A stretch of DNA of 64,000 nucleotides, taken from Clostridia bacterium. GTDB lineage: Bacteria; Bacillota; Clostridia; Christensenellales; Aristaeellaceae. The notes below the pieces were generated by a model, which was not told where the DNA came from, did no database searches, and saw nothing but the letters and a program-made list of their open reading frames with translations. The stretch covers positions 1 through 64,000 of the forward strand of contig JAGBFR010000047.1 in NCBI GenBank assembly GCA_017936375.1. Reading direction: 5' to 3'. Below, in pieces: positions 1 through 64,000 of this stretch (position 1 is its first letter; every line of letters begins with the position of its first letter). The position numbers and the translations under genes are program-made.

Positions 1-27
1 AACGGGGAGGGTTTTTTACTATAACAT

Positions 28-53
28 AATAAAACCTTCCCCTTTGGGGAAGG
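28..53 (-). terminator. Terminator of the lipoprotein gene, part of a dispersed repeat
   Basis: Read on the minus strand, an 8-bp stem (CCTTCCCC/GGGGAAGG) is followed by TTTTATT. It lies about 50 bp past the lipoprotein stop. The same hairpin recurs elsewhere in the window as part of a repeat family. Confidence 0.65.
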
Positions 54-96
54 TGGCTTGCCGTAAGGCGAGACGGATGAGGTCTCGCCCGCAGGC
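31..96 (+). repeat. Dispersed hairpin repeat, copy 1
   Basis: The unit is a CCTTCCCC/GGGGAAGG hairpin, then GGTGG, a short GC segment, GGCGAGACGGATGAGG and a GCCCGCAGGCG tail. Related copies lie at 10881-10945 (same strand), 6211-6365 (opposite strand, expanded) and 12340-12385 (divergent). All are between genes. Confidence 0.75.
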
Positions 97-104
97 GTGG
101 ATGC

Positions 105-884
105 TTATTGAGCAAAGACAATGTCCTCGCGCAGCCGGTAGATTGTCGCGCCGTACTTCCTGCGGCAGAAGGCGTCGATGAACCAGTCGATCTCCTTTTC
201 TGCGTCGTACTGCACGTAGGCGTAGCGCTCGCCGTTTACCGTTTTGCCCTTCATGTTGGAGTCCGCCCAGAGGACGGTATCCGTCTCGGGGTTGTAGTCG
301 GCGGTAAAGAGCATGCTGTGCGCGCCGATGCCGTAGTAGTAGTTGGCTGCCATCTGGAAGTAGTCGCCGCGCTGTACCTGCATGAGGAACTCGCGGGCCA
401 GCTGGCGGTTTTCGTCCTTCGTCAGCGTGTCGTCGTAGCGGAAAGCCGCCGCGGCGTAGAAGGGATTGCCCTCGCTGGCGGGGACGTCCTGCCACTCCAC
501 GCCGTAAACGTAGGGCGCGCAGTCCGCCTTCTTCTGATTGTTGGGGATGACGAGATCCACGTCCGGGTACTCCGCCATGCGGAAGTCATCCTTGACGGAC
601 TTAAAGAGATGGACGGTAAAGTTCTTGCAGACGTAGATGTCGCCGGAGTAGTGCGCGCGCTTGGCCTTGCCGCCGGCCTGATCGTAGAGCTCCTTGGCGG
701 TAGACAGGATGCGGTCGATCATTTCCTCCCGCGCGGATTCATCCGGCATTTCTGCGGCGGTTTCTTCCCAGCTTGCGGCTTCCTGCGCAGCGCTCATCTC
801 CTCAAGGGAGAGGGACTCGGCAGATGCGCTGCACGCGGACAGCAGAAGAAAGACGAGCAGACATATGGTAAAGAATCGTTTCAT
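105..884 (-). CDS. Putative lipoprotein with a Cys-His-Asp pattern, function unknown
   Basis: This 259-residue protein has a lipoprotein signal: positively charged start, hydrophobic core, and lipobox L15-S16-A17-C18. It should be lipid-anchored outside the membrane. A Glu/Ala-rich linker runs to about residue 60. The C-terminal part is globular and carries C86 (YVCKNF), H189 (GAHSML) and D208/N210 (WADSN). That order and spacing are reminiscent of NlpC/P60 or CHAP-type cysteine peptidases, but this is inference from pattern alone and I do not recognise the family. It is monocistronic, with its own promoter (916-944) and a terminator hairpin beyond the stop. Confidence 0.7.
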   Translation of the reverse strand: MKRFFTICLLVFLLLSACSASAESLSLEEMSAAQEAASWEETAAEMPDESAREEMIDRILSTAKELYDQAGGKAKRAHYSGDIYVCKNFTVHLFKSVKDDFRMAEYPDVDLVIPNNQKKADCAPYVYGVEWQDVPASEGNPFYAAAAFRYDDTLTKDENRQLAREFLMQVQRGDYFQMAANYYYGIGAHSMLFTADYNPETDTVLWADSNMKGKTVNGERYAYVQYDAEKEIDWFIDAFCRRKYGATIYRLREDIVFAQ

Positions 885-915
885 TCGCTAAACCTCGCTT
901 TGATGGAGTATACCC

Positions 916-944
916 ATTGTATCATGTGCGGGGGTGAAAAGCAA
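916..944 (-). promoter_or_regulatory. Promoter of the lipoprotein gene
   Basis: Minus-strand TTGCTT, 17-bp spacer, TACAAT, 32 bp upstream of the start codon. Confidence 0.55.
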
Positions 945-999
945 TGAGGACGGCAGTTGCATAACAACCTGAAAACACAAATTGTTTGTGTGGATTGAG

Positions 1000-1028
1000 T
1001 TGACGAAACGACCAAAACGTGGTAACAT
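1000..1028 (+). promoter_or_regulatory. Promoter of the tetR-type gene
   Basis: TTGACG, 17-bp spacer, TAACAT, followed by a strong ribosome site (AAGGGGGGTG) before the ATG at 1067. Confidence 0.6.
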
Positions 1029-1066
1029 AAGTCGAACAACAATGATCATATAAGGGGGGTGAAACA

Positions 1067-1621
1067 ATGCCGCCGAAACAGAGAATCACCAGAGAGATGA
1101 TTCTGGAGACGTCATTTGCCATGTTCTGCCGCGATGGTATGGAAGTGGTCAACGCCCGTTCTGTTGCAAAGGCATTGAACTGCTCTACGCAGCCGATTTT
1201 CAGCTACTACGCCGGTATGGACGATCTGAAAGGCGCGCTGGAGAACAAGGCGCGCGAGCTGTTTGAGGCGGGGATTGCCGCTGCAATTGAAAGCGACAAG
1301 CCGCTGTATAACGGATGCATGGCGTATTTTCAGTTCGCGATGAAGCAGCCGAATCTGTTCCGCCAGATGTTCCTGCTCAAGCGGGACAAGTGCCCGGACA
1401 GCCTGATGGCCATCAACGATGCGCTGCGCACCAAGGTTGTTCTGCCGCTGGCGGAGAAGACCGGCGTGGATGCCGCGCAGGTGGAGACGCGCTGCGTCAA
1501 GCTCTGGGTGTTTACCCATGGCCTTGCGTCGCTGGCCGCGATGGGCCTGCTCGATATGAGCGAGGAGACCGTCGTGGAGATGATCAACGAAGCTGCGCAG
1601 AACTACGCGATCATCGACTGA
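1067..1621 (+). CDS. TetR-family transcriptional regulator
   Basis: The 184-residue protein has the TetR layout. A three-helix DNA-binding domain occupies about residues 8-52 (ILETSFAMFCRDGMEVVNAR, then a recognition helix ending in QPIFSYYAGMDDLK). A helical ligand-binding C-terminal domain follows. The start is fixed by a strong ribosome site 6 bp upstream. It stands alone and converges on the carrier-protein gene of the Dlt-like locus, with which it shares a two-way terminator. The target and ligand cannot be read from the sequence. Control of the adjacent locus is possible but unproven because the genes converge rather than diverge. Confidence 0.85.
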   Translation: MPPKQRITREMILETSFAMFCRDGMEVVNARSVAKALNCSTQPIFSYYAGMDDLKGALENKARELFEAGIAAAIESDKPLYNGCMAYFQFAMKQPNLFRQMFLLKRDKCPDSLMAINDALRTKVVLPLAEKTGVDAAQVETRCVKLWVFTHGLASLAAMGLLDMSEETVVEMINEAAQNYAIID

Positions 1622-1636
1622 GTGTGAAACAAAGAA

Positions 1637-1664
1637 ACGGGAGAGCGTTTGCTCTCCCGTTTTG
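1637..1664. terminator. Bidirectional terminator between tetR and the carrier-protein gene
   Basis: A 10-bp perfect stem (ACGGGAGAGC/GCTCTCCCGT) with a 4-nt loop is flanked by T-rich tracts in both directions. It ends the tetR transcript and the convergent Dlt-like operon. Confidence 0.85.
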
Positions 1665-1670
1665 CTTTGC

Positions 1671-1901
1671 TTACTCTTCGAGCAGGCGCTCCACCATGGC
1701 GACCATGGCGTCCACGCTGTTGAAGTTGGCCGGAATGATCTCCGTCGCCGGGATGGTCACGTCGAACTCGTCGCTCAGCGCGCCGATGAGCTGGATGATG
1801 TCGAGAGAGGAGAGCTCGCCGTCGTCGATGAGGGTGGTGCAGGACTCAAAGTCCACGCCGTCTACGAGATCGTTCAGGATGTCAATGATGGTCTCTTTCA
1901 T
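1671..1901 (-). CDS. Acyl/aminoacyl carrier protein (DltC/ACP-like)
   Basis: This 76-residue acidic protein has the four-helix carrier-protein pattern. The phosphopantetheine attachment site is S32 in GELSSLDIIQL. The start follows AAAGGAG by 8 bp. It is the last gene of the minus-strand locus, 14 bp after the PLP decarboxylase. With the upstream adenylating ligase it should form a DltA-DltC-type loading pair: the ligase activates an amino acid and loads it on the carrier's thiol. It could instead serve an unrelated acyl group. The adjacent ligase and MBOAT make aminoacyl or acyl delivery to a surface polymer most likely. Confidence 0.85.
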   Translation of the reverse strand: MKETIIDILNDLVDGVDFESCTTLIDDGELSSLDIIQLIGALSDEFDVTIPATEIIPANFNSVDAMVAMVERLLEE

Positions 1902-1915
1902 GATGATTACTCCTT

Positions 1916-3097
1916 TTATCTGAATTGATTTTGATTGAGCTGGGAAGTGTGGATGGTGTCGCGGACGAGCACGTCGCCGCTTTCGGTATGCAAAAGGATG
2001 CGCGGCATGTCGCGGCTGAGGAACAGCGCCGGGCCTTCGGTGACCGAGTATGCGCCGATGCGGGTGAAGCAGAGCACATCGCCTACCGCCAGCGGCGGCA
2101 GGTTCGCCTTGCGCACGAGCACGTCCGCCGTGGTGCACAGGCTGCCGCAGAGCATGACGTCCTCGTTTTCGCCGCCCGTGTGATCCGGGCCGGGGAAGTG
2201 CAGGATATGCGGTACGCGCATGCCCATGTTGGAGCCGAGGTAGTTGACATGGTGCATACCGCCGTCGATGATCGCGTAGCGGCTGCCCTTGTTGGTCTTG
2301 GCGTCCGCCACGGCGGTCAGGTAGTAGCCGCATTCAGACGCGAAGAAGCGGCCCATCTCCACCGTCAGGTGGAACCTCTCGCCGAGCGCCTTGAGGTCCG
2401 GCGCCAGTTCGCGGACGGGTGCGAGGGTATCGCTGTCGTCCTCGTGGGTGAAGTAGGGGAAGTAAAGGCCCGGGCCGTACTCGAGCTTTTGTACCTCAAA
2501 GCCGTAGTCGGACTTGAGGGCGTCACACAGCGCGCAGATCGCCTCGATCTCCTTGCGCTGCTCGGTGAGCTTCTTGCGCTGGGTACCGGCGAAGTAGTGG
2601 ATGCCGACGATGGAAAGGTGCGGCGTGGCCGCCTGATTCTCAATCGCCGCGCGCAGGTCGCTTTCGTCCATGCCGAACTGCGTGCCCGCCGTCAGGCGAA
2701 GCAGAACGCAGAGCGTCACGCTGCGCAGGGAAGCGGCCTCTTCAAGCAGCTTCACATGCAGCGGAGACTCGGCGGTGAAATCGCGCACGCCGTAATCGAT
2801 CGCCTCAAGAATGTCAGAAAGCGTCTTGTTCACGCCGGAGACGAGCACGGTCTCGGGCGCGACCTTCGTGTCCATGCAGATTTGCATTTCGCCCGGGCTG
2901 CACACCTCGAGCTTCTCGGTGAGTGCGCTCATCGCGGGCAGCAGGAACGGGTTGGCCTTGATCGAGTAGCACAGGTGGACGTTTTCGCCCACGATTTCCT
3001 TGATCTCGCGCATGCGGCTTTCAAGCATCACCGTGTCAAACACGAAGCTGGGCGTGCCGTACTGCTGCGCGACAGAGAACAGCTGGCTCTTATCCAT
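1916..3097 (-). CDS. PLP-dependent decarboxylase of the DAP/ornithine fold-III family
   Basis: The 393-residue protein is an alanine-racemase-fold decarboxylase. Visible landmarks are the Schiff-base lysine K47 (CYSIKANP), GIHYFAGTQ (PLP-facing His), EMGRFFAS where DAP decarboxylases have EPGR, and the partner-subunit cysteine C321 in CGSLCTTADVL. It overlaps the ligase gene by 8 bp (ATGGATAA) and lies 14 bp before the carrier gene, so the three are translated together. The EPGR change and the context argue against housekeeping LysA. The closest functional parallel I know is BtrK of butirosin synthesis, which decarboxylates a glutamyl group while it is bound to a carrier protein. That role is inference here. 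Confidence 0.8.
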   Translation of the reverse strand: MDKSQLFSVAQQYGTPSFVFDTVMLESRMREIKEIVGENVHLCYSIKANPFLLPAMSALTEKLEVCSPGEMQICMDTKVAPETVLVSGVNKTLSDILEAIDYGVRDFTAESPLHVKLLEEAASLRSVTLCVLLRLTAGTQFGMDESDLRAAIENQAATPHLSIVGIHYFAGTQRKKLTEQRKEIEAICALCDALKSDYGFEVQKLEYGPGLYFPYFTHEDDSDTLAPVRELAPDLKALGERFHLTVEMGRFFASECGYYLTAVADAKTNKGSRYAIIDGGMHHVNYLGSNMGMRVPHILHFPGPDHTGGENEDVMLCGSLCTTADVLVRKANLPPLAVGDVLCFTRIGAYSVTEGPALFLSRDMPRILLHTESGDVLVRDTIHTSQLNQNQFR

Positions 3098-4622
3098 TGC
3101 GCTTCCCCTTTCTCGCGGCGTAGATTTCCATCAGCGCGGCGCGGTCGATCTTGCCGTTCTTGGTCAGCGGCATGGCCTCCACCTGTACAAAGATGTTGGG
3201 GATCATGTACGCGGGCAGGGTCACCTTGAGCGCCTCGACGATGTCGTTCTTTTCCACCGTGCCGGTGTAGAACGCGAGGATCTTGCCTTTGTCGTGCTGG
3301 TAGATGCACAGCGCGCGGTCAACGCCCTCGACGGCGGAGAGGTGAGACTCGATCTCGCCCAGCTCGATGCGGTGGCCCATGTGCTTGATCTGGAAGTCCT
3401 TGCGGGAGACGTAGACCATGTTGCCGGCCTCGTCCAGGCGAACGAGGTCGCCCGTGCGGTAGATGGTCTCCTGGCAGGCCTTGTTCAGCGGGTTCTGGAT
3501 GAACACCTGCGCGGTCTTCGCCGGATCGCCGAAGTAGCCAAGCGCCAGCGCGGTGCCGCTCACGCAGAGCTCGCCCACGCCGCCGGCCTGCGTGACTTCC
3601 TTGTCGTTTTCATCCAGCAGGATGATGCGCTCGTTGGGGAACGGGATGCCGATGGGCAGCGCCTCGCCGACCTCGTAAGGCCTGTCCACGACGTAGTAGG
3701 TGCAGTTGCAGGTGATCTCCGTCGGACCGTAGAGGTTGACATAGGTGACGTCCGGCAGGTACTTCTGCAGCTTGAGCAGATGCTTGATCGGCATGACCTC
3801 GCCGGAGAACATGATCGCGCGCAGGTGCTCGGGCTTCCTGTATTCGATGGCGTTCATCGTCGTCAGGAAGCACAGCGCGCTCACCGCCCAGACGAGGACG
3901 GTGCTCTTCTTCTCGCAGATGAAGTCCATGAGCTTGGTCGGGTTGGTGAAGTACGCGGTCGGGATGATCGCGACCTCCGCGCCGGTCATCACGCCGCTGT
4001 AGATGTCCTTGACGGAGACGTCAAAGTCAAACGGCGCCTGATTGGCCAGCACGTCGCGCTCCGTGATCCCAAAGATCTCGGTGAAGCAGGAGATAAAGTC
4101 GATCACGCTCCTGTGGCAGACGACGACGCCTTTGGGCGTGCCGGTGGAGCCGGAGGTGAAGTTGACGTAGAGCGGGTCGACGTCCAGCATCTGCGCGCGC
4201 ACGCGGGCGAGCGCGGCCTCGTCGGTCTCGCTCTTCAGCAGATCCTCGAGGTAGAGGATCTCGTACGGCACGTCCATCGCCTCGAGCGCCGCGCCGTGCT
4301 CGCGGTCGGTGACGACGACGGGGCAGGCGAGGGTATCGAGGATCGCGCGGATGCGCACGGCGGGGTGGCGCAGGTTCAGCTGGGAATAGGCGCAGCCGGC
4401 GTACATCGCGCCGAAGAAGCCGGCGGCGGTGGCCACGCTCTTGTCCATATAGAAGCCCACGACGCTGCGCGGGCCGACCTTCGCGCTCAGCGCACTGCCC
4501 ACGGCGCGCGCGGCGGCGGCGAACTGGGCAAAGGTCATGGACGTATCCGCGTCGGAGAAGGCGGTCTTGTCCGGCAGGCGGGCGGCGGTCGCCTCAAGAT
4601 AATCAAGAATCAGCGTTTTCAT
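3090..4622 (-). CDS. Amino acid-adenylating ligase, DltA-like (AMP-binding superfamily)
   Basis: The 510-residue protein has all core adenylation motifs: phosphate loop TSGSTGTPKG (about 156-165), QAPFDFDVSVKD as in DltA, NLYGPTEIT, YRTGDLVR, and the C-terminal catalytic lysine in TKNGKIDRAA. It should use ATP to activate an amino acid (or small acid) and load it on the carrier protein at 1671-1901. The start at 4622 follows AAGGAG. A longer upstream reading frame lacks a ribosome site and would include the promoter. A strong promoter at 4704-4732 lets ligase, decarboxylase and carrier be expressed apart from the upstream genes. The substrate is not assignable by eye. Confidence 0.88.
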   Translation of the reverse strand: MKTLILDYLEATAARLPDKTAFSDADTSMTFAQFAAAARAVGSALSAKVGPRSVVGFYMDKSVATAAGFFGAMYAGCAYSQLNLRHPAVRIRAILDTLACPVVVTDREHGAALEAMDVPYEILYLEDLLKSETDEAALARVRAQMLDVDPLYVNFTSGSTGTPKGVVVCHRSVIDFISCFTEIFGITERDVLANQAPFDFDVSVKDIYSGVMTGAEVAIIPTAYFTNPTKLMDFICEKKSTVLVWAVSALCFLTTMNAIEYRKPEHLRAIMFSGEVMPIKHLLKLQKYLPDVTYVNLYGPTEITCNCTYYVVDRPYEVGEALPIGIPFPNERIILLDENDKEVTQAGGVGELCVSGTALALGYFGDPAKTAQVFIQNPLNKACQETIYRTGDLVRLDEAGNMVYVSRKDFQIKHMGHRIELGEIESHLSAVEGVDRALCIYQHDKGKILAFYTGTVEKNDIVEALKVTLPAYMIPNIFVQVEAMPLTKNGKIDRAALMEIYAARKGKRNG

Positions 4623-4703
4623 GTTCTGCTCCTTGCTAGCGTTCCTTGAAAAAAGCGGGCGGCGACCGGTTCCGGCGCGCAGCCCGCAGACTTGTCTTAT
4701 GTT

Positions 4704-4732
4704 ATTATACCGTATAAGATTCGTGGATTCAA
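4704..4732 (-). promoter_or_regulatory. Promoter of the ligase-decarboxylase-carrier genes
   Basis: Minus-strand TTGAAT, 17-bp spacer, perfect TATAAT, between the third DHHW gene and the ligase gene. It could uncouple the cytoplasmic loading module from the membrane module. Confidence 0.75.
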
Positions 4733-4762
4733 GGGGTCTGCGCGCGATCACGCAGGATTCAC

Positions 4763-6109
4763 TCACAGCGCCTGCCCCTCGCCGTCAAGCGTCAGATCAT
4801 AGCGGAAGGCGTCGCTGCTGCCCTTCGCCCGGCCGCGCACGCGCACGCGGCTGCCCGGGAGCACGAGCGCCGGGTCGAGGGAAAACTCCGCCTCCGGCGC
4901 ATAGCCGCGCAGCTCGGTCTCGCTCCCGTCCGGCGCGAGCAGGGCAAAGCTGTACTCCGCCTCGACGTTCGCGCCGCGGTTGCTGTCCGCGGTGAGGGCG
5001 ATGCGCCCGTCCCTGCGCCTTGCCGTCGCCCAGACGTTGGTCATGAAGTCGATCTCCGCCAGATAGGCGTAGCGGTTGCGGCAGAAATGCGCGCTTATGT
5101 CCTCGCCCGCGTTGTGCGCGGCGATCACCCGGCCCACGGCGGCGGACAGGATATCCGCGCCCTCGGCGAGCATGTGGTGATAGTCGTAGTAGTAGCCGTT
5201 CAGGTCGGGCAGGAGGCTCTCCTTCGCGTAGAGCATGTTGTAGCAGGGGATGCCCTCCTCGGCAAAGAAGGCCTGCGCGCTGTCCAGATAGGTGAGCCGC
5301 TCCGGCTCGCGCAGCATGGTCACGGTCATCTCCGGGGCGATCACGACGGTGAGCTTCGCGCCGTTGTCCTCGCACAGGTCGCGGTACTCGCGCAGCCATG
5401 CGCGCGTCTGATCCATGAGCTCGTAGTAGTTGCCCGTCTCCACGCGGATGAACCAGTCCTGCGTGTCCTCGGTGACAGGGTCGGCGCGCTCGATGCGCAG
5501 CTGCCCGCGGTGAAAGGCGTATTCGCCCGCCCACTCTCTTTCGGCGGCCCGCGCTGCGCCGTCGTGATCCGCGCGGAAGCGGATCGTCTTGGCGAAGTCC
5601 TTCGCGTCCTGATGGCCGAATGTATTCATCAGCAGCAGCCGCCCGGCGTAGTCGCCGTCGCAGGCGGCCGTCTCCAGCCAGTAGGTCATGCGGTCGATAG
5701 GGCTTGACAGGTGCGGCGCGAGCTTCATCTGCGTCATCGGGTCTTCCTTTACCGTGTCAAACGAGCCGCTCTCCAGCACCAGAACGATCTGCTCCGGCGA
5801 GGCATGGCGGAAGAGCTCGCGCGTGAGCGCCTTCGCGCCCGGGGGCATGAGGCCCGTGATGGCGGCGGTGACGGTCTTCATGCCCGCGGCCTCGCCGATG
5901 ATCTCCGGGTTCATGTGGTAGAGCGCCATCGAGGAGCCGACGATTGCCAGCTCCGCGTCGCTTTGCTCCCGGATTTCGTGCATCGTCATCGCGGCGACGC
6001 TGTCCGTCTGGGTGAAGAAGGTGTTGCCAAAAAGGAGCAGAGGAATCAGGCCCAGCAGGAAGACGCCGAGCCTGATGATTTTCTTCAGCTGTTCGATGAC
6101 GTGATGCAT
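4763..6109 (-). CDS. DHHW/SGNH-type membrane-anchored protein, paralog 3 (DltD/AlgJ-like)
   Basis: The 448-residue protein has one N-terminal membrane segment (about 11-30). An extracytoplasmic SGNH-hydrolase-like domain follows, with the GSS nucleophile block at 58-60 (AIVGSSMALYHMNP) and the D-x-x-H block in YYYDYHHM. A C-terminal beta-rich domain starts near residue 375. Such proteins (AlgJ/AlgX, DltD) work with MBOAT proteins to move acyl groups onto surface polymers. The start at 6109 follows GGGAGGAC, and a longer frame adds an unlikely leader. Two paralogs lie upstream. A 278-bp gap with a dispersed repeat separates it from the second. Confidence 0.85.
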   Translation of the reverse strand: MHHVIEQLKKIIRLGVFLLGLIPLLLFGNTFFTQTDSVAAMTMHEIREQSDAELAIVGSSMALYHMNPEIIGEAAGMKTVTAAITGLMPPGAKALTRELFRHASPEQIVLVLESGSFDTVKEDPMTQMKLAPHLSSPIDRMTYWLETAACDGDYAGRLLLMNTFGHQDAKDFAKTIRFRADHDGAARAAEREWAGEYAFHRGQLRIERADPVTEDTQDWFIRVETGNYYELMDQTRAWLREYRDLCEDNGAKLTVVIAPEMTVTMLREPERLTYLDSAQAFFAEEGIPCYNMLYAKESLLPDLNGYYYDYHHMLAEGADILSAAVGRVIAAHNAGEDISAHFCRNRYAYLAEIDFMTNVWATARRRDGRIALTADSNRGANVEAEYSFALLAPDGSETELRGYAPEAEFSLDPALVLPGSRVRVRGRAKGSSDAFRYDLTLDGEGQAL

Positions 6110-6210
6110 GTGGTTGTCCTCCCGAACGTGGGGATGCTTTGGTGAAGTCTGATCCGTTATGTCGTCACAGAGAATGGGTGTGTGGAGCGTATACACATGG
6201 CTGCTGCGGC

Positions 6211-6365
6211 AGGAACCTCATCCGTCTCGGCTTCGCCGAGCCACCTTCCCCGGGGAACTCGCATAATCGCCTGACGGCTCCTTGCGATTCCCCACGCTCC
6301 GCCCGCTCTCATCCGCCACAGGCGGCGCGGTCTCCGGTGCCTCTCAGGGGAAGGCTTTTGGGTTT
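6211..6365 (-). repeat. Dispersed hairpin repeat, expanded copy 2
   Basis: The ends match the repeat at 31-96: CCTCATCCGTCTCGGC plus CCACCTTCCCC on one side and GGGGAAGGC on the other. About 80 bp of extra sequence sits inside the hairpin. It lies inside the DHHW gene series. On the gene-sense strand no T-run follows the stem, so it is unlikely to terminate the operon. Confidence 0.65.
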
Positions 6366-6387
6366 AACAGTGATGGGAATAAACGAA

Positions 6388-7713
6388 TTACTTTTCCGGA
6401 ATCTCATACCAGAGCGCCGGGTCCTGCTCGCCATCCAGCACGCGGGCGTAGACGCGCACCGTGCCGCCCTTGATCTGATCGGGCGTCACGTCGAGGCGGC
6501 GGCGCTTGCTGTAGCCGCGCAGCTCGGTCTCCGTGCCGTCCTCATGGCGCAGGACGTAGCGGTACTGCGGGGTGACGTTCGTGCCGCGGTTGCTGTCTGC
6601 CAGCAGCATGAGCGTGCCGTCTCCGTTGTCCCGGATCTCGAACCAGACGTTGGTGATAAAGTCGATAGAGGCGAGGTATTCCGCGCTGTCCCGGTGGAAA
6701 AGGGCGCTTACGTCCTCGCCGGCGATGTGCGCATTGATCACGCGCGCGACGGCGGCGGAGAGGATGTCCGCGCCCTCGCCGACCATGTGATACAGGTCGT
6801 AGTAGAGGTGATCGAGGCGGGGGAGGAGCTCCTCCTTCGCGTACATGAAATTGTAGAACGGGATGCCGCTCTCCTCAAAGAAGCGCGCCGCGCTGTCCAG
6901 ATACGGCAGCACAGCCGGCTCGGCGAGGGCATGGATCGTCAGCGCGGGCAGCGCCACGACGATCAGTTCGCTGCCGTTCGCTTCGACGAGCGCCTTGTAC
7001 TCGAGCAGCTTTTCCTTCGTGTAATCAAAGACCTGATAGTCGTAGCCCGTCTCCACGCGGATGAAGGTCTCGCGCAGCTCGCGGGAGATGTCGCCCATCG
7101 TTTCATGGCGGAGGAAGCCGTCGCTGTAGATCATTTCGCCCTGCCAGCCGTCCTCGATTTCAGCGAAGGTCTTGTCCGTGTTCATGCGCAGGCGCATGGC
7201 GCGGGAAAACTCCTCAAAGCGCTCAAAGCCGAAGGTGTTAAACAGCAGCGCGCGCTCCATGTACTGCCCATCCTGAGCGGCGGTATCCAGCCAGTAGCGG
7301 ATGCGGTCCAGCGGGGAGGAGAGCAGCGGCATCAGCTTCATCTGCGTCTGGATGTCCTCCTTCATGGTGTCAAACGTGTAGGATTCCACCGCGAGGACGG
7401 TGTATTTCGGGCTGTTCGTGCGGTAGAGCTCGCGCGTCAGGGGGATCGCGCCGGCGGGCGAGAGGTTGGTGATCGTCACATCAAAGGCGGTCAGCCCCGT
7501 CTCCTCGGTGAGGATGGCCGGGTTTAAGTGCCGCTGGACGATCGAGGAGCCGACCAGCGCCAGCTCGATGTCCTCGCGCGATTTCATGTCCTTCATCGTC
7601 TTGTAGGCGACGGCGTCCGTCTGCACGAGGAAGGTATTGCCAAAGAGGACGAGCGCGTAGATCCCGGCGAGAAAGAGCGCCAGCAGCGCGATCTTGCGGA
7701 TGGTGGTTTTCAA
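6388..7713 (-). CDS. DHHW/SGNH-type membrane-anchored protein, paralog 2
   Basis: The 441-residue paralog has an N-terminal membrane segment (about 8-25), the GSS block at 55-57 (ALVGSSIVQRHLNP), the catalytic-type D-x-x-H in YYDLYHMVGEGAD, and a C-terminal beta domain. The first His of the DHHW-like motif is Tyr here, but the D-x-x-H dyad is kept. The start appears to be TTG at 7713, with AGGAGG about 9 bp upstream. It begins 19 bp after paralog 1 ends. The three paralogs share the sequence FITNVW and a GY/GYSKR-type junction before the beta domain, which indicates tandem duplication. Confidence 0.85.
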   Translation of the reverse strand: MKTTIRKIALLALFLAGIYALVLFGNTFLVQTDAVAYKTMKDMKSREDIELALVGSSIVQRHLNPAILTEETGLTAFDVTITNLSPAGAIPLTRELYRTNSPKYTVLAVESYTFDTMKEDIQTQMKLMPLLSSPLDRIRYWLDTAAQDGQYMERALLFNTFGFERFEEFSRAMRLRMNTDKTFAEIEDGWQGEMIYSDGFLRHETMGDISRELRETFIRVETGYDYQVFDYTKEKLLEYKALVEANGSELIVVALPALTIHALAEPAVLPYLDSAARFFEESGIPFYNFMYAKEELLPRLDHLYYDLYHMVGEGADILSAAVARVINAHIAGEDVSALFHRDSAEYLASIDFITNVWFEIRDNGDGTLMLLADSNRGTNVTPQYRYVLRHEDGTETELRGYSKRRRLDVTPDQIKGGTVRVYARVLDGEQDPALWYEIPEK

Positions 7714-7732
7714 AAGGCAGCGCCTCCTGCGT

Positions 7733-9115
7733 TCAGCCGGCGGAGATTGGCTCCTCCGGCCCGGTGGATTCGTTGGTGTCGGTCAGTTCGGTCGTGTCGG
7801 TGTATACCGCGCCGTCGGGCTCGTCAAGAGGACGCGCGTAGACGCGGATGCGGTCGCCCTCGCCGATGGCGTCATAGGGGAGGGTATAGACCGTGCGCTT
7901 GCTGTAGCTGCGCAGCGTCGTCTCGCTCCCGTCGGGATGGACGAGCGCGTAGGCGTACTGCGGGGTGACGCCCGTGCCGCGGTTGGAGTAGGCCTTCAGC
8001 CGCCAGCCCTCCTCCGTCCTGCGCACGGTGGCCCAGACGTTGGTGATAAAGTCGAGCGAGGCGAGGTATTCCTCGTCGCTCTGGTAGAAGAGGTGATCGG
8101 TCGCCTCGCCTGCGGCGTGGAGATTAAAGGCTCTGCTGAAGGCCTTGCTCATCGCGTCCGCGCCCGTGCCGTGCATGTGATGCGGGTCGACATAGGTGTG
8201 GTCGAGGTTCGCCATCAGCTCGGGCTTGGCGTAGAGCATGTTGAGGCAGGGTACGCCGATCTCCTCAAGGTACGCGCAGGCGGCCTCCATGTAGGGCAGA
8301 TAGCTCGGGTCGGAGAGCGCCACGCCGGAGAGCACGGGGCTCATGACGGCGATCAGCTTCGCGCCGTTTTTTTCGCACAGGGCCTTGTAGTCAAGCAGGC
8401 GCTCCTTGGAATAGTCAAAGAGCTGGTAGTCGTACCATGTCTCCTCCCGCTCCATGCCGTCGCACAGCGCGCGGCCGATGGCGGGCTCCTCGAGGCGGAC
8501 AAAGCCGTCCCTGTAGAGCATGGTGTTGTCCGTCGCCTCATGCGCGGCGAGGAGTGCGGCCTGCCTGTCTGTGCGCAGGAGGGCGGCCTTCTTCACGTCC
8601 TCCATGGAGGTCATGGGGAAGCTGTTCATCAGCAGCAGGCGGGAGAGGGTTTCGCCGTCCTGCGAGGCGGTGTCCAGCCAGTAGCGCAGGCGGCGCAGCG
8701 GGGAGGAGAGCCGCGGCGCGAGCTTCATCTGCGTCTGCGTGTCCTCTTTGGTCATGTCAAAGGTATAGGGCTCCAGCACGAGCACCACCCACTCGGGGCT
8801 GTTCGTCTCAAAGAGCTGCTCCGTCAGCGCGATCGCGCCGGGGAGGCGCAGGTTGGTGATCGTCGCGCAGAAGGCCGTCAGCCCGGTCTGCTCGGTGATG
8901 ATCTCCGGGTTGAAGTGAAACTCTGCGACCGAGGAGCCGACGATGGCCATCTCGATGTCGCTTCGCTCCTTGACGTCCGCGAGGGTCATGTAGGAGAAGG
9001 TGTCCAGCTGGGTCAGGTATGTATTGCCCAGCAGGATGAGCGCCGGGATCAGGAGGAGGAAGAGCGCGAGGCGCGCCAGCCGCCCGACGGGCAGCTTTGC
9101 AAAGAATTGTTTCAA
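7733..9115 (-). CDS. DHHW/SGNH-type membrane-anchored protein, paralog 1
   Basis: The 460-residue protein has an N-terminal membrane segment (about 12-30), the GSS block at 60-62 (AIVGSSVAEFHFNP) and D-x-x-H in TYVDPHHMHG. I chose the TTG start at 9115 because CTAAGGAG sits 7 bp upstream. The longer ATG frame would run into the MBOAT gene and adds arginine-rich shadow sequence. It starts 17 bp after the MBOAT stop, so the two are co-transcribed. This matches the AlgI-AlgJ and DltB-DltD pairing of a channel-like O-acyltransferase with an SGNH partner. Confidence 0.85.
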   Translation of the reverse strand: MKQFFAKLPVGRLARLALFLLLIPALILLGNTYLTQLDTFSYMTLADVKERSDIEMAIVGSSVAEFHFNPEIITEQTGLTAFCATITNLRLPGAIALTEQLFETNSPEWVVLVLEPYTFDMTKEDTQTQMKLAPRLSSPLRRLRYWLDTASQDGETLSRLLLMNSFPMTSMEDVKKAALLRTDRQAALLAAHEATDNTMLYRDGFVRLEEPAIGRALCDGMEREETWYDYQLFDYSKERLLDYKALCEKNGAKLIAVMSPVLSGVALSDPSYLPYMEAACAYLEEIGVPCLNMLYAKPELMANLDHTYVDPHHMHGTGADAMSKAFSRAFNLHAAGEATDHLFYQSDEEYLASLDFITNVWATVRRTEEGWRLKAYSNRGTGVTPQYAYALVHPDGSETTLRSYSKRTVYTLPYDAIGEGDRIRVYARPLDEPDGAVYTDTTELTDTNESTGPEEPISAG

Positions 9116-9132
9116 GGCTTGCTCCTTAGGAA

Positions 9133-10728
9133 TCAGAACACGGCGTACATGAAGCTGCCGGTGCCGGCGGAATTGCCCACGAACGTCGCCAGCACGAACA
9201 GGATGAACGCATACAGCAGAATCCAGCGCAGCACAAGCGGACGGCTCATGATCCACTCGCGCACCTTCGCCCCGCGCTCCTGCGCGAGGGAGACGAAGAA
9301 GAGGATCGCCGTCGCGATGGCGAGGACGCCGTAGTCGCGCGCGGTCAGGCCCAGCTGCGCCATGAGCGCGCTGTCGGCCAGCTGCGCGGCGTTGAAGCCG
9401 GTAAACGTCTTGCCCAGCATGGCGAAGGCGTCCTGCCAGCGCATCGCCCGGTCAAAGTACCAGCCGATGTTCACGATCACAAACGTGCGCAGGATGCGGA
9501 AGAAGTAGAACCCGCGGGACTTCACCAGCCCCTCGTGCGCGTCGGCGAAGCGCTTGTAGCGCGTCTCCATCAGCGCGCTGAAGGCGAGAATGAGACCGTT
9601 GTACAGGCCCCAGAGGACATAATTCATCTGCGCGCCGTGCCAGATGCCGACGAGGAAGAAGACCAGCACATTGCCCAGCGCCGCCGGGAGCGCACGGGAG
9701 AAGTCCGTGCCAAAGCGATTCTTGCTCGCCTTCGACAGGCGGGAGACCGGCTTGGTCAGCGCGAAGGGATAGAACACATAGTCGCGCATCCAGCTGCCCA
9801 GCGAGATATGCCACCTGCGCCAGAAGTCGCCCAGCGAGACGGCGAAGTACGGGCGCTTGAAGTTGGGCGCGAGGCGCACGCCGAAGAGCTCCGCGATGCC
9901 GGCGACCAGATCGATGCCGCCGGAGAAGTCGCAGTACTGCTGCAGGGAATAAAAGAGCACGGCCAGCATGATCACCGCGCCGCCGTAGGGCTCCTGATGG
10001 TCAAAGACGGCGGCGACCAGCGGCAGCGCGCGGTCGGCGATGACCTTCTTCTTAAAATAGCCCCAGAGCATGAGCAGCAGGCCGCGCTCGATGCCGTCGA
10101 TGTCGAATCGGTGCTCCTTCGCCAGCTCGCCGCCGAGGTGATCGTAGCGGCCGATCGGGCCCTGAATCAGCTGCGGGAAGAAGGAAACGTAGAGCGCAAA
10201 GCGCAGCGGGCTCTTTTCCGGCGCGTACTTTTCATTGTACACATCGATCAGGTAACCCATCGAGCTGAAGGTATAGAACGAGATGCCCAGCGGCAGCAGC
10301 AGCCCGAGCGCGGGGCGCGCGGCCTCGCCGCCGGTAAAGACGGAGGCGATGGAGGCAAAGAGCCCCAGCGTCGGCTCCAGATACTTGAGCACGCCCAAAA
10401 TGAAGAAATTGAGCAGCAGCACGCCGAAGAACCAGCGGCGCTGCCTCGAGCGGACGGCGGCCTTCATCTGCTTGCGCGCCTCGGCGGTCAATTCCGCCTT
10501 CTTCGCCTTGATCTCTGCCTTGCCGTTTTCGCCGATGCGCGCGATGTGCAGCGCGCCGGCCCATGTGGTCAGCGTGGTGATGAGGATAAAGGGGAGCGCG
10601 GTCAGCCCGTGATAGGCGTAGAAGCCGTAGCTCGCCGCCAGCAGAATCAGCCAGCGGAAGCGCAGCGGGCAGACGTAATAGAGCGCGGCGCAGCCGAGCG
10701 CGTAGACGATCATCAGATTCAGCGACAT
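9133..10728 (-). CDS. MBOAT-family O-acyltransferase (AlgI/DltB-like)
   Basis: The 531-residue polytopic membrane protein has both conserved histidine regions of the MBOAT family: FWRRWHISLG (H307) and GIWHGAQMN (H364). PIGRYDHLGG and QQYCDFSGG are also AlgI-like. It should carry an activated acyl or aminoacyl group across the membrane toward the SGNH partners encoded just downstream. A basic cytoplasmic loop (about 65-98) separates the early membrane segments. It is the first gene of the minus-strand locus, after its own promoter (10787-10815) and a GGAAGG ribosome site. The length is typical. Confidence 0.92.
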   Translation of the reverse strand: MSLNLMIVYALGCAALYYVCPLRFRWLILLAASYGFYAYHGLTALPFILITTLTTWAGALHIARIGENGKAEIKAKKAELTAEARKQMKAAVRSRQRRWFFGVLLLNFFILGVLKYLEPTLGLFASIASVFTGGEAARPALGLLLPLGISFYTFSSMGYLIDVYNEKYAPEKSPLRFALYVSFFPQLIQGPIGRYDHLGGELAKEHRFDIDGIERGLLLMLWGYFKKKVIADRALPLVAAVFDHQEPYGGAVIMLAVLFYSLQQYCDFSGGIDLVAGIAELFGVRLAPNFKRPYFAVSLGDFWRRWHISLGSWMRDYVFYPFALTKPVSRLSKASKNRFGTDFSRALPAALGNVLVFFLVGIWHGAQMNYVLWGLYNGLILAFSALMETRYKRFADAHEGLVKSRGFYFFRILRTFVIVNIGWYFDRAMRWQDAFAMLGKTFTGFNAAQLADSALMAQLGLTARDYGVLAIATAILFFVSLAQERGAKVREWIMSRPLVLRWILLYAFILFVLATFVGNSAGTGSFMYAVF

Positions 10729-10786
10729 AACAGAAACCCTTCCTCTTTATATGAAAGATTCATTCGTGCATACATAACCAAATTAC

Positions 10787-10815
10787 ACGATACCATGGGG
10801 CGATGGGTTTGTCAA
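10787..10815 (-). promoter_or_regulatory. Promoter of the MBOAT-DHHW operon
   Basis: Minus-strand TTGACA, 17-bp spacer, TATCGT, about 60 bp before the MBOAT start. Confidence 0.6.
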
Positions 10816-10876
10816 GAGGAACGGCTGCTGATGCGCCCGTTCTCATGCAGGGGAGGGCAGAGCCCCTCTCCTGCAA

Positions 10877-10945
10877 TAAAAAAGCCTTCCCCTGGGAGGG
10901 GAAGGTGGATCGCCGGAGGCGAGACGGATGAGGTTCCCGCCCGCA
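10877..10945 (+). repeat. Dispersed hairpin repeat, copy 3, also terminator of the NifX-like gene
   Basis: The copy closely matches the one at 31-96 (hairpin, GGTGG, GGCGAGACGGATGAGG, GCCCGCAGGCGG). Read on the minus strand, its stem (10885-10905) is followed by six T residues, so it also works as terminator of the adjacent minus-strand gene. It ends 10 bp from that gene's stop. Confidence 0.75.
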
Positions 10946-10954
10946 GGCGGTGCA

Positions 10955-11425
10955 TTACCCGTGGCAGTGGCAGTCGTGGCCGTGCTCGTGGTGATGATCG
11001 TGATCATGGCCGCAGGAGCAGTCGTGGCCGTGCTCGTGATGATGGTCGTGATCATGGCCGCAGCTGCAGTCGTGGCCATGATCATGATCGTGGTGGTGAT
11101 TGCAGTTGGCGGCGGCATTCTGCGGGAGGCGGCCCGCCAGCAGCATGGCGACGGCCTCGTCCGCGCTGCCGTTTACGCCGGCGTAGAGGCTCACATCCGC
11201 CTGATCCAGCGCGATCTGCGCGCCCATGCCGATGCCGCCGCAGATCAGGGTATCCACGCCCAGCTCTTCGAGCAGGCCCGCCAGCGCGCCGTGGCCGCTG
11301 CCGTTGGTGTCGATGATTTCCTGCGCGACGATCTTCTTATCTTCAATGGTGTAGACCTTGAACTGGGCCGTGTGGCCGAAGTGCTGGAAAACATTGCCGT
11401 TTTCATAGGTGACTGCGATCTTCAT
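10955..11425 (-). CDS. NifX/NifB-like cofactor-carrier protein with His/Cys metal-binding tail
   Basis: Residues 1-105 are a dinitrogenase iron-molybdenum cofactor-binding domain (NifX/NafY type): MKIAVTYENG, FGHTAQF, and ICGGIGMGAQIAL. Residues 110-156 hold 22 histidines. They contain two exact 16-residue repeats (117-132 and 133-148, each GHDCSCGHDHDHHHEH) and a third partial one. The tail suggests binding of nickel, zinc or another soft metal. The family is widespread outside nitrogen fixers, and nothing here implies nitrogenase. The gene follows the F420-ligase-like gene by 36 bp, so they are probably co-transcribed. The start follows AAGGAG. Confidence 0.85.
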   Translation of the reverse strand: MKIAVTYENGNVFQHFGHTAQFKVYTIEDKKIVAQEIIDTNGSGHGALAGLLEELGVDTLICGGIGMGAQIALDQADVSLYAGVNGSADEAVAMLLAGRLPQNAAANCNHHHDHDHGHDCSCGHDHDHHHEHGHDCSCGHDHDHHHEHGHDCHCHG

Positions 11426-11461
11426 GATGGTATCTCCTTGTCTTTTTGCGTCATGGCCCGC

Positions 11462-12199
11462 TTACAGCGGACGGATGAGAATGAACGGGGTCAGCTCGTC
11501 GCCCTGGCCGGAGGGGTTGTCCGCCATGGCGTCCTGGATCTGCTCGTCGGTCAGTGGGAACTTCGTGCCCTTGCCCAGCTGGTTCTGGTCAAAGTCGTTG
11601 GCGTCCATGATGACCGTCGGCACGCCGGTGGCGGCCTCAAGCGCGTCGCACAGCTCGACCGGATGCTCCGGGTTGATGACGCCCATCGTGTGATAGACCT
11701 CAAAGGAGGAATCCGGGTAGAAGCCGTCGATGCCCGCGACGTCGTGACCGCAGATCTTGTAGAACAGGCCGCGGATGCCGAACGGACGGGTCACCGCGGA
11801 GACGGCCGCGGCGAAGAGCACGCGCGGCAGGCCGCAGATCTCGATGGTCAATTGCATTTTATAGGGCTGGTGCATGCCGATGCCGGTGGAATTATGCCCG
11901 GCGAAAGGCGCGAGCGTCCTCGCCCAGAAGCCCGGATGCGTGTCCTCGAGCGTGCGCACATTGCCCGTGCACATGCCCATGACCTTCGCCGTGAAGGAGA
12001 GGCAGTCGCCCGGCTGATACAGCGGCAGGATGTAGCGGCGCACGAGCTCCGCCTGATCCTCCCTCGGCTGGACGAAATGCGTCTTGACAGCGAAACGCTG
12101 ATACCTGCGGCCGTCCTTACCTGTCAGGATGCCGCGGTCATAGTAGATCACGCCGTCTTTTTCGCGGCGTGCGGATTCGATATTCTTAGAAGCGCCCAT
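11462..12199 (-). CDS. F420-0:gamma-glutamyl ligase-like protein (CofE family)
   Basis: The 245-residue protein resembles the CofE/FbiB-type ligase domain: FAVKTHFVQPREDQAELVRRY, LPLYQPGDCLSFTAKVMGM, GMHQPYKMQL and VIMDANDFD. CofE adds glutamates to coenzyme F420 using GTP. No other F420 gene is in the window. Many Bacillota carry this homolog without known F420 synthesis, so its substrate is uncertain. A GGGAGGGC ribosome site precedes the ATG at 12199. It is the likely first gene of a two-gene unit with the NifX-like protein. Confidence 0.65.
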   Translation of the reverse strand: MGASKNIESARREKDGVIYYDRGILTGKDGRRYQRFAVKTHFVQPREDQAELVRRYILPLYQPGDCLSFTAKVMGMCTGNVRTLEDTHPGFWARTLAPFAGHNSTGIGMHQPYKMQLTIEICGLPRVLFAAAVSAVTRPFGIRGLFYKICGHDVAGIDGFYPDSSFEVYHTMGVINPEHPVELCDALEAATGVPTVIMDANDFDQNQLGKGTKFPLTDEQIQDAMADNPSGQGDELTPFILIRPL

Positions 12200-12305
12200 A
12201 GGTTGCCCTCCCGGATCATGCTTGCATCAAGGGTTCATCCTCAAGGATGCCCCGGATGCGGCAGAAATAGACATGACGTCTTTGGTATCAACTCATTTTA
12301 CATCA

Positions 12306-12518
12306 GCGCGTGAAGAAAGTCAAATCCTGTATGCAATCTCCCTCCGTCTCGCCTGCAGCGATCCACCTCCCTCCCAGAGGGAGGCATGAAGATGCGTGAC
12401 TTAGTAAACCGGCTGCTGCTTTGCAAAGAGGCGAAGAGGAACAGGCTCCCTCCGGGAGGGAGCTGTCAGCGAAACTGACTGAGGGAGAGGGAGGGCGCGT
12501 GAAGAAAGCCAAATCCTG
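12306..12518. repeat. Repeat-rich intergenic block bounded by a 24-bp direct repeat
   Basis: The 440-bp gap between 12200 and 12640 holds no credible gene. A near-perfect 24-bp direct repeat (GCGCGTGAAGAAAG plus YCAAATCCTG, 23/24 identical) lies at 12306-12329 and 12495-12518. Between the arms are a divergent opposite-strand copy of the dispersed hairpin (about 12340-12385) and a GCTCCCTCC/GGAGGGAGC inverted repeat (12445-12463). The structure looks like a small non-coding mobile element or duplicated intergenic unit. Confidence 0.6.
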
Positions 12519-12539
12519 CGCAAAAAACCCTGTTTCTTC

Positions 12540-12568
12540 TTGACGAATCCGCCGCAAAAGCATATACT
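12540..12568 (+). promoter_or_regulatory. Promoter of the pullulanase gene
   Basis: TTGACG, 17-bp spacer, TATACT, about 70 bp upstream of the pulA start. Confidence 0.7.
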
Positions 12569-12640
12569 GCATATATCGAAACTTTACGAAACGGCATACG
12601 GCGCAGTGCGCGCCGGTGCATCGGGATATCGGAGGACGCC

Positions 12641-14593
12641 ATGAAGCGCAGCGACAGGACGAAGAAAGCCTTGTTTGACAGCAGGGAATTTGAGGCGCAG
12701 TATCACTATGACGGCGAGCTCGGCGCGCATGCAGGGGAAGGCGAGACGCGCTTTTCCCTCTGGGCGCCGACAGCGCAGCAGGTGACGCTCAACCTCTACC
12801 GCACGGGCGGCGGCGACTGCGCTTTTGAGTGCGTCACCATGCGCAGGGGCGAGCGCGGCGTGTATGCGCATGCCTTCAGCCGCAGCCTCGCCGGGGTGTA
12901 TTACGACTACGACGTGACCGTGGACGGCGTGACCCGCCGCACGGGCGACCCGTATGCTTATGGCTGCGGCGTCAACGGCGCGCGCAGCATGGTCGTCGAC
13001 CACGCGCTGTGCAGCCCGGAGGGCTGGGCGCAGGACCGCGCGCCCGCGCTGCAGGCGGAAAACGTGATCTATGAGATGCACGTCAAGGACTTCTCCTGCG
13101 ACGCGTCCTCCGGCGTCTCTGCGGCGCACAGGGGCAAGTACCTCGCCCTCTGCGAGACGGAGACGACCCTCGGCCGCGGCGGCCTGCCGACCTGCATCGC
13201 CCATGCAAAGGCGCTGGGCGTGACGCATGTGCAGCTGATGCCGGTGTATGACTACGGTTCGGTGGACGAGGCGGGCGCCCCGGATCAGTTCAACTGGGGC
13301 TACGACCCGGTCAATTACAACGTGCCCGAGGGCTCCTATGCGACCGACGCGGAGCACGGCGAGGTGCGCATCCGCGAATTCAAGCAGGCGATCGCCGCGC
13401 TGCACAAAAGCGGCCTCCGCGTCATCATGGACGTGGTCTACAACCACACCTACTCCCTGGACAGCGCGCTCTTTAAGACCGTGCCGTGGTATTTCTACCG
13501 TCAGAATGCCGACGGCTCCGCCGCCAACGGCTCCGGCTGCGGCAACGAGACGGCGAGCGAGCGCAGCATGTGCGCGCGCTACATCCTCGATTCGGTGATG
13601 TACTGGGCGGAGGCGTATCACATCGACGGCTTCCGCTTTGACCTGATGGGCCTGCACGACGTGCCGCTGATGAACAGGATCCGCGCCGCGCTGGACGCGC
13701 GCTTTGGCCGGGGGGAGAAGCTCATCCTCGGCGAGCCGTGGTCCGGCGGGATCAGCGGGGTGAGGGCGGGCGTGCATCTGGCCGACAAGGGTCATCTGCG
13801 CGAGCTCGATCCCGGCGTCGCCGCCTTCTGTGATGCGACGCGCGACGCGGTCAAGGGCTGCGTCATGGACGCGGGCAGCCGCGGCTTTGTCAACGGCGGC
13901 AGGCTGAACGCGGGCCATCTTGCGGCCTGCATGAAGGGCTGGGCCATCCCGCAGGAGCCCTGCGGCGTGGCGGCGGCCTCCCAGACGGTCAGCTATCTCT
14001 CCTGCCATGACGACTGGACGCTCTTTGACAAGCTCGTCCTCACCATGGATGAGAAGCGCCGCTTCCGCCATGCGATCCCGGAGGTCATCCGCGCCAATAA
14101 GCTCGCGGCGGCGATCATCGCCTGCTGTCAGGGCCATCTGTTCCTGCTCTCCGGCGAGGAATTCGGCCGCACGAAGCTGGGCGTCAAGAATTCCTTCCGC
14201 TCCGCCCTGCGCATCAACCGCATCGACTGGGGCCTTGCGCGCGACAGGCAGGCGCTTGTGGATTATTATCGCGGTCTGATCGCGCTGCGCAGGCAGCTGC
14301 CCGCCTTTACCGACAAGCGGACGGAGGCGGCGGAGCGCATCGCCGAGGCGGCGGATATTGCCCCGAACGCGGCGTATGTCATCGTGGACAACGCGGGCGG
14401 GGAGAGCCCGTACGCGCGCGTGATGCTCGCCGTCAATGCGGGCGATGCGCCGGCGGAGCTGGCGCTGCCCGCGGGCGAATGGGATATTCTCGCCGACGGG
14501 GAATCCTCCTTCCGCTGGCAGCATCCCGAGGCCGTGCGCGGCACGGCGGAGCTGGCGCCCGCGAGCGCGCTGATCCTCGGCCTGCGGGGATAA
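12641..14593 (+). CDS. pulA: Type I pullulanase (GH13 alpha-1,6-debranching enzyme)
   Basis: The 650-residue enzyme has an N-terminal CBM48-type domain (FSLWAPTAQQVTL, about 36-100). The GH13 catalytic barrel has the pullulanase signature NWGYDPVNYNVPEGSY. The regions VIMDVVYNHT, DGFRFDLMG (nucleophile Asp), ILGEPW (acid Glu) and SYLSCHDDW are intact. It hydrolyses alpha-1,6 branches of pullulan, limit dextrins or glycogen. There is no signal peptide, so it acts in the cytoplasm. The start follows GGAGGACGCC. It is first in a four-gene glucan-degradation block on this strand, with gaps over 100 bp that allow separate promoters. Confidence 0.92.
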   Translation: MKRSDRTKKALFDSREFEAQYHYDGELGAHAGEGETRFSLWAPTAQQVTLNLYRTGGGDCAFECVTMRRGERGVYAHAFSRSLAGVYYDYDVTVDGVTRRTGDPYAYGCGVNGARSMVVDHALCSPEGWAQDRAPALQAENVIYEMHVKDFSCDASSGVSAAHRGKYLALCETETTLGRGGLPTCIAHAKALGVTHVQLMPVYDYGSVDEAGAPDQFNWGYDPVNYNVPEGSYATDAEHGEVRIREFKQAIAALHKSGLRVIMDVVYNHTYSLDSALFKTVPWYFYRQNADGSAANGSGCGNETASERSMCARYILDSVMYWAEAYHIDGFRFDLMGLHDVPLMNRIRAALDARFGRGEKLILGEPWSGGISGVRAGVHLADKGHLRELDPGVAAFCDATRDAVKGCVMDAGSRGFVNGGRLNAGHLAACMKGWAIPQEPCGVAAASQTVSYLSCHDDWTLFDKLVLTMDEKRRFRHAIPEVIRANKLAAAIIACCQGHLFLLSGEEFGRTKLGVKNSFRSALRINRIDWGLARDRQALVDYYRGLIALRRQLPAFTDKRTEAAERIAEAADIAPNAAYVIVDNAGGESPYARVMLAVNAGDAPAELALPAGEWDILADGESSFRWQHPEAVRGTAELAPASALILGLRG

Positions 14594-14698
14594 ACGCAGG
14601 CGCTTTCCACAGGCGCGCTCTATGCTGTTAATAACGATTTTATAAGCATGTACGGCGGATCCTTACGACCGACACCCATCATATAAGGAAGAAAAGCG

Positions 14699-16657
14699 AT
14701 GAAGTTTACAATCGGCAGGCAGCAGATGACGGACCTTTCGCGCGCGCAGGAGCATGGCTTCCTGATCGCCAACGGGCTGGGCGGCTATGCGGCGATGACG
14801 GCGGCCTTCTCCGCCACGCGCTGCGACCACGGCGTGCTCGTCGCGGCGGAGCATGCGCCCAACGACCGCTTCGCCCTCGTGCACAGGCTCAGCGAGCGCC
14901 TGCAGATCGGGCGCATGCGCCTCTTCCTCTCCACGCAGGAATTCGAATCCGCCCCGGCGGAGGAGGGCTATCGCCATCTGTCCGCCTTTGTGCAGGACGG
15001 CCTGCCGCGCTGGACGTATGAGATGCATGGCGTGCGCGTCACACGCGAGATCGCGATGGCATATGGTGAGAACGCGGCCGCCGTGCGCTATACGATCGAG
15101 AACCGATCCGGCACTGCGTGCAGCATGGACGTCACACCCCTGTTCCAGTTCGTCAAAAAGAGCGAGGCGAGGACGCGCCGCACGGCCTTCACCTGCGAGG
15201 GCGGCGTGCTTGCCTGCGAGGGCCGCTCGGTGCATATCGCCTCAAACGGCTGCATGGAAACGATGCGTCCCCGCTGGGAGAGCCTCGTCTATCCGCACGA
15301 CGGCTGCGACGGCAGGCCGGAAAAGGGCCTCGCCTTCGCGGCGCTGCGCGTTGTGAGCGCGCGCATTGCGGACGGGGAGACGGCGGAGCTGACGCTCGTC
15401 TTTTCCGACAGGCCTGTGGATCAATCGTGCGGTGAGATCATCGCCGCCAATGCCGCGCGCCTTCAGGCGATCGAGGCGGGCTGCGGCCTTGCCGATCCCG
15501 TCGCGCGGCAGCTCGCCGTCAGCGCGGATGCCTTTATCACCCGGCGCGACTCCACCGGCGGCAGCACGATCGTCGCCGGGTATCCCTTCTTCGGCGACTG
15601 GGGGCGCGATACGATGATCGCGCTGCCGGGCTGCGTGCTCGCCGCGGGCAGGACGCAGGAGGCGCTGAGCATCCTGCGCACGTTCCTCGCGTATGAGAAG
15701 GACGGCCTCGTGCCCAATCTCTTCCCCGAGGGCTCGCAGGAGCCGATGTACAACACCGTCGACGCGGCGCTGCTGCTGATCAATATCGTCTACCTGTATC
15801 ACAAGAAGACGGGGGACGACGATTTTATCCGCGAGGCGTGGCCCATCATGGCGCGGATCATCGACGCCTATAAGGCCGGCACGCGCCATGGCATCGGCAT
15901 GGACCGCGACGGGCTCATCCGCGCGGGGCAGGGGCTGGATCAGGTGACGTGGATGGATGTGCGCATCGGCGATATCCTGCCCACGCCGCGCCACGGCAAG
16001 CCCGTGGAGATCAACGCCTACTGGTACAGCGCGCTGCGGGTGATGGAGCGCTTTGCGCCGCTTTGCGGGGCGGAGGGCGCGCCCTATGCCGCGCTGGCCG
16101 AGCGGGCGAAGGCCTCGTTTGTGCGCGCCTTCTATATGAAGAAACAGGGCTGCCTGCGCGACGTCGTTTCCGGCACGGCGGCGGATGAGCAGATCCGCTG
16201 CAATCAGATCTGGGCGGTGACGATGCCCTTCACCATGCTTGACCCGGAGCAGGAGCGCAGCGTCGTCGCCAGCGTTCATCGCCATCTGTATACCCCGTGC
16301 GGCCTGCGCACGCTCTCCCCGGCGGACCCGCAGTTCCATGCGGTCTACAAGGGTCCGCAGAGCGAGCGCGATCTGGCCTATCATCAGGGCACGGTATGGC
16401 CCTTCCCCCTTGGGGCATACTATCTGGCGGAATTGAAGGTCGGTGGCTATACCCGCGAGGCGGCCGCAAGGGTGCGGGAGATGCTCGCGCCCATGGAGGC
16501 GCTGCTCGCCGAGGGCTGCGTCGGCCAGATTCCCGAAATCTACGACGGCCTGTATCCCAGCCGCTCCAGGGGCTGCTACGCGCAGGCGTGGAGCGTGGGC
16601 GAGATGCTGCGCGTATATGCGGCGCTGGAGGCCATCGACTGCGGCAAAATGCCCTGA
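14699..16657 (+). CDS. Glycogen debranching enzyme, amylo-alpha-1,6-glucosidase family
   Basis: The 652-residue protein has the N-terminal beta-rich domain of archaeal/bacterial debranching glucosidases (FLIANGLGGYAAMT at about 22) and an (alpha/alpha)6 C-terminal catalytic domain. That domain carries the family blocks SYPFFGDWGRD-like (YPFFGDWGRD), GLVPNLFPEG, QVTWMDVRIGD and YHQGTVWPFPLG. It releases glucose from alpha-1,6 stubs. Unlike pullulanase, it is expected to act on glycogen after phosphorylase. The start follows AAGGAAG. Having this enzyme next to pulA means two different debranching activities are encoded side by side. Confidence 0.88.
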   Translation: MKFTIGRQQMTDLSRAQEHGFLIANGLGGYAAMTAAFSATRCDHGVLVAAEHAPNDRFALVHRLSERLQIGRMRLFLSTQEFESAPAEEGYRHLSAFVQDGLPRWTYEMHGVRVTREIAMAYGENAAAVRYTIENRSGTACSMDVTPLFQFVKKSEARTRRTAFTCEGGVLACEGRSVHIASNGCMETMRPRWESLVYPHDGCDGRPEKGLAFAALRVVSARIADGETAELTLVFSDRPVDQSCGEIIAANAARLQAIEAGCGLADPVARQLAVSADAFITRRDSTGGSTIVAGYPFFGDWGRDTMIALPGCVLAAGRTQEALSILRTFLAYEKDGLVPNLFPEGSQEPMYNTVDAALLLINIVYLYHKKTGDDDFIREAWPIMARIIDAYKAGTRHGIGMDRDGLIRAGQGLDQVTWMDVRIGDILPTPRHGKPVEINAYWYSALRVMERFAPLCGAEGAPYAALAERAKASFVRAFYMKKQGCLRDVVSGTAADEQIRCNQIWAVTMPFTMLDPEQERSVVASVHRHLYTPCGLRTLSPADPQFHAVYKGPQSERDLAYHQGTVWPFPLGAYYLAELKVGGYTREAAARVREMLAPMEALLAEGCVGQIPEIYDGLYPSRSRGCYAQAWSVGEMLRVYAALEAIDCGKMP

Positions 16658-16749
16658 ATGGGGAGGTTAACCTGCCTAAATCGCAGGAAAACCCACAAAT
16701 TTTGTCGTTTTGTGTGAATTTTATGCGAAGAATTGGATGGGTTTACACC

Positions 16750-16779
16750 ATGACAGAAACGCCATTCTTCGTGTAAAAT
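16750..16779 (+). promoter_or_regulatory. Promoter of glgP
   Basis: ATGACA, 18-bp spacer, TAAAAT in the 234-bp gap before glgP. It supports placing the start at 16892 and not at an upstream in-frame ATG inside the promoter. Confidence 0.5.
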
Positions 16780-16891
16780 GGTAAATGTTGGAAAATACCA
16801 TGCATTGGAAACGTTCCCGGAATCGGTTTCAACCATGATCTGCGCCGTCCGGGAGATCGATCCTGTCGATAGAGAAAGGAAGATTATATCT

Positions 16892-19147
16892 ATGGAAGCC
16901 AGGCTTCAAAGCATCCTCAGCGAGCGCTTCGGCAAGACGCTGGACACCGCGACGAAGAGCGAGATGTACACGGCGCTGCTGTACCTGACGAAGGAAGAGA
17001 TGGAGAACCGCCCGAAGATTCAGGGCGAGCGCAAGCTCTACTATGTCTCCGCCGAGTTCCTCATCGGCAAGCTGCTCTCCAACAACCTCATCAGCCTCGG
17101 CCTGTTTGACGAGGCGAAGGCCGTTCTCGCCGCGCACGGCGTGACCCTCGAGGAGATCGAGGAGGCGGAGAACGAGCCGTCCCTGGGCAATGGCGGCCTC
17201 GGACGTCTGGCTGCGTGCTTCCTTGATTCCATCGCGGCGCTGGGCCTCTGCGGCGACGGCGCGGGCCTCAATTACCACAACGGTCTCTTCCGCCAGCGCT
17301 TTGCCAACTACAAGCAGATGGAGCAGAAGGACCCGTGGATCACGGAGGACAGCTGGCTTCGCCGCACGGACGTCCGCTTCCCGGTTCAGCTGGGCGAGCG
17401 CACCGTGACCTCCACCATGTACGACATCGACGTGCCGGGCGCGCAGGGCGGAAAGAACACCCTGCACCTGTTCGATCTTGACACCGTGGACGAGAGCCTC
17501 GTCACCGACGGCATCAGCTTTGACAAGACGGACGTGGAGCGCTGCCTGACGCTCTTCCTCTATCCGGACGACAGCGACGACATGGGCCGCCTGCTGCGCG
17601 TCTATCAGCAGTACTTCATGGTCTCCTGCACCGCGCAGCTCATCCTCAAGGAGCTCGAGGAGCGCGGCTATTCCATCCATGACCTGCATAAGCACGTCGT
17701 CGTGCAGATCAACGACACCCACCCGACGATGATTATCCCCGAGCTCATCCGCCTGATGACGGAGCGCGGCATGAGCATGGACGACGCCATCCGCGAGGTG
17801 AGCCTGACCTGCGCCTACACCAACCACACCATCCTCGCCGAGGCGCTGGAGAAGTGGCCGATCGCCTTCATCGAGAAGGCGGCCCCGTCCATCGTGCCGG
17901 TCATCCGCGAGCTTGACCGCCGTGTCCGCGAGGCGTACAAGGATCCGGTCGTCCAGATTATCGACAAGGACAACAAGGTCCACATGGCGCACATCGACAT
18001 CCACTTCGGCTACAGCGTCAACGGCGTCGCCGCGCTGCACACCGAGATCCTCAAGGAGTCCGAGCTGCGCCCGTTCTACGATCTCTACCCGGAGAAGTTC
18101 AACAACAAGACCAACGGCATCACCTTCCGCCGCTGGCTGCTGCACTGCAACCAGCCGCTGGCAAAGCTGATCGAGGAGCTGATCGGACCGGAATTCAAGA
18201 CCGACGCCTCCAAGCTCGAGGGCCTGATGGCCTTCATCGACGACGAGGCCGTGCTGCGCCGCCTGCTGGATATCAAGATGGACCAGAAGAAGCAGTTCGT
18301 CGAGTTCCTCTTCCATACGCAGAACATCAGCGTCGACGCGGACGCCATCTTCGACGTTCAGGTCAAGCGCCTGCATGAGTACAAGCGCCAGCAGATGAAC
18401 GCGCTCTACGCCATCTACAAGTATCTGGACATCAAGGCCGGCAACATCCCGAAGCGCCCGATCACCATGATCTTCGGCGCGAAGGCCGCCCCGGCGTACA
18501 CCACCGCCAAGGACATCATCCACCTGATCCTGTGCCTGAGCAAGCTGGTCGCCTCCGATCCGCAGGTGCGCCGTCATCTGCGCATCGTGATGCTGGAGAA
18601 TTACAATGTCTCCAAGGCGGCGCGCGTGATCCCGGCCTGCGACGTCTCCGAGCAGATTTCCCTCGCCTCCAAGGAGGCCTCCGGCACCGGCAACATGAAG
18701 TTCATGCTCAACGGCGCTGTGACCCTGGGCACCCTCGACGGCGCGAATGTGGAGATCGCGGAGCTGGTCGGCGAGGAGAATATCGCCATCTTCGGCCGCA
18801 AGTCCGACGAGGTCATCGAGCTCTACGCCAAGAACGCCTACAGCCCGAAGGACATGTGCGCCGATCCCAAGATCAAGCGCCTGGTCGACTTCATCATCAG
18901 CAAGCCGATGCGCGACATCGGCGACGACAAGTGCCTCGAGCGCCTGCACAAGGAGATCGCCGGCAAGGACTACTTCATGGCCCTGCTCGACCTCAAGGAG
19001 TACATCGAGACCAAGGAGGCCCTCTTTGCCCGCTATGAGGACAGGATGGCCTGGGCGAAGATGATGCTGGTCAACATCGCGAAGGCCGGCTACTTCTCCT
19101 CCGACAGGACGATTGCCCAGTACAACGAGGACATCTGGCACCTGTAA
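16892..19147 (+). CDS. glgP: Glycogen/alpha-glucan phosphorylase
   Basis: The 751-residue PLP enzyme cleaves terminal alpha-1,4 glucose with phosphate, giving glucose 1-phosphate. Landmarks are [10 protein letters not shown] near the start, [56 protein letters not shown] and the PLP-lysine block [20 protein letters not shown]. The length is short compared with E. coli GlgP (about 815) but usual for clostridial enzymes. I chose ATG 16892 because AAAGGAAG is close and a promoter overlaps the alternative start. It sits between debranching enzyme and malQ, the usual partner set. Confidence 0.93.
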
Positions 19148-19311
19148 GTTCCGCTTGCATCTTTGTGCCGGATGGCGTATGATAGTCTCATAACAGGTAT
19201 GTGACCGGATTACAACCGCTGAGTGTTTTCTGGGCAATCGGTGAGATACTGAAAGCTTCATGATTCCCGCCCGACCCGAATGGCCGGGCGGACTACAAAG
19301 GAGTGTCGGAT

Positions 19312-20910
19312 ATGACCCGTTCCGCAGGCGTCCTGCTCGCCGTCTCCAGCCTGCCGTCCAGGTACGGCATCGGCTGCTTTGATCAGAGCGCGTATGACTT
19401 TGTCGACTGGCTGGCGAAGGCCGGCCAGACCTACTGGCAGATTCTGCCGCTGGGCCCGACGAGCTTTGGCAAGTCGGACGATTCCCCGTATCAGTCCTTT
19501 TCCGCCTTCGCGGGCAACCCGTATTTCATCAGCCTTGACGCGCTGATCGAGGAGGGCGTGCTCACCCGCGAGGAGTGCGACGCGGCCGACCTCGGCAGCG
19601 ACGACGCCGCCGTCGACTATGAAAAGCTGCACGACAACCGCCTCAAGCTCCTGCGCAAGGCGTACGAGCGCAGCAACATCAGCCATAGCACGGCCTATCA
19701 GCAGTTCCTGCAGGACAACAGCTGGTGGCTGGCGGACTATGCGCTCTTCATGGCGGTGAAGAATTTCTTCAAGGGTGCGGAGTGGACCGAGTGGCCCGAG
19801 GATATCCGCATGCACTGGGGCTTTGCGCTGGATTACTATCGCCGCACGCTCTATTACGACGTGGAATTCCAGTACTACATGCAGTTCAAGTTCTTTGAGC
19901 AGTGGCAGGCGCTCAAGGCCTATGCCAACTCGAAGAACATTCAGATCGTCGGCGATATCCCGATCTACGTCTCCCCGGACGGCGCGGATATCTGGGCGCA
20001 TCCGGAGCTGTTCCAGCTGGGCGAGGGCAATGTGCCCACCGCGATCGCGGGCTGCCCGCCGGACGCCTTCTCTGCCACCGGCCAGATCTGGAAAAACCCG
20101 CTCTACCGCTGGGATTATCACCGCGCGACCGGGTTTGAGTGGTGGGTCTCCCGCATGTGGCAGTCCTTCCGCCTGTACGACGTGGTGCGCATCGACCACT
20201 TCCGCGGCTTTGACGAGTATTTCTCCATTCCCGCCACGGCGGAGTCCGCGCTCAGCGGCCATTGGGAGAAGGGCCCGGGCATGGATCTCTTCCGCACGAT
20301 CGAGTACCGCCTTGGCCGCAAGCACATCATCGCCGAGGATCTGGGCCTGATGACCGAGACCGTGCGCCAGCTGGTGCGCGAGAGCGGCTTCCCGAATATG
20401 AAGGTCTTCCAGTTCGCCTTCGACGAGGGCGACGTCGGCGCGGCGAACGATTACCTGCCGCATAACTACGGCCACAACTGCGTCGTCTACACCGGCACGC
20501 ACGACAATGAGACGGCCGCCGGCTGGCTCGCCGGGCTGGATGAGAAGATGCGCGGCGTGGTGCGCGATTATCTGTGCGACCGCTATACGCCGGATGAGGA
20601 GCTCTACCGCAGCGTGGTCGCCGCGTCCATGCGCAGCTGCGCGCAGACCTGCATCATCCCGATTCAGGATTACCTCGGCCTGGGCAACGACTGCCGCATG
20701 AACGTGCCCTCCACCGTCGGCGTCAACTGGCGCTGGAGGCTGACGGCCGACCGCCTGACCGACGAGGTCTGCGACGAGATCCTCGCCGTGACCCGCCGTT
20801 ATGGCCGCATGAACTGGGCGAACGACAAGCTCGTCGAGGAGAGCAGAAAGCCCGCTCCCGCAAAGGAAGAGGAAGCAGCGAAGGGGAAGAAGACCGCCGC
20901 TGCGGACTGA
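19312..20910 (+). CDS. malQ: 4-alpha-glucanotransferase (amylomaltase)
   Basis: The 532-residue GH77 enzyme has GVLLAVSSLPSRYGIGCFD, QILPLGPTSFG, the nucleophile block VRIDHFRGFDEYF, the acid IIAEDLGLMT and TGTHDNETAAGW. It transfers maltodextrin segments, making long chains that phosphorylase can use and freeing glucose. The ATG at 19312 is set 9 bp after AAAGGAG; a GTG three codons earlier abuts that site and is unlikely. The last 20 or so residues are an unusual Lys/Glu/Ala-rich tail (KPAPAKEEEAAKGKK), probably flexible. A terminator follows. Confidence 0.93.
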   Translation: MTRSAGVLLAVSSLPSRYGIGCFDQSAYDFVDWLAKAGQTYWQILPLGPTSFGKSDDSPYQSFSAFAGNPYFISLDALIEEGVLTREECDAADLGSDDAAVDYEKLHDNRLKLLRKAYERSNISHSTAYQQFLQDNSWWLADYALFMAVKNFFKGAEWTEWPEDIRMHWGFALDYYRRTLYYDVEFQYYMQFKFFEQWQALKAYANSKNIQIVGDIPIYVSPDGADIWAHPELFQLGEGNVPTAIAGCPPDAFSATGQIWKNPLYRWDYHRATGFEWWVSRMWQSFRLYDVVRIDHFRGFDEYFSIPATAESALSGHWEKGPGMDLFRTIEYRLGRKHIIAEDLGLMTETVRQLVRESGFPNMKVFQFAFDEGDVGAANDYLPHNYGHNCVVYTGTHDNETAAGWLAGLDEKMRGVVRDYLCDRYTPDEELYRSVVAASMRSCAQTCIIPIQDYLGLGNDCRMNVPSTVGVNWRWRLTADRLTDEVCDEILAVTRRYGRMNWANDKLVEESRKPAPAKEEEAAKGKKTAAAD

Positions 20911-20944
20911 TCCTTCATAAAAGCGAATTAAGTTAAGCGCATCG

Positions 20945-20984
20945 GCGCAGGCCTTCCGGCAGGTTGGCCTGCGCTGTTTATTTT
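20945..20984 (+). terminator. Terminator of the glucan block
   Basis: A 9-bp stem (GCGCAGGCC/GGCCTGCGC) with a 12-nt loop is followed by TGTTTATTTT. Confidence 0.8.
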
Positions 20985-21026
20985 GGCAGGAACTGATTAA
21001 GGAACCGACAATTCATGTGGAATGGT

Positions 21027-21055
21027 TTGACAAAAATATGGCAGAGTGCTATAAT
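21027..21055 (+). promoter_or_regulatory. Perfect-consensus promoter of the flavoprotein gene
   Basis: TTGACA, 17-bp spacer, TATAAT: a full match to the vegetative sigma consensus, about 70 bp before the start. Confidence 0.85.
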
Positions 21056-21122
21056 CCCGTCTGGGTATGCGGACATAAGTCATGTGTACGCGCATATACC
21101 GAAGGAAAGGAAGGAAATCCAT

Positions 21123-23009
21123 ATGAAGAAGTTTCTTGGTATTCTTCTGGCTGCGGTGATGCTGATGACCAGCGTCGTCGCGATGGCGGATACCTTCGAG
21201 GGCGTCGGCACCGGCATGGGCGGCGAGCTCAAGGTCACCATCACCGTTGAGGAAGGCAAGATCACCGCGATCGAGGCCACCTCTCACAACGAGACCGCCG
21301 GCATCTCCGATCCGGCGTTCGCCCAGATCCCGCAGGCGATCATCGACAACCAGTCCCTGGCTGTTGACGCCGTCGCCGGCGCGACCATGACCTCCAACGG
21401 CCTGCTGGCCGCTGTCGAGGCTGCGGCCGCTGCTGCCGGTCTGGACGTCGAGGCCCTCAAGGCTGCCGAGGTTGCGGCTGCTGAGGTCACCTATGCCACC
21501 GAGCTGACCGCTGACGTCGTCGTCGTCGGCGCGGGCGGCGCGGGCCTGGCCGCGGCCACCGCTGCGACCCAGAATGGCGCTTCCGTGATCGTCGTTGAGA
21601 AGATGGGCACCGTCGGCGGCAACTCCATCATCTGCGGCGGCATCTACAACAGCCCGGACGCTGAGCTGCAGGCCAACGTCGAGATGAGCGACAGCGTGAA
21701 GTCCCTCGTCGAGACCGCTCTGGCTGAGGCTCCGGTGAGCGACGAGCACGCTGCTCTGCAGGCTGCCGTCAAGGCTGACTTCGACGCCTATGTGGCGAAC
21801 GGCTCTGTGGGCCTGTTCGACTCCGCCAACTGGTATGCGCTGCAGACCTGGAACGGCGGCGACAAGGTTGCCAACCTCGACCTCGTCAAGGTTCTGGCCA
21901 ACAATTCTTACCCGGGCCTCCAGTGGCTGAAGGATCTGGGCATGGAGTTCTCTCCGGTCATCGGCCAGGGCGCCGGCTCCCTCTACCAGCGCACCCACGG
22001 CTCCCTGGATTCCATGGGCACCGGCTACATCAAGGTCTTCATGGAGACCGTCGGCGCTGAGAACGTGCTGACCAACACCAAGGGCGAGTCCCTTATCAAG
22101 GACGAGACCGGCCGCGTTGTGGGCGTCAAGGCCACCAATCCGGACGGCACCGAGCTGACCATCACCGCCAACAAGGGCGTCGTCATCGCGACCGGCGGCT
22201 TCTCTGCCAACGTCGAGATGCGCGAGAAGTACAACACCTCCGGCAAGTGGCCGGTTCTGGGTGAGAACATCATGACCACCAACGCTGCCGGCATCACCGG
22301 CGACGGCATCGCCATGGCCTCCGAGGCCGGCGCGAACCTGGTGGACATGGAGCAGATCCAGCTCCTCTACCTGGGCAACCCGTTCAACGGCGGCATGACC
22401 CGCTACACCCCGCGTGATCTGTCCGGCACCGACCAGATCATCTTCGTCAATAAGGAAGGCAAGCGCTTCGTCCAGGAGGACGGCCGCCGCGACGTCATCT
22501 GCACCGCGCTCATCGCGCAGACCGATGGCATCATGTACATCCTTGAGTCCGGCGACGGCGATGCTGTCGATCCGGATCAGCTGCTGACCGGCGACGGCTA
22601 TCCGGCCCGCGAGGCTGAGGCTGAGGGCTACCTCCTCATCGCCGACACCCTCGAGGAGATGGCTGCCAAGATCGGCTGCGACTACGCGACCCTGCAGGCG
22701 ACCGTTGATTCCTTCAACGCCGCTGTCAAGGCTGGCGAGGACGAGTTCGGCCGCAAGCTGTACTCCACCGAGCTGACCAAGGGTCCGTGGATTGCCTGCG
22801 CCCGTGTTGCCTGCGTGCATCACACCATGGGCGGTATCCAGATCAACACCAACACCGAGGTCCTCGATACCGAGGGCAACGTGATCCCGGGCCTGTACGC
22901 GGCCGGTGAGGTCACCGGTGGCCTGCACGGCGCGAACCGCCTCGGCGGCAACGCGATCGTTGACTTCGTCGTCTTCGGCAAGCTGGCCGGCGAGAACGCT
23001 GCGAAGTAA
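21123..23009 (+). CDS. Exported FMN/FAD flavoprotein reductase (fumarate/urocanate reductase-like)
   Basis: The 628-residue protein has a Sec signal peptide (about 1-22, no lipobox). An FMN-binding domain (about 23-110) carries DAVAGATMTS, where T88 is the residue flavinylated by ApbE in this family. An Ala-rich linker follows, then a fumarate-reductase-type FAD domain (VVVVGAGGAGLAAA) ending in the typical HHTMGG and LYAAGEVTGGLHGANRLGGNA. It should reduce an enoate-like acceptor outside the membrane, taking electrons through covalent FMN. Fumarate, urocanate or another substrate cannot be chosen by eye. It is monocistronic with a perfect promoter, strong GGAAGG site and terminator, and its codons look highly biased, so expression is probably high. 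Confidence 0.85.
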   Translation: MKKFLGILLAAVMLMTSVVAMADTFEGVGTGMGGELKVTITVEEGKITAIEATSHNETAGISDPAFAQIPQAIIDNQSLAVDAVAGATMTSNGLLAAVEAAAAAAGLDVEALKAAEVAAAEVTYATELTADVVVVGAGGAGLAAATAATQNGASVIVVEKMGTVGGNSIICGGIYNSPDAELQANVEMSDSVKSLVETALAEAPVSDEHAALQAAVKADFDAYVANGSVGLFDSANWYALQTWNGGDKVANLDLVKVLANNSYPGLQWLKDLGMEFSPVIGQGAGSLYQRTHGSLDSMGTGYIKVFMETVGAENVLTNTKGESLIKDETGRVVGVKATNPDGTELTITANKGVVIATGGFSANVEMREKYNTSGKWPVLGENIMTTNAAGITGDGIAMASEAGANLVDMEQIQLLYLGNPFNGGMTRYTPRDLSGTDQIIFVNKEGKRFVQEDGRRDVICTALIAQTDGIMYILESGDGDAVDPDQLLTGDGYPAREAEAEGYLLIADTLEEMAAKIGCDYATLQATVDSFNAAVKAGEDEFGRKLYSTELTKGPWIACARVACVHHTMGGIQINTNTEVLDTEGNVIPGLYAAGEVTGGLHGANRLGGNAIVDFVVFGKLAGENAAK

Positions 23010-23050
23010 TTTCATCTGCTGATTTCGCAAGATTTCATTCCGATGGAGAG

Positions 23051-23090
23051 TCCGTCGGGCGGAGCAATCCGCCCGGCGGATTTTTGCGTT
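23051..23090 (+). terminator. Terminator of the flavoprotein gene
   Basis: A 13-nt stem (TCCGTCGGGCGGA/TCCGCCCGGCGGA, one mismatch or bulge) is followed by TTTTTGCGTTTT. The rest of the gap to 23342 holds no gene I can support. Confidence 0.8.
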
Positions 23091-23342
23091 TTGGCTTGCT
23101 TTCTAATAGGATGAAACGGAGCGTGCACGGGGGAGCCCGCCCCGTGAGAGCGGAAGAGATGCATGGGCGGGAGGGCGGGGCAGGAAAGGCTGCATCGAAG
23201 ATGCCGTTCTCCAAATGAAGCTTAGTCGGCATGCGATGCGGGGCTGCGGCTCTGCTGTGCCCACCCGCCCGCCCGCATGCCATTGCGCTCTCTCGCTGCA
23301 GAATTACGGATTTCCGATTTTCGAACATTCCGAAGAATTCCC

Positions 23343-23371
23343 TTGACTTTAGCGGACTAACGTGCTAACAT
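23343..23371 (+). promoter_or_regulatory. Promoter of the his operon
   Basis: TTGACT, 17-bp spacer, TAACAT, 30 bp upstream of the yerC-like start. The spacer is filled by a TTAGC/GCTAA inverted repeat, annotated separately. Confidence 0.6.
23349..23368 (+). promoter_or_regulatory. Candidate operator for the TrpR-like regulator
   Basis: A 20-bp inverted repeat, TTAGC-N10-GCTAA, lies inside the promoter spacer. CTAAC is repeated just inside and just after it. The next gene encodes a TrpR-fold repressor-like protein, so autoregulation with the his genes is likely. No binding data are available. Confidence 0.45.
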
Positions 23372-23401
23372 AGCAACATGATAACATGATGAGGTGACAC
23401 C

Positions 23402-23716
23402 ATGGGGATCAAGCACGATAAGCAGACGGACGCGCTCTTTGAATCCATCTTAAAGCTCACGAGCATGGAGGAGTGCTACGCATATTTTGAGGATCTGTGT
23501 ACCATGCGCGAGATCCGCGATCTCGGCCAGCGGCTGGAGGTCGCGCGCCTGCTGCGCGGGGGCAGTTCCTATCAGCAGGCCGCTGCGGCGACGGGCGTGA
23601 GCTCCGCGACGGTCGGCCGGGTGAAGAAGTGCCTTGACTATGGCCCCGGCGGGTATGAGATGATCCTGACGAGAATGGAGGCGGACGGCGATGACGCAGA
23701 ATGTGACGAGGCTTGA
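23402..23716 (+). CDS. YerC/YecD-type TrpR-family regulator (HisR-like)
   Basis: The 104-residue protein matches the TrpR-like YerC family: an acidic helical start, MREIRDLGQRLEVARLLRGG, then a helix-turn-helix with recognition segment QQAAAATGVSSATVGRVKKC (about 60-79). Family members heading his operons in Bacillota are predicted histidine-responsive repressors (often called HisR). Here it is the first gene, overlaps hisZ by 26 bp and follows a promoter with an inverted repeat. A dedicated role in his regulation is therefore a strong inference. The start is set by GAGGTG. Confidence 0.85.
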   Translation: MGIKHDKQTDALFESILKLTSMEECYAYFEDLCTMREIRDLGQRLEVARLLRGGSSYQQAAAATGVSSATVGRVKKCLDYGPGGYEMILTRMEADGDDAECDEA

Positions 23717-24797
23717 GCATCTGAAGACGGATGAGCGCGCGTCCATCGCGCTGCGCTCGCTCTATTCCGCCTACGGTTACAGGCCGTATCAGGTCAGCCA
23801 GTTTGAGGAGTACGACCTCTACATGCGCAACAGGAGCCTGCTGGAGAGCGAGCAGATCCTCACCTTCAGCGATACATCCGGGCGGCTCATGGCCCTCAAG
23901 CCCGACATCACCTTCTCCGTCGTGCGCAATACGAAGGACGAGGACGGGCAGATCAAGCTCTTCTATGCGGAGACGGTCTACCGCGCGCCGCGCGGTGGCT
24001 ATGGCTTCCGCGAGATCACGCAGACCGGCGTGGAGTGCATCGGCACGGTCGACGCCTACGCGATGGCCGAGGTGCTGACCCTCGCGGCGAAGAGCCTTGA
24101 GGCGATCGCCCCCTCCTACGCGCTAGATATCGCGGATATGGGCGTGGCCGCCGGCGTGCTGGCGGGCGAGACGATCACCGACGAGCAGAAGAAGGCGCTC
24201 TGCGCCATGGTCGCGGCGAAGAATCTGCACGGCCTTGCCGCCCTCTGCGCCGAGATGGGCGTGAGCGCTGCGGCGCAGGGCTTCCTCTCGGCGATGATCA
24301 CGGAGTTTGGCCCGCTGGACGAGACGCTCGCTAAATTCGAGGCGATGGGCCTGCCCGCGGCGTGCGGCGGCGCGCTGTCCAATCTTCGCGCCGTGGCGGC
24401 GCTGCTGGCGGCAGAGGGCGTGGCCAATGTGAACCTCGACTTCTCCGTCGTCAACGACATGGGCTACTACAACGGCCTCGTATTCAGCGGCTTTATCGAG
24501 GGCGTGCCCAAGGGCGTGCTCTCCGGCGGCCGGTATGACCTGCTGATGCGCAGGATGGGCCGGCGCAGCGAGGCAATCGGCTTTGCGGTGTATCTGGATC
24601 AGCTGGAGCGATTCATGCAGGAGAAGCCGGGGTATGACGTCGACGCGCTGATCGTCTACAGCAGCAACGCGCAGGCGGCGAAGGCCGCGGCGAAGGCGCG
24701 CGCCCTGCGTGAGGCGGGCTGCAGCGTCCGCGTCCAGCGCGAGGGGACGACGACCCTGCGCGCGAGGGAAACCATTTTCATCGGGGAGGAGGGCTGA
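23691..24797 (+). CDS. hisZ: ATP phosphoribosyltransferase regulatory subunit
   Basis: The 368-residue protein is a class II histidyl-tRNA synthetase catalytic-core relative without the anticodon-binding domain. It has YGYRPYQVSQFEEYDLY, LMALKPDITFSVVRNT, the EITQTGVECIG motif-2-like segment, and GVLSGGRYDLLMRRMG near the end. It partners the short HisG below, giving allosteric histidine inhibition of the first pathway step. The gene begins inside the end of the yerC-like gene with a GGAGGCGG site, so translation is coupled. Confidence 0.9.
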   Translation: MTQNVTRLEHLKTDERASIALRSLYSAYGYRPYQVSQFEEYDLYMRNRSLLESEQILTFSDTSGRLMALKPDITFSVVRNTKDEDGQIKLFYAETVYRAPRGGYGFREITQTGVECIGTVDAYAMAEVLTLAAKSLEAIAPSYALDIADMGVAAGVLAGETITDEQKKALCAMVAAKNLHGLAALCAEMGVSAAAQGFLSAMITEFGPLDETLAKFEAMGLPAACGGALSNLRAVAALLAAEGVANVNLDFSVVNDMGYYNGLVFSGFIEGVPKGVLSGGRYDLLMRRMGRRSEAIGFAVYLDQLERFMQEKPGYDVDALIVYSSNAQAAKAAAKARALREAGCSVRVQREGTTTLRARETIFIGEEG

Positions 24798-24802
24798 GCG
24801 CC

Positions 24803-25447
24803 ATGGCAGAGAAAAAGATGATCAACATCGCGCTGCCCAAGGGCAGGCTGGGCGAGAAGGTCTATGCGCTGCTGGCGCAGGCGGGCTATCCCTGCCCGGA
24901 GCTATTGGAGGACAATCGCAAGCTCACCTTTGAAAACCCCGAGGCGGGCGTGCGCTACTTCTGGGTGAAGCCGTCGGACGTGGCGGTCTATGTCGAGCGC
25001 GGGGCGACGGATCTGGGCATCGCGGGCAAGGATATCCTGCTTGAGTACAGCCCGGACGTCTACGAGCTGCTCGACCTCAATATGGGCAAGTGCCGCATGT
25101 GCGTCGCCGGGCCGAAGGATTTTGTCGACGACCCTGCGCATACGCTGCGCGTGGCGACGAAGTTCCCCAACATCGCGGCGCGGCACTACCGGGCGCACAG
25201 CCGCGAGATTGAGCTCATCCACCTCAATGGCTCCATCGAACTGGCCCCGATCCTCGGCCTGTCCGACGTGATCGTGGACATCGTGGAGACCGGCAAGACG
25301 CTCAAGGAAAACGGCCTCGGCGTGCATGAGGAGATTGTCCCCATCAGCGCGCGGCTGATCGCCAACAAGGCGTCCTTCAAGTTCAAGAGTGAAGCCATCC
25401 GCGAGCTCGCCGCGAAGGCGGGCGAGGCCGTCGCCGCCCGCGGATAA
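24803..25447 (+). CDS. hisG: ATP phosphoribosyltransferase, short form
   Basis: The 214-residue enzyme condenses ATP and PRPP, the committed step of histidine synthesis. It has IALPKGRLGEKVY at the start, DVAVYVERGATDLGIAGKDIL, and the PRPP loop DIVETGKTLKENGL. It lacks the C-terminal regulatory domain of long HisG, consistent with dependence on HisZ encoded 5 bp upstream. The ribosome site is GGGAGGAGG. Confidence 0.93.
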   Translation: MAEKKMINIALPKGRLGEKVYALLAQAGYPCPELLEDNRKLTFENPEAGVRYFWVKPSDVAVYVERGATDLGIAGKDILLEYSPDVYELLDLNMGKCRMCVAGPKDFVDDPAHTLRVATKFPNIAARHYRAHSREIELIHLNGSIELAPILGLSDVIVDIVETGKTLKENGLGVHEEIVPISARLIANKASFKFKSEAIRELAAKAGEAVAARG

Positions 25448-25482
25448 GACGATACAAGCAGGCACGGAAAGGGCAGAAGATT

Positions 25483-26754
25483 ATGAAGATTTTCCGATAT
25501 GAGGAGACGGACAAGAATGCGCTGCTCATGCGCGGCGTCGAGGAGAGCGGCGTAGGCCCTGCGGTCAAGGCCATCCTCGCCGACGTGCGCGCGCGGGGCG
25601 ACGAGGCGCTGTTTGAATACTGCGAGCGCTTTGACGGCGCGAAGCTTGAGCTGCTTGAGGTCACGCGCGAGGAGATCGACGCGGCCTGTGAGGCGCTCGA
25701 TCCCGCGCTGCGTGAGGCGATGGAGCTGGCGGCAAAGAATATCCGTGCCTTCCACAGCATGCAGCGCCGCGAGGGCTTCACCATCGACTGCGGAAACGGC
25801 GTGTACATGGGGCAGAAGGTCACCCCGATCGAGAAGGTCGGCCTCTACATCCCCGGCGGCACGGCGAGCTACCCGTCGACCGTCTTTATGAACGCCATCC
25901 CCGCGCAGATCGCGGGCTGCAGCGAGATCGTGATGGTCTCCCCGCCGTCCCGCTCAGGCACGATTGCCGCGCCCATCCTCGCCGCCGCGAAGCTGGCGGG
26001 CGTGACGCGGGTCTTTAAGCTTGGCGGCGCGCAGGCCGTCGCCGCGCTGGCCTACGGCACGCAGAGCGTGCCCAAGGTCGACAAGATCGTCGGCCCGGGC
26101 AATGCTTACGTTGCCGAGGCGAAGCGTCAGGTCTTCGGCCTTGTGTCCATCGACATGATCGCCGGCCCGAGCGAGATCCTCGTTGTCGCCGACGGCAGGA
26201 GCAATCCCGCGTTCGTCGCGGCGGATCTGCTCAGCCAGGCGGAGCATGACAGGCTTGCCTCCGCCGTGCTGGTGACGGACAGCATGGAATTGGCTGAAAA
26301 GGTCTCCGCCGAGGTGGAGCGTCAGCTCGCCCTCCTCCCGCGCGAGGCGATCGCCCGGGCGTCCATCGACACCTATGGCAAGATCATCGTCGCCGACGAC
26401 CTTGCCGCCGCCGTGGAGGCCGCCAATGTGCTGGCTCCCGAGCATCTGGAATTGTGCATGGATAACCCGGAGGACTATCTGCCGCTGGTGCGCAATGCGG
26501 GCAGCGTCTTCATGGGCCGCTACTGTCCGGAGTCGCTGGGCGATTACCTCGCCGGGCCGAATCACACGCTGCCGACCTCCGGCACCGCGCGCTTCTCGAG
26601 CCCCCTGAGCGTGGACGACTTCATCAAGAAGACGCAGTTCACCCACTACACGAAGGATGCGCTCGCCGGCGTGGCGGATAAGATCGCCGTCTTTGCCCGG
26701 GCGGAGGGGCTGGAGGCGCACGCGCGCGCCGCGCTCATCCGCATGGAAGAATAA
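25483..26754 (+). CDS. hisD: Histidinol dehydrogenase
   Basis: The 423-residue enzyme oxidises histidinol to histidine in two NAD-dependent steps. It shows VGLYIPGGTASYPSTV, KIVGPGNAYVAEAKRQVFG, IDMIAGPSEILV, the zinc/catalytic region LSQAEHD, and PTSGTARFSSPLSVDDF. Length is normal. It is 35 bp after hisG. Confidence 0.95.
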   Translation: MKIFRYEETDKNALLMRGVEESGVGPAVKAILADVRARGDEALFEYCERFDGAKLELLEVTREEIDAACEALDPALREAMELAAKNIRAFHSMQRREGFTIDCGNGVYMGQKVTPIEKVGLYIPGGTASYPSTVFMNAIPAQIAGCSEIVMVSPPSRSGTIAAPILAAAKLAGVTRVFKLGGAQAVAALAYGTQSVPKVDKIVGPGNAYVAEAKRQVFGLVSIDMIAGPSEILVVADGRSNPAFVAADLLSQAEHDRLASAVLVTDSMELAEKVSAEVERQLALLPREAIARASIDTYGKIIVADDLAAAVEAANVLAPEHLELCMDNPEDYLPLVRNAGSVFMGRYCPESLGDYLAGPNHTLPTSGTARFSSPLSVDDFIKKTQFTHYTKDALAGVADKIAVFARAEGLEAHARAALIRMEE

Positions 26755-26778
26755 TCATTGTACGGAAAGAGGGATACG

Positions 26779-27846
26779 ATGGGCGGTTTTCTGATGGCGC
26801 GGCACAGGGGGCTTCCGGCCTATGTGCCCGGCGAGCATGACGAGGGCGGCAGCTTCATCCGCCTGAATACGAATGAGTCGCCCTATCCGCCGTCCCCGGG
26901 CGTGGCGCTGGCCGTCGCCGGGGAGATCGATCAGCTGGGCTATTACAACGATCCGGACTGCACACGCCTGCGCGCGGCGTTGGCTGCGCTCTACGGCGTG
27001 GAGCCGGGGAATGTCGCCGTCGGCAACGGCTCGGACGAGCTGCTCTACTGGGCGTTCCTCGCCTTCGCGGATGAGGCGCACCCCATCGCCCTGCCGGATA
27101 TCACCTACGGGTATTATGAGCTCTTTGCCGCGGTGCATGGCATCCCGATGCACAGGCTGCCGCTCAGGGCGGATTTCACCGTCGACGTGGACGGCTACTG
27201 CGGCCTGGGGGAGATGATCGTCCTTGCCAATCCGAACGCGCCGACGGGCTATGCGGTCTCCGTCGAGGCGATCGAGCGCATTGTCAGGAGCAACCCCGGC
27301 AACGTGGTGCTCATCGACGAGGCATACATCGACTTCGGCGCTCAGACCTGTCTGCCGCTGATTGCAAAGTATGACAACCTGCTTGTCGTCAGGACATATT
27401 CGAAGTCCCGCTCCATGGCGGGCGCGCGCATCGGCTACTGCTTTGGCAGCCCGTCGCTGATCGCCCAGCTGGAGACCGTGCGCAACGCGGTCAATCTCTA
27501 CTCCGTCAGCCGCATGGCGCAGGCCGCGGGCGCAGCCGCCGTGCGGGAGGACGCGTATTACATGGAAAACTGCCGCAGGATCATGGCGTCCCGCCGGATG
27601 ACGACGGACGCGCTGCGGGAGATGGGCTTTGAGGTGCTCGAGTCGCTGGGCAATTTCATCTTTGCCCGCCTGCCGGGCATGAAGGGGCGCGCGATCGTGC
27701 AGGCGCTGCGGGAAAGAAACATCCTCGTGCGCCGCTGGGACGCGCCGCGCATTGAGGATTACCTGCGCATCACCATCGGCACGCGGGAGGAAATGCTCGC
27801 GCTGATCGATGCGCTCAAGGACATCATAAAGGAGAACAGGCCATGA
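26779..27846 (+). CDS. hisC: Histidinol-phosphate aminotransferase
   Basis: The 355-residue fold-I PLP aminotransferase has [46 protein letters not shown] and the Schiff-base lysine block [16 protein letters not shown]. It converts imidazole-acetol phosphate to histidinol phosphate. The ATG at 26779 follows GAAAGAGGG by 7 bp; an earlier TTG has no ribosome site. Its last four bases overlap hisB (ATGA). Confidence 0.92.
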
Positions 27847-28433
27847 GAAACGCGCAGATCAAGCGAGCGACCGCAGAGACGCAGATCGCCCTGAGCCTTG
27901 AGCTTGACGGCACGGGCCGCGCAGACGTCAAGACGGGCGTGGGCTTTCTTGACCACATGCTCACGCTCTTCGCCGCGCACGGGCGCTTTGACCTGACCGT
28001 CGCCTGCAAGGGCGATACATGGGTGGACGACCACCACAGCGCCGAGGATATCGGCATTGCGCTGGGCGAGGCGTTCGCCGCCGCCGTGGGCGAGAAGCGC
28101 GGCATCTGCCGCTACGGCAGCATGCTCCTGCCGATGGACGAGGCGCTCGTCCTGTGCGCGGTGGATCTTTCCGGCCGCAGCACGCTGCGCCTGACCGCGC
28201 AGATCCCCTCACAGAAGATCGGCACGTTCGACACCGAGCTGGTGGAGGAATTCTTCCTCGCCTTCACGCGGAAGGCCGGCGTCACGCTGCACATCCGCCA
28301 GCTGGACGGCACGAACAGCCATCACATCGTCGAGGCGATGTTCAAGGCCTTCGGCCGCGCGCTGCGTCAGGCGGTCAGCCTCGATGCGGCGCTGGGCAAT
28401 GAGATTCCGTCGACAAAGGGAGTGCTGGCATGA
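27843..28433 (+). CDS. hisB: Imidazoleglycerol-phosphate dehydratase
   Basis: The 196-residue monofunctional dehydratase has two metal-binding histidine motifs: [15 protein letters not shown] plus [14 protein letters not shown] near the start, and [17 protein letters not shown] near the end. There is no fused phosphatase, which agrees with the separate PHP phosphatase at the operon's end. It has 4-bp overlaps with both hisC and hisH. Confidence 0.95.
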
Positions 28434-29047
28434 TTGCGATCATCGATTACGGCGTGGGCAATCTCTTTTCCCTGCGCAGCTCGCTGGCGATGGTCGGCGC
28501 GGAGGCGGTCGTCACCGCCGATCCCGCGCGCATCGCGCAGGCGGACCGCGTGATCCTGCCGGGCGTGGGCGCCTTCGGCGACGCGCGGGCGCGGCTTGCG
28601 CAGACCGGGCTTGACCGCGTGGTGCTTGCAGAGGCTGCCGCGGGCAAGCCGCTGATGGGCATCTGCCTGGGCATGCAGCTGCTCTTTGACAGGAGCTTTG
28701 AATTCGGCGAGCACGAGGGCCTCGGCCTCATCCCGGGCAGCGTGGTGGATATGACCCCGCGCATCACCCCGGGCCTCAAGGTGCCGCATATCGGCTGGAA
28801 CGCGCTGGAAATCACGAAGAAGGATCACCCGCTGATGAAGAATCTTTCGGACGGGGACTGCGTGTACTTCGTTCACAGCTTCTGCGCGGTCGACTGTGAG
28901 GAGAGCCTCCTTGCCCGCACGGAATACGGCGGGGCGATCACCGCGGCCGTCGCGCGTGGGAATGTGTGCGGCTGTCAGTTCCACCCGGAGAAGAGCGGGC
29001 GCATCGGTCTTGAGATCCTGCGCGCGTTCTGTGAGATCGAGGGGTAA
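28430..29047 (+). CDS. hisH: Imidazole glycerol phosphate synthase, glutaminase subunit
   Basis: The 205-residue class-I glutaminase has PGVGAFGDA, the nucleophile elbow [11 protein letters not shown] and the His-Glu pair FHPEKSG. It supplies ammonia to HisF. It overlaps hisB by 4 bp and is followed by hisA after 12 bp. Confidence 0.95.
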
Positions 29048-29059
29048 TGGAGGGGTAAT

Positions 29060-29773
29060 ATGCAGATCTGGCCGGCAATCGATCTCTACGGCGGCAAGGC
29101 GGTGCGCCTGCTGCGCGGGGATTACAATCAGATGACCGCCTATTCGGACGATCCCGTCTCCGTGGCGAAGGACTTTGAGCGCTGCGGGGCAAAGAATATC
29201 CACATGGTCGACCTCGAGGGCGCCAAGACGGGCGGCACGCCGAATCTTGAGATCGTGCGCGCCGTCGCGCAGCAGACGAATCTGTTCATCGAAATCGGCG
29301 GCGGCATCCGCAGCGAGGAGGCTGTGGAGGCGTATCTGACCGCGGGCGCGGGCCGCGTGATCCTCGGCACGGCGGCGGTGACGGATCCCGATTTCCTTGT
29401 GCGCATGACCGCGAAGTGGGGCGAGCGCATCGCCGTGAGCGTCGATCTTCGCGACGGTATGGCTGCGATTAAGGGATGGACGCAGAAGAGCGCCCTGACC
29501 TGCGACGCGCTCATGGAGCGCCTGCAGGCGGCGGGGGTAAAGACCGTGATCTGCACGGACATCAGCCGCGACGGCGCGATGCAGGGCACCAATGTCCCGC
29601 TGTATACGGATCTCGGCGCGCGCTATGACATGGACTTCATCGCCTCCGGCGGCGTGTCCTCGATGGCGGATATCCGCGCGCTGAAGGCGGGGAACGTCTG
29701 CGGCGCGATCATCGGCAAGGCGTATTACACCGGGGCCATCGACCTGCGGGAAGCACTGGAGGCGGCGACATGA
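29060..29773 (+). CDS. hisA: ProFAR isomerase
   Basis: The 237-residue TIM barrel opens with PAIDLYGGKAVRLLRGDY (catalytic Asp) and has the second catalytic Asp in CTDISRDGAMQGTN. GGGIRSEEAV and ASGGVSSMADI are the phosphate-binding loops. It is preceded by GGAGGGG and overlaps hisF by 4 bp. Confidence 0.95.
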   Translation: MQIWPAIDLYGGKAVRLLRGDYNQMTAYSDDPVSVAKDFERCGAKNIHMVDLEGAKTGGTPNLEIVRAVAQQTNLFIEIGGGIRSEEAVEAYLTAGAGRVILGTAAVTDPDFLVRMTAKWGERIAVSVDLRDGMAAIKGWTQKSALTCDALMERLQAAGVKTVICTDISRDGAMQGTNVPLYTDLGARYDMDFIASGGVSSMADIRALKAGNVCGAIIGKAYYTGAIDLREALEAAT

Positions 29774-30531
29774 TCACAAAGAGAATCATCCCCTGTCTGG
29801 ATGTGAAGAACGGCCGCGTGGTCAAGGGCGTCAATTTCGCCGGCCTGTCGGACGTCTCCGACCCTGTCGCGCTGGCGAGGTACTATTCCGAATCCGGCGC
29901 GGACGAGCTGGTCTTCTACGACATCACCGCCTCCGCCGAGGGCCGCGCGCTCTTTACGGATATCCTGCGCGAGGTGGCCTCCACGATCTTTATCCCGCTG
30001 ACCGTGGGCGGCGGCATCCGCGAGGTGGCGGATTTTGAGCGCGTGCTCGCCTGCGGCGCGGACAAGGTGAGCGTCAATTCCGGCGCGATCGCCAATCCCG
30101 CGCTCATCGGGGACGCTGCCAGGCGCTACGGCAGCCAGTGCGTCGTCCTCTCGGTGGACGCCAAAAGGGTGGGCGGCCGCTATCACGTCTTTGCCAAGGG
30201 CGGGCGCGAGGATACCGGCATGGATGCGCTTGATTGGATCCGCCGCGGGCTGGACGCCGGCGCGGGCGAGATTGTGCTCAATTCCATCGACACCGACGGC
30301 GTGAAGCAGGGCTTTGATCTGGAGATGCTCGAGGCGGTCTGCGCGTTTTCGAATGTGCCCGTCATCGCCTCCGGTGGCGCGGGCTGCGCGCAGGATTTTG
30401 TGACGCTCTTCAAGGCGATTCCCAAGGTGGATGCGGGGCTCGCCGCGTCGATCTTCCATTTCGGCGAGGTCTCCATTGCCTCGCTCAAGGCGCTGCTGGC
30501 GGACAGCGGCATCACGGTCAGGAGGGTATAA
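29770..30531 (+). CDS. hisF: Imidazole glycerol phosphate synthase, cyclase subunit
   Basis: The 253-residue TIM barrel has IPCLDVKNGRVVKGVNF (catalytic Asp), the second Asp in NSIDTDGVKQGFD, and the phosphate loops VGGGIREV and ASGGAG. It is the synthase partner of HisH. It starts within hisA's stop and ends 3 bp before hisIE. Confidence 0.95.
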   Translation: MITKRIIPCLDVKNGRVVKGVNFAGLSDVSDPVALARYYSESGADELVFYDITASAEGRALFTDILREVASTIFIPLTVGGGIREVADFERVLACGADKVSVNSGAIANPALIGDAARRYGSQCVVLSVDAKRVGGRYHVFAKGGREDTGMDALDWIRRGLDAGAGEIVLNSIDTDGVKQGFDLEMLEAVCAFSNVPVIASGGAGCAQDFVTLFKAIPKVDAGLAASIFHFGEVSIASLKALLADSGITVRRV

Positions 30532-30534
30532 GCC

Positions 30535-31185
30535 ATGATCAATATCGACAATCTCAAGTTTGACGAGCGCGGGCTGATTCCGGCGATCGTCGTGGACAGC
30601 GCGACCAAGCGCGTGCTGACCCTTGCCTATATGAACAGGGAGAGCCTGCAGATCTCCATGGAGAAGGGGCTGACCTGCTTCTACTCCCGCTCCCGCCAGC
30701 AGCTCTGGCTCAAGGGCGAGACGAGCGGAAACTATCAGCACATCGTCTCCATCACGGCGGACTGCGACGGCGACGCGCTGGTCGTCGAGGTCGTCAAGGA
30801 CGGCCCGGCCTGCCATCTGGGCACGGATTCCTGCTTTGAAAATCCCCTCTTCGAGGGCGAGACGGCCCCGGCCTTCCAGTATCAGGACCTGATGGATATG
30901 CTTGTGGGCCGCAGGGAGAACCCCAAGGAGGGCTCCTACACGACCTATCTTTTTGAGAAGGGCCTTGACAAGATCCTCAAGAAGGTCGGCGAGGAGACGA
31001 CGGAGGTCATCATCTCCGCCAAGGACGGCGACAAGGCGAACACCATCTATGAGATCGGCGACCTGATGTACCATGTCATGGTGCTGATGATCGAGATGGG
31101 CATCGGCCTTGATGATATCAAGCGCGAGATGGCCTCCCGTCATGTCATCGACAAGAAGGTCAAGCAGGAGAAGATGGTCAAATGA
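30535..31185 (+). CDS. hisIE: Bifunctional phosphoribosyl-AMP cyclohydrolase / phosphoribosyl-ATP pyrophosphatase
   Basis: The 216-residue fusion has the HisI domain at about 1-110 ([36 protein letters not shown] and the metal site CHLGTDSCF). The HisE domain is at about 115-205 ([29 protein letters not shown]). It carries out steps 2 and 3. It overlaps the phosphatase gene by 4 bp. Confidence 0.94.
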
Positions 31186-31994
31186 TCCGCCAGAATCTGC
31201 ACACGCACACGACCTGGGACGACGGAAAAAACAGCGCGGAGGAGATGATCCTCGCGGCGATTGCGGCGGGGCTCACCTCCGTCGGCATGAGCGCGCACGC
31301 GCCGATGGTCTTTGACAACGACTGGGAGTGCCCGGCGGATCGCCTGATGGATTATGTCGCCGAGGTGCGCGCGCTGGCGCAGAAGTACGCTGGGCAGATC
31401 GACGTGTACATGGGCCTTGAGTGGGATGCGATGGCGCAGGAGATCGACCTGACGGCGTTTGACTATGTGATCGGCTCTGTGCATGAGCTTCCCGTGGATG
31501 GACACCGCTCGGTCGACTGGGCGGCTGAAAAGACGGCGGCGTATCTCGCGGAGTGCTTCGGCGGGGATGCGGACGCGGCGGCGGAGCTGTTCTTCGCCCA
31601 GTATGAAAAGGTCGCGGCGAATGCGCGCGCGCAGATCGTCGGTCACTTTGACCTGATCACCAAGTTTGACGAGATCGGGCATTTCTTTGATCCTGAGAGC
31701 CCGCGCTTCCGCGCCGCCGCGCGCAGGGCCATGCGCCTGCTGGTGGATGCGGGCAAGATCTTTGAGGTCAATACCGGCGCGATCGGGCGCGGCTACCGCA
31801 CGTCGCCGTATCCCTCGCAGGAGCTGCTGCTGCAGCTTCATGAAATGGGCGGCCGGGTGACGATCTCCTCCGACGCGCACAGCACGGACGGGATTGTCTG
31901 CGCCTTTGACCGGGCGGAGCAGCTGGTCAGGGACTGCGGATTTGAGACGATCTGGGTCTTTGACGGCAAGGAATTCATCGAGAAAGCCCTGTAA
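31182..31994 (+). CDS. hisK: PHP-type histidinol-phosphatase
   Basis: The 270-residue PHP-domain phosphatase has metal ligands in [11 protein letters not shown] at the start, [19 protein letters not shown], and SSDAHSTDG near the end. It dephosphorylates histidinol phosphate, completing the pathway so that every step is encoded in this operon. The assignment rests on the PHP motifs and operon position. The gene overlaps hisIE by 4 bp and is followed by a strong terminator. Confidence 0.9.
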
Positions 31995-32009
31995 CTGGAT
32001 ACAAAAAAG

Positions 32010-32042
32010 CACCGCTCAGCCATTTGGCCGGGCGGTGTTTTG
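32010..32042. terminator. Bidirectional terminator of the his operon and the sugar transferase gene
   Basis: A 12-bp stem (CACCGCTCAGCC/GGCCGGGCGGTG, with a wobble pair) has TTTT on the plus side and TTTTTT on the minus side, so it serves both convergent units. Confidence 0.8.
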
Positions 32043-32064
32043 CGCGCTGCGGGCGTTTCTTTGC

Positions 32065-33456
32065 TTACAAATCCTTCAATTTCCCGAGCGGGAGCTTCTC
32101 GTCATTGACCAGCGAGGTCAGCGTGCCGAGCATGATGCGGATGTCCATCCAGATCGTCCAGTTCTCAATGTAGTAAATGTCGTACTCGATGCGCTTTTTG
32201 ATCGAGGTGTCGCCCCGGCAGCCGTTGATCTGCGCGAGGCCCGTGATGCCGGGTTTGACCATGTGGCGGATCATGTACAGCGGGATCTCGCCGCGGAATT
32301 GCTCGACATAGTGCGGCAGCTCCGGCCTCGGGCCGACGAGGCTCATGTCGCCGCGCAGGACGTTGAACAGCTGCGGCAGCTCGTCGATGGACAGCTTGCG
32401 GATGATTGTGCCGAAGGGCGTCCTGCGGCTGTCCGCGCGGGTGGTCCAGGCGGTGTCCTCCTCGCCGCTCCTGCGCATGCTGCGGAATTTCAGCATCTCA
32501 AAGGGCTTCTTGTCCTTGCCCACGCGCATCTGGCGGAAGAGGACGCTCTCCTTCGTCGACAGGCGCACGCCGATGGCCGTGACGAGCATCAGCGGGGAGA
32601 GGAAAATGAGCAGGATGATCGAGACGACGATGTCCGTCGCCCGCTTGACCAGCGCGTTGTAGAGGTGATTGAGCGGGATCTCGCGGATGCCGATCATCTT
32701 GATCCCCTCGAACGTCGACGGCGCGACGGAGGCGCTCACGCGCGATTCATAGCAGGGGATGATGCGAAGCGGCACGCCGCTGCGCTCGCAGGCGTCGATC
32801 ACGCTGTCCATGCGCACGTATTCCTGCGCGGGCAGGGCGATGATTGCCTCGTCCGGCTGGCAGGCGGCGAGCGTCTTTTCCAGCGCGTCATAGCCGCCCA
32901 TGTGGCTGCAGGAGAAGGGCTGCTCGCAGGAGGCGACATGCCCCAGAAGGAAGTGCCCGCCCTCGGGCGTGTCCCGCACGGTATCGGCATAGCGCTGGGC
33001 GGCAGGCCCCTCGCCGATGAGCAGCACGCTGCGGCGCATGCGGCCTCTGCGGCGGATGCGGCGGACGGCGGCGATGTAGATCCTGTGCTTGAGGGAGATC
33101 AGGATCACATTCATCATCGCGCTCATCGCCACGGCGACGCGGGACATATTGGGCAGCTTCGCCAGATACAGGCTGCCCAGCGTCACAAAGACGCAGATGA
33201 ATTCGCAGGCGATCGTGCGCTGCACCTGCCTGCCGAACTGGCGCGTGAAATCCAGCCGATGATGGAAGACGAGGCTGTAGATCACATAATGCAGCAGCGC
33301 GGAGAGCACGCCCATCGCATGGTAATACACCTGCGCATAGGAGACCACGCCGCCCATCATGTCAAAGCGGATAAAGTAGGCGAGGGGAAAGGTCAGATAG
33401 CTGATCAGCGCGGCGATCAGGGTATGCGCGCGCGCAGAGAGGCGCGGATTCTCCAT
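32065..33456 (-). CDS. Polyprenyl-phosphate glycosyl-1-phosphate transferase (WcaJ/CpsE type)
   Basis: The 463-residue protein has about four N-terminal membrane segments (12-115), a CoA-binding-like central domain (about 135-265), and a C-terminal bacterial sugar-transferase domain. That domain has KRATDIVVSI (membrane-reentrant start), FEMLKFRSM, RKLSIDELPQLFNVLRGDMSLVGPRPE and KPGITGLAQINGCRG. It starts synthesis of capsule or exopolysaccharide by moving a hexose-1-phosphate to undecaprenyl phosphate. The sugar is unknown. No glycosyltransferases are next to it, so the rest of the polymer pathway must lie elsewhere. rfb genes are at 54-57.6 kb. The start follows AAAGGAGG. Confidence 0.9.
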   Translation of the reverse strand: MENPRLSARAHTLIAALISYLTFPLAYFIRFDMMGGVVSYAQVYYHAMGVLSALLHYVIYSLVFHHRLDFTRQFGRQVQRTIACEFICVFVTLGSLYLAKLPNMSRVAVAMSAMMNVILISLKHRIYIAAVRRIRRRGRMRRSVLLIGEGPAAQRYADTVRDTPEGGHFLLGHVASCEQPFSCSHMGGYDALEKTLAACQPDEAIIALPAQEYVRMDSVIDACERSGVPLRIIPCYESRVSASVAPSTFEGIKMIGIREIPLNHLYNALVKRATDIVVSIILLIFLSPLMLVTAIGVRLSTKESVLFRQMRVGKDKKPFEMLKFRSMRRSGEEDTAWTTRADSRRTPFGTIIRKLSIDELPQLFNVLRGDMSLVGPRPELPHYVEQFRGEIPLYMIRHMVKPGITGLAQINGCRGDTSIKKRIEYDIYYIENWTIWMDIRIMLGTLTSLVNDEKLPLGKLKDL

Positions 33457-33493
33457 GGGAGCCCTCCTTTCTTCGGATTCTTATGCGTGTAAG

Positions 33494-33522
33494 GAAAAAG
33501 CGCCTGCAGGTCTGCAGACGCT
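33494..33522 (-). terminator. Terminator after the small conserved protein
   Basis: On the minus strand AGCGTCTGCAG/CTGCAGGCGCT (one mismatch) is followed by TTTTTCC. Confidence 0.75.
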
Positions 33523-33532
33523 TTTGTGTGCC

Positions 33533-33763
33533 TTACTTCGCGGCGAGCCACTCGTTGGCCTTGTCCGCGGACATGCGCTTGATGGTCTCCTTGGCGTACG
33601 GGGAGGTCTCGCCGCCGAAGCCGTAGAGGAAGAACTTGCCGCCCTCGGTCTTGTAGAGGGTCTCCTCGTAGCCGGCCGGATCGCCGAACGCGCCGTTGGT
33701 GCGCTTCTCAATCAGCTCAGCAGTCTCGGTATCATATTCAACCTTGCAGATGATCTTCTTCAT
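33533..33763 (-). CDS. Small conserved protein of unknown function
   Basis: The 76-residue soluble protein starts MKKIICKVEYDTETAEL and has EETLYKTEGGKFFLYGFGGE and SPYAKETIKRMSADKANEWL. I recall similar small proteins in gut Clostridia but know no function. It has no signal peptide, membrane segment or metal motif. It is monocistronic with its own promoter (33879-33907) and terminator. The ATG at 33763 follows AAAGGAATC. An upstream in-frame extension is unlikely because it starts inside the promoter's -10 region. Confidence 0.8.
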   Translation of the reverse strand: MKKIICKVEYDTETAELIEKRTNGAFGDPAGYEETLYKTEGGKFFLYGFGGETSPYAKETIKRMSADKANEWLAAK

Positions 33764-33878
33764 GATGATCAGATTCCTTTCATATTCACAGGGTGTTGAT
33801 ATTGGCCGCCGTATCGGCGGGGATAAACGCGTCTCGCCCGGATGGGCTGCGCGGATATGCCTGTTTTGCACGACGGAT

Positions 33879-33907
33879 ATGATATCACAAAGTTTTTATT
33901 TATGCAA
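33879..33907 (-). promoter_or_regulatory. Promoter of the small conserved protein
   Basis: Minus-strand TTGCAT, 17-bp spacer, TATCAT in an AT-rich patch. The remainder of the 498-bp gap (33764-34261) holds no convincing gene. Confidence 0.6.
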
Positions 33908-34140
33908 CACCTGTCAAAAAGAATGATGAATAGTGATGAAAAAATCCCTGTTTGTTATGTGTATAAAGCGAAAAAATCAAGGCGCCATAAGGATAAAAGA
34001 GCGGTGAAGGTCGGCGCTTTCATGATCGGAACGGATGCCTTGCAGGCCAATGCGCCCGCAAAAGCGCGCAGGCCCGCGTCCTGCGGCGGCGCCGATGGCG
34101 CGGGGGGCATAGCAGGATGGGGGAGAAAGCCGAAATGACT

Positions 34141-34169
34141 TTGACAAAAGGGGTGGCTGAGCGTATAAT
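34141..34169 (+). promoter_or_regulatory. Perfect-consensus promoter of the ABC transporter
   Basis: TTGACA, 17-bp spacer, TATAAT, about 93 bp upstream of the start. Confidence 0.85.
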
Positions 34170-34261
34170 AATAAGGTATAGCTTTTATTTTTTCGGGCCG
34201 CGGCGCGCGAGGATGAGCGATCCTGCGGCATGATGAGCAGCGGAAAAAGGAGAAAAACCAC

Positions 34262-35995
34262 ATGCTGAAACGATTCATTCATTACTATAAGCCGCACAAA
34301 AAGATGCTGGCGCTGGATATGCTGGCCTCGCTGCTGATTTCGGTCATCGGCATGGTCTATCCCATCGTGACCAACAGGATGCTCAACGACTATATCCCCA
34401 ACAAGATGTACGGCACGATCGTCTTCGCGGGCGTCGCGGTGCTGGCGCTGTATGCGATGCGGATGCTGCTGCGCTACTTCGTGCAGTACTACGGTCATAT
34501 CATCGGCGTGAAGATGCAGTCCCAGATGCGGCAGGATCTCTTCGCCCATCTGCAGAGGCTGCCGTTCGGCTTCTTTGACAATCACGAGACCGGCCGCATC
34601 ATGACCCGCCTGACGAGCGACCTCTTCGAGGTCAGCGAGCTTGCGCACCACGGCCCGGAGAATCTGCTCATCTCCTCGGTGATGATCGTCCTCTCCTTTG
34701 TCTATCTGTGCGGCATCGATCCGATCCTCACGCTGATCATCTTCGCCTGCGTGCCGATCCTCGTCGTCGTCACCCTGCACTTCCGCAAGGCGATGAGCGC
34801 CGCCTTCTCCGACAGGCGCAAGAGCAACGCGACCATCAACGCCGCGGTGGAGAGCAGCGTCACCGGCATCCGCGTGACCAAGGCGTATACCAATTCCGCG
34901 CGCGAGATCGAAAAATTCCGCGCGGGCGACGATCAGTTTGTCGACGCCTCCCGCCGCGCGTATCACGCGATGGCGCAGTTCCATTCCTCCACGGCGTTCG
35001 TCACCGACGTCTTCAATGTCTTCATCCTCATCGCGGGCGGCCTGTTCCTCTACGCGGACAGGATCTCGTTCGGCGATTATTCCACGTTCATCGTCTCCGT
35101 CAATCTCTTCATCAACCCGGTTAATACGCTCATCGGCTTCATGGAGCAGTTCCAGAATGGCGTCAGCGGCTTCAAGCGCTTCCTTGAGATCATGGACGAG
35201 GCGCCGGAGCAGGACGCGCCCGGGGCGAAGACGCTTGATAACGTGCAGGGCGTGATCGAGTTCAAGAACGTCACCTATGCCTATGACCCGACCAAGGAGG
35301 TCCTGCACGACGTCAGCCTGCGCCTTGAGAAGGGACGCAAGCTCGCGCTCGTCGGCCCCTCCGGCGGCGGCAAGACGACGCTGTGCCATCTGCTGCCCAA
35401 CTTCTACAAGCTCGAGCGCGAGGACGGTTCCATCCTCATCGACGGCATGGACATCCGCGATCTGACGCTCGATTCCATCCGCCGCAACATCGGCATTGTC
35501 CAGCAGGACGTCTTCCTCTTCGTGGGTACGATCCGCGAGAATATCCTCTATGGCCGTCCGGATGCGACGGATGAGGAGATCTATGAGGCGGCCCGCCGCG
35601 CGAATATCCACGACTATGTGATGAGCCTTGAAAAGGGCTATGACACCGAGATCGGCGAGCGCGGCGTGAAGCTCTCCGGCGGGCAGACGCAGCGCCTGAG
35701 CATCGCCCGCGTCTTCCTCAAGGACCCGGCGATCCTCATCCTCGACGAGGCCACCAGCGCGCTGGATAACACCACCGAGGTGCTCATCCAGCAGGCGCTC
35801 GACGAGCTGTGCAAGGGCCGCACGACGCTGGTCGTCGCCCATCGCCTCTCCACCATCCGCAACGCCGACGAGATCGCCGTGGTCATGAACGGCAGGATCA
35901 CCGAGCGCGGCACGCATGAGGAGCTCATGGCGGCGGACGGCACCTACAAGAGCCTCTACGCGCTGCAGTTCCGCGACAACGACGTCATCGCCTAA
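34262..35995 (+). CDS. ABC exporter half-transporter (membrane and ATPase domains fused)
   Basis: The 577-residue protein has six membrane segments (about 1-310) and a nucleotide-binding domain with Walker A GPSGGGKTTLC, Q-loop IGIVQQDVFLF, signature LSGGQTQRLSIARV and Walker B ILILDEATSALD. The layout is that of MsbA/LmrA-type exporters, here probably a homodimer because no partner is adjacent. All catalytic motifs look intact. The substrate may be a lipid, drug or peptide and cannot be inferred. The start follows AAAGGAG and a perfect promoter. Confidence 0.9.
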   Translation: MLKRFIHYYKPHKKMLALDMLASLLISVIGMVYPIVTNRMLNDYIPNKMYGTIVFAGVAVLALYAMRMLLRYFVQYYGHIIGVKMQSQMRQDLFAHLQRLPFGFFDNHETGRIMTRLTSDLFEVSELAHHGPENLLISSVMIVLSFVYLCGIDPILTLIIFACVPILVVVTLHFRKAMSAAFSDRRKSNATINAAVESSVTGIRVTKAYTNSAREIEKFRAGDDQFVDASRRAYHAMAQFHSSTAFVTDVFNVFILIAGGLFLYADRISFGDYSTFIVSVNLFINPVNTLIGFMEQFQNGVSGFKRFLEIMDEAPEQDAPGAKTLDNVQGVIEFKNVTYAYDPTKEVLHDVSLRLEKGRKLALVGPSGGGKTTLCHLLPNFYKLEREDGSILIDGMDIRDLTLDSIRRNIGIVQQDVFLFVGTIRENILYGRPDATDEEIYEAARRANIHDYVMSLEKGYDTEIGERGVKLSGGQTQRLSIARVFLKDPAILILDEATSALDNTTEVLIQQALDELCKGRTTLVVAHRLSTIRNADEIAVVMNGRITERGTHEELMAADGTYKSLYALQFRDNDVIA

Positions 35996-36057
35996 GGCAG
36001 ATCAACCGCATATCCCGCGCGCCGCCCCTTTGCATGGAGCGGCGCGTTCTGCGCACA

Positions 36058-36085
36058 AGAAAACCCCTCTCCCGGAGGAGAGGGG
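36058..36085 (-). terminator. Terminator of the NSS symporter gene
   Basis: Minus-strand CCCCTCTCC/GGAGAGGGG stem with a 4-nt loop, followed by TTTTCTTG, 22 bp past the stop. Confidence 0.75.
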
Positions 36086-36106
36086 CTGTATGCATCAGGG
36101 GATGGC

Positions 36107-37447
36107 TCAGTGCCACGGGAAGTTGATGAGGCCCGTGATGTAGAGCACGATGATCGCGACCGGCACGACGAAGGTGAAGATCGGCTTCATCCACGGCTGA
36201 ACCTTCATGCCCTTGCCGGAGTTCGCCTCGGCGACGAAATTGTCCCAGCCCCAGCCAAAGCGCTTGGTGCAGCAGAAGAGGGCAAAGACGAGGGAACCGA
36301 TGGGCAGCAGATTCGTGGAGACGAGGAAGTCCCACAGATCCAGCCAGGCGGTGCCCGCGGCGAACGGCTGGAACTTGATCACGCTGTAGCCCAGCGCGGT
36401 GGTGGTGGAGGTAATGAACAGGCCGATGCCGCAGATGATGCAGCCCTTCGGGCGGCTCCAGCCGGTCATCTCGCGCACGCAGGCGAGGATGTTCTCGAAC
36501 ACGGCGAAGACCGTGGACATCGCGGCGAAGACCATGAACAGGAAGAAGAGGCTGCCCCAGAAGCGGCCGCCGGCCATGTTGTTGAAGACGGTGGCCATGG
36601 TGTCAAACAGCAGGGACGGGCCTGCGCCGACCTCCACGCCGTAGGTGAAGCAGGCGGGGAAGATGATCAGGCCGGCGGTGATGGCGACAAAGGAGTCAAG
36701 GATGATGATGTTGACGGATTCGCCCATCAGGGAGCGCTCCTTGCCGATGTAGCTGCCGAAGATGCCCATCGAGCCGATGCCGAGGCTCAGCGTGAAGAAC
36801 GCCTGATTCATCGCGCCGACGACGACGCTCGGGGTGATCTTGGAGAAGTCGGGCAGCAGGTAGAAGGTCAGGCCTTCCTTCGCGCCCGGGAGCGTGGCGC
36901 TGTTGATCGCCAGCACGACCATCAGCAGCAGCAGCGCAACCATCATGTACTTGGTCACGCGCTCAAGGCCGCCCTGCAGGTTGAAGCTCAGCACGAGGAA
37001 GCCGACGACGACGACGATGCCCATGTAGAGCATGTTGATGCCAGGGTCGCTGATCATCGGCACGAAGCCGAGCTCGGCGGTCTTTCCGGTGAGGAAGCTG
37101 ACGAAGTAATACAGGATCCAGCCGGCGACGACCGTGTAGAAGGACATCAGGCAGATATTGCCAAAGAGCGCCAGATAGCCGTGCAGGTGCCATTTCTGGC
37201 CGGGCTTCTCGAGCTTATGGTACATGCGCACCGGGCTGGCCTGCGCGGCGCGGCCGACAGCCAGCTCCATCGTCATCACCGGGAGACCGAGGATCAGCAG
37301 GCACAGGATGTAAACCAGCACGAAGCCGCCGCCGCCGTTCTGGCCGGTCATCCACGGGAACTTCCAGACATTGCCGCAGCCAATGGCGCAGCCTGCGCTC
37401 AGCAGGATAAAGCCGAGGCGGGAAGACAAACGTTCACGATTTTGCAT
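36107..37447 (-). CDS. Neurotransmitter:sodium symporter family transporter
   Basis: The 446-residue protein has about 11 membrane segments. The family's unwound TM1 region is visible (LSAGCAIGCGNVWKFPW, followed by GGGGFVLVYILCLLILGLP). These LeuT-fold symporters import amino acids with sodium. The bacterial members lacking TM12 resemble MhsT/TnaT, whose substrates are hydrophobic or aromatic amino acids. The gene is divergent from the D-cysteine desulfhydrase-like gene, so a sulfur amino acid is also possible. It has its own promoter, an AAGGAG site and a terminator. Confidence 0.9.
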   Translation of the reverse strand: MQNRERLSSRLGFILLSAGCAIGCGNVWKFPWMTGQNGGGGFVLVYILCLLILGLPVMTMELAVGRAAQASPVRMYHKLEKPGQKWHLHGYLALFGNICLMSFYTVVAGWILYYFVSFLTGKTAELGFVPMISDPGINMLYMGIVVVVGFLVLSFNLQGGLERVTKYMMVALLLLMVVLAINSATLPGAKEGLTFYLLPDFSKITPSVVVGAMNQAFFTLSLGIGSMGIFGSYIGKERSLMGESVNIIILDSFVAITAGLIIFPACFTYGVEVGAGPSLLFDTMATVFNNMAGGRFWGSLFFLFMVFAAMSTVFAVFENILACVREMTGWSRPKGCIICGIGLFITSTTTALGYSVIKFQPFAAGTAWLDLWDFLVSTNLLPIGSLVFALFCCTKRFGWGWDNFVAEANSGKGMKVQPWMKPIFTFVVPVAIIVLYITGLINFPWH

Positions 37448-37478
37448 AGGAGTTCTCCTTCGTGTTATAGAATAACAA

Positions 37479-37508
37479 TATTGTATCAGGGAGTTGTCCG
37501 TTTGTCAA
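37479..37508 (-). promoter_or_regulatory. Promoter of the NSS symporter gene
   Basis: Minus-strand TTGACA, 18-bp spacer, TACAAT, about 30 bp from the start codon. Confidence 0.7.
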
Positions 37509-37657
37509 AGTATTATAGGGATGTTTGATGTTATTTATGCATAAAATGATGAAATTGGGTAGATTTTCTGAGCGGCGGCGCGAGCGTGCAGTGCGCGCTG
37601 CCATGGAATGGGTTGAAAAAGCGTTGATACAAGAGGTTGTGGAAGGAGATCATATTG

Positions 37658-38596
37658 ATGAAAGCATTTGAAAGAGTATCCCTTGGCATTTTTCCTACGC
37701 CTGTACACAGGCTGCATAACATCAGCCGCCTGCTCGGCACGCAGGTGGACGTCAAGCGCGACGACCTGACGGGCCTCGGCCTTGGCGGCAACAAGGTGCG
37801 GAAGCTCGAATACCTCCTCGCGGACGCGAAGGCGCAGGGGGCGCAGGTCGTCTTCACCACCGGCGGCGCGCAGTCCAATCACGCGATGCTCACCGCCGCA
37901 GCAGCGAAGAAGCTGGGCATGACCCCCATCCTCATCCTCAAAAAGCGCGGCGTGACCGCCCGGCAGGGCAATCAGCTCCTCGAGCATCTGATGGGGACGG
38001 ACGTTCGCTTTATGGATACGGACGACTATGCCGATATCTATGCGGAGATGGACCGCGTCGGCAGGGAGATGGGCGTGCCGTATTACAAGATTCCCTGCGG
38101 CGGCTCCAACGCGCTTGGGACGCTGGGCTATGTGGACTGCGTGCGCGAGATTGCGCAGCAGGGCCTCGCGTATGATCACATCATCTGCGCGGAGGGAAGC
38201 GGCGGCACGATGGCTGGCCTCGCCCTCGGCGCGAAGCTCCATATGCCGGGCGCGCGCGTGACGGGCATGATGGTGGACAATGATCCCTTTGATCAGATCA
38301 CGGTCGATCTGATGCGCGGGGCAGCGCAGCTGCTGGGCGCGGATGTGCAGGTGAGCCGGGATGACTTCGACCTGCGCGATCTCTGCGGCCCGGGCTATGC
38401 GATCCCGTCCGAGGAGGGCAACGCCGCCGTCGCCCTGATGGCGGCGCAGGAGGGTATTTTCCTTGATCCCGTGTATACGGGCAAGGCCTTTGCCGGGCTT
38501 GTCGCCATGGCGAAGGAGGGCGCGTTCAGGCCGGACGACAGGGTGCTGTTCCTGCATTCCGGCGGCGCGGGCGGGCTGTTTGCCGTTGGGGTGTAA
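37658..38596 (+). CDS. dcyD: D-cysteine desulfhydrase / ACC deaminase family PLP enzyme
   Basis: The 312-residue fold-II PLP enzyme has the Schiff-base lysine in GLGGNKVRKLEYL, the substrate loop TTGGAQSNHAML, PCGGSNALGTLGY and the Ser/Gly phosphate cup AEGSGGTMAGL. The family splits D-cysteine to pyruvate, ammonia and sulfide, or acts on related compounds such as L-cysteate or ACC. The exact substrate is unproven. The ATG at 37658 follows GGAAGGAG. It is followed after 72 bp by the UPF0489 gene and diverges from an amino acid symporter. Confidence 0.8.
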   Translation: MKAFERVSLGIFPTPVHRLHNISRLLGTQVDVKRDDLTGLGLGGNKVRKLEYLLADAKAQGAQVVFTTGGAQSNHAMLTAAAAKKLGMTPILILKKRGVTARQGNQLLEHLMGTDVRFMDTDDYADIYAEMDRVGREMGVPYYKIPCGGSNALGTLGYVDCVREIAQQGLAYDHIICAEGSGGTMAGLALGAKLHMPGARVTGMMVDNDPFDQITVDLMRGAAQLLGADVQVSRDDFDLRDLCGPGYAIPSEEGNAAVALMAAQEGIFLDPVYTGKAFAGLVAMAKEGAFRPDDRVLFLHSGGAGGLFAVGV

Positions 38597-38668
38597 GGGA
38601 GCGCCGCGGCGGCATGTGGCCATAATATCATGCCGGAAGGCAGAAAACAAAGGATAAGGGAGTCAACC

Positions 38669-39379
38669 ATGCGCGTACTGGATCTGGATATGGATTTCTT
38701 TCTCTCGGGACCGTGCCCGCTTGCGCCCCTTGGCTGCCGGCCGGACGAGGCCTGCGCCGGGGCATGGAGCGAGGAGGCGGTCGTCCGCTTCCTCGAGGAG
38801 CAGTGCGGCCTGAGCCGTGAGTGGCCTGTGCCGGGCGCGATCTTTGACACGCACGATAAGGCGCTCGATTTCTGGCGGGCGCGCCTTGAGGACGGGAGCC
38901 TGACGGCGCCGTTTGAGGTCGTGCATGTGGATACGCACTCGGATCTGGCCTTTGGCCCGCCGGGGACGAATTATGTGCTCAACGTCGTGCTCTCCCGGCT
39001 GCCGGGCGAGCGCGCGATCATCCCGACCTACCGCGAGGCTGTGGAGCTGGACGAGGCGAATTACCTGCTCTTTGCGCTGGCCTTCCGCTGGATCAGCCGC
39101 CTTGCCTATGTACGCAATCCGAACTCGCATCAGGATATCCCGCGCCAGCTGCTGGATGCGGAGGGGAATATCCGTCTGCGCAGCTTCATCTCCGCAATGA
39201 TGGAGGGGAAGAACGGCCCGGAGCCCGTGATTCCCTTTGACATCTATGACGATTACAGGGCGTTTCATCAGGAGGGCTATGACTTTGTGACCATGGCGCA
39301 GTCGCCCCGGTATGCGCCCGCCTCGGCGGACAGAATCATGGAGATTGTCGCCCGGTATATTACCCCTGTCCCGCTTTGA
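38669..39379 (+). CDS. UPF0489 family protein
   Basis: The 236-residue protein has the UPF0489 hallmarks: VLDLDMDFFL at the start and EVVHVDTHSDLAFG in the middle. The Asp/His clusters resemble arginase/deacetylase-type metal sites. The family includes the human C5orf22 protein, and I know of no assigned biochemical role. The ATG at 38669 is preceded by AAGGGAG. It may be co-transcribed with the desulfhydrase-like gene. Confidence 0.75.
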   Translation: MRVLDLDMDFFLSGPCPLAPLGCRPDEACAGAWSEEAVVRFLEEQCGLSREWPVPGAIFDTHDKALDFWRARLEDGSLTAPFEVVHVDTHSDLAFGPPGTNYVLNVVLSRLPGERAIIPTYREAVELDEANYLLFALAFRWISRLAYVRNPNSHQDIPRQLLDAEGNIRLRSFISAMMEGKNGPEPVIPFDIYDDYRAFHQEGYDFVTMAQSPRYAPASADRIMEIVARYITPVPL

Positions 39380-39395
39380 AAAAACGGATTCTTTC

Positions 39396-39440
39396 CATAA
39401 AAAAACAAGGATAGCAGGATTTCGAAAATTCTGTTATCCT
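39396..39440 (-). terminator. Terminator of the araC-type gene
   Basis: Minus-strand AGGATAACAG...CTGCTATCCT hairpin (near-perfect, about 14 bp with an AATTTTCGAAAT centre) is followed by TGTTTTTTTATGG. Confidence 0.65.
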
Positions 39441-39506
39441 ATTTGATTTGATCGGGCTTTTTTTCTGTGCTAGAATGAACCCCAAAAGGGACGGAAACCC
39501 GGGTGT

Positions 39507-40352
39507 TTACATGGGTCTTTCCCTGTATTTGAGCGGCGAATCGCCAACCTCCTTGCGGAAGGCATAGCTGAAATTCGCAACGCTGTTGAAGCCCGTCTGC
39601 ACGGCGATTTCCTGCACGGAGAGGGCGGTCGTGCGCAGCAGCTGCTGGGCGCGCTCAATGCGGCATCGCATGACGAATTGATAGGGCGTGGTGCCTGTCG
39701 CCTCGAGGAATTTGTGTGCAAAGTAGCTCTCGCTGTAGCCGATGTTCTCTGCAATATCGCGGACGGTGATCTTCTCCGTCAGGTGATCCTGAATGTAGGT
39801 AAGCGCCTGGTCGATGGTCGGATGGCCGGTGGAGCCCTCGCTCTGCGCCGCATCGGAGGACATGAGCTGCATCAGCACATGATAGACCAGCGAGGAGGCC
39901 TGCACGCGGTTGATGCGCTTTTCGGCGGACATGCAGGTGATGATTTCGCCCAGGGACTCGCAGATGGCGCCGGGGTTTTTCAGGTGCACCACGCTGCCCA
40001 TCGAGGCGAGAATGGCTGAGCAGATCTCCCGGCTCTGACCGCCGGTGAAGTGCATGAACATAAAGGAGCACGCGCCGTTGGCCTTGTAGCTGTGGGGCTG
40101 GTGGCAGTCGATCAGCAGCGCGTAGCCCGGGCGGGCAATGCCGCGGCCGGAGATCGTGGTGTAGCTCAGCGAGCCGGAGAGCATCACGATCACCAGATAG
40201 GAGAAGTAGTTGTGGCGGTCGACGCGGTAGGTTGGCTTGCACTCAAAGCAGCCCGCGCTCGTCGGGTAATACAGATAGGGCAGGGCGTCCGTCGGCTGGG
40301 GAAAGTAGTAATGAACGGAAGTATCCTCCAACATGGCCGGGTTGAGATTCAT
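39507..40352 (-). CDS. AraC-family transcriptional regulator
   Basis: The 281-residue protein has an N-terminal cupin sensor domain (about 25-150; GYALLIDCHQPHSYKANG is the typical beta-barrel signature). The C-terminal double helix-turn-helix (about 180-278) has ITVRDIAENIGYSESYFAHK and SVQEIAVQTGFNSVANFSYAFRKEVG. Such regulators respond to a small molecule. It is divergent from the UroD-like gene at 40507, only 154 bp away. That makes it the likely regulator of that gene and possibly of the corrinoid operon beyond it. The ribosome site is GGAGG. Confidence 0.9.
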   Translation of the reverse strand: MNLNPAMLEDTSVHYYFPQPTDALPYLYYPTSAGCFECKPTYRVDRHNYFSYLVIVMLSGSLSYTTISGRGIARPGYALLIDCHQPHSYKANGACSFMFMHFTGGQSREICSAILASMGSVVHLKNPGAICESLGEIITCMSAEKRINRVQASSLVYHVLMQLMSSDAAQSEGSTGHPTIDQALTYIQDHLTEKITVRDIAENIGYSESYFAHKFLEATGTTPYQFVMRCRIERAQQLLRTTALSVQEIAVQTGFNSVANFSYAFRKEVGDSPLKYRERPM

Positions 40353-40399
40353 ATCTGCCGCCTCCGCATCGACTTTCGTGACGATTGTTTCTTGAAATC

Positions 40400-40429
40400 A
40401 TTATAGTGGATGGACGATTTTCATGTCAA
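40400..40429 (-). promoter_or_regulatory. Promoter of the araC-type gene
   Basis: Minus-strand TTGACA, 18-bp spacer, TATAAT, with a leader of about 45 nt. Confidence 0.75.
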
Positions 40430-40506
40430 GGTCCGTGCGGGGGGATGCGCCGCGCGGCATAGACAATCAGTATCGCCGTATGGCCAAGGATAAAGGAGTT
40501 TAGGAA

Positions 40507-41730
40507 ATGGTATCTGTGAAGGACAGAGCAATTCTGCGGGAGATCGCCGCCCGCCGGATGGAGCTGGCGCATTCTGCGCGCAATGAGCAGCTGTATAAGG
40601 ACTGGGTCGCCTATGGCGCGTCGAAGGACGGCGTGCGCCCGATGATCCGCATTGAGATCGAGACCTTCGAGCATGAGCTGCTGCCCGATCTGCTGCGCTG
40701 CGAGGGCGAGCATGCCCGCGGGATCGAGACGAAGCTGCTGCGCCCGATGATCAACTTTACCCGGTTTGAGGACGACACCATCGTGCCGGATTATTACCCG
40801 GTCAGCATGCACACGAGCTTTGTACCGTTCGGCCTGCCGGTAAAGAAGCGGGAGACGGGCGGCCTCGGTCATCACTTCATCCCCTATCTGACCGAGCTGG
40901 AGGAGGACGATCACCTGCTGGGCGATTCCGTCTTCACCATCGACGAGGCGGGTACGAAGGCGGAGGAGGAGGAGATCGGGGCGCTCTTCGGCGACATCCT
41001 GCCGGCGAAGCGTGTCACCGACTGCGCCTACAGCGTCCCCACGCAGGACATCGTGCACATCATGAATATGGACGACATGTACATCGCCATGATGGAGGAG
41101 GAGGACCGCTTCCACGCCATGATGCGCCGCCTGACGGATGACTATATGAAGTTCTTCCGCGCGCTGGAGGCGGGCGGCCATCTCAGGTCCCACGCGACGC
41201 TGCAGCATCTGGGTCAGGGCAGCTACTGCTTCACCGATGAGCTCAAGGAGGGCATCGAGCCCGCGAAGCTGAGCGATCTGTGGCTGTTCATGGACTCTCA
41301 GGAGACGGCGGGCATCTCCCCGCATCTCTATGCGGAGCTCGTCTTCCCATACTATCGGGAGATGATGGAGCAGTTCGGCCTGGTCAGCTATGGCTGCTGC
41401 GAGGCGTCCCATCCCATCTGGGACAACTGCCTCTCCAAGGTCAAGAACCTGCGCAAGGTCTCCATCTCCCCGTGGTGCGACGAGGAATTCATGGGCGAGC
41501 GCCTGCAGGGCACGGGCGTCACCTACCTGCGCAAGCCGCCGGCAACCATCCTCGGCATGGATACGCCGGTGCTCGACGAGGAGGCGACGCTGGCCTGCTT
41601 CCGCAGGACAGCGAAGGCCGCTAAGGGCTGCAAGCTGGAGATCGCCCAGCGCGACGTCTACATGGTTGGCCATTCCGCCGAGAAGGTCCGCCGCTTTGTC
41701 GAATTGGCGCGCATCGGTCTCGAGGGCTGA
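40507..41730 (+). CDS. Uroporphyrinogen decarboxylase-fold protein, candidate methyltransferase I
   Basis: The 407-residue protein has the UroD-type TIM-barrel look in its second half: RSHATLQHLGQG, SDLWLFMDSQETAGISPHLYAE, VSYGCCEASHPIWDN and VRRFVELARIGLEG. The CCE motif falls where related corrinoid methyltransferases bind zinc. It is not HemE: the N-terminal arginine motif is absent and no heme genes are near. Converging on it are a corrinoid protein, a second UroD-type protein and an activator. It may therefore transfer a methyl group from an unknown substrate to the corrinoid. That is inference. The start follows AAAGGAG. Confidence 0.65.
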   Translation: MVSVKDRAILREIAARRMELAHSARNEQLYKDWVAYGASKDGVRPMIRIEIETFEHELLPDLLRCEGEHARGIETKLLRPMINFTRFEDDTIVPDYYPVSMHTSFVPFGLPVKKRETGGLGHHFIPYLTELEEDDHLLGDSVFTIDEAGTKAEEEEIGALFGDILPAKRVTDCAYSVPTQDIVHIMNMDDMYIAMMEEEDRFHAMMRRLTDDYMKFFRALEAGGHLRSHATLQHLGQGSYCFTDELKEGIEPAKLSDLWLFMDSQETAGISPHLYAELVFPYYREMMEQFGLVSYGCCEASHPIWDNCLSKVKNLRKVSISPWCDEEFMGERLQGTGVTYLRKPPATILGMDTPVLDEEATLACFRRTAKAAKGCKLEIAQRDVYMVGHSAEKVRRFVELARIGLEG

Positions 41731-41752
41731 GCATCCTTTCAATAGAATACAG

Positions 41753-41791
41753 AGGCTGTCAGGCTCGTATACGGAGCCTGGCGGTCTTTTT
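41753..41791 (+). terminator. Terminator of the UroD-like gene
   Basis: CAGGCTC/GAGCCTG core stem, extended by flanking pairs, followed by CTTTTTCTG. Confidence 0.75.
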
Positions 41792-41795
41792 CTGT

Positions 41796-41828
41796 GCAAA
41801 AAAAGAGGAATGCCTCTCAGCATTCCTC
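41796..41828 (-). terminator. Terminator overlapping the end of the activator gene
   Basis: A minus-strand GAGGAATGC/GCATTCCTC perfect 9-bp stem is followed by TTTTTTTTGC. The stop codon (41817-41819) sits in the loop, so the hairpin includes the last three sense codons. Confidence 0.85.
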
Positions 41829-43262
41829 GTCGGTATCAAACATCATGGCCTCGATGTACGCGTCGTTAAAGCCCGGGTCGCCGCCCAGCGGCACATGCAC
41901 GGCCTGCGCGGCGATGCGCTGCGCTTCCGCGCGCTTTTTGGGGGAGAGGAGCAGAGCGGCGGCTCCGCGCAGCGCGGCGTTGCCCACTGCCTGCGCTTTC
42001 GCCGCGAGCTCGCGCGGGAGCATACCGATGACGGCGGCGCTGCCCATGCCCGCGTGGCTGCCGAAGCCGCCCGCGACAAAGAAGCGCTTCACATCGCCCG
42101 GTGCGATCTTTGCGGCGCGCAGCAGCGTGCGGACGCCGGCATAGATCGCCGCCTTCGCCAGCTGGACGGCGCGCACGTCCGCCTGCGTCAGGAAGACGCC
42201 GGGGGCGAGCGGGTAGGGCGCGTCCTCGAGCAGGCCGGTCTCGTCGATCGCCCCGATCTCAAGCAGCGCGGCGACGGCGTCCAGCAGGCCGGAGCCGCAG
42301 ACGCCGACGGCGGGCTGATCCCCGATGGTGTGGATATGCAGACGGCCGCCCACGGCGTGCACGCGGTCGATCGCCCCGGGGATGCTCGACACGCCGCAGG
42401 AGATGCATGCGCCCTCAAAGACGGGGCCTGCGGCGGTGGAGGTCACATACAGCCGTCCGTCCTTCCACAGGGCGAGCTCGCCGTTCGTGCCCAGATCGCA
42501 CAGGAGTGCGGGGCTGCTGCTCTCGCACAGGCCGCAGGCGAGCGCCGCGCAGGTGATATCCGCGCCGACGAAGGCATTCATGCACGGGGGCAGGTAGCCC
42601 GCCTCGTGGGGATGGCCAAAGAGCGTGTCCGCTTTGAAGGGCGCGCGGGAGAGGCTGACGGGGTTTTGCCCCGTGAGCAGATAGAGCATGGTGGTGTTGC
42701 CGGTGATCACGCGCTCCGTGACCCGCGCTTCGTCAAGCCCGGCCTGATCGCAGGCGCGGCGCAGCAGCGCGGCGATCGCTCCGCGAACGAGGCGCTCCTG
42801 CTCGGAGAGCCTGCCCTCAAGCGCTGCGCCGATGCGGCCGATCACGTCGGCGGCGACGGCGGTCTGCGGGTTGATCATCGCGGCCTCGGCCAGCCGCCCG
42901 CCGGTATGCAGGTCATACAGCGCCAGCGCGATGGTCGTCGTGCCGATATCCACCGCCGCGCCCACGGCGCCCTCGGGCGCAGCCTGCTGCGCGGCCTCGC
43001 CGGTCATGGCGATCTGCGTGAGCGGGATGGCCTCGGGCAGGTAGACCTCGGCGTCCTGATCGCCCAGATAGGTCTGGCAGCTGAGCACGGGCGCGTCCTG
43101 CCCGCTCATCAGCACGCTGCATTTGCCGCAGACGCCGCGCCCCCCGCAGGGATGCGGATGATCGAAGGCATGCAGAAGATCCCCCAGACATGCGCCGGGG
43201 GAAAAGGGAATCTCATGGCGGCGCGCGCCCTGACGGACGGTCAGTACAGGCACAGGCTTCAC
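41817..43262 (-). CDS. Corrinoid reductive activator (ASKHA domain with 2Fe-2S ferredoxin domain)
   Basis: The 481-residue protein opens with a plant-type ferredoxin domain whose cysteines are C39, C45, C48 and C62. The ASKHA ATPase-like part (DUF4445/RACo type) starts at about 90 with AVDIGTTTIALALYDLHTG and includes CDLGTNGELAL and FVAGGFGSHAGMG. Such proteins use ATP to reduce accidentally oxidised Co(II) corrinoid back to Co(I). I use the GTG at 43262. The ribosome site is weak, so the start is uncertain. It is the last of three co-directional genes with the corrinoid protein and a methyltransferase. Confidence 0.88.
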   Translation of the reverse strand: MKPVPVLTVRQGARRHEIPFSPGACLGDLLHAFDHPHPCGGRGVCGKCSVLMSGQDAPVLSCQTYLGDQDAEVYLPEAIPLTQIAMTGEAAQQAAPEGAVGAAVDIGTTTIALALYDLHTGGRLAEAAMINPQTAVAADVIGRIGAALEGRLSEQERLVRGAIAALLRRACDQAGLDEARVTERVITGNTTMLYLLTGQNPVSLSRAPFKADTLFGHPHEAGYLPPCMNAFVGADITCAALACGLCESSSPALLCDLGTNGELALWKDGRLYVTSTAAGPVFEGACISCGVSSIPGAIDRVHAVGGRLHIHTIGDQPAVGVCGSGLLDAVAALLEIGAIDETGLLEDAPYPLAPGVFLTQADVRAVQLAKAAIYAGVRTLLRAAKIAPGDVKRFFVAGGFGSHAGMGSAAVIGMLPRELAAKAQAVGNAALRGAAALLLSPKKRAEAQRIAAQAVHVPLGGDPGFNDAYIEAMMFDTDEEC

Positions 43263-43304
43263 CTCAATCGCGTCAATATGGGTCTTGGCAGCGCGTGCGC
43301 GGCG

Positions 43305-44294
43305 TTATCCTCTGGCGGCAGCGTCAAAGAACGCCTCGATATTGTCCCAGCCGGCGGCGGCGGGAATATCGCAGCCGGAGGAGAGGACGAAGTTTTTGTA
43401 TCCGCCGCAGCGGGCTCTGAGCGCGCGGACGGCCTCGGCCATGCTCTCCGGCGTGCCGTGGACAAACTGGCCGGTCGGATCGATGTTGCCCATGCACAGC
43501 GCATCTGCCGGGGCGGCGGCAAGCACGCGCTCCATGTCGGAGGCGTTGCCGAAGTGGTAGGCGTCCGCGCCGAGGGAGAAGACGCCGCCGAGCATGTGCT
43601 CCACAGCGCTGCCGCAGTTGTGGTAGATCACGGCGAAATCGTCGCGCCGGAGCGCGTCAAAGATGCGGCGGACGTACGGCTCGGAGAACTCGCCCGCCAG
43701 CCCGGGGCTGATGACGCCGGCCAGCGGCTCGGCCATCACCACGCCGTCTGCGCCGGCTGCGCGGAAGGCGAGGCCATAGGCGATCAGATACTCGGTGACC
43801 TTGCTGAGCACGGTGTGCACGGTCTCCGGCTCGTCGTAGCAGGTGTACATGATCTCCGTCACGTCCATCAGGCGGCCTGCGAGGGAATACGGGCCGATCA
43901 TACCGGCGAGCACGGGCTTGTCGGGGATCAGCGCTTTCGCCCTGCGCACGCCCTCCACGAAGACAGCGGCGCGGCCTGCGGACAGCGGCGGGATTCCGAG
44001 CTCCGCCGCGTCGTCCTCGTCGGCGATCAGCTGGCCGATGACATTGGGCAGCTCGTGATCGCAGAAGCGCACCTTCGCGCCGAAGGCCTCGGCCTCGACG
44101 GAGAGATCCATGGGGCTCACGGCGGCGACAGTCGGCGTCTTGTGCGCGATGATCTCCATCGCCTGCGCCTGAAGATCGGCGGAGAAGAGCAGCTCGCGCA
44201 TGCTGACGTTCATCATCTGCAGCGCGGGATAGGAGAGGATGGGCAGCGTGCGCCCGGTGGCGGCCGCGTCCCAGAGGAGCTTGCGTACGTTCAT
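43305..44294 (-). CDS. MtaA/CmuA-type UroD-family methyltransferase
   Basis: The 329-residue protein belongs to the methylcobalamin:CoM/methyltransferase branch of the UroD family. It has AVSPMDLSVEAEAFG, MIGPYSLAGRLM, AEPLAGVISPGL, the zinc-ligand HNCGSA, GNIDPTGQFVHGT and SSGCDIPAAA. His and Cys in HNCG and the Cys in GCDIP are the expected zinc ligands. It should move a methyl group between the corrinoid protein, encoded 13 bp upstream, and an acceptor such as a thiol or pterin. CoM itself is unlikely in a clostridial cell. The ribosome site GGAGG precedes the ATG. Confidence 0.88.
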   Translation of the reverse strand: MNVRKLLWDAAATGRTLPILSYPALQMMNVSMRELLFSADLQAQAMEIIAHKTPTVAAVSPMDLSVEAEAFGAKVRFCDHELPNVIGQLIADEDDAAELGIPPLSAGRAAVFVEGVRRAKALIPDKPVLAGMIGPYSLAGRLMDVTEIMYTCYDEPETVHTVLSKVTEYLIAYGLAFRAAGADGVVMAEPLAGVISPGLAGEFSEPYVRRIFDALRRDDFAVIYHNCGSAVEHMLGGVFSLGADAYHFGNASDMERVLAAAPADALCMGNIDPTGQFVHGTPESMAEAVRALRARCGGYKNFVLSSGCDIPAAAGWDNIEAFFDAAARG

Positions 44295-44307
44295 GACGGC
44301 CTCCGTA

Positions 44308-44943
44308 TTACGCCCTGCAGAAGGCGGCGGCGCAGTCGGCGGCGGAGGCGGCGTCGGTGGTGTAGGCGTCCGCGCCGATCTCGTCGCAGTGCGCCTGGGA
44401 GACGGGCGCGCCGCCGATCATGATCTTGACCTTATCGCGGATGCCGGCGGCCTCCGCCTCGCGCACGACGTCGCCCATGACGGACATGGTAGTCGTCAGC
44501 AGGGCGGAGCAGCAGATGATCTGGCAGTCCTGCTCCTTGGCGGTCTGCACGAAGGTCTGGGCGGAGACGTCGGTGCCCAGGTCGATAACCTCAAGGCCCT
44601 TGGCCTCCATCATCATCTTGACGAGGTTCTTGCCGATGTCGTGCAGGTCACCCTGAACGGTGCCGATGCACACGCGGCCGGTGGCCTTCGCGCCGTCCTG
44701 CGCGAGCAGGGGCTTGAGCAGCGCGGCGCCGCGGTTCATCGCGCGGGCGGCGACCAGCACCTCGGGCACGAAGACCTCATTGCGCTTGAACTTTTCGCCG
44801 ATGACGTTCATGCCGCTGAGCAGGCCTTCGTCGAGGATGGTCTGCGCGGGGATGCCCGCCTCGATGGCCTGCTCGACGAGCGCCTTGACGTCCTTGGCCT
44901 TGCCAGCCTGCAGCTGCTGGGAAATCTGATTGAGAAGCTCCAT
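44308..44943 (-). CDS. Methyltransferase corrinoid protein (MtaC/MtbC/MttC-like)
   Basis: The 211-residue protein has a helical cap domain (about 1-85) and a B12-binding Rossmann domain (86-211). That domain has the base-off motif D99-x-H101-x-x-G104 (GDLHDIGKNLV), SALLTTTM and GGAPVS. H101 is the lower cobalt ligand. It carries the methyl group between two methyltransferases. The ATG at 44943 follows AAGGAGG; an upstream in-frame start has no site and would overlap the promoter. It is first in the three-gene operon. Confidence 0.92.
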   Translation of the reverse strand: MELLNQISQQLQAGKAKDVKALVEQAIEAGIPAQTILDEGLLSGMNVIGEKFKRNEVFVPEVLVAARAMNRGAALLKPLLAQDGAKATGRVCIGTVQGDLHDIGKNLVKMMMEAKGLEVIDLGTDVSAQTFVQTAKEQDCQIICCSALLTTTMSVMGDVVREAEAAGIRDKVKIMIGGAPVSQAHCDEIGADAYTTDAASAADCAAAFCRA

Positions 44944-45009
44944 GGATGGTTCCTCCTTATCGGTATATGCCGAAAAACTCTGGTTGGAATAGGTTAGCCT
45001 TATGCTTGC

Positions 45010-45015
45010 AGTATA
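45010..45015 (-). promoter_or_regulatory. Probable extended -10 promoter of the corrinoid operon
   Basis: Minus-strand TGCTATACT has an extended -10. No good -35 lies at 16-18 bp (a TTGATA lies 21 bp away), which suggests an activator. The nearby AraC-type protein is a candidate. Confidence 0.4.
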
Positions 45016-45114
45016 GCAGATTCCGACAGGTTGCGCTATCAAAATACAGTTGTGAAATTTACGAAAAGCTGTTGTTTTCCCAGCTGGGTATTCAGACGGA
45101 CGGAAAATGGCCGG

Positions 45115-45146
45115 AAAAGAAAAAAGCCGCCGGAGAAGCGGCGGCC
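45115..45146 (-). terminator. Terminator of the macro-TIR gene
   Basis: Minus-strand GCCGCC/GGCGGC stem with a short loop, followed by TTTTTTCTTTT, about 25 bp past the stop. Confidence 0.75.
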
Positions 45147-45168
45147 TGATAAAAGAACGTGCAGGCGG

Positions 45169-46182
45169 TCAGGGGCAGATCTTGTCCGCGACCATCTTCG
45201 CATAGCGCTGGTAGCGCAGCGGCTCGAGGTCGTCCCAGTTCTTAAAGATCTGGCAGCCCTCCAGCAGGAAGCGGAAGGTCTGCCCGACGTCGTAATCGCA
45301 CAGCTGGATCGGATAGACGGGGCAGCTGCGGCTGATGGCCGTGCCGATCTCCTTGTAGACCCAGTTGGAGATCTCCGCCTCGGGTGTGAGCACCAGCGCG
45401 ACGGCGGACGCCTGATTGAGCGCGGAGGGAATCTCCTCCAGATAGCTGGAGCCGACGGGGATGGAATCCGGCGCCATCCAGCAGCTCAGCCCCTGCTCCT
45501 TGAGGGAGGATTTGACCAGCTGGGCGCGGGACAGGTCCCGGCTGTTGTAGCTGATGAAGATCTGCGCGGCGGAGGCGGCGGGGGCGGTCAGCTTCTGCGC
45601 GGCCTGACGGAGCATGGCGACGCGCTCCGCGTTCATGTCATAAAAGACAATTTCTTCGAGCGTGTCGATGCTCTGCAGGGCGGTCAGGCATTCTTTCATC
45701 AGCGGCACGACGAGGTAGCTCGGCTCGATGTGCTGCCGGCCGCTGCCCAGCAGGGGCAGCACGACGCGCCGCAGGGGGATGCCCCGGTTGGCCGTCTGCT
45801 CGAGCAGATAGCGCAGGGTGGTGAAGGCCGTGGCGAGGATGACGGAGCGCTGATAGGCAAAGTCCTCCCAATTGCGCCAGTCGACCAGCTCCACACAGGC
45901 GATGCGCCTGAAATTGCCGTGCAGCGGCTGTGAGATCCACCCGCCGAGCGTGCGCAGGTTCAACTCGGGCTCCCGCGCAAGATCGTAGACGGAGATGCCC
46001 TTTCTGCGCAGCAGCCCCTCGATAAGCGTGCCGGGGGTGGGGTGATAGCAGTCCCTCGCGGCGGAGCAGACGACGATGTCCACATCCTCCTCGATGCTGC
46101 AGATATCGCCGCAGCCGATCTTGATGCATTTCCGCCTGCCGCCGGGGCCGATGGTTTCATAGATGATATCCGCAGGGGTCAT
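45169..46182 (-). CDS. Macro-like domain fused to a TIR domain, candidate NAD-linked defence or signalling protein
   Basis: The 337-residue protein has two parts. Residues about 20-195 look like a macro-type ADP-ribose-binding fold: DVDIVVCSAARDCY, then PGTLIEGLL, GWISQPLHGNFRRIACVE and the glycine loop LPLLGSGRQ (142-150). Residues 206-337 are a TIR domain: QIFISYNSRD, CWMAPDSIPVGSSYLEEI, and E278 in SNWVYKEIGTA, at the position of the catalytic Glu of NAD-cleaving TIRs. One protein would thus make and bind NAD-derived nucleotides. The start at 46182 follows AGGAGG and fits a promoter at 46220-46248; upstream ATGs lie in the promoter. No Thoeris, CBASS or effector partner is adjacent. Function is inferred from domains only. 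Confidence 0.8.
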   Translation of the reverse strand: MTPADIIYETIGPGGRRKCIKIGCGDICSIEEDVDIVVCSAARDCYHPTPGTLIEGLLRRKGISVYDLAREPELNLRTLGGWISQPLHGNFRRIACVELVDWRNWEDFAYQRSVILATAFTTLRYLLEQTANRGIPLRRVVLPLLGSGRQHIEPSYLVVPLMKECLTALQSIDTLEEIVFYDMNAERVAMLRQAAQKLTAPAASAAQIFISYNSRDLSRAQLVKSSLKEQGLSCWMAPDSIPVGSSYLEEIPSALNQASAVALVLTPEAEISNWVYKEIGTAISRSCPVYPIQLCDYDVGQTFRFLLEGCQIFKNWDDLEPLRYQRYAKMVADKICP

Positions 46183-46219
46183 CGTCAGGCGCCTCCTGTC
46201 ATTTGCAGTTGATATCATC

Positions 46220-46248
46220 AGAATAACCCGCCGGGAGAGAAATGTCAA
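46220..46248 (-). promoter_or_regulatory. Promoter of the macro-TIR gene
   Basis: Minus-strand TTGACA, 17-bp spacer, TATTCT. It excludes the two upstream in-frame ATGs as starts. Confidence 0.65.
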
Positions 46249-46308
46249 GAACTGGCCGATGTGCCGTGCTGCGGCAGAGGCACCTTGATAAAATATGAAA
46301 AAACACTA

Positions 46309-46337
46309 TTTACCTTTATACGGAAATGGATTATAAT
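46309..46337 (+). promoter_or_regulatory. Promoter of the PPi-PFK gene
   Basis: TTTACC, 17-bp spacer, perfect TATAAT, followed by a leader of about 70 nt. Confidence 0.65.
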
Positions 46338-46415
46338 GGATCCATGTGGGCAATTCCCGTGTGCGGGATCTGCGCCCGCATGCACAAGCAACATCATCAG
46401 CAAGGAGTGTTAGAT

Positions 46416-48074
46416 ATGAAGTTTTCCCCTCTTCAGCTGGCCAGGTATCAGTATAATCCGAAGCTGCCGGGCATCCTCAGGAACGGCATCTCTGAGATCT
46501 GCGTGACGAGCGGCGGCCCGACCACCAGCGTCGCGGATCAGGAGAAGATCGCTGCGCTCTTCCCGAATACCTACGGCAAGAATGAGATCATCTTCCAGAA
46601 GGGTCAGAATACGGCCCCGGCGAAGAAGCAGGTTGTCGGCGTGATCCTCTCCGGCGGTCAGGCTCCGGGCGGCCACAACGTGGTCTGCGGCCTGTATGAC
46701 GCGCTGAAGGCGACCAACCCCGAGAACGAGCTCTACGGCTTCAAGGGCGGCCCGAGCGGCCTGATCGAGGACAGCTACATTGTCTTCGACGATGAGTACA
46801 TCAACCTCTTCCGCAACACCGGCGGCTTCGACATCATCGGCTCCGGCCGCACGAAGCTGGAGACCAAGGAGCAGTTCGCCATCGTTGCCGAGGTCTGCAA
46901 GAAGCACGGCATCACCGCCATCGTCATCATCGGCGGCGACGACTCCAACACCAATGCCGGCGTGCTGGCCGAGTACATGGCCGCCAACAACACCGGCGTG
47001 CAGGTCATCGGCTGCCCGAAGACCATCGACGGCGACCTGAAGAACGAGGACATCGAGTGCTCCTTCGGCTTTGACACCGCCACCAAGACTTACAGCGAGA
47101 TCATCGGCAACATCCAGCGCGACGCCAACTCCGCCAAGAAGTACTGGCACTTCGTGAAGGTCATGGGCCGCTCCGCGTCCCATGTCGCGCTCGAGTGCGC
47201 GCTGCAGACCCAGCCCAACATCTGCCTCGTCGGCGAAGAGGTTGCGGCGAAGAAGATGTCCCTCGCCCAGATCGCGGATTACATCGCGGATTCCGTCGCG
47301 GCCCGCGCCGAGCGCGGCTGGAACTTCGGCGTCGCCATCATTCCCGAGGGCATCGTCGAGTTCGTGCCGGAGTTCTCCGTGCTGATCAAGGAGATCAACG
47401 AGCTGCTGGCGGGCGAGAAGACCGCTCAGTTCAACGCGCTGCCCTCCTGGACGGAGAAGTATGCCTTCATCGAGGCCGGCCTGACCAAGGAGTCCATGGC
47501 TGTCTTCGCCATCCTGCCGCAGAGCATCCAGCAGCAGCTCTTCCTGGAGCGCGACCCGCACGGCAACGTTCAGGTTTCCCTGATCGAGTCTGAGAAGCTC
47601 TTCTCCGAGCTCGTCAAGAACAACCTGGCTGCCCGCAAGGCTGCCGGCACCTACAACGGCAAGTTCTCCGCGCTGCATCACTTCCTCGGCTACGAGGGCC
47701 GCTGCGCGTTCCCGTCCAACTTCGACGCGGACTACTGCTACTCCCTGGGCTACAATGCCTGCATGCTGATCCAGTACGGCTGCAACGGCTATCTGTCCAA
47801 GGTCTCCAACCTCTCCAAGCCGGCAGAGGAGTGGGTGGCCGGCGGCATGCCCATCACCAAGATGATGAACATCGAGCGCCGCAACGGCGAGGACAAGCCG
47901 GTTATCCGCAAGGCGCTGGTTGAGCTGGACGGCGCGCCGTTCAAGTACTTCGCCGAGCATCGTGCCGAGTGGGCGCTGGAGACCTGCTTCGTCTATCCGG
48001 GCGCGATCCAGTACTTCGGACCGTCCGAGGTCTGCGATCTGACCACCAGGACCCTCGCTCTGGAGAAGGCCTGA
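46416..48074 (+). CDS. pfp: Pyrophosphate-dependent 6-phosphofructokinase (long form)
   Basis: The 552-residue enzyme belongs to the long plant-type/clostridial PPi-PFK group. GGDDSNTNA (173-181) has Asp where ATP enzymes have Gly, and PKTIDGDLKN (201-210) has Lys where ATP enzymes have Gly (PGTIDND). Both changes mark pyrophosphate use. It phosphorylates fructose 6-phosphate reversibly with PPi, saving ATP in glycolysis. I place the start at 46416 after AAGGAG; an in-frame ATG nearer the promoter gives an unlikely 30-residue leader. Codon use is strongly biased, suggesting high expression. A terminator follows. Confidence 0.92.
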   Translation: MKFSPLQLARYQYNPKLPGILRNGISEICVTSGGPTTSVADQEKIAALFPNTYGKNEIIFQKGQNTAPAKKQVVGVILSGGQAPGGHNVVCGLYDALKATNPENELYGFKGGPSGLIEDSYIVFDDEYINLFRNTGGFDIIGSGRTKLETKEQFAIVAEVCKKHGITAIVIIGGDDSNTNAGVLAEYMAANNTGVQVIGCPKTIDGDLKNEDIECSFGFDTATKTYSEIIGNIQRDANSAKKYWHFVKVMGRSASHVALECALQTQPNICLVGEEVAAKKMSLAQIADYIADSVAARAERGWNFGVAIIPEGIVEFVPEFSVLIKEINELLAGEKTAQFNALPSWTEKYAFIEAGLTKESMAVFAILPQSIQQQLFLERDPHGNVQVSLIESEKLFSELVKNNLAARKAAGTYNGKFSALHHFLGYEGRCAFPSNFDADYCYSLGYNACMLIQYGCNGYLSKVSNLSKPAEEWVAGGMPITKMMNIERRNGEDKPVIRKALVELDGAPFKYFAEHRAEWALETCFVYPGAIQYFGPSEVCDLTTRTLALEKA

Positions 48075-48095
48075 TTTCTGCCTGCATCACGATGG

Positions 48096-48123
48096 AGCCC
48101 TCACGATTGTGGGGGCTTCTTTT
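48096..48123 (+). terminator. Terminator of the PPi-PFK gene
   Basis: AGCCCTCAC/GTGGGGGCT stem with a GATT loop, followed by TCTTTTGG. The rest of the 304-bp gap to 48378 contains only the next promoter. Confidence 0.7.
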
Positions 48124-48303
48124 GGTATTCTGGCTTATCTGAGGCGCTGTCCTGCGTGAGCGGGCAAAGGCCTCATCGCCCGGCATCGGGGGCATCGTGT
48201 CGGTTTTCTTCATGTGTCCGTTTGTCTGCGCATGCGGGTGAGATGAATGTTCGGAATAAATCGAATTATTCTTTGCAGCTTCGGAAAATGGATCGTATTT
48301 TTC

Positions 48304-48332
48304 TTGCAGATCCAGGAAAGAACTGGTATAAT
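48304..48332 (+). promoter_or_regulatory. Promoter of the NCS2 permease gene
   Basis: TTGCAG, 17-bp spacer, extended -10 TGGTATAAT. The leader is only about 40 nt, too short for a purine riboswitch. Confidence 0.75.
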
Positions 48333-48378
48333 AATGTGCGGTTGTTTTCTATTCCAATACACAAAGGAGAGTCTGCCC

Positions 48379-49521
48379 ATGAATTTCGCTGATATCGGCG
48401 CATTTGTGCTGGCTGTGGTGGCTGTTATCATTAACGGCGTGCCCCAGCTGCTCTATGCGCAGGCCCGCGGCTTTGCCATCAAGCCCGCCGGCTTTGCTTA
48501 CCTGATCGGCGCCTTCGGCAACCTGCTGACCGGTTCCGTCACCCCCATCTCCAGCCAGGCGGAGACCATCACCGTTGCCAGCGTCAATAAGAACCTGCGC
48601 AACAACGTGTCCTCCATCCTGCTGGCCGCTCTGCTGATGTGCGTGCTGGGCCTGTTCGGCGGCGTGAATATGATCGCCGAGTTTGCCGGCCCCGCCGTCG
48701 TTGCGGGCATGATGAGCGGCGTTGGCCTGATGCTGGCCGGCGTCACGCTGGATATGTTCAATCAGGAGAAGCGCGTGACCCTCGTGTCCGTCATCTCCGC
48801 GATGATCGCCTATGTGATCTTCCTCAATGACGGCAACAAGGTCGTCTGGACCATCTTTATCTCTGTTGTGATTGCGACGGTGGACTTCCTGTTCATCCAG
48901 AAGCGCCGCGTGGATATGTCCACCCTGGTGGAGGATGGCCGCGAGGCGATTGAGATGAGCGGCGAGTGGCGCTTCTGGAAGAAGGCCTACTGGTCTGACT
49001 TCAAGCTCATCAAGCCCACGCTGAACGTGGCTGTCGTCCTGGGCGCGCTGAGCATCATGATGCTCAACGTCGGCGCGAACATTTCCTTCGGCGGCATCAC
49101 CGCTTCCATCGCCGGCACCACCCAGAACTATGATCACCTCTCCATCATCAACGCTTTGGCCGATGTGCCCAGCGCGCTCTTTGGCGGCCCGCCCATCGAG
49201 GCCATCATCTCCGGCACTGCCGGCGCGCCGTGGCCGGTTCTGTGCGGCGTGGTGTTCATGCTGGTCACCGGTCTGCTGATCCTCACCGGCGTCATTGGCC
49301 GTCTGGGCAAGTATCTGCCGGCGCAGTCCATCTCCGGCTTCCTCTTCGTGATCGGCCTGATCATGACCTTCGCGCCGAATCTGTCCACCGTCGCCGCCTC
49401 TGACGGCTCCATGAGCGGCTATATTGCCCTGGGCGTCACCGCCTGGAGCAAGAACCCCTTCCTGGGCATGGTCGCCGGCATCGTGGTCAAGTACTTCGGC
49501 AGCTTCTTCGGTCTGGTCTGA
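48379..49521 (+). CDS. NCS2-family nucleobase permease
   Basis: The 380-residue protein has at least ten membrane segments. Family traits are QARGFAIKPAGFAYLIGAFGNLLTGSVTPISSQAETITVAS near the start, the GANISFGG segment, and the later SGTAGAPWPVLCGV. It is related to xanthine/uracil and AzgA-type permeases, which import nucleobases with protons, but is shorter than the usual 430 or so residues. The start at 48379 follows AAAGGAG. The phosphoribosyltransferase gene begins 11 bp after it, so import and salvage of one base are probably coupled. Confidence 0.8.
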   Translation: MNFADIGAFVLAVVAVIINGVPQLLYAQARGFAIKPAGFAYLIGAFGNLLTGSVTPISSQAETITVASVNKNLRNNVSSILLAALLMCVLGLFGGVNMIAEFAGPAVVAGMMSGVGLMLAGVTLDMFNQEKRVTLVSVISAMIAYVIFLNDGNKVVWTIFISVVIATVDFLFIQKRRVDMSTLVEDGREAIEMSGEWRFWKKAYWSDFKLIKPTLNVAVVLGALSIMMLNVGANISFGGITASIAGTTQNYDHLSIINALADVPSALFGGPPIEAIISGTAGAPWPVLCGVVFMLVTGLLILTGVIGRLGKYLPAQSISGFLFVIGLIMTFAPNLSTVAASDGSMSGYIALGVTAWSKNPFLGMVAGIVVKYFGSFFGLV

Positions 49522-49532
49522 TCGGAGGGCAT

Positions 49533-50096
49533 ATGAAGCATCCTGATACGTATACCATTCACCTGAGCGCGGATTACCCGGTTGTTCTGGATAAGCTGGA
49601 CATCGGCGGCGGCTTCTGCATTTACTCCTTCGACATGTGCGGAGAGAGTGAGTGGAACCGTGTGGCGGCGAAGGAGCTCCTTGACAAGCTGCAGGCGTAC
49701 GATTTCGACGCGATCATGACCGTGCAGACCAAGAGCTGCGGTCTGGCTCAGGCGATGAGCGAGCAGTATCCCCGCTATCTGGAGATCCGCAAGAGCCGCA
49801 AGGCCTTCATGGTGGAGCCTCAGGGCGTGACGGTGGAGTCCATCACCACCCATGGCAAGCAGGAACTGTGGATCGGCAAGGAGAAGTATCAGCACTTCAC
49901 CGGCAAGCGCGTCTGCTTCCTGGATGACGTGGTCTCCACCGGCGGCACCATCGACGCGGTGAAGGCGCTGGCGGAGAAGATCGGCGTGGAGATTGCCGTG
50001 GTCGCCTGCGTGCTGACCGAGGGTACCCGCTGGACGGAGTACAAGGGCATCCCCGTCGTATCTCTGGATCATATTCCGCTGCCAGGAAACGAATAA
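49533..50096 (+). CDS. Purine-type phosphoribosyltransferase
   Basis: The 187-residue protein has the PRPP-binding motif VCFLDDVVSTGGT (about 128-140), a DAIMTVQTKSCGLAQAMSEQ loop and the hood segment ending VSLDHIPL. It resembles adenine and xanthine phosphoribosyltransferases, which join a base with PRPP. Co-transcription with the NCS2 permease supports salvage of an imported purine. Which base is not decidable by eye. The ribosome site is ATCGGAGGG and a terminator follows. Confidence 0.82.
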   Translation: MKHPDTYTIHLSADYPVVLDKLDIGGGFCIYSFDMCGESEWNRVAAKELLDKLQAYDFDAIMTVQTKSCGLAQAMSEQYPRYLEIRKSRKAFMVEPQGVTVESITTHGKQELWIGKEKYQHFTGKRVCFLDDVVSTGGTIDAVKALAEKIGVEIAVVACVLTEGTRWTEYKGIPVVSLDHIPLPGNE

Positions 50097-50106
50097 TCTA
50101 TCCCAT

Positions 50107-50134
50107 GGCCTGCCGGTATCCGGCGGGCCTTTTC
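50107..50134 (+). terminator. Terminator of the permease-phosphoribosyltransferase operon
   Basis: Ten-bp stem GGCCTGCCGG/CCGGCGGGCC (one wobble) with a TAT loop, followed by TTTTCTG. Confidence 0.85.
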
Positions 50135-50144
50135 TGTGCCTGCG

Positions 50145-50179
50145 CAAAAAACAGCTCCCCCATTCATCGGGGAGCTGTC
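50145..50179 (-). terminator. Terminator of the DUF1349 gene
   Basis: Minus-strand ACAGCTCCCC/GGGGAGCTGT stem followed by TTTTTTGCGC, about 60 bp past the stop. Confidence 0.85.
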
Positions 50180-50238
50180 TGTCTTTGTATACTGCTTTGT
50201 CTGAATCCATAGTCAGGCGGACGCCGGCGCGCACTGTG

Positions 50239-50856
50239 TCAGAGGAGAGTTTCCTCATCCGGCTTCTGCCCGTCGTGCGCCAGCCACTGGCATTCGCCCA
50301 TCTCCATGCAGGTGAACGTCGCCTTGAAGGAGGAATCCTCCGGGCTGCAGGCGTATACGCCAAATCGGATCGTGCCGCCGCCCGCGTGCATGTGGCAGAT
50401 GCGCATCTGCTTGTAGGTGACGCCGTCCTCGGAGCATTCGATGCAGTAGTCGTCCTCGCGGCGGCTGAGGCGGTACCACATGGACTTGACGGCGGCGTCG
50501 ATCTCCGTCGTCGCCCAGTCGGAGTAGCCGGCGTTGGTCACGACGCTGCCCAGATGCTGGAAGCGCTCGTTCTCGTACTCGATGGAGCCCTTGAGCCAGT
50601 TCTCGCTGTCCAGATACATCACCACGCCGCACTGGTCAAAGCGGTGCTTGCTCTCAAACTGCGTGCGCACGGTAAAGGAAAAGTACTTTTCGTCCGTTTC
50701 CATCTGCAGCACCGGCGCGTTGTCGTTGCGGAAGTGACAGTACGTCCGCTGCCACAGGTCGGTGTGGGGCAGGGTGACGATCTCGATCTTATCCTCGCTG
50801 ATGGTGCAGGACGCGGGCTCGCGTGTCCATACGAGGCGCTTCGTGTCAAACTTCAT
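50239..50856 (-). CDS. DUF1349-family concanavalin-like protein
   Basis: The 205-residue protein matches the DUF1349 family (related to yeast Regulator of Ty1/enolase-associated proteins). It has a single beta-sandwich with DLWQRTYCHFRNDNAP, FESKHRFDQCGVVMYLD, NWLKGSIEYEN, VVTNAGYSDWATTE and RFGVYACSPEDSSFKATF. The fold is that of a lectin/glucanase, so carbohydrate binding is plausible but no enzymatic role is known. It is cytoplasmic (no signal peptide). The start at 50856 follows GGAGG. It has its own promoter and terminator. Confidence 0.82.
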   Translation of the reverse strand: MKFDTKRLVWTREPASCTISEDKIEIVTLPHTDLWQRTYCHFRNDNAPVLQMETDEKYFSFTVRTQFESKHRFDQCGVVMYLDSENWLKGSIEYENERFQHLGSVVTNAGYSDWATTEIDAAVKSMWYRLSRREDDYCIECSEDGVTYKQMRICHMHAGGGTIRFGVYACSPEDSSFKATFTCMEMGECQWLAHDGQKPDEETLL

Positions 50857-50885
50857 GGCGGTACCTCCGGGGTGTTGATGGACCC

Positions 50886-50914
50886 AGTATAGCGTTACAC
50901 ACAAAAGTTGTCAA
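50886..50914 (-). promoter_or_regulatory. Promoter of the DUF1349 gene
   Basis: Minus-strand TTGACA, 17-bp spacer, TATACT, 30 bp from the start. Confidence 0.8.
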
Positions 50915-50996
50915 TCGTCTGCATGTGCGGCGCGCGTAGAAACAGATGCTATCTCATTCGGAGCGAAAGAGCAGCCGCAAGGGAATGAGGAGCTGC

Positions 50997-51713
50997 TCAG
51001 ATGCCGGCTTTGAAATTGATACCGGCTTTCCTCGCCTGCGCGCACAGGTCCTTTGTCTGCAGGGTATACGCCTTGCCGTCTTTAATGAAATGCGTACCGC
51101 ACTGCCTGAATTCAAAGGATACGTTCTTTCTCATGCATTGCTCCCGGATATTCAGCACCCATGCGTAATCAAGCGGCCGCGCGTCCCGGTCCGATTCACC
51201 GCCGACAACCACGAGCTCAATGCCGTCAAGATAGCGCTCTATGTCAATGGCCCCGATAAGAGGCTGGGCCGTGATGCACTTGTGCCGGATCGGGAGGCTC
51301 TGGAAAATGCCGAGTTTATAATCTGCGTTTTTCTGATTCTCGATCGTACAGCATACCACGACATTCTCATAGCCATCGCCCCAATCCTCGGGGATACAGT
51401 CCATGAACCTGCCGATGCGCTTGGTGAGAAACAGAAATGTGCAGTCCGGCCGCTGCTTCATCATCTGCCAGCATTCCGGCCGCCAGGCGTCGGCCTCCTC
51501 GATCAGAAAGTCGGTGGAAAAGCAGGTGTATACGATGCCCGGCTTCATCTTGAAATGCCCGTTCTTCAGCCTCTCTGCGGGCTTGGCAAAGTCCTTTGTC
51601 CTTTCGATGATACTCGTATCAACGCCGCGCTTTGCATCCCCTTTGTGGATGTAGCAATAGCGGCAGCCTTCGCTGCACTTTCTGCAGCCTCGCCACGGAT
51701 TCCACATCGCCAT
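50997..51713 (-). CDS. DUF5131 (phage Gp37/Gp68-like) radical-SAM-type protein
   Basis: The 238-residue protein has the DUF5131 pattern: NPWRGCRKCSEGCRYCYIH with C13-x3-C17-x2-C20, the arrangement of a radical-SAM iron-sulfur site. FLFLTKRIGRF, VVVCCTIENQ and LVVVGGESDRDARPLDYAWV follow. The family is common on phages and mobile elements and has no established reaction. It sits just outside the AT-rich tRNA-bounded island, and its base composition is lower in GC than the surrounding core genes. The start at 51713 follows GGTGGTGAG. A GAGCAGC/GCTGCTC hairpin overlaps its stop codon. Confidence 0.8.
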   Translation of the reverse strand: MAMWNPWRGCRKCSEGCRYCYIHKGDAKRGVDTSIIERTKDFAKPAERLKNGHFKMKPGIVYTCFSTDFLIEEADAWRPECWQMMKQRPDCTFLFLTKRIGRFMDCIPEDWGDGYENVVVCCTIENQKNADYKLGIFQSLPIRHKCITAQPLIGAIDIERYLDGIELVVVGGESDRDARPLDYAWVLNIREQCMRKNVSFEFRQCGTHFIKDGKAYTLQTKDLCAQARKAGINFKAGI

Positions 51714-51788
51714 ACGCTCACCACCCCTGATTCTTATTTTCTGAGAACATGATAGCACGAATGGGGTGGGGGATCAATCGTGTGAAGA

Positions 51789-51820
51789 TAAAAAGAAAAG
51801 CCAGTCATTTCTGACTGGCT
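51789..51820 (-). terminator. Terminator beside the decayed tRNA copy
   Basis: Minus-strand AGCCAGTCA/TGACTGGCT stem with a GAAA loop, followed by TTTCTTTTT. It is directly downstream of the tRNA-like remnant, as the terminator at 53003-53028 is for the intact tRNA. Confidence 0.8.
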
Positions 51821-51903
51821 TGGTGGAGTATATAGCAATTCGATGCCTAAGACCTCTACAATGCGAATGCAGCGCGCTGCCGAAGCAAGCCTAACTCAGC
51901 CCC
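51821..51903 (-). pseudogene. Degenerate tRNA-Ala copy
   Basis: Read on the minus strand this 83-nt stretch starts GGGGC and keeps a 29-nt block nearly identical to the anticodon arm of the tRNA at 53035-53110 (AGCGCGCT, then GCATTCGCATTGTAGAGGTC, one change in the shared core). It ends TACTCCACCA. The D and T arms are scrambled and cannot pair, so it is not a working tRNA. With the intact tRNA it brackets the AT-rich island. Confidence 0.7.
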
Positions 51904-51915
51904 ATTGATAGAAAA

Positions 51916-52206
51916 TCATCCAATCAAAGATGCAAACAGACAACCCGCAAGTAAAATAAGTCCTAAAGAATAGATTAGGCAACCCATGCAAGAAGAGGGG
52001 TGCTTAACGCTTTTATATGGCCGATTGATTGCAGCTCTGGTTTTCTGGTATTTTCCATAAGCCCCGCCAGTAACGGCATTCATCGCTTTTCTTTTTCGTC
52101 CAGATTTCGTTGTTGGTATTCCCGTTGCCTTAGCAAATTTACGTTTTGCATTAGTCACACCAAGTAGGGTTTTCATGCTGGGCTTACGCTTGCGTATCAG
52201 TTTCAT
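51916..52206 (-). CDS. Small basic protein with C-terminal membrane segment, unknown
   Basis: The 96-residue protein has a very basic first 70 residues (KLIRKRKPSMKTLLG, then AKRKFAKATGIPTTKSGRKRK) and a hydrophobic C-terminal segment (about 73-95, CLIYSLGLILLAGCLFASLIG). I do not recognise the family. Similar basic motifs occur in small mobile-element proteins, which is only an impression. It is 35 bp after the 193-residue gene on the same strand and shares its AT-rich composition. The ribosome site is GGGAGTGAG. Confidence 0.7.
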   Translation of the reverse strand: MKLIRKRKPSMKTLLGVTNAKRKFAKATGIPTTKSGRKRKAMNAVTGGAYGKYQKTRAAINRPYKSVKHPSSCMGCLIYSLGLILLAGCLFASLIG

Positions 52207-52241
52207 TTGCTCACTCCCTATAGAGTGATTTACTAAATCAG

Positions 52242-52823
52242 TTACTCTAAATCGAAATAATCAGGTGAGCTATCGAGCAAAATATCAAAACGGCCATCTT
52301 TTACCATCACATAACCGCTTATGTTTTTGATGACGATTCTACAATCACCAGAATCTAGCTTATGATATTCGTAAAACTCAATGAAGTCTTCCTCGGTAAT
52401 GTCTGGATTGCTTGCTTTACAAAATGATTCGAAAACATCAGTTGCTGCATCCAATGAATTAACTAACGCATATATTCTTAGGTCCGAACCAAAGAAGCCT
52501 TCATAGTTAGAGTTAATCATTTCAATGGAGTTGATCCCTATAATAGCCTCAAGTGCGGGGGCATTCTGAAATGCATTCAAGCGAAATTCTGTGCGATAGT
52601 GTTTGCTCTCACGACTAATATCTAATTCCTTTATACCCTGAATCGGCGTTTGGGCAATTGTATTGTATCTTTCAATAAACAGGATTAGGTTCGAATATCT
52701 ACTATCCAAAGATGATATTTCAGCAGATACTTGTGAAGTGTTTGGTTGCTCCATTCCATATCCAATAGAGAATGGAATCAACAATGCAAGAGTAATCAAA
52801 ACAACAACGAGTTTCCGAACCAT
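52242..52823 (-). CDS. Exported or membrane-anchored protein, unknown, AT-rich
   Basis: The 193-residue protein has an N-terminal hydrophobic stretch (4-21, LVVVLITLALLIPFSIGY) that could be a signal peptide or anchor. A mostly alpha/beta domain follows, rich in acidic and aromatic residues (FIEFYEYHKLDSGDCRIVIKN, ending SSPDYFDLE). No family is recognised. It has an AGGAGG site and its own promoter (52859-52887). Its base composition and codon use (many A/T third positions) differ sharply from core genes, indicating recent acquisition. Confidence 0.75.
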   Translation of the reverse strand: MVRKLVVVLITLALLIPFSIGYGMEQPNTSQVSAEISSLDSRYSNLILFIERYNTIAQTPIQGIKELDISRESKHYRTEFRLNAFQNAPALEAIIGINSIEMINSNYEGFFGSDLRIYALVNSLDAATDVFESFCKASNPDITEEDFIEFYEYHKLDSGDCRIVIKNISGYVMVKDGRFDILLDSSPDYFDLE

Positions 52824-52858
52824 ACGAAAACCTCCTATTTATTCGGATCCTTACAGTT

Positions 52859-52887
52859 ATTATACTATGCGTTGCTCTGAAACTCAA
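52859..52887 (-). promoter_or_regulatory. Promoter of the AT-rich two-gene island
   Basis: Minus-strand TTGAGT, 17-bp spacer, perfect TATAAT, about 36 bp from the start. Confidence 0.7.
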
Positions 52888-53002
52888 TAGAATAAGGCAG
52901 AGAACTTATAAAGCCCTCCACCTTTGGCAAACTATGTTCCTAGCAATACGAATACGCCGCTGCCCCCTGTGCTGATACCCAAAGAGAGTCAATATACATA
53001 AT

Positions 53003-53028
53003 GAAAAAGACCTTCTCGTTTGAGAAGG
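53003..53028 (-). terminator. Terminator of the tRNA-Ala gene
   Basis: Minus-strand CCTTCTC/GAGAAGG stem with an AAAC loop, followed by TCTTTTT, immediately after the tRNA. Confidence 0.8.
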
Positions 53029-53034
53029 CCTTTT

Positions 53035-53110
53035 TGGTGGAGCATACCGGATTCGAACCGGTGACCTCTACAATGCGAATGTAGCGCGCTACCAACTGTG
53101 CTAATGCCCC
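53035..53110 (-). tRNA. tRNA-Ala (anticodon CGC)
   Basis: The 76-nt minus-strand sequence folds as a cloverleaf. The acceptor GGGGCAT pairs with ATGCTCC, with a G3-U70 wobble, the alanine identity pair. The anticodon stem CTACA/TGTAG encloses loop TTCGCAT (anticodon at 53075-53077), and the T arm has ACCGGTTCGAATCCGGT. The CCA end is encoded. The D stem has one A-C mismatch. A terminator follows. Confidence 0.88.
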
Positions 53111-53292
53111 ATAAAGATATGAAAGGCGAATGGAAATCGGCTTCGCCGTTGGCCGGGAGAAGAGAAAACCCTCTTGCTCGATCTATGTGAACCGGGTGAT
53201 TTGCCCGAACGAGGGACATTATACCACAGAATCACAAAAAAGCAAGAGGGATAATCAAGTTTTTTCAGTTTTTTTGAAGATTTTTATCCCGC

Positions 53293-54018
53293 TCAGATCT
53301 TGATGCCCAGCACGGCGAAGAGCACAGCGACAATCAGCGCCGGCAGGTAGTTGGCGACCTTGATCCGCTTGCCGAAGGCGAGGTTGACGCCCACGCCGAA
53401 GATCAGCACATTGCCCACGAGGGAGAGGTTGGCCAGCGCGGCGTCGGTCATCAGCGGGCCGATAAAGGCGGCGACGACGGTCATCAGCCCTTGCCAGAGG
53501 ACGAGGGGAATGACCGAGAAGACCGCGCCCTTGCCCAGTGAGGAGGAGAGGGCCATGACGATGATCATGTCGAGGATGCCCTTGGTGACCAGCAGCGTGT
53601 AATCGCCGTAGAGCGCGTCGTTCATCGGGCCGATGACGGCCATCGCGCCGATGCAGATGGTGAAGGACGCGGACATGAAGCCCTCGACAAAGCGCGCGTC
53701 GCGCTCAGAATGGCTCTTGACCTTGAGCCACTCGCCGAACTGCTCGATGCGGTCCTTAATGGCGAGGATCTCGCCCGCAAGGCCGCCCAGGCACATGGAG
53801 ATCACCAGCATCATTTCGCCCTGCGTGCCCAGCGCGCCGTCCGTCACGGTGAGCATCTGCTTGAATGTACCGCCCGCGCCGATGAAGATCGTGCTCAGAC
53901 CGCAGGCCGCGATCATGATATCCTGATAGCGCTGCTTGAGCGATTTGCCGAAGAGGAAGCCGAGCAGGCCGCCGGCGAGGACGAATACAGCGTTGATGAT
54001 GGTACCCATTCCGATCAT
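53293..54018 (-). CDS. DUF554 family membrane protein
   Basis: The 241-residue protein has about seven hydrophobic segments and the DUF554 (YdfK/YqgA-like) hallmarks: GTIINAVFVLAGGLLGFLFG, GLSTIFIGAGG, GLAGEILAIKDRIEQFGEWLK, FVEGFMSASFTICIGAMAVIGPMNDAL and LIFGVGVNLAFGKRIKVANYLPAL. The family is conserved in Bacillota and enterobacteria with no settled function. I use ATG 54018 after AGAGG; an ATG three codons later is an alternative. A promoter lies at 54078-54107. Confidence 0.9.
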   Translation of the reverse strand: MIGMGTIINAVFVLAGGLLGFLFGKSLKQRYQDIMIAACGLSTIFIGAGGTFKQMLTVTDGALGTQGEMMLVISMCLGGLAGEILAIKDRIEQFGEWLKVKSHSERDARFVEGFMSASFTICIGAMAVIGPMNDALYGDYTLLVTKGILDMIIVMALSSSLGKGAVFSVIPLVLWQGLMTVVAAFIGPLMTDAALANLSLVGNVLIFGVGVNLAFGKRIKVANYLPALIVAVLFAVLGIKI

Positions 54019-54077
54019 AGAAATGCGCCTCTTTGAGATGGATTGACTGCCGGGGCAGCCTGATGGAAACATGCGTC

Positions 54078-54107
54078 ATTATAGCACGCCCTGCGCGCCA
54101 TGCGCAA
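54078..54107 (-). promoter_or_regulatory. Promoter of the DUF554 gene
   Basis: Minus-strand TTGCGC, 18-bp spacer, extended -10 TGCTATAAT. Confidence 0.55.
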
Positions 54108-54124
54108 GCGCTGCCGGGGAGATA

Positions 54125-54153
54125 TGGACACTGCATGCGCTTTTTGGTATAAT
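54125..54153 (+). promoter_or_regulatory. Promoter of the rfb operon
   Basis: TGGACA, 17-bp spacer, extended -10 TTGGTATAAT. It lies back to back with the DUF554 promoter. Confidence 0.75.
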
Positions 54154-54214
54154 ATGTCCATCAATGAATGGGGCTGTCCCGGCGTGTGCGGGGCGGAGAA
54201 AGGCTGTAGCGCAT

Positions 54215-55102
54215 ATGAAAGGCATTATCCTCGCCGGCGGCGCCGGCACAAGGCTGTATCCGCTGACGATGGTGACCAGCAAGCAGCTGCTGCCCGTCTA
54301 TGATAAGCCGATGATCTATTACCCGCTCTCCACGCTCATGCTCGCCGGCATCCGGGAGATCCTGATCATCTCCACCCCGGAGGATACGCCGCGCTTTGAG
54401 CATCTGCTCGGCGACGGCAGCGAATTCGGGCTGCGGCTGTCCTATGCCGTGCAGCCCTCGCCGGACGGCCTTGCGCAGGCGTTTATCATCGGGGAGGCGT
54501 TTATCGGCGATGACGCGTGCGCCATGGTGCTCGGCGACAATATCTTCTACGGCAACGGCTTTGGCCGCATCCTGCGCGCCGCTGCGGAGCATGCGCAGCA
54601 GGACGGGCGGGCGACGGTCTTCGGCTATTATGTCAACGACCCGGAGCGCTTTGGCGTTGTGGAGTTTGACGGCGATGGCCGGGTCATCTCCATTGAGGAA
54701 AAGCCCAAGGCCCCCAAGAGCAATTACGCCGTTACCGGGCTGTACTTCTATCCCGCCGGGGTGAGCGCGCGGGCTGGGCGCGTCACGCCGTCCGCGCGCG
54801 GGGAGCTGGAGATCACCACGCTCAACGGCATGTATCTTAAGGACGGGCTGCTGGATGTGCAGCTGCTCGGCCGCGGCTTTGCCTGGCTGGATACCGGCAC
54901 GGTCGACAGTCTGGTTGACGCGGCGGATTTTGTCCGGATGATCGAGAAGCGGCAGGGCATCAAGATCAGCGCGCCGGAGGAGATCGCCTACAAGAACGGC
55001 TGGATCACGAGGGAAAAGCTCCTTGAGTCCGCTGCGCGCTATGGCAAGAGCCCGTACGGCGTGCATCTTCGCGCCGTTGCGGAGGGAAAGGTGCGATACT
55101 GA
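54215..55102 (+). CDS. rfbA: Glucose-1-phosphate thymidylyltransferase
   Basis: The 295-residue nucleotidyltransferase has [60 protein letters not shown] and [17 protein letters not shown]. It makes dTDP-glucose from glucose 1-phosphate and dTTP, the first step to dTDP-L-rhamnose. The ATG at 55102 of rfbC overlaps its stop by one base. The ATG used here follows GAGAAAGG at a rather long distance (about 13 bp). Confidence 0.95.
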
Positions 55103-55662
55103 TGAAACGGATAGAAACGAATCTGCCCGGCGTGTGCATCGTGGAGCCGCAGGTCTTCGGCGATCACCGCGGGTATTTTATGGAGACCTACTCGACAAAG
55201 GCGTTTGAGGAGATCGGGATCACCGCCGCCTTCGTGCAGGATAATCAGTCCTACACCGCGCAGAAGGGGACGCTCCGCGGCGTGCACTTCCAGAATGCGC
55301 CGATGGCGCAGGCGAAGCTCGTGCGCGTCACGCGCGGCGCGGTGCTCGACGTCGCGGTCGACCTGCGGCGCGGCAGCCCGACCTATCTGCAGTGGACGGC
55401 GCAGGAGCTTTCGGCGGAGAATAAGCGCATGCTCTTCATCCCGCGCGGCTTCGGCCACGGCTTTGTGACGCTGACGGACGACGTGGAGTTCTGCTACAAG
55501 GTGGATAACCTCTACAGCCGCGCGCATGACCGCGGGGTCCGCTATGACGACCCAGCGCTGGGCATTGACTGGGGCGCAGCGTCGCCCATCCTCTCGGCGA
55601 AGGATGAGGCCGCGCCGCTGCTTGGCGAGAGCGACTGCAACTTTATCTTCGGCGAAATCTGA
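55102..55662 (+). CDS. rfbC: dTDP-4-dehydrorhamnose 3,5-epimerase
   Basis: The 186-residue cupin epimerase has FGDHRGYFMETYS, FVQDNQSYTAQKGTLRGVHFQ (catalytic His), KLVRVTRGAVLDVAVDLRRGSPTY and IPRGFGHGFVTL. It epimerises C3 and C5 of the 4-keto sugar. Its start codon overlaps the rfbA stop (TGATG). It is followed 15 bp later by rfbB. Confidence 0.95.
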   Translation: MKRIETNLPGVCIVEPQVFGDHRGYFMETYSTKAFEEIGITAAFVQDNQSYTAQKGTLRGVHFQNAPMAQAKLVRVTRGAVLDVAVDLRRGSPTYLQWTAQELSAENKRMLFIPRGFGHGFVTLTDDVEFCYKVDNLYSRAHDRGVRYDDPALGIDWGAASPILSAKDEAAPLLGESDCNFIFGEI

Positions 55663-55677
55663 CGGAGGGATGAAGCC

Positions 55678-56697
55678 ATGACCATCATCGTGACCGGCGG
55701 CGCAGGGTTTATCGGCGCTAACTTTATATTCTATATGATGGAGCATCACCCGGAGGATCGCATTGTCTGCCTGGACAAGCTGACCTACGCGGGCAATTTC
55801 TCCACGCTTGCGCCCGTGATGGGGAAGGAGAATTTCCGCTTCGTCCGCGCGGACATCTGCGACCGCGAGGCGGTGCACGCCCTCTTTGAGGAGGAGCGGC
55901 CGGACATCGTGGTCAACTTCGCGGCGGAGTCCCATGTGGACCGCTCAATCGAGGATCCGGGCGTCTTCCTGCGCACGAATATCCTCGGCACGCAGACGCT
56001 CATGGACGCCTGCCGCGCCTTCGGCGTCGCGCGGTATCATCAGGTCTCGACGGACGAGGTCTACGGCGATCTGCCGCTGGACAGGCCGGACCTCTTCTTC
56101 ACCGAACAGACGCCCATCCATACCAGTTCGCCCTATTCCGCCTCGAAGGCGAGCGCGGATCTGCTGGTTCTGGCCTATCACAGGACGTATGGCCTGCCGG
56201 TGACGATCTCCCGCTGCTCCAATAACTACGGCCCATATCACTTTCCGGAGAAGCTGATCCCGCTGATGATCGCCAACTGCCTGGCGGACAAGCCGCTGCC
56301 GGTCTACGGCGAGGGGCTCAACGTGCGCGACTGGCTCTATGTCGAGGATCATTGCCGGGCGATCGACTTGATCCTGCGCCGCGGCCGCGTGGGCGAGGTC
56401 TACAACATCGGCGGGCACAATGAGATGCGCAACATCGACATTGTGCGCCTCATCTGCCGCGAGCTGGGCAAGCCGGAGAGCCTGATCACCTACGTCGCCG
56501 ACCGCAAGGGGCATGACATGCGTTACGCCATCGACCCTGCGAAGATCCACAGCGAGCTGGGCTGGCTGCCGCAGACGAAGTTTGCCGACGGCATCAGGAA
56601 GACCATCGCGTGGTACCTCGATAACCGCGAGTGGTGGGAGACGATCCTCTCCGGCGAGTATCAGGATTATTACGAGCGGATGTACGGCAATCGCTGA
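55678..56697 (+). CDS. rfbB: dTDP-glucose 4,6-dehydratase
   Basis: The 339-residue extended SDR enzyme has the NAD motif [32 protein letters not shown], the dehydratase Asp-Glu segment STDEVYG, the catalytic YSASKAS and [18 protein letters not shown]. It converts dTDP-glucose to the 4-keto-6-deoxy intermediate. The gene order here is A-C-B-D. The ribosome site is GGAGG. Confidence 0.96.
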
Positions 56698-56724
56698 GCG
56701 GCGGTTTTTCGAAGGAGTTTTCTC

Positions 56725-57618
56725 ATGAAGGTATTTGTGACCGGCGTCTGCGGCCAGCTGGGCCATGACGCCGTGCTGGAATTGACCGCGCGCGGGCACC
56801 TGTGTGTGGGCAGCGATCTCGCCCCGGCCTGCGAAGGGCTGGCGGATACGCCGTATGCGCCGCTCGATATCACGGATGCGGAGGCCGTCTCCCACGCGCT
56901 TGATGAGGCGAAGCCGGACGCGGTGATCCACTGCGCGGCATGGACGGCGGTGGACGCGGCGGAGGAGCATGAGGCGCAGGCCCGCGCCGTCAACGCGCAG
57001 GGCACGGCGAATATCGCGGCGGCCTGCCGAAGGCTTGGCTGCAAAATGATGTACATCTCCACGGACTACGTCTTCTCCGGCGAGGGGGAGGCGCCGTGGC
57101 GGGCGGACTGCCGGGACTTTGCGCCCCTGTCCGTCTACGGCAGGACGAAGCTGGAGGGCGAGGAGGCCGTGCGCGCGCAGGTGGAGAAGCGCTTCATCGT
57201 GCGCACCGCGTGGGTCTTCGGCCTCAACGGAAAGAACTTTGTGAAGACCATGCTTGCCCTCGGGGAGAAGTATGACAGCCTGCGCGTCGTCTACGACCAG
57301 ATCGGCACGCCGACATACACGCCGGATCTGGCGCGCCTGCTGGCGGATATGATCGTCACCGACCGCTACGGCGATTACCACGCGACGAACGAGGGCGGCT
57401 ATATCTCGTGGGCGGATTTCGCCAAGGCGATCTTTGCGCGCGCGGGGATGGGCACGCAGGTCGTCCCCGTGACGACGGAGGAATACGGCCTGTCGAAGGC
57501 GGCGCGCCCCAAAAACAGCCGCCTTGATAAGCGCGCGCTTGCGCAGGCAGGCTTTGCGCCGCTGCCGCCGTGGCAGGACGCGCTGGACAGGTTCCTGCGG
57601 GCGATGGGGAGAGCCTGA
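56725..57618 (+). CDS. rfbD: dTDP-4-dehydrorhamnose reductase
   Basis: The 297-residue SDR has the nucleotide motif VTGVCGQLGHD, HCAAWTAVDAAEEHE, YISTDYVFSGEGEAPW, the catalytic YGRTKLEGE and RTAWVFGLNGKNFVKTML. It completes dTDP-L-rhamnose, the donor for rhamnose in surface glycans. It is last in the operon, before a terminator. Confidence 0.95.
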   Translation: MKVFVTGVCGQLGHDAVLELTARGHLCVGSDLAPACEGLADTPYAPLDITDAEAVSHALDEAKPDAVIHCAAWTAVDAAEEHEAQARAVNAQGTANIAAACRRLGCKMMYISTDYVFSGEGEAPWRADCRDFAPLSVYGRTKLEGEEAVRAQVEKRFIVRTAWVFGLNGKNFVKTMLALGEKYDSLRVVYDQIGTPTYTPDLARLLADMIVTDRYGDYHATNEGGYISWADFAKAIFARAGMGTQVVPVTTEEYGLSKAARPKNSRLDKRALAQAGFAPLPPWQDALDRFLRAMGRA

Positions 57619-57654
57619 TCGCTGAAATGAAAGATATAACATCTATATAGAAAT

Positions 57655-57691
57655 GGGACAGCTCCTCGGAGCTGTCCCTGTTTTGTTTTTT
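57655..57691 (+). terminator. Terminator of the rfb operon
   Basis: Eleven-bp perfect stem GGGACAGCTCC/GGAGCTGTCCC with a TC loop, followed by TGTTTTGTTTTTT. It reaches the stop of the convergent transporter operon. Confidence 0.88.
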
Positions 57692-58464
57692 CAGTTTCCG
57701 CACTCAATGCTGATCTCGTTGAAGCGGGTGAGCAGGTCGGCGACCTGCAGGCGTCGCTTGTCCTCGCCGGCGAGGTCCATCTCGATATGCCCCTGATGCA
57801 TCATCAGCAGGCGGTCGCCGTATTCCACGGCGTAGCGCAGGTTGTGCGTGACCATGATGGTCGTCAGCTGCTTCTCGGCGACGATGCGCCCGGTCAGCTG
57901 CATGATGACCTCGGCGGTCTTGGGGTCCAGCGCGGCGGTGTGCTCGTCGAGGATCAGGAATTCGATCGGGGTCATCGTGCTCATCAGCAGCGCCATCGCC
58001 TGCCGCTGGCCGCCGGAGAGGCTGCCCACCTGCACGCCCATCTTGTCCTCCAGGCCGAGGCCCAGCTGCGCGAGCATCGCGCGGTATTCCTCCGTCTTGC
58101 GGCGGTTGACGCAGGGCAGGAGGTTGAAGGGCTTGCCCTTGTTGTCCGCCATGGACATGTTCTCAAGGATGGTCATCGATGGGCAGGTGCCCTTGCCGGG
58201 GTCCTGATAGACGCGGCCGATGCGCCTGTGGCGCTTGTATTCGGGCATGGGGGTGATGTTCTTCCCGCCGACGATCACGCAGCCCTCGTCAATCGGGATG
58301 GAGCCGCAGATGATGTTGAGCAGGGAGGTTTTGCCCGAGCCGTTGGAGCCGACGACGCAGACGAACTGCCTGTCCGGGATGGTCAGATTGAAATCATCGA
58401 AGAGGCAGGTCTCGTTGACCGTGCCGCCCTGATAGATCTTCAGGATGCTGCGCAGCTCAAGCAT
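57691..58464 (-). CDS. trpZ: ABC transporter ATPase, tryptophan-uptake type
   Basis: The 257-residue ATPase has Walker A GSNGSGKTSL, signature LSGGQRQAMAL and Walker B FLILDEHTAALDP. The unusual DEHTAALD is typical of the COG1101 ATPases that pair with COG4120 permeases. It energises uptake for the permease and binding protein upstream. It overlaps the permease gene by 8 bp. The symbol follows the streptococcal TrpXYZ system and rests on the UGG T-box. Confidence 0.85.
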   Translation of the reverse strand: MLELRSILKIYQGGTVNETCLFDDFNLTIPDRQFVCVVGSNGSGKTSLLNIICGSIPIDEGCVIVGGKNITPMPEYKRHRRIGRVYQDPGKGTCPSMTILENMSMADNKGKPFNLLPCVNRRKTEEYRAMLAQLGLGLEDKMGVQVGSLSGGQRQAMALLMSTMTPIEFLILDEHTAALDPKTAEVIMQLTGRIVAEKQLTTIMVTHNLRYAVEYGDRLLMMHQGHIEMDLAGEDKRRLQVADLLTRFNEISIECGN

Positions 58465-59335
58465 GCCGCTTCACCTTCTTTCTGTTGCCGCCGAGGACGA
58501 TGATCGCCAGCAGCAGCGCCGCCGTGACGAGCTTGAGATCAAACGGGGAGAGGCCCAGTTCCAGCGCCAGCGCGACGCAGGCCTTGTAGATGACCGAGCC
58601 GATGACGACGGCGAGCGTCGCCCCGAGGAAGCGCAGGCCGGAGAGGAGCCTGGTGCCGATGATGACGGAGGCGACGGCGATGACCAGCGTGCCGGTGCCC
58701 ATGCTCACGTCGAAGTAGCGCTGATGCTGGCACATCACACAGCCCGCCAGCGCGACGAGCGCATTGGCGATGGACAGGCCGAGGATCTTGACCTTGCCGC
58801 TGTCCTTGGCCAGCGAGGCGACGAGCGTCGGGTTGTCGCCCGTGGCGCGCAGCAGGAAGCCGGAGCGCGTGGCGAGGTAGGCGTCCATGGCGAACTTGAC
58901 CGCGAACGCCAGCAGCGCGATGAGCGCCACCGGCACGTACGTCTGCACCTCATAGGGCAGGGCGGAGACGGCGGGATTCTTGAACATCGTGTTGTAGAGG
59001 AAGAGCTGCACGTTCGCGCTGCCGGCGATGTGCAGATTCACGGAATAGAGGCCCGTCATCACGATGATGCCCGCGAGCAGGTCGCGCACGTGCAGCTTCA
59101 CATGGATGAAGCCGGTGAGCGCGCCCGCCAGCGCGCCGGCGATCAGCGACGCCGGGAGCGTCAGCAGGGGATGAAAGCCCTTGGAGATCATCATCGCCGT
59201 GACCGCCGCGCCGAGGGGGAAGGTCGCGTCCACGGACATATCCGGGAAATCGAGGATCCTGAATGTGATGTACACGCCCAGCGCGAGGATGGTGTAGATG
59301 AAGCCCTGTTCAAGGACGCTCAGCAGCAGTGCCAT
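58457..59335 (-). CDS. trpY: ABC transporter permease, tryptophan-uptake type
   Basis: The 292-residue protein has eight or nine membrane segments and COG4120 traits: GFIYTILALGVYITFRILDFPDMSVDATFPLGAAV near the start, GFIHVKLHVRDLLAGIIVMTGLYSVNL, and ATRSGFLLRATGDNPTLVASLA. It is related to branched-chain amino acid and ribose permeases. It lies 56 bp after the binding-protein gene in a single T-box-controlled unit. Confidence 0.87.
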   Translation of the reverse strand: MALLLSVLEQGFIYTILALGVYITFRILDFPDMSVDATFPLGAAVTAMMISKGFHPLLTLPASLIAGALAGALTGFIHVKLHVRDLLAGIIVMTGLYSVNLHIAGSANVQLFLYNTMFKNPAVSALPYEVQTYVPVALIALLAFAVKFAMDAYLATRSGFLLRATGDNPTLVASLAKDSGKVKILGLSIANALVALAGCVMCQHQRYFDVSMGTGTLVIAVASVIIGTRLLSGLRFLGATLAVVIGSVIYKACVALALELGLSPFDLKLVTAALLLAIIVLGGNRKKVKRHA

Positions 59336-59391
59336 GATGGAAACCTCCGAGAAGAATCATTGATGAGATGGAAGGATCGATTGCGTGGGGA

Positions 59392-60351
59392 TCAGAGCAT
59401 GTTCGCGCGGGCGGCGAGCTCATCGGAGAGCGTCAGGCCGAAGCGCTCGAGCACGGCGGCGTTGACATAGAGGCCCGGCTCGGTGATGATCTCGTACGGG
59501 ATTTCGCCGGCCTTCGCCTCGCCCTTGAGGACCTTGGCGGCCATCAGGCCGGTCTGGCGGCCGAGGGCGATGTAGTCAAGGCCCTCCGCCGCGAGGCAGC
59601 CGAGCTTGACCTGCTCGATCTCGGAGCCGAAGACGGGCTTCTTGGCGGCGTTCGCCTTGTCGAGCACCAGCGCGAGGGCGGAGACGACGGTGTTGTCGGT
59701 CAGGTTGGTCAGGCAGTCGACCTTGGAAAGCAGGGAGTCGACGGCCAGCGGCAGATCGGCGATGGTGCTGATGCCGGCGTCCACGATCTCAAAGCCGTAG
59801 GCCGGGGCGAGCTCCTTGTAGATGGCGATGGCGGAGATGGAGTTGACCTCGCTGGTGGTGAAGAGGATGCCGATCTTCTTCGCCTCCGGCAGCATGGCGC
59901 GGATGGTTGCAAGCTGCGCCTCGATGGGCAGCGCGTCGGAGGTGCCGGTCACGTCGCCCGTGGCCGCGCCGGAGGCGTCCGCAAAGCCCGCGGCGACAGG
60001 ATCGGTGACGGCGGTGAAGACGGTGGGGATCCTGCCGGCGGCCGCGTTGTAGCAGGCCTGCGCCATCGGGGTCGCGATGCCCACGAGCATGTCGACCTTC
60101 CTGCCGGCGAACTGCGCGGCGATCTGCTGGGCGATGCCCATGTCGGCCTGCGCGTTCTGCAGCTCGATGGTCAGGTTTTCGCCCTCAACGATGCCTGCCT
60201 CGGCGAGGCCCTGCACGAAGCCCTCGTAGCAGTTATCCAGCGAGGCATGCTGGGCGAACTGGCCGATGCCGACGGTGTAGCTCTCGGCAAAGGAGACGGC
60301 GGCGGTCAGGATCAGAGCGAGGGCTGCGATGATGGAGATGATGCGCTTCAT
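59392..60351 (-). CDS. trpX: ABC transporter substrate-binding protein, tryptophan-uptake type
   Basis: The 319-residue protein has a Sec signal (about 1-21, IISIIAALALILTAAVSFAES) without a clear lipobox Cys. The ABC_sub_bind fold has VGIGQFAQHASLDNCYEGFVQGL, MLVGIATPMAQACYNAA, IPTVFTAVTDPVAAGF and KKPVFGSEIEQVKLGCLAAEGLDYIALGRQTG. The family includes TrpX. The start at 60351 follows AGGAGG, 80 nt after the T-box terminator. Lack of a lipid anchor is unusual for a Gram-positive binding protein. Confidence 0.87.
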   Translation of the reverse strand: MKRIISIIAALALILTAAVSFAESYTVGIGQFAQHASLDNCYEGFVQGLAEAGIVEGENLTIELQNAQADMGIAQQIAAQFAGRKVDMLVGIATPMAQACYNAAAGRIPTVFTAVTDPVAAGFADASGAATGDVTGTSDALPIEAQLATIRAMLPEAKKIGILFTTSEVNSISAIAIYKELAPAYGFEIVDAGISTIADLPLAVDSLLSKVDCLTNLTDNTVVSALALVLDKANAAKKPVFGSEIEQVKLGCLAAEGLDYIALGRQTGLMAAKVLKGEAKAGEIPYEIITEPGLYVNAAVLERFGLTLSDELAARANML

Positions 60352-60429
60352 AATAGTTTCCTCCTGCTTGGGTGTGGGTCGATGGGTTCGCCATGAGACC
60401 AGTCGTGGGAAGCGGAGAAATGTGTGGGG

Positions 60430-60718
60430 GAATAAGAAAACGCCCCATGTACCTTTCGGATACATGAGGCGGAATACACTTCCGTGGTGCCACTCATTTT
60501 GGCCTTTCGGCCCGCTTTACCCCGTACCAACATACGGTGCAGCCTGATAACGGGTCTGCGTCCCGTTCCCGTCTAATAAGGCGATGCGCCCGTTGACAGG
60601 ACCCTCGGAAAGCCCATTTGAAAGCGATCCCCGTACCGCACTCCCAGCGCCGGCGGCTCTCTGTGACGAAAATGCTGCTTTCTACTCCTCTTTCCTCAAA
60701 CGGTTTCGATGTTTGATT
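60430..60718 (-). promoter_or_regulatory. T-box leader, tryptophan-specific
   Basis: Minus-strand order: a Stem I start GGAAAGAGGAGTAG, AGAGAG (K-turn element), the apical segment, specifier TGG at 60614-60616 just before CTTTCC (which pairs with GGAAAG), the T-box TGAGTGGCACCACGG (60482-60496), and a terminator. The UGG codon means Trp. Uncharged tRNA-Trp should stabilise the antiterminator and switch on trpXYZ. Confidence 0.88.
60436..60471 (-). terminator. T-box attenuator terminator
   Basis: Minus-strand CGCCTCATGTATCC/GGTACATGGGGCG stem (imperfect) with a GAAA loop, followed by TTTTCTTATT. It is the terminator alternative to the T-box antiterminator. Confidence 0.85.
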
Positions 60719-60724
60719 GAGTGC

Positions 60725-60753
60725 ATTATAGCGCGCGGTGGGCGAAGTGTCAA
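60725..60753 (-). promoter_or_regulatory. Perfect-consensus promoter of the T-box/trpXYZ unit
   Basis: Minus-strand TTGACA, 17-bp spacer, TATAAT, just before Stem I. Confidence 0.88.
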
Positions 60754-60884
60754 CCCCTTTCTTCGTGCTTTTGATAAATTCTGCGCCGGAAATTGTCGGA
60801 TATGCGTATATATAAAGGGAAGGGCTGCCTCGAAAAGGTTTTGATGGAAAGGATGGGATGACGGTTTGTCATGCTCGTCTGTTC

Positions 60885-60913
60885 TTGAAGCGGATTCCTA
60901 TCTGTGCTATAAT
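60885..60913 (+). promoter_or_regulatory. Promoter of the DegT aminotransferase gene
   Basis: TTGAAG, 17-bp spacer, extended -10 TGCTATAAT, 57 bp before the start at 60970. Confidence 0.75.
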
Positions 60914-60969
60914 AACCATGTATGGCTATATCACAGCATATTGCGCCCCACAGCGGGCGGGAGGTTCAT

Positions 60970-62148
60970 ATGAGCGATTTTAAGGTGAGAAATGACTGGA
61001 TGCCGTTCTGCCTGCCGGACGTCACGGAGGCGGAGGTCGCGTCCATCAGCGATGCGGTGCGCTCCGGCTGGTGGGCAAAGGGCCCGCGCACGATCGAGTT
61101 TGAAAAGAAATTTGCCGAGTATGTCGGCGCGAAGTACTGCGTCGGCCTCAATTCCTGCACGGCGGCGCTGCATCTGGCGCTGGTCGCTGCGGGCGTCGGT
61201 CCGGGGGATGAGGTCATCACCACGCCCCTGACCTTTGCCGCCAGCGCCAATACCATCCTGCATGTCGGCGCAACGCCGGTCTTTGCGGATATCGACGAGG
61301 ACACCGGCCTCATCGACCCGGACGAGATCGAGAAGAAGATCACCAAAAAGACCCGCGCAATCGTCCCGGTGCATTACTCCGGCCTCGCAGCGGATCTTGG
61401 GCGCATCGGCGAAATCTGCGACGCGCACAATCTCTTCCTCTCCGAGGACGCGGCGCACGCCGTGGAGACCCGCTACAACGGCGAGCTCATCGGCCATCAT
61501 CCGCGCGGCGCGGTGTCCTACTCCTTCTATGCGACGAAGAATCTCGCCTGCGGCGAGGGCGGCGCGCTGATCACCGACGACGAGGAGCTCGCCAAGAAGG
61601 CGCGCGTCCTCTCCACGCATGGCATGAGCGCCGGCGCGTGGAATCGCTATGGCAAGGGCGGCTCCTGGCGCTATGACATCGAGGAGCCGGGCTACAAGTA
61701 CAACATGTTCGACATTCAGGCCGCGCTGGCGACCGTGCAGCTCGAGCGCATGGATGATATGCAGCGCCGCCGCTTCGAGGCGGTGAAGGTCTATGAGGAG
61801 GCGTTTGCCGGTGTGCCGCAGCTGCGCCTGCAGAAGACCCCGGACTACTGCCACCACAGCCGCCATCTGTACATCCTGCGTATCGTGCCCGAGCGCCTGA
61901 CAATCTCCCGCGATCAGTTCATCGAGGAGCTCAAAGTGCGCAACATCGGCGTGAGCGTGCACTTCATCGCCCTGCACACCATGAGCGCCTACACCAAGCG
62001 CTTTGGCTACAAGCCGGAGGACTTCAAGAAGGCCTACGACTTCTCCGAGAGCGAGATTTCCCTGCCGCTGTATTCCACCCTCGGCAGGGAGAATGCGGCC
62101 TATGTCGCGCAGGCCGTGCTGGATATCGTGAAGAAGTACGCGAAGTAA
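60970..62148 (+). CDS. DegT/DnrJ/EryC1/StrS-family sugar aminotransferase
   Basis: The 392-residue fold-I PLP enzyme has GPRTIEFEKKFAEYVGAKYCVGLNSCTAALHLAL, DEVITTPLTFAASANTI, LSEDAAHAV, the Schiff-base lysine in SFYATKNLACGEGGAL and KYNMFDIQAALATVQL. These enzymes transaminate nucleotide-linked keto sugars, using glutamate or glutamine as amino donor. The sequence resembles ArnB/PseC-type members, so a 4-amino sugar for surface glycan or lipid modification is likely. The exact sugar is unknown. It is not in an operon with other sugar genes. The ATG at 60970 follows GGGAGG; an earlier ATG overlaps the promoter region. Confidence 0.88.
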   Translation: MSDFKVRNDWMPFCLPDVTEAEVASISDAVRSGWWAKGPRTIEFEKKFAEYVGAKYCVGLNSCTAALHLALVAAGVGPGDEVITTPLTFAASANTILHVGATPVFADIDEDTGLIDPDEIEKKITKKTRAIVPVHYSGLAADLGRIGEICDAHNLFLSEDAAHAVETRYNGELIGHHPRGAVSYSFYATKNLACGEGGALITDDEELAKKARVLSTHGMSAGAWNRYGKGGSWRYDIEEPGYKYNMFDIQAALATVQLERMDDMQRRRFEAVKVYEEAFAGVPQLRLQKTPDYCHHSRHLYILRIVPERLTISRDQFIEELKVRNIGVSVHFIALHTMSAYTKRFGYKPEDFKKAYDFSESEISLPLYSTLGRENAAYVAQAVLDIVKKYAK

Positions 62149-62311
62149 ACATCACAGCGAAGAAAACCCGCAGGCGATATACTCGGTGATCGCAAAACAG
62201 AAGTATTTGATTTTTTATGGAACAGGTATGATTTCGGTCATGCCTGTTTCGCTTTTATCAGCCCATCCACGGGAGGGCATACACACCTTTCTGTCAACGC
62301 AGGTGTTTCCC

Positions 62312-62818
62312 TCACATATAATTGACAAAATCCTTTTCAACCAACTCATAATCGACCGATGATTGGGGCCGACCGAGCTGATCTTTCCAAGAATCAATGT
62401 TGATTCTCACTTTGCGGAAACCAAGCGATTCGTAAACATGCTGCGCTCTTGCATTCGTCAAGTTGGTATTGAGAACGACTTTGGAATATCCATTTCTGAA
62501 TAGCCAACCGATCAGCATGCTTAAAACTTTTCTTCCGACACCACGGTTCTGACAATCGGTTTCACAGATCTTAATGCCGATTTCTGCAACGCCGTCCGAC
62601 ACTTTTCGGTAATTGCACTCACCGATCAGATGGTCGCTTTCCTCAATGACCATACAACCGTTCTCAAGTCCTTCGATAACTTCTTCCTCGGTCGTTCCCA
62701 AGCCATTGGGGAAGCCTGCGTGTGCCATCACAGCACCGTCATTCCACCAAGCGGTAAGCTGCGCGGCATCGGCAGCTTCGGCTTGACGGATGGTTAAGTT
62801 CTCATATTGTATGTTCAT
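62312..62818 (-). CDS. GNAT-family N-acetyltransferase 1
   Basis: The 168-residue protein has the GNAT fold. It begins IQYENLTIRQAEAADAAQLTAWWND, has the acetyl-CoA loop DCQNRGVGRKVLSMLIGWLF (motif A, R/Q-x-x-G-x-G/A form) and ends YESLGFRKVR. It resembles the aminoglycoside 6'-acetyltransferase-like/RimJ group, but the acceptor is unknown. It overlaps the upstream GNAT gene by 4 bp (ATGA). The low GC and codon use contrast with the neighbouring aminotransferase gene. Confidence 0.85.
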   Translation of the reverse strand: MNIQYENLTIRQAEAADAAQLTAWWNDGAVMAHAGFPNGLGTTEEEVIEGLENGCMVIEESDHLIGECNYRKVSDGVAEIGIKICETDCQNRGVGRKVLSMLIGWLFRNGYSKVVLNTNLTNARAQHVYESLGFRKVRINIDSWKDQLGRPQSSVDYELVEKDFVNYM

Positions 62819-63348
62819 TCTGCTTTCTCCAAATTCAGTTCAAAAACACCGCCGTCAAATACAATATCGTTGCCATCTGCATCCTTGTAGAAGGACACCT
62901 TTTCTGTTTCGATCAGCTCAAAGCCCAAGGATTTGAGAAGCGCAACGGAAGGCGTATTATTGAGTGCCGTGCCTGCGGTCAGCCTTTTAATGCCAAGCTC
63001 ACGCATATAGTCAATGAGTGCCAAGTGGCTTTCCTTTGCGTAGCCCTTGCCGTGATATGCGGAGTGGAAACAGTATCCGATCTCGTGTCCGTTCTCTCGG
63101 AGGTTAAAGGCACTGTATCCGATAACGGTATTTCCGAGGCAAACAGCGAAAAACATATGCTCGGTGCCGCTGTTTGCTCCTGCCCATTTTGCAATTCTTG
63201 GCTGAACATCCTCGTCATCGGTGATGTGAGGTTTATCGTACTGTGAAAAGGTGGAAGTGTTAAAGTCCACCCATATTTCTTTTATGCTTTTCCAATCATC
63301 CGCTGCAATGTGACGGATGGTTAGTCTTTCGGTTTCAATAACACTCAT
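62815..63348 (-). CDS. GNAT-family N-acetyltransferase 2 (RimJ/RimL-like)
   Basis: The 177-residue protein has the RimJ/RimL-type start SVIETERLTIRHIAADDW. The acetyl-CoA region is EIGYCFHSAYHGKGYAKESHLALIDYM and the C-terminal GTALNNTPSVALLKSLGFELIE. I use ATG 63348 because GGAG lies 8 bp upstream and the start overlaps the previous stop by 4 bp. A TTG five codons earlier is less likely. Substrate unknown. Confidence 0.85.
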   Translation of the reverse strand: MSVIETERLTIRHIAADDWKSIKEIWVDFNTSTFSQYDKPHITDDEDVQPRIAKWAGANSGTEHMFFAVCLGNTVIGYSAFNLRENGHEIGYCFHSAYHGKGYAKESHLALIDYMRELGIKRLTAGTALNNTPSVALLKSLGFELIETEKVSFYKDADGNDIVFDGGVFELNLEKAE

Positions 63349-63860
63349 TTGGCTTTTCTCCAATCTTCCTCCAGCAGACCGTAGAAGTAAAGGTCTGCCC
63401 AGTTACCGTGATTATCTTTAGTTTGACTCCGTTGGATGCCTTCAAGCTGCATACCCAACTTCTGCATAAGACTGACGGATTTCACGGTATCGATTGCCTC
63501 TGCAAAAACCTTATGGGCTTTCAGTTTTCCAAAGGCATAGTCAATCACGGCTTTACAGGATTCGTATGCGTATCCTTGCTGCCAAAAGCTGCGATTATAT
63601 ATCCAACCCATTTCATATACACCCTCGTCAAACTCGTTGAACAGGATGTATCCCATCATTTTTCCGCTTTCTTTATGTACTGCTGCAACAGCGCCGTTCC
63701 GATCGATGCAGAAAGAAGTTAGAAATTCTTTTGTTTTTTCAAAATCGTATGCCGGTTCGCAGTTCTCCATTGTTTCATCATCACCAAAGATTTCGTGCAG
63801 ATCAGCGGCATCTTCCGATGTGAAATCACGAATTATCATTCGTGAAGTTTCAATATTCAT
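63345..63860 (-). CDS. GNAT-family N-acetyltransferase 3 (RimJ/RimL-like)
   Basis: The 171-residue protein starts MNIETSRMIIRDFTSEDAADLHEIF. The acetyl-CoA segment is YEMGWIYNRSFWQQGYAYESCKAVIDYAF, followed by KLKAHKVFAEAIDTVKSVSLMQKLGMQLEG. It resembles the second GNAT, and all three may stem from duplication or from assembly of a cassette. The start at 63860 overlaps the stop of the NTF2-like gene (ATGA) and follows GGGAGAAAG. Confidence 0.87.
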   Translation of the reverse strand: MNIETSRMIIRDFTSEDAADLHEIFGDDETMENCEPAYDFEKTKEFLTSFCIDRNGAVAAVHKESGKMMGYILFNEFDEGVYEMGWIYNRSFWQQGYAYESCKAVIDYAFGKLKAHKVFAEAIDTVKSVSLMQKLGMQLEGIQRSQTKDNHGNWADLYFYGLLEEDWRKAK

Positions 63861-64000
63861 TTTATCTTTCTCCCAATTTTCATAATCTGTCGCCACTTTG
63901 GAGCTTCGCCATCGTCTGCCCAATATTCATCCATAGCGACGATCTTATCGTCTTTCAGCTTGATGAAGGACGTAACGTGGAAAGAAGCGGAACGATCCTT
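63857..64000 (-). CDS. C-terminal part of an NTF2/SnoaL-like protein, cut by the window edge
   Basis: The last 47 codons of an open frame run in from the window's right edge: FHVTSFIKLKDDKIVAMDEYWADDGEAPKWR, ending KIGRKIK. The EYWADDGEAPxWR segment is typical of SnoaL-like/nuclear-transport-factor-2-like proteins. Its stop overlaps the next GNAT start by 4 bp, so it belongs to the same low-GC unit. The family is small and catalytically varied, so function cannot be named. Confidence 0.7.
   Translation of the reverse strand, partial: KDRSASFHVTSFIKLKDDKIVAMDEYWADDGEAPKWRQIMKIGRKIK

Follow-up and report, generated by a model that had tools for sequence, protein, structure and literature searches.

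The locus analysed here sets an MBOAT acyltransferase beside a ligase, a carrier protein and a decarboxylase, and raises the question of whether this is an ordinary Dlt (D-alanine) operon lying next to an unrelated gene or a pathway that places another group on the cell surface. In the window (the whole 64,000-nucleotide stretch of Clostridia bacterium DNA that was analysed), seven genes occupy the minus strand between 1671 and 10728: those for an MBOAT, three SGNH-like membrane-anchored proteins, a ligase, a fold-III PLP decarboxylase and a carrier. An earlier note had reported seven same-strand genes and an 8-bp overlap of the ligase and decarboxylase genes, and both were found as claimed (the overlap spans 3090-3097). 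The features are these:

9133..10728, minus strand: MBOAT acyltransferase, 531 aa, with His307 and His364 (PF03062, E 3.5e-14)
9136..9153, minus strand: putative C-terminal acyl-shuttle hexapeptide FMYAVF (motif FxYxxF) with Tyr528; motif and role from PMC12148441
7733..9115, minus strand: SGNH-like membrane-anchored protein 1, TTG start, with Ser62, Asp310 and His313 (by motif)
6388..7713, minus strand: SGNH-like membrane-anchored protein 2, TTG start (by motif)
4763..6109, minus strand: SGNH-like membrane-anchored protein 3 (by motif)
3090..4622, minus strand: stand-alone amino-acid adenylating ligase, 510 aa (TIGR01733, AMP-binding PF00501)
1916..3097, minus strand: fold-III PLP decarboxylase, 393 aa, with Lys47, Cys321 and CT in place of the CE of LysA (Pfam, residues, trees)
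1671..1901, minus strand: carrier protein, 76 aa, with phosphopantetheine Ser32 (PP-binding PF00550)
1631..1660, minus strand: terminator-like hairpin and T-run immediately 3′ of the carrier gene (read by eye)

The ligase start is the ATG at 4622; the longer open reading frame (3090-4766) adds an upstream extension only. A second copy of the cassette is present in the same assembly. A literature search, the coverage of which stopped short of most subscription journals and preprints, returned no description of this gene set.

The conserved gene set

Co-occurrence of the seven genes across Clostridia, as proposed earlier, held for a smaller set: the conserved unit consists of five gene kinds (MBOAT, SGNH-like, ligase, decarboxylase and carrier), not seven. 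Among the loci from titled genome records that had enough flanking sequence, 39 of 47 contained all five kinds, 34 of them on one strand; when flank-limited loci were included, the values were 57 and 52, respectively, of 80. In a separate sample of the class, 11 of 13 loci had all five. Before counting, 8 of 80 ligase matches (open frame <480 aa) and 2 of 65 MBOAT matches (fragments) had been dropped; a carrier match was absent in 6 of 83 loci. The carrier was linked in 44 of the 47 loci with flank and in 12 of the 13 of the class sample. No MBOAT was found nearby in five of the 47 loci, and in all five cases one was present elsewhere in the genome, 45-56% identical to the MBOAT of the related locus L064. 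The set of five recurred in genome records with Clostridia, Erysipelotrichaceae or Coriobacteria-type genera in their titles, which argues for an association beyond chance, and the linkage was kept across at least two phyla.

SGNH-like genes, where present, numbered one to four per locus. Among the near relatives read, three in a row after one MBOAT were seen only in the window and in the second copy of the same assembly, so the seven-gene form is lineage-specific. When 391 genomes of the class were surveyed, DltA-type ligases were found in 17 and the cassette in 14, with no genome containing both; as only ∼0.6 would be expected to overlap by chance, this does not speak for or against the cassette replacing Dlt.

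Ligase, decarboxylase and the order of their steps

The ligase scored above cut-off with TIGR01733 (336 bits; cut-off 317) and with AMP-binding PF00501, and below it with the DltA models NF003417 (278 bits versus 476) and TIGR01734 (268 versus 560), the latter cut-off being strict in that only 3 of 17 Dlt controls of the class pass it, all 17 scoring 483-575 bits. Its pocket residues D201, V202, K205, S273, C305 and N306 correspond to GrsA positions 235, 236, 239, 301, 330 and 331. The signature D235 V236 K239 S301 C330 N331 was present in 72 of 73 family ligases and in 13 of 13 from the class sample, versus none of the 17 canonical Dlt control ligases. Taken singly, Asp235 and Lys239 occurred in 72 of 73 ligases and Ser301 in all 73, with all three in 13 of 13 of the class sample; Lys239 and Ser301 were found in 0/17 Dlt ligases, and a decarboxylase in 0/17 of those Dlt loci. 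In the columns of the D-Ala pocket (Leu198 and Cys269 of B. cereus DltA), the family has Val (72/73) and Ser (73/73), the Cys itself being kept in only 5 of the 17 Dlt controls. The predicted ligase pocket differs from that of Dlt ligases and travels with the decarboxylase, which lends sequence support to part of the earlier interpretation.

What the pocket might accept can be gauged from related domains. According to PMC11253843, Asp235 touches the substrate amino group, position 301 is Ser in VinN, and a TycA selected for beta-Phe has V236; in PMC7756342, Ser299 and Arg331 of VinN are proposed to hold the alpha-carboxyl. Two VinN-type features recur in the family, Asp for the amino group (72/73) and Ser at 301 (73/73). 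The one-residue shorter beta13-beta14 loop of VinN is absent, the window ligase being ungapped relative to the alpha-type domain, as is Arg331, the window ligase having Cys330 and Asn331 (Asn at 331 in 72/73).

The decarboxylase matched the Pfam families Orn_Arg_deC_N and Orn_DAP_Arg_deC, and its top PDB match was BtrK (204 bits; next 154 and lower), above all diaminopimelate decarboxylases. The substrate of BtrK is a glutamyl group bound to a carrier protein. Of 84 family rows, 83 kept the catalytic Lys (one gap) and all kept the Cys, which is followed by Thr in 82 and Ser in 2 (CT/CS in 84/84) and by Glu in the genome's own LysA. A DGGxHH-type stretch reads HH in 29 rows, NH in 54 and HQ in one. 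The 14-15 residues preceding QFG are missing in 84/84 but present in BtrK, in two exosortase-type enzymes and in the genome's own LysA. The LysA hallmarks, CE and an RP-bearing insertion, were each found in 0/84 rows, while the genome's LysA has both. With TIGR01048 (lysA; cut-off 298), the decarboxylase scored 166 bits and this separately encoded LysA 284, just below the cut-off; the decarboxylase at L064 scored higher with the lysA model (196 bits) than with the exosortase decarboxylase model (186).

In the fullest tree (which includes L056, L079, the genome's own LysA, 2p3e and L167, and leaves out L169 and L164), the cassette decarboxylases and LysA formed separate groups (100/100 each), BtrK fell on the LysA side (97/83), and the one sequence next to the cassette group was a Streptomyces exosortase-type enzyme, in an unsupported position (89/54). 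In a smaller tree, from which the genome's LysA, 2p3e and two cassette rows (L056, L079) were absent and in which the LysA fragment L169 was present, BtrK and the exosortase types made up a separate group (82/68), the cassette group again receiving 100/100. Since the genome has its own LysA and the cassette enzymes group apart, the decarboxylase is, judged by sequence, not LysA. The placement of BtrK in the fullest tree means that kinship to it rests on scores and motifs, and it lowers confidence in the pathway favoured below while raising it in decarboxylation of a free substrate. BtrK, put forward earlier as the model for this enzyme, thus remains its best PDB match, in a genome with a separate LysA, but is not its neighbour in the tree.

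These data bear on lysylation, in which meso-diaminopimelate would be loaded and decarboxylated to a lysyl-carrier, or the decarboxylase would supply lysine to the ligase. Although the 166 bits with the lysA model and an Asp235 that fits an alpha-amino acid would suit such a scheme, the replacement of CE by CT/CS and the missing RP-bearing insertion in all 84 rows, the genome's own LysA with its separate grouping, and a Lys239 that would better fit a short acidic side chain make it improbable. It might also be that a free amino acid such as Asp, Glu or beta-Glu is decarboxylated first, leaving the ligase to load a ready-made omega-amino acid, as for incednine, where IdnL3 decarboxylates free beta-glutamate and IdnL1 takes the product (PMC11284099). 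The order of steps is not readable from the gene order, and no tree link ties the cassette enzyme to the carrier-acting BtrK. The constant Lys239 (72/73 and 13/13) would, however, be left without a pocket partner once the second carboxylate had gone, and the best solved match to the decarboxylase works on a carrier-bound residue, both suggesting that prior decarboxylation is unlikely.

Export components and acceptor

The phosphopantetheine Ser32 of the carrier was present in 78 of 78 rows; the window carrier scored 31 bits with the DltC model NF003464, under the cut-off of 68. A PDB sequence search with the MBOAT (E up to 0.01) returned DltB only (E 3e-21), and with the DltB model TIGR04091 it scored 148 bits, under the cut-off of 375. 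His307 was kept in 64/64 rows and His364 in 63/64. At the MBOAT C-terminus, the shuttle motif took the form FxYxxF in 53, FxYxx[FY] in 59 and Yxx[FY] in 63 of 64 rows; class-sample MBOATs had YxxF in 11/11, with the first F in two. By comparison, FxYxx[FY] was found at the end of 0/17 canonical DltB proteins, and a separate short frame ending in the shuttle motif in 17/17 Dlt controls. No separate DltX-like frame was found in window positions 1-12000, where the only motif-ending frame of at least 30 aa was the MBOAT itself. Judged by this motif, the acyl-shuttle peptide is built into the C-terminus of the MBOAT, a layout that is not that of Dlt, and the hexapeptide makes the export step concrete.

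DltA and DltB are among the best-scoring named relatives of the ligase and MBOAT, as would be expected if an ordinary D-alanine operon merely had a lysA-like gene, unrelated to it, as its neighbour. Such an operon is nevertheless very hard to reconcile with the missed DltA, DltB and DltC cut-offs, with the occurrence of the decarboxylase or the pocket signature in none of the 17 Dlt loci, with the want of a DltX-like frame found in every control, and with a linkage kept in at least two phyla. The cut-offs, the genome's own LysA, the CT/CS motif, the trees and the 17 Dlt controls together led to its rejection.

None of the three SGNH-like proteins had a Pfam match at E ≤0.001, so the SGNH/DHHW label given earlier rests on motif, an invariant GxS plus DxxH. 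In 106 aligned rows (window copies included), Ser62 and His313 were each present in 105 and Asp310 in 98 (Asn in 6, Thr in 2). The Ser nucleophile and the Asp-x-x-His motif behind the label are thus kept. Within HMMER's filters, the SGNH-like proteins had no match to the DltD family PF04914 at E up to 10, while four DltD proteins used as a positive control matched at 286-330 bits. A profile comparison with four DltD was not significant (probability 8.5%, E 0.004), and a PDB sequence search with the window's SGNH-like proteins gave nothing significant. In two relatives, the SGNH-like protein matched a Y_Y_Y domain at the C-terminus (L080; E 5.6e-6) or, weakly, an AlgX domain (L064; E 0.033). 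The Dlt-like label is therefore right for the working principle and not for membership, given the missed cut-offs and the lack of both DltD and a separate DltX-like frame.

Among the flank gene clusters listed, no conserved polymer gene was found beyond the local synteny of close relatives, and one to four SGNH-like copies would suit several acceptors. Both fit a scheme in which the same carrier chemistry modifies membrane lipids or small secreted molecules instead of a wall or capsule polymer. This is considered a small probability, however, since systems that acylate polymers are built in this way, from a shuttle-bearing MBOAT and an SGNH partner (PMC12148441), and one trio without an MBOAT, at L037, sits among polymer-type genes.

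Proposed pathway and related systems

We favour, with moderate confidence, a self-contained surface-acylation pathway in which an acidic amino acid would be loaded, decarboxylated on the carrier and exported as an omega-amino acyl group to an outer polymer. From the parts, catalytic residues, conserved linkage, non-Dlt pocket, non-LysA decarboxylase and built-in shuttle read in the sequences, we infer the following substrate, carrier-bound decarboxylation, acceptor and effect. The ligase would adenylate the side-chain carboxyl of an acidic amino acid (at best guess L-aspartate, next glutamate) and load it onto the carrier phosphopantetheine. The PLP decarboxylase would then strip the free alpha-carboxyl of the carrier-bound residue, giving an omega-amino acyl thioester, beta-alanyl at best guess or GABA-like. 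The MBOAT would carry the acyl group across the membrane to Tyr528 in the FxYxxF peptide at its own C-terminus. From this peptide, an SGNH-like partner would receive the group on its serine and esterify the outer polymer with it, adding positive charge. There are precedents for the first two steps: according to PMC11284099 and PMC7756342, VinN-VinL-VinO take up Asp-type substrates through the beta-carboxyl, with decarboxylation following on the carrier, and the same route is proposed for BolO-BolC-BolN, BolN being BtrK-like. More tentatively, in what would be a new surface chemistry, beta-alanyl or other omega-amino acyl esters may be made on outer polymers in at least two phyla, through decarboxylation of an acidic amino acid on the carrier protein and export by an MBOAT joining Dlt-type loading to a PatA-type built-in tyrosine shuttle.

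Like Dlt (DltA-B-C-D-X), the cassette has a ligase, a carrier, an MBOAT with DltB as its sole PDB sequence match, and an SGNH-like partner; unlike Dlt, it has another pocket, an extra decarboxylase, an MBOAT-fused shuttle and a partner that is not DltD by family. BtrI-BtrK (butirosin) shares a PLP decarboxylase for a carrier-bound acidic amino acid, BtrK being the best solved match, but serves antibiotic synthesis, and BtrK keeps 14 residues missing in the cassette enzyme and lies on the LysA side of the tree. For butirosin, loading falls to BtrJ, an enzyme that differs in kind from the cassette ligase. VinN-VinL-VinO (vicenistatin), FlvN and BolO-BolC-BolN (bolagladin, proposed) likewise combine an adenylating enzyme, a free-standing carrier and a PLP decarboxylase to turn an Asp-type substrate into a beta-amino acyl carrier, but they feed polyketide or peptide synthesis, and the VinN loop and Arg331 are absent from the cassette.

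In the exosortase A-associated trio (TIGR03098, TIGR03099, carrier), too, a ligase adjoins a decarboxylase with a carrier nearby, amid glycosyltransferases. The window proteins fall far short of the curated cut-offs (206 bits with TIGR03098, cut-off 592; 178 with TIGR03099, cut-off 478), while the one true member tested scored 742 and 578 bits, and the trio's one 13-kb stretch has no annotated MBOAT. Membership of that trio was ruled out on these cut-offs and the one positive control. In AlmE-AlmF-AlmG lipid A glycylation, a ligase and a carrier feed surface aminoacylation, with no known decarboxylase and a different acyltransferase. AlmE is named in PMC11253843. PatA-PatB/AlgI-type acetylation shares the MBOAT with a C-terminal FxYxxF shuttle and the separate SGNH partner; those systems are said to use an acyl-CoA donor and no carrier, whereas the cassette links a ligase and a carrier. 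PMC12148441, the source of that statement, describes MBOAT-SGNH pathways other than Dlt as carrier-free.

If the favoured pathway is correct, carrier-fed and shuttle-fused MBOAT systems would not be mutually exclusive, contrary to that part of PMC12148441, and on-carrier decarboxylation, as it occurs in natural-product synthesis, would gain a role at the cell surface. Thanks to the conserved pocket code, the identity of the substrate is open to direct testing, for which three small soluble proteins would do. In various gut clostridia and their relatives, the cassette probably trims an acidic amino acid to another positively charged group, perhaps beta-alanine, before its attachment outside the cell. 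Gut commensals would thereby gain a second route, beside D-alanylation, to a positive envelope charge; since the acyl group would be a different one, its stability and recognition would probably differ as well.

Layout and conservation of the cassette

The earlier note had placed seven genes on one strand at 1671-10728, with the ligase and decarboxylase genes overlapping by 8 bp, and this layout was borne out. All lie on the minus strand within that interval:

1671-10728 (within), minus strand, MBOAT
1671-10728 (within), minus strand, three related membrane-anchored proteins (SGNH-like)
1671-10728 (within), minus strand, amino-acid adenylating ligase
1671-10728 (within), minus strand, fold-III PLP decarboxylase
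1671-10728 (within), minus strand, carrier, 76 residues

Intergenic gaps are 14-19 bp, except for those of 278 and 140 bp flanking the third anchored protein, and a terminator-like hairpin lies 3′ of the carrier gene. The arms of a 44-nt inverted repeat (6208-6251 and 10898-10941; 89% complementary) are both intergenic, one between the second and third SGNH-like genes and the other upstream of the MBOAT gene. At 10955-11425 lies a dinitrogenase iron-molybdenum cofactor domain protein (PF02579), whose His/Cys-rich C-terminus, encoded by a 48-nt tandem repeat, resembles a metal-binding tail.

The decarboxylase alignment was used to scan titled genome records, and the best 80 of 340 relatives, a set skewed towards close relatives, were taken (Butyrivibrio, Roseburia, Gemmiger formicilis, Eubacterium ramulus, Olsenella, Slackia and Candidatus Ventricola were among the organisms). 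Neighbours were sought within 10.5 kb of the decarboxylase, MBOAT and SGNH-like genes being counted on either strand; a few opposite-strand MBOATs may be other family members. Among the 47 well-flanked loci of this set (at least 7 kb upstream and at least 6 kb downstream), a ligase was found in 45, a carrier in 44, an MBOAT in 42 (40 on the same strand), an SGNH-like gene in 42 (37 on the same strand) and all five gene kinds in 39 (34 on the same strand). With contig ends included, the figures for the best 80 of 340 were 76, 73, 63, 65 and 57 (52 on the same strand), respectively. The five well-flanked loci with no adjoining MBOAT come from genomes that all encode one at another site, with 45-56% identity to the MBOAT of locus L064. 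An even sample of the class yielded the decarboxylase (E up to 1e-60) in 14 of 391 genomes, the window's own included, and in 12 of 223 genera; around the 13 other loci a ligase lay nearby in 13, a carrier in 12, and an MBOAT and SGNH-like genes in 11, the two misses being L124, at a contig end, and L134, which has no MBOAT nearby. Where present, SGNH-like genes number one to four; the MBOAT gene is doubled in some Olsenella-type loci. In the clusters inspected, flanking genes were shared only as local synteny among close relatives, so the unit is a stand-alone five-gene cassette. The check for co-occurrence that the earlier note proposed for seven genes gave conserved linkage of five kinds (39/47 and 11/13), with SGNH-like copy number varying.

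In five Olsenella-type loci (L097, L098, L101, L109 and L113), two MBOATs and three SGNH-like genes surround a single ligase, decarboxylase and carrier, as if one carrier supplied two export units. The window's assembly, which is 81% complete, holds a second complete seven-gene copy (L013, G000:C11:3000-22500) in a duplicated syntenic block, where five genes of the window (10955 to 19147) find matches at 75-98%; a 245-aa neighbour is 98% identical and the decarboxylase 67%. Each of the 10 genomes of the same genus in which a match was obtained had a single system decarboxylase. The second copy may reflect a large duplication, or an assembly mixing two species.

The decarboxylase, LysA and BtrK

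The window's genome encodes a separate LysA (284 bits with the lysA model). Ten of 12 other same-genus genomes had two matches to this model, at 269-289 and 144-176 bits, the window's gene (162 bits) falling at the lower level; of the remaining two, one had the lower match only and one had neither. The fullest tree (58 rows) separated the 37 system enzymes by one branch (100/100) and the 18 LysA rows by another (100/100). In the family, the PLP lysine is kept in 83 of 84 members (one gap) and the catalytic cysteine in 84/84. The residue pair at that cysteine is CT or CS in all 84, versus CE in the genome's own LysA, whose RP-bearing insertion all 84 lack. Also missing from 84/84 are 14-15 residues before QFG that BtrK has in common with the genome's own LysA and two exosortase-type enzymes. 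Judged by sequence, the system decarboxylase is not LysA.

Against solved structures, the profile matched BtrK best (204 bits), then 6knh (154 bits), named as a probable diaminopimelate decarboxylase, then named diaminopimelate decarboxylases (153 bits and lower). BtrK shares the CT motif and DGG stretch with the system family but retains the 14-15 residues. A smaller tree grouped BtrK separately, together with the two exosortase-type enzymes (82/68). Since BtrK fell on the LysA side of the fullest tree (97/83), and the L064 decarboxylase scored higher with the lysA model (196 bits) than with the exosortase model (186 bits), 'BtrK-like' here denotes score, motif and gene context, with no common branch shown; the placement of BtrK also makes us slightly less confident of the main reading. 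The only enzyme adjoining the system group in the fullest tree, unsupported (89/54), is of exosortase type and comes from a Streptomyces plasmid cluster next to ectoine genes (L120, 5959-9904), which encodes this type III PLP enzyme together with a holo-ACP synthase, a hotdog protein, an AMP-binding protein and a carrier.

Ligase pocket, shuttle and anchored proteins

With 8 short frames left out, Asp235, Val236, Lys239, Cys330 and Asn331 (GrsA numbering, tentative for position 239) were each invariant in 72 of 73 ligases, and 73/73 had Ser301; all six occurred in 13/13 class-sample ligases. The window ligase, at 278 and 268 bits, fell below both DltA cut-offs, of which TIGR01734 is strict, being passed by only 3 of the 17 canonical Dlt loci of the class used as controls (all 17 at 483-575 bits). 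These loci all have a ligase and an MBOAT (DltD was confirmed in the four tested); neither Lys239 nor Ser301 occurred in any of the 17, nor did a fold-III decarboxylase within the 14-kb stretch. By its residues, the cassette ligase is unlike D-alanine ligases. Positively charged Lys239 next to the invariant Asp would point to a substrate that bears an amine and also a further carboxylate. Asp235 is described as contacting the amino group, Ser occurs at 301 in VinN, and Val occurs at 236 in TycA variants selected for beta-Phe (PMC11253843). In VinN, Ser299 and Arg331 have been put forward as the residues binding the alpha-carboxyl (PMC7756342); the shorter loop and Arg331 of VinN are absent here. 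The exceptional row, L037 (G100:C52, 1-9700), is a related ligase-decarboxylase-carrier trio with I235 and R239 and no MBOAT in the 18 kb read. Its neighbours are glycosyltransferase, CDP-glycerol glycerophosphotransferase-like, hexapeptide and nucleotidyltransferase genes, and the trio possibly applies the same chemistry to a sugar ahead of export.

In alignments of the window and one row per locus with a match (two MBOAT fragments left out), carrier Ser32 was kept in 78/78 rows, MBOAT His307 in 64/64 and His364 in 63/64. The window MBOAT matches PF03062, and DltB was its sole match among PDB sequences at E up to 0.01. It ends in FMYAVF and is the only frame in 1-12000 with the motif at its end. 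The C-terminal ends read FxYxxF in 53 of 64 rows, FxYxx[FY] in 59 and Yxx[FY] in 63, the sole exception being a broken frame; in the class sample, YxxF closed 11/11 MBOATs, with Phe at the first motif place in only two. In contrast, FxYxx[FY] ended none of the 17 control DltB proteins (one, L145, has a loose YxxY end), and all 17 loci encode the motif at the end of a small frame of its own, as with DltX.

The three anchored proteins matched no Pfam family. With their relatives they share GxS and DxxH (Ser in 105, Asp in 98 and His in 105 of 106 rows, window copies counted), and the DxxH aligns over that of DltD in a weak profile alignment (probability 8.5%, E 0.004). The SGNH label of the earlier note would hold by motif, not by fold.

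A proposed route to the outer polymer

The best reading, to which we give somewhat better than even credence, is that an acidic amino acid is loaded and decarboxylated on the carrier and the omega-amino acyl group exported to an outer polymer; substrate, order and acceptor are inferred. The ligase would load the amino acid via its side-chain carboxyl, the PLP decarboxylase would act on the carrier-bound residue, and the resulting group would pass to MBOAT Tyr528, the SGNH serine and the polymer. The first two steps have precedents in VinN-VinL-VinO, where thioester formation is described as preceding decarboxylation, in FlvN, for Asp (PMC11284099), and in the proposed BolO-BolC-BolN, BolN being BtrK-like (PMC7756342). 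The five conserved genes include no racemase or mutase, consistent with a common metabolite, L-Asp or L-Glu for example, as substrate. We would assign about one half of the weight to a beta-alanyl group, about one fifth to a GABA-like one and the remainder to others.

FxYxxF is described as the acyl shuttle of DltX and PatA-type MBOATs, and a carrier is said there to be absent from MBOAT-SGNH pathways other than Dlt (PMC12148441). Whereas Dlt has its shuttle on a separate small frame, the cassette bears it at the MBOAT C-terminus, as in PatA-type MBOATs, and adds a carrier. The cassette is a union of two designs, a Dlt-type carrier and a PatA-type, MBOAT-borne shuttle.
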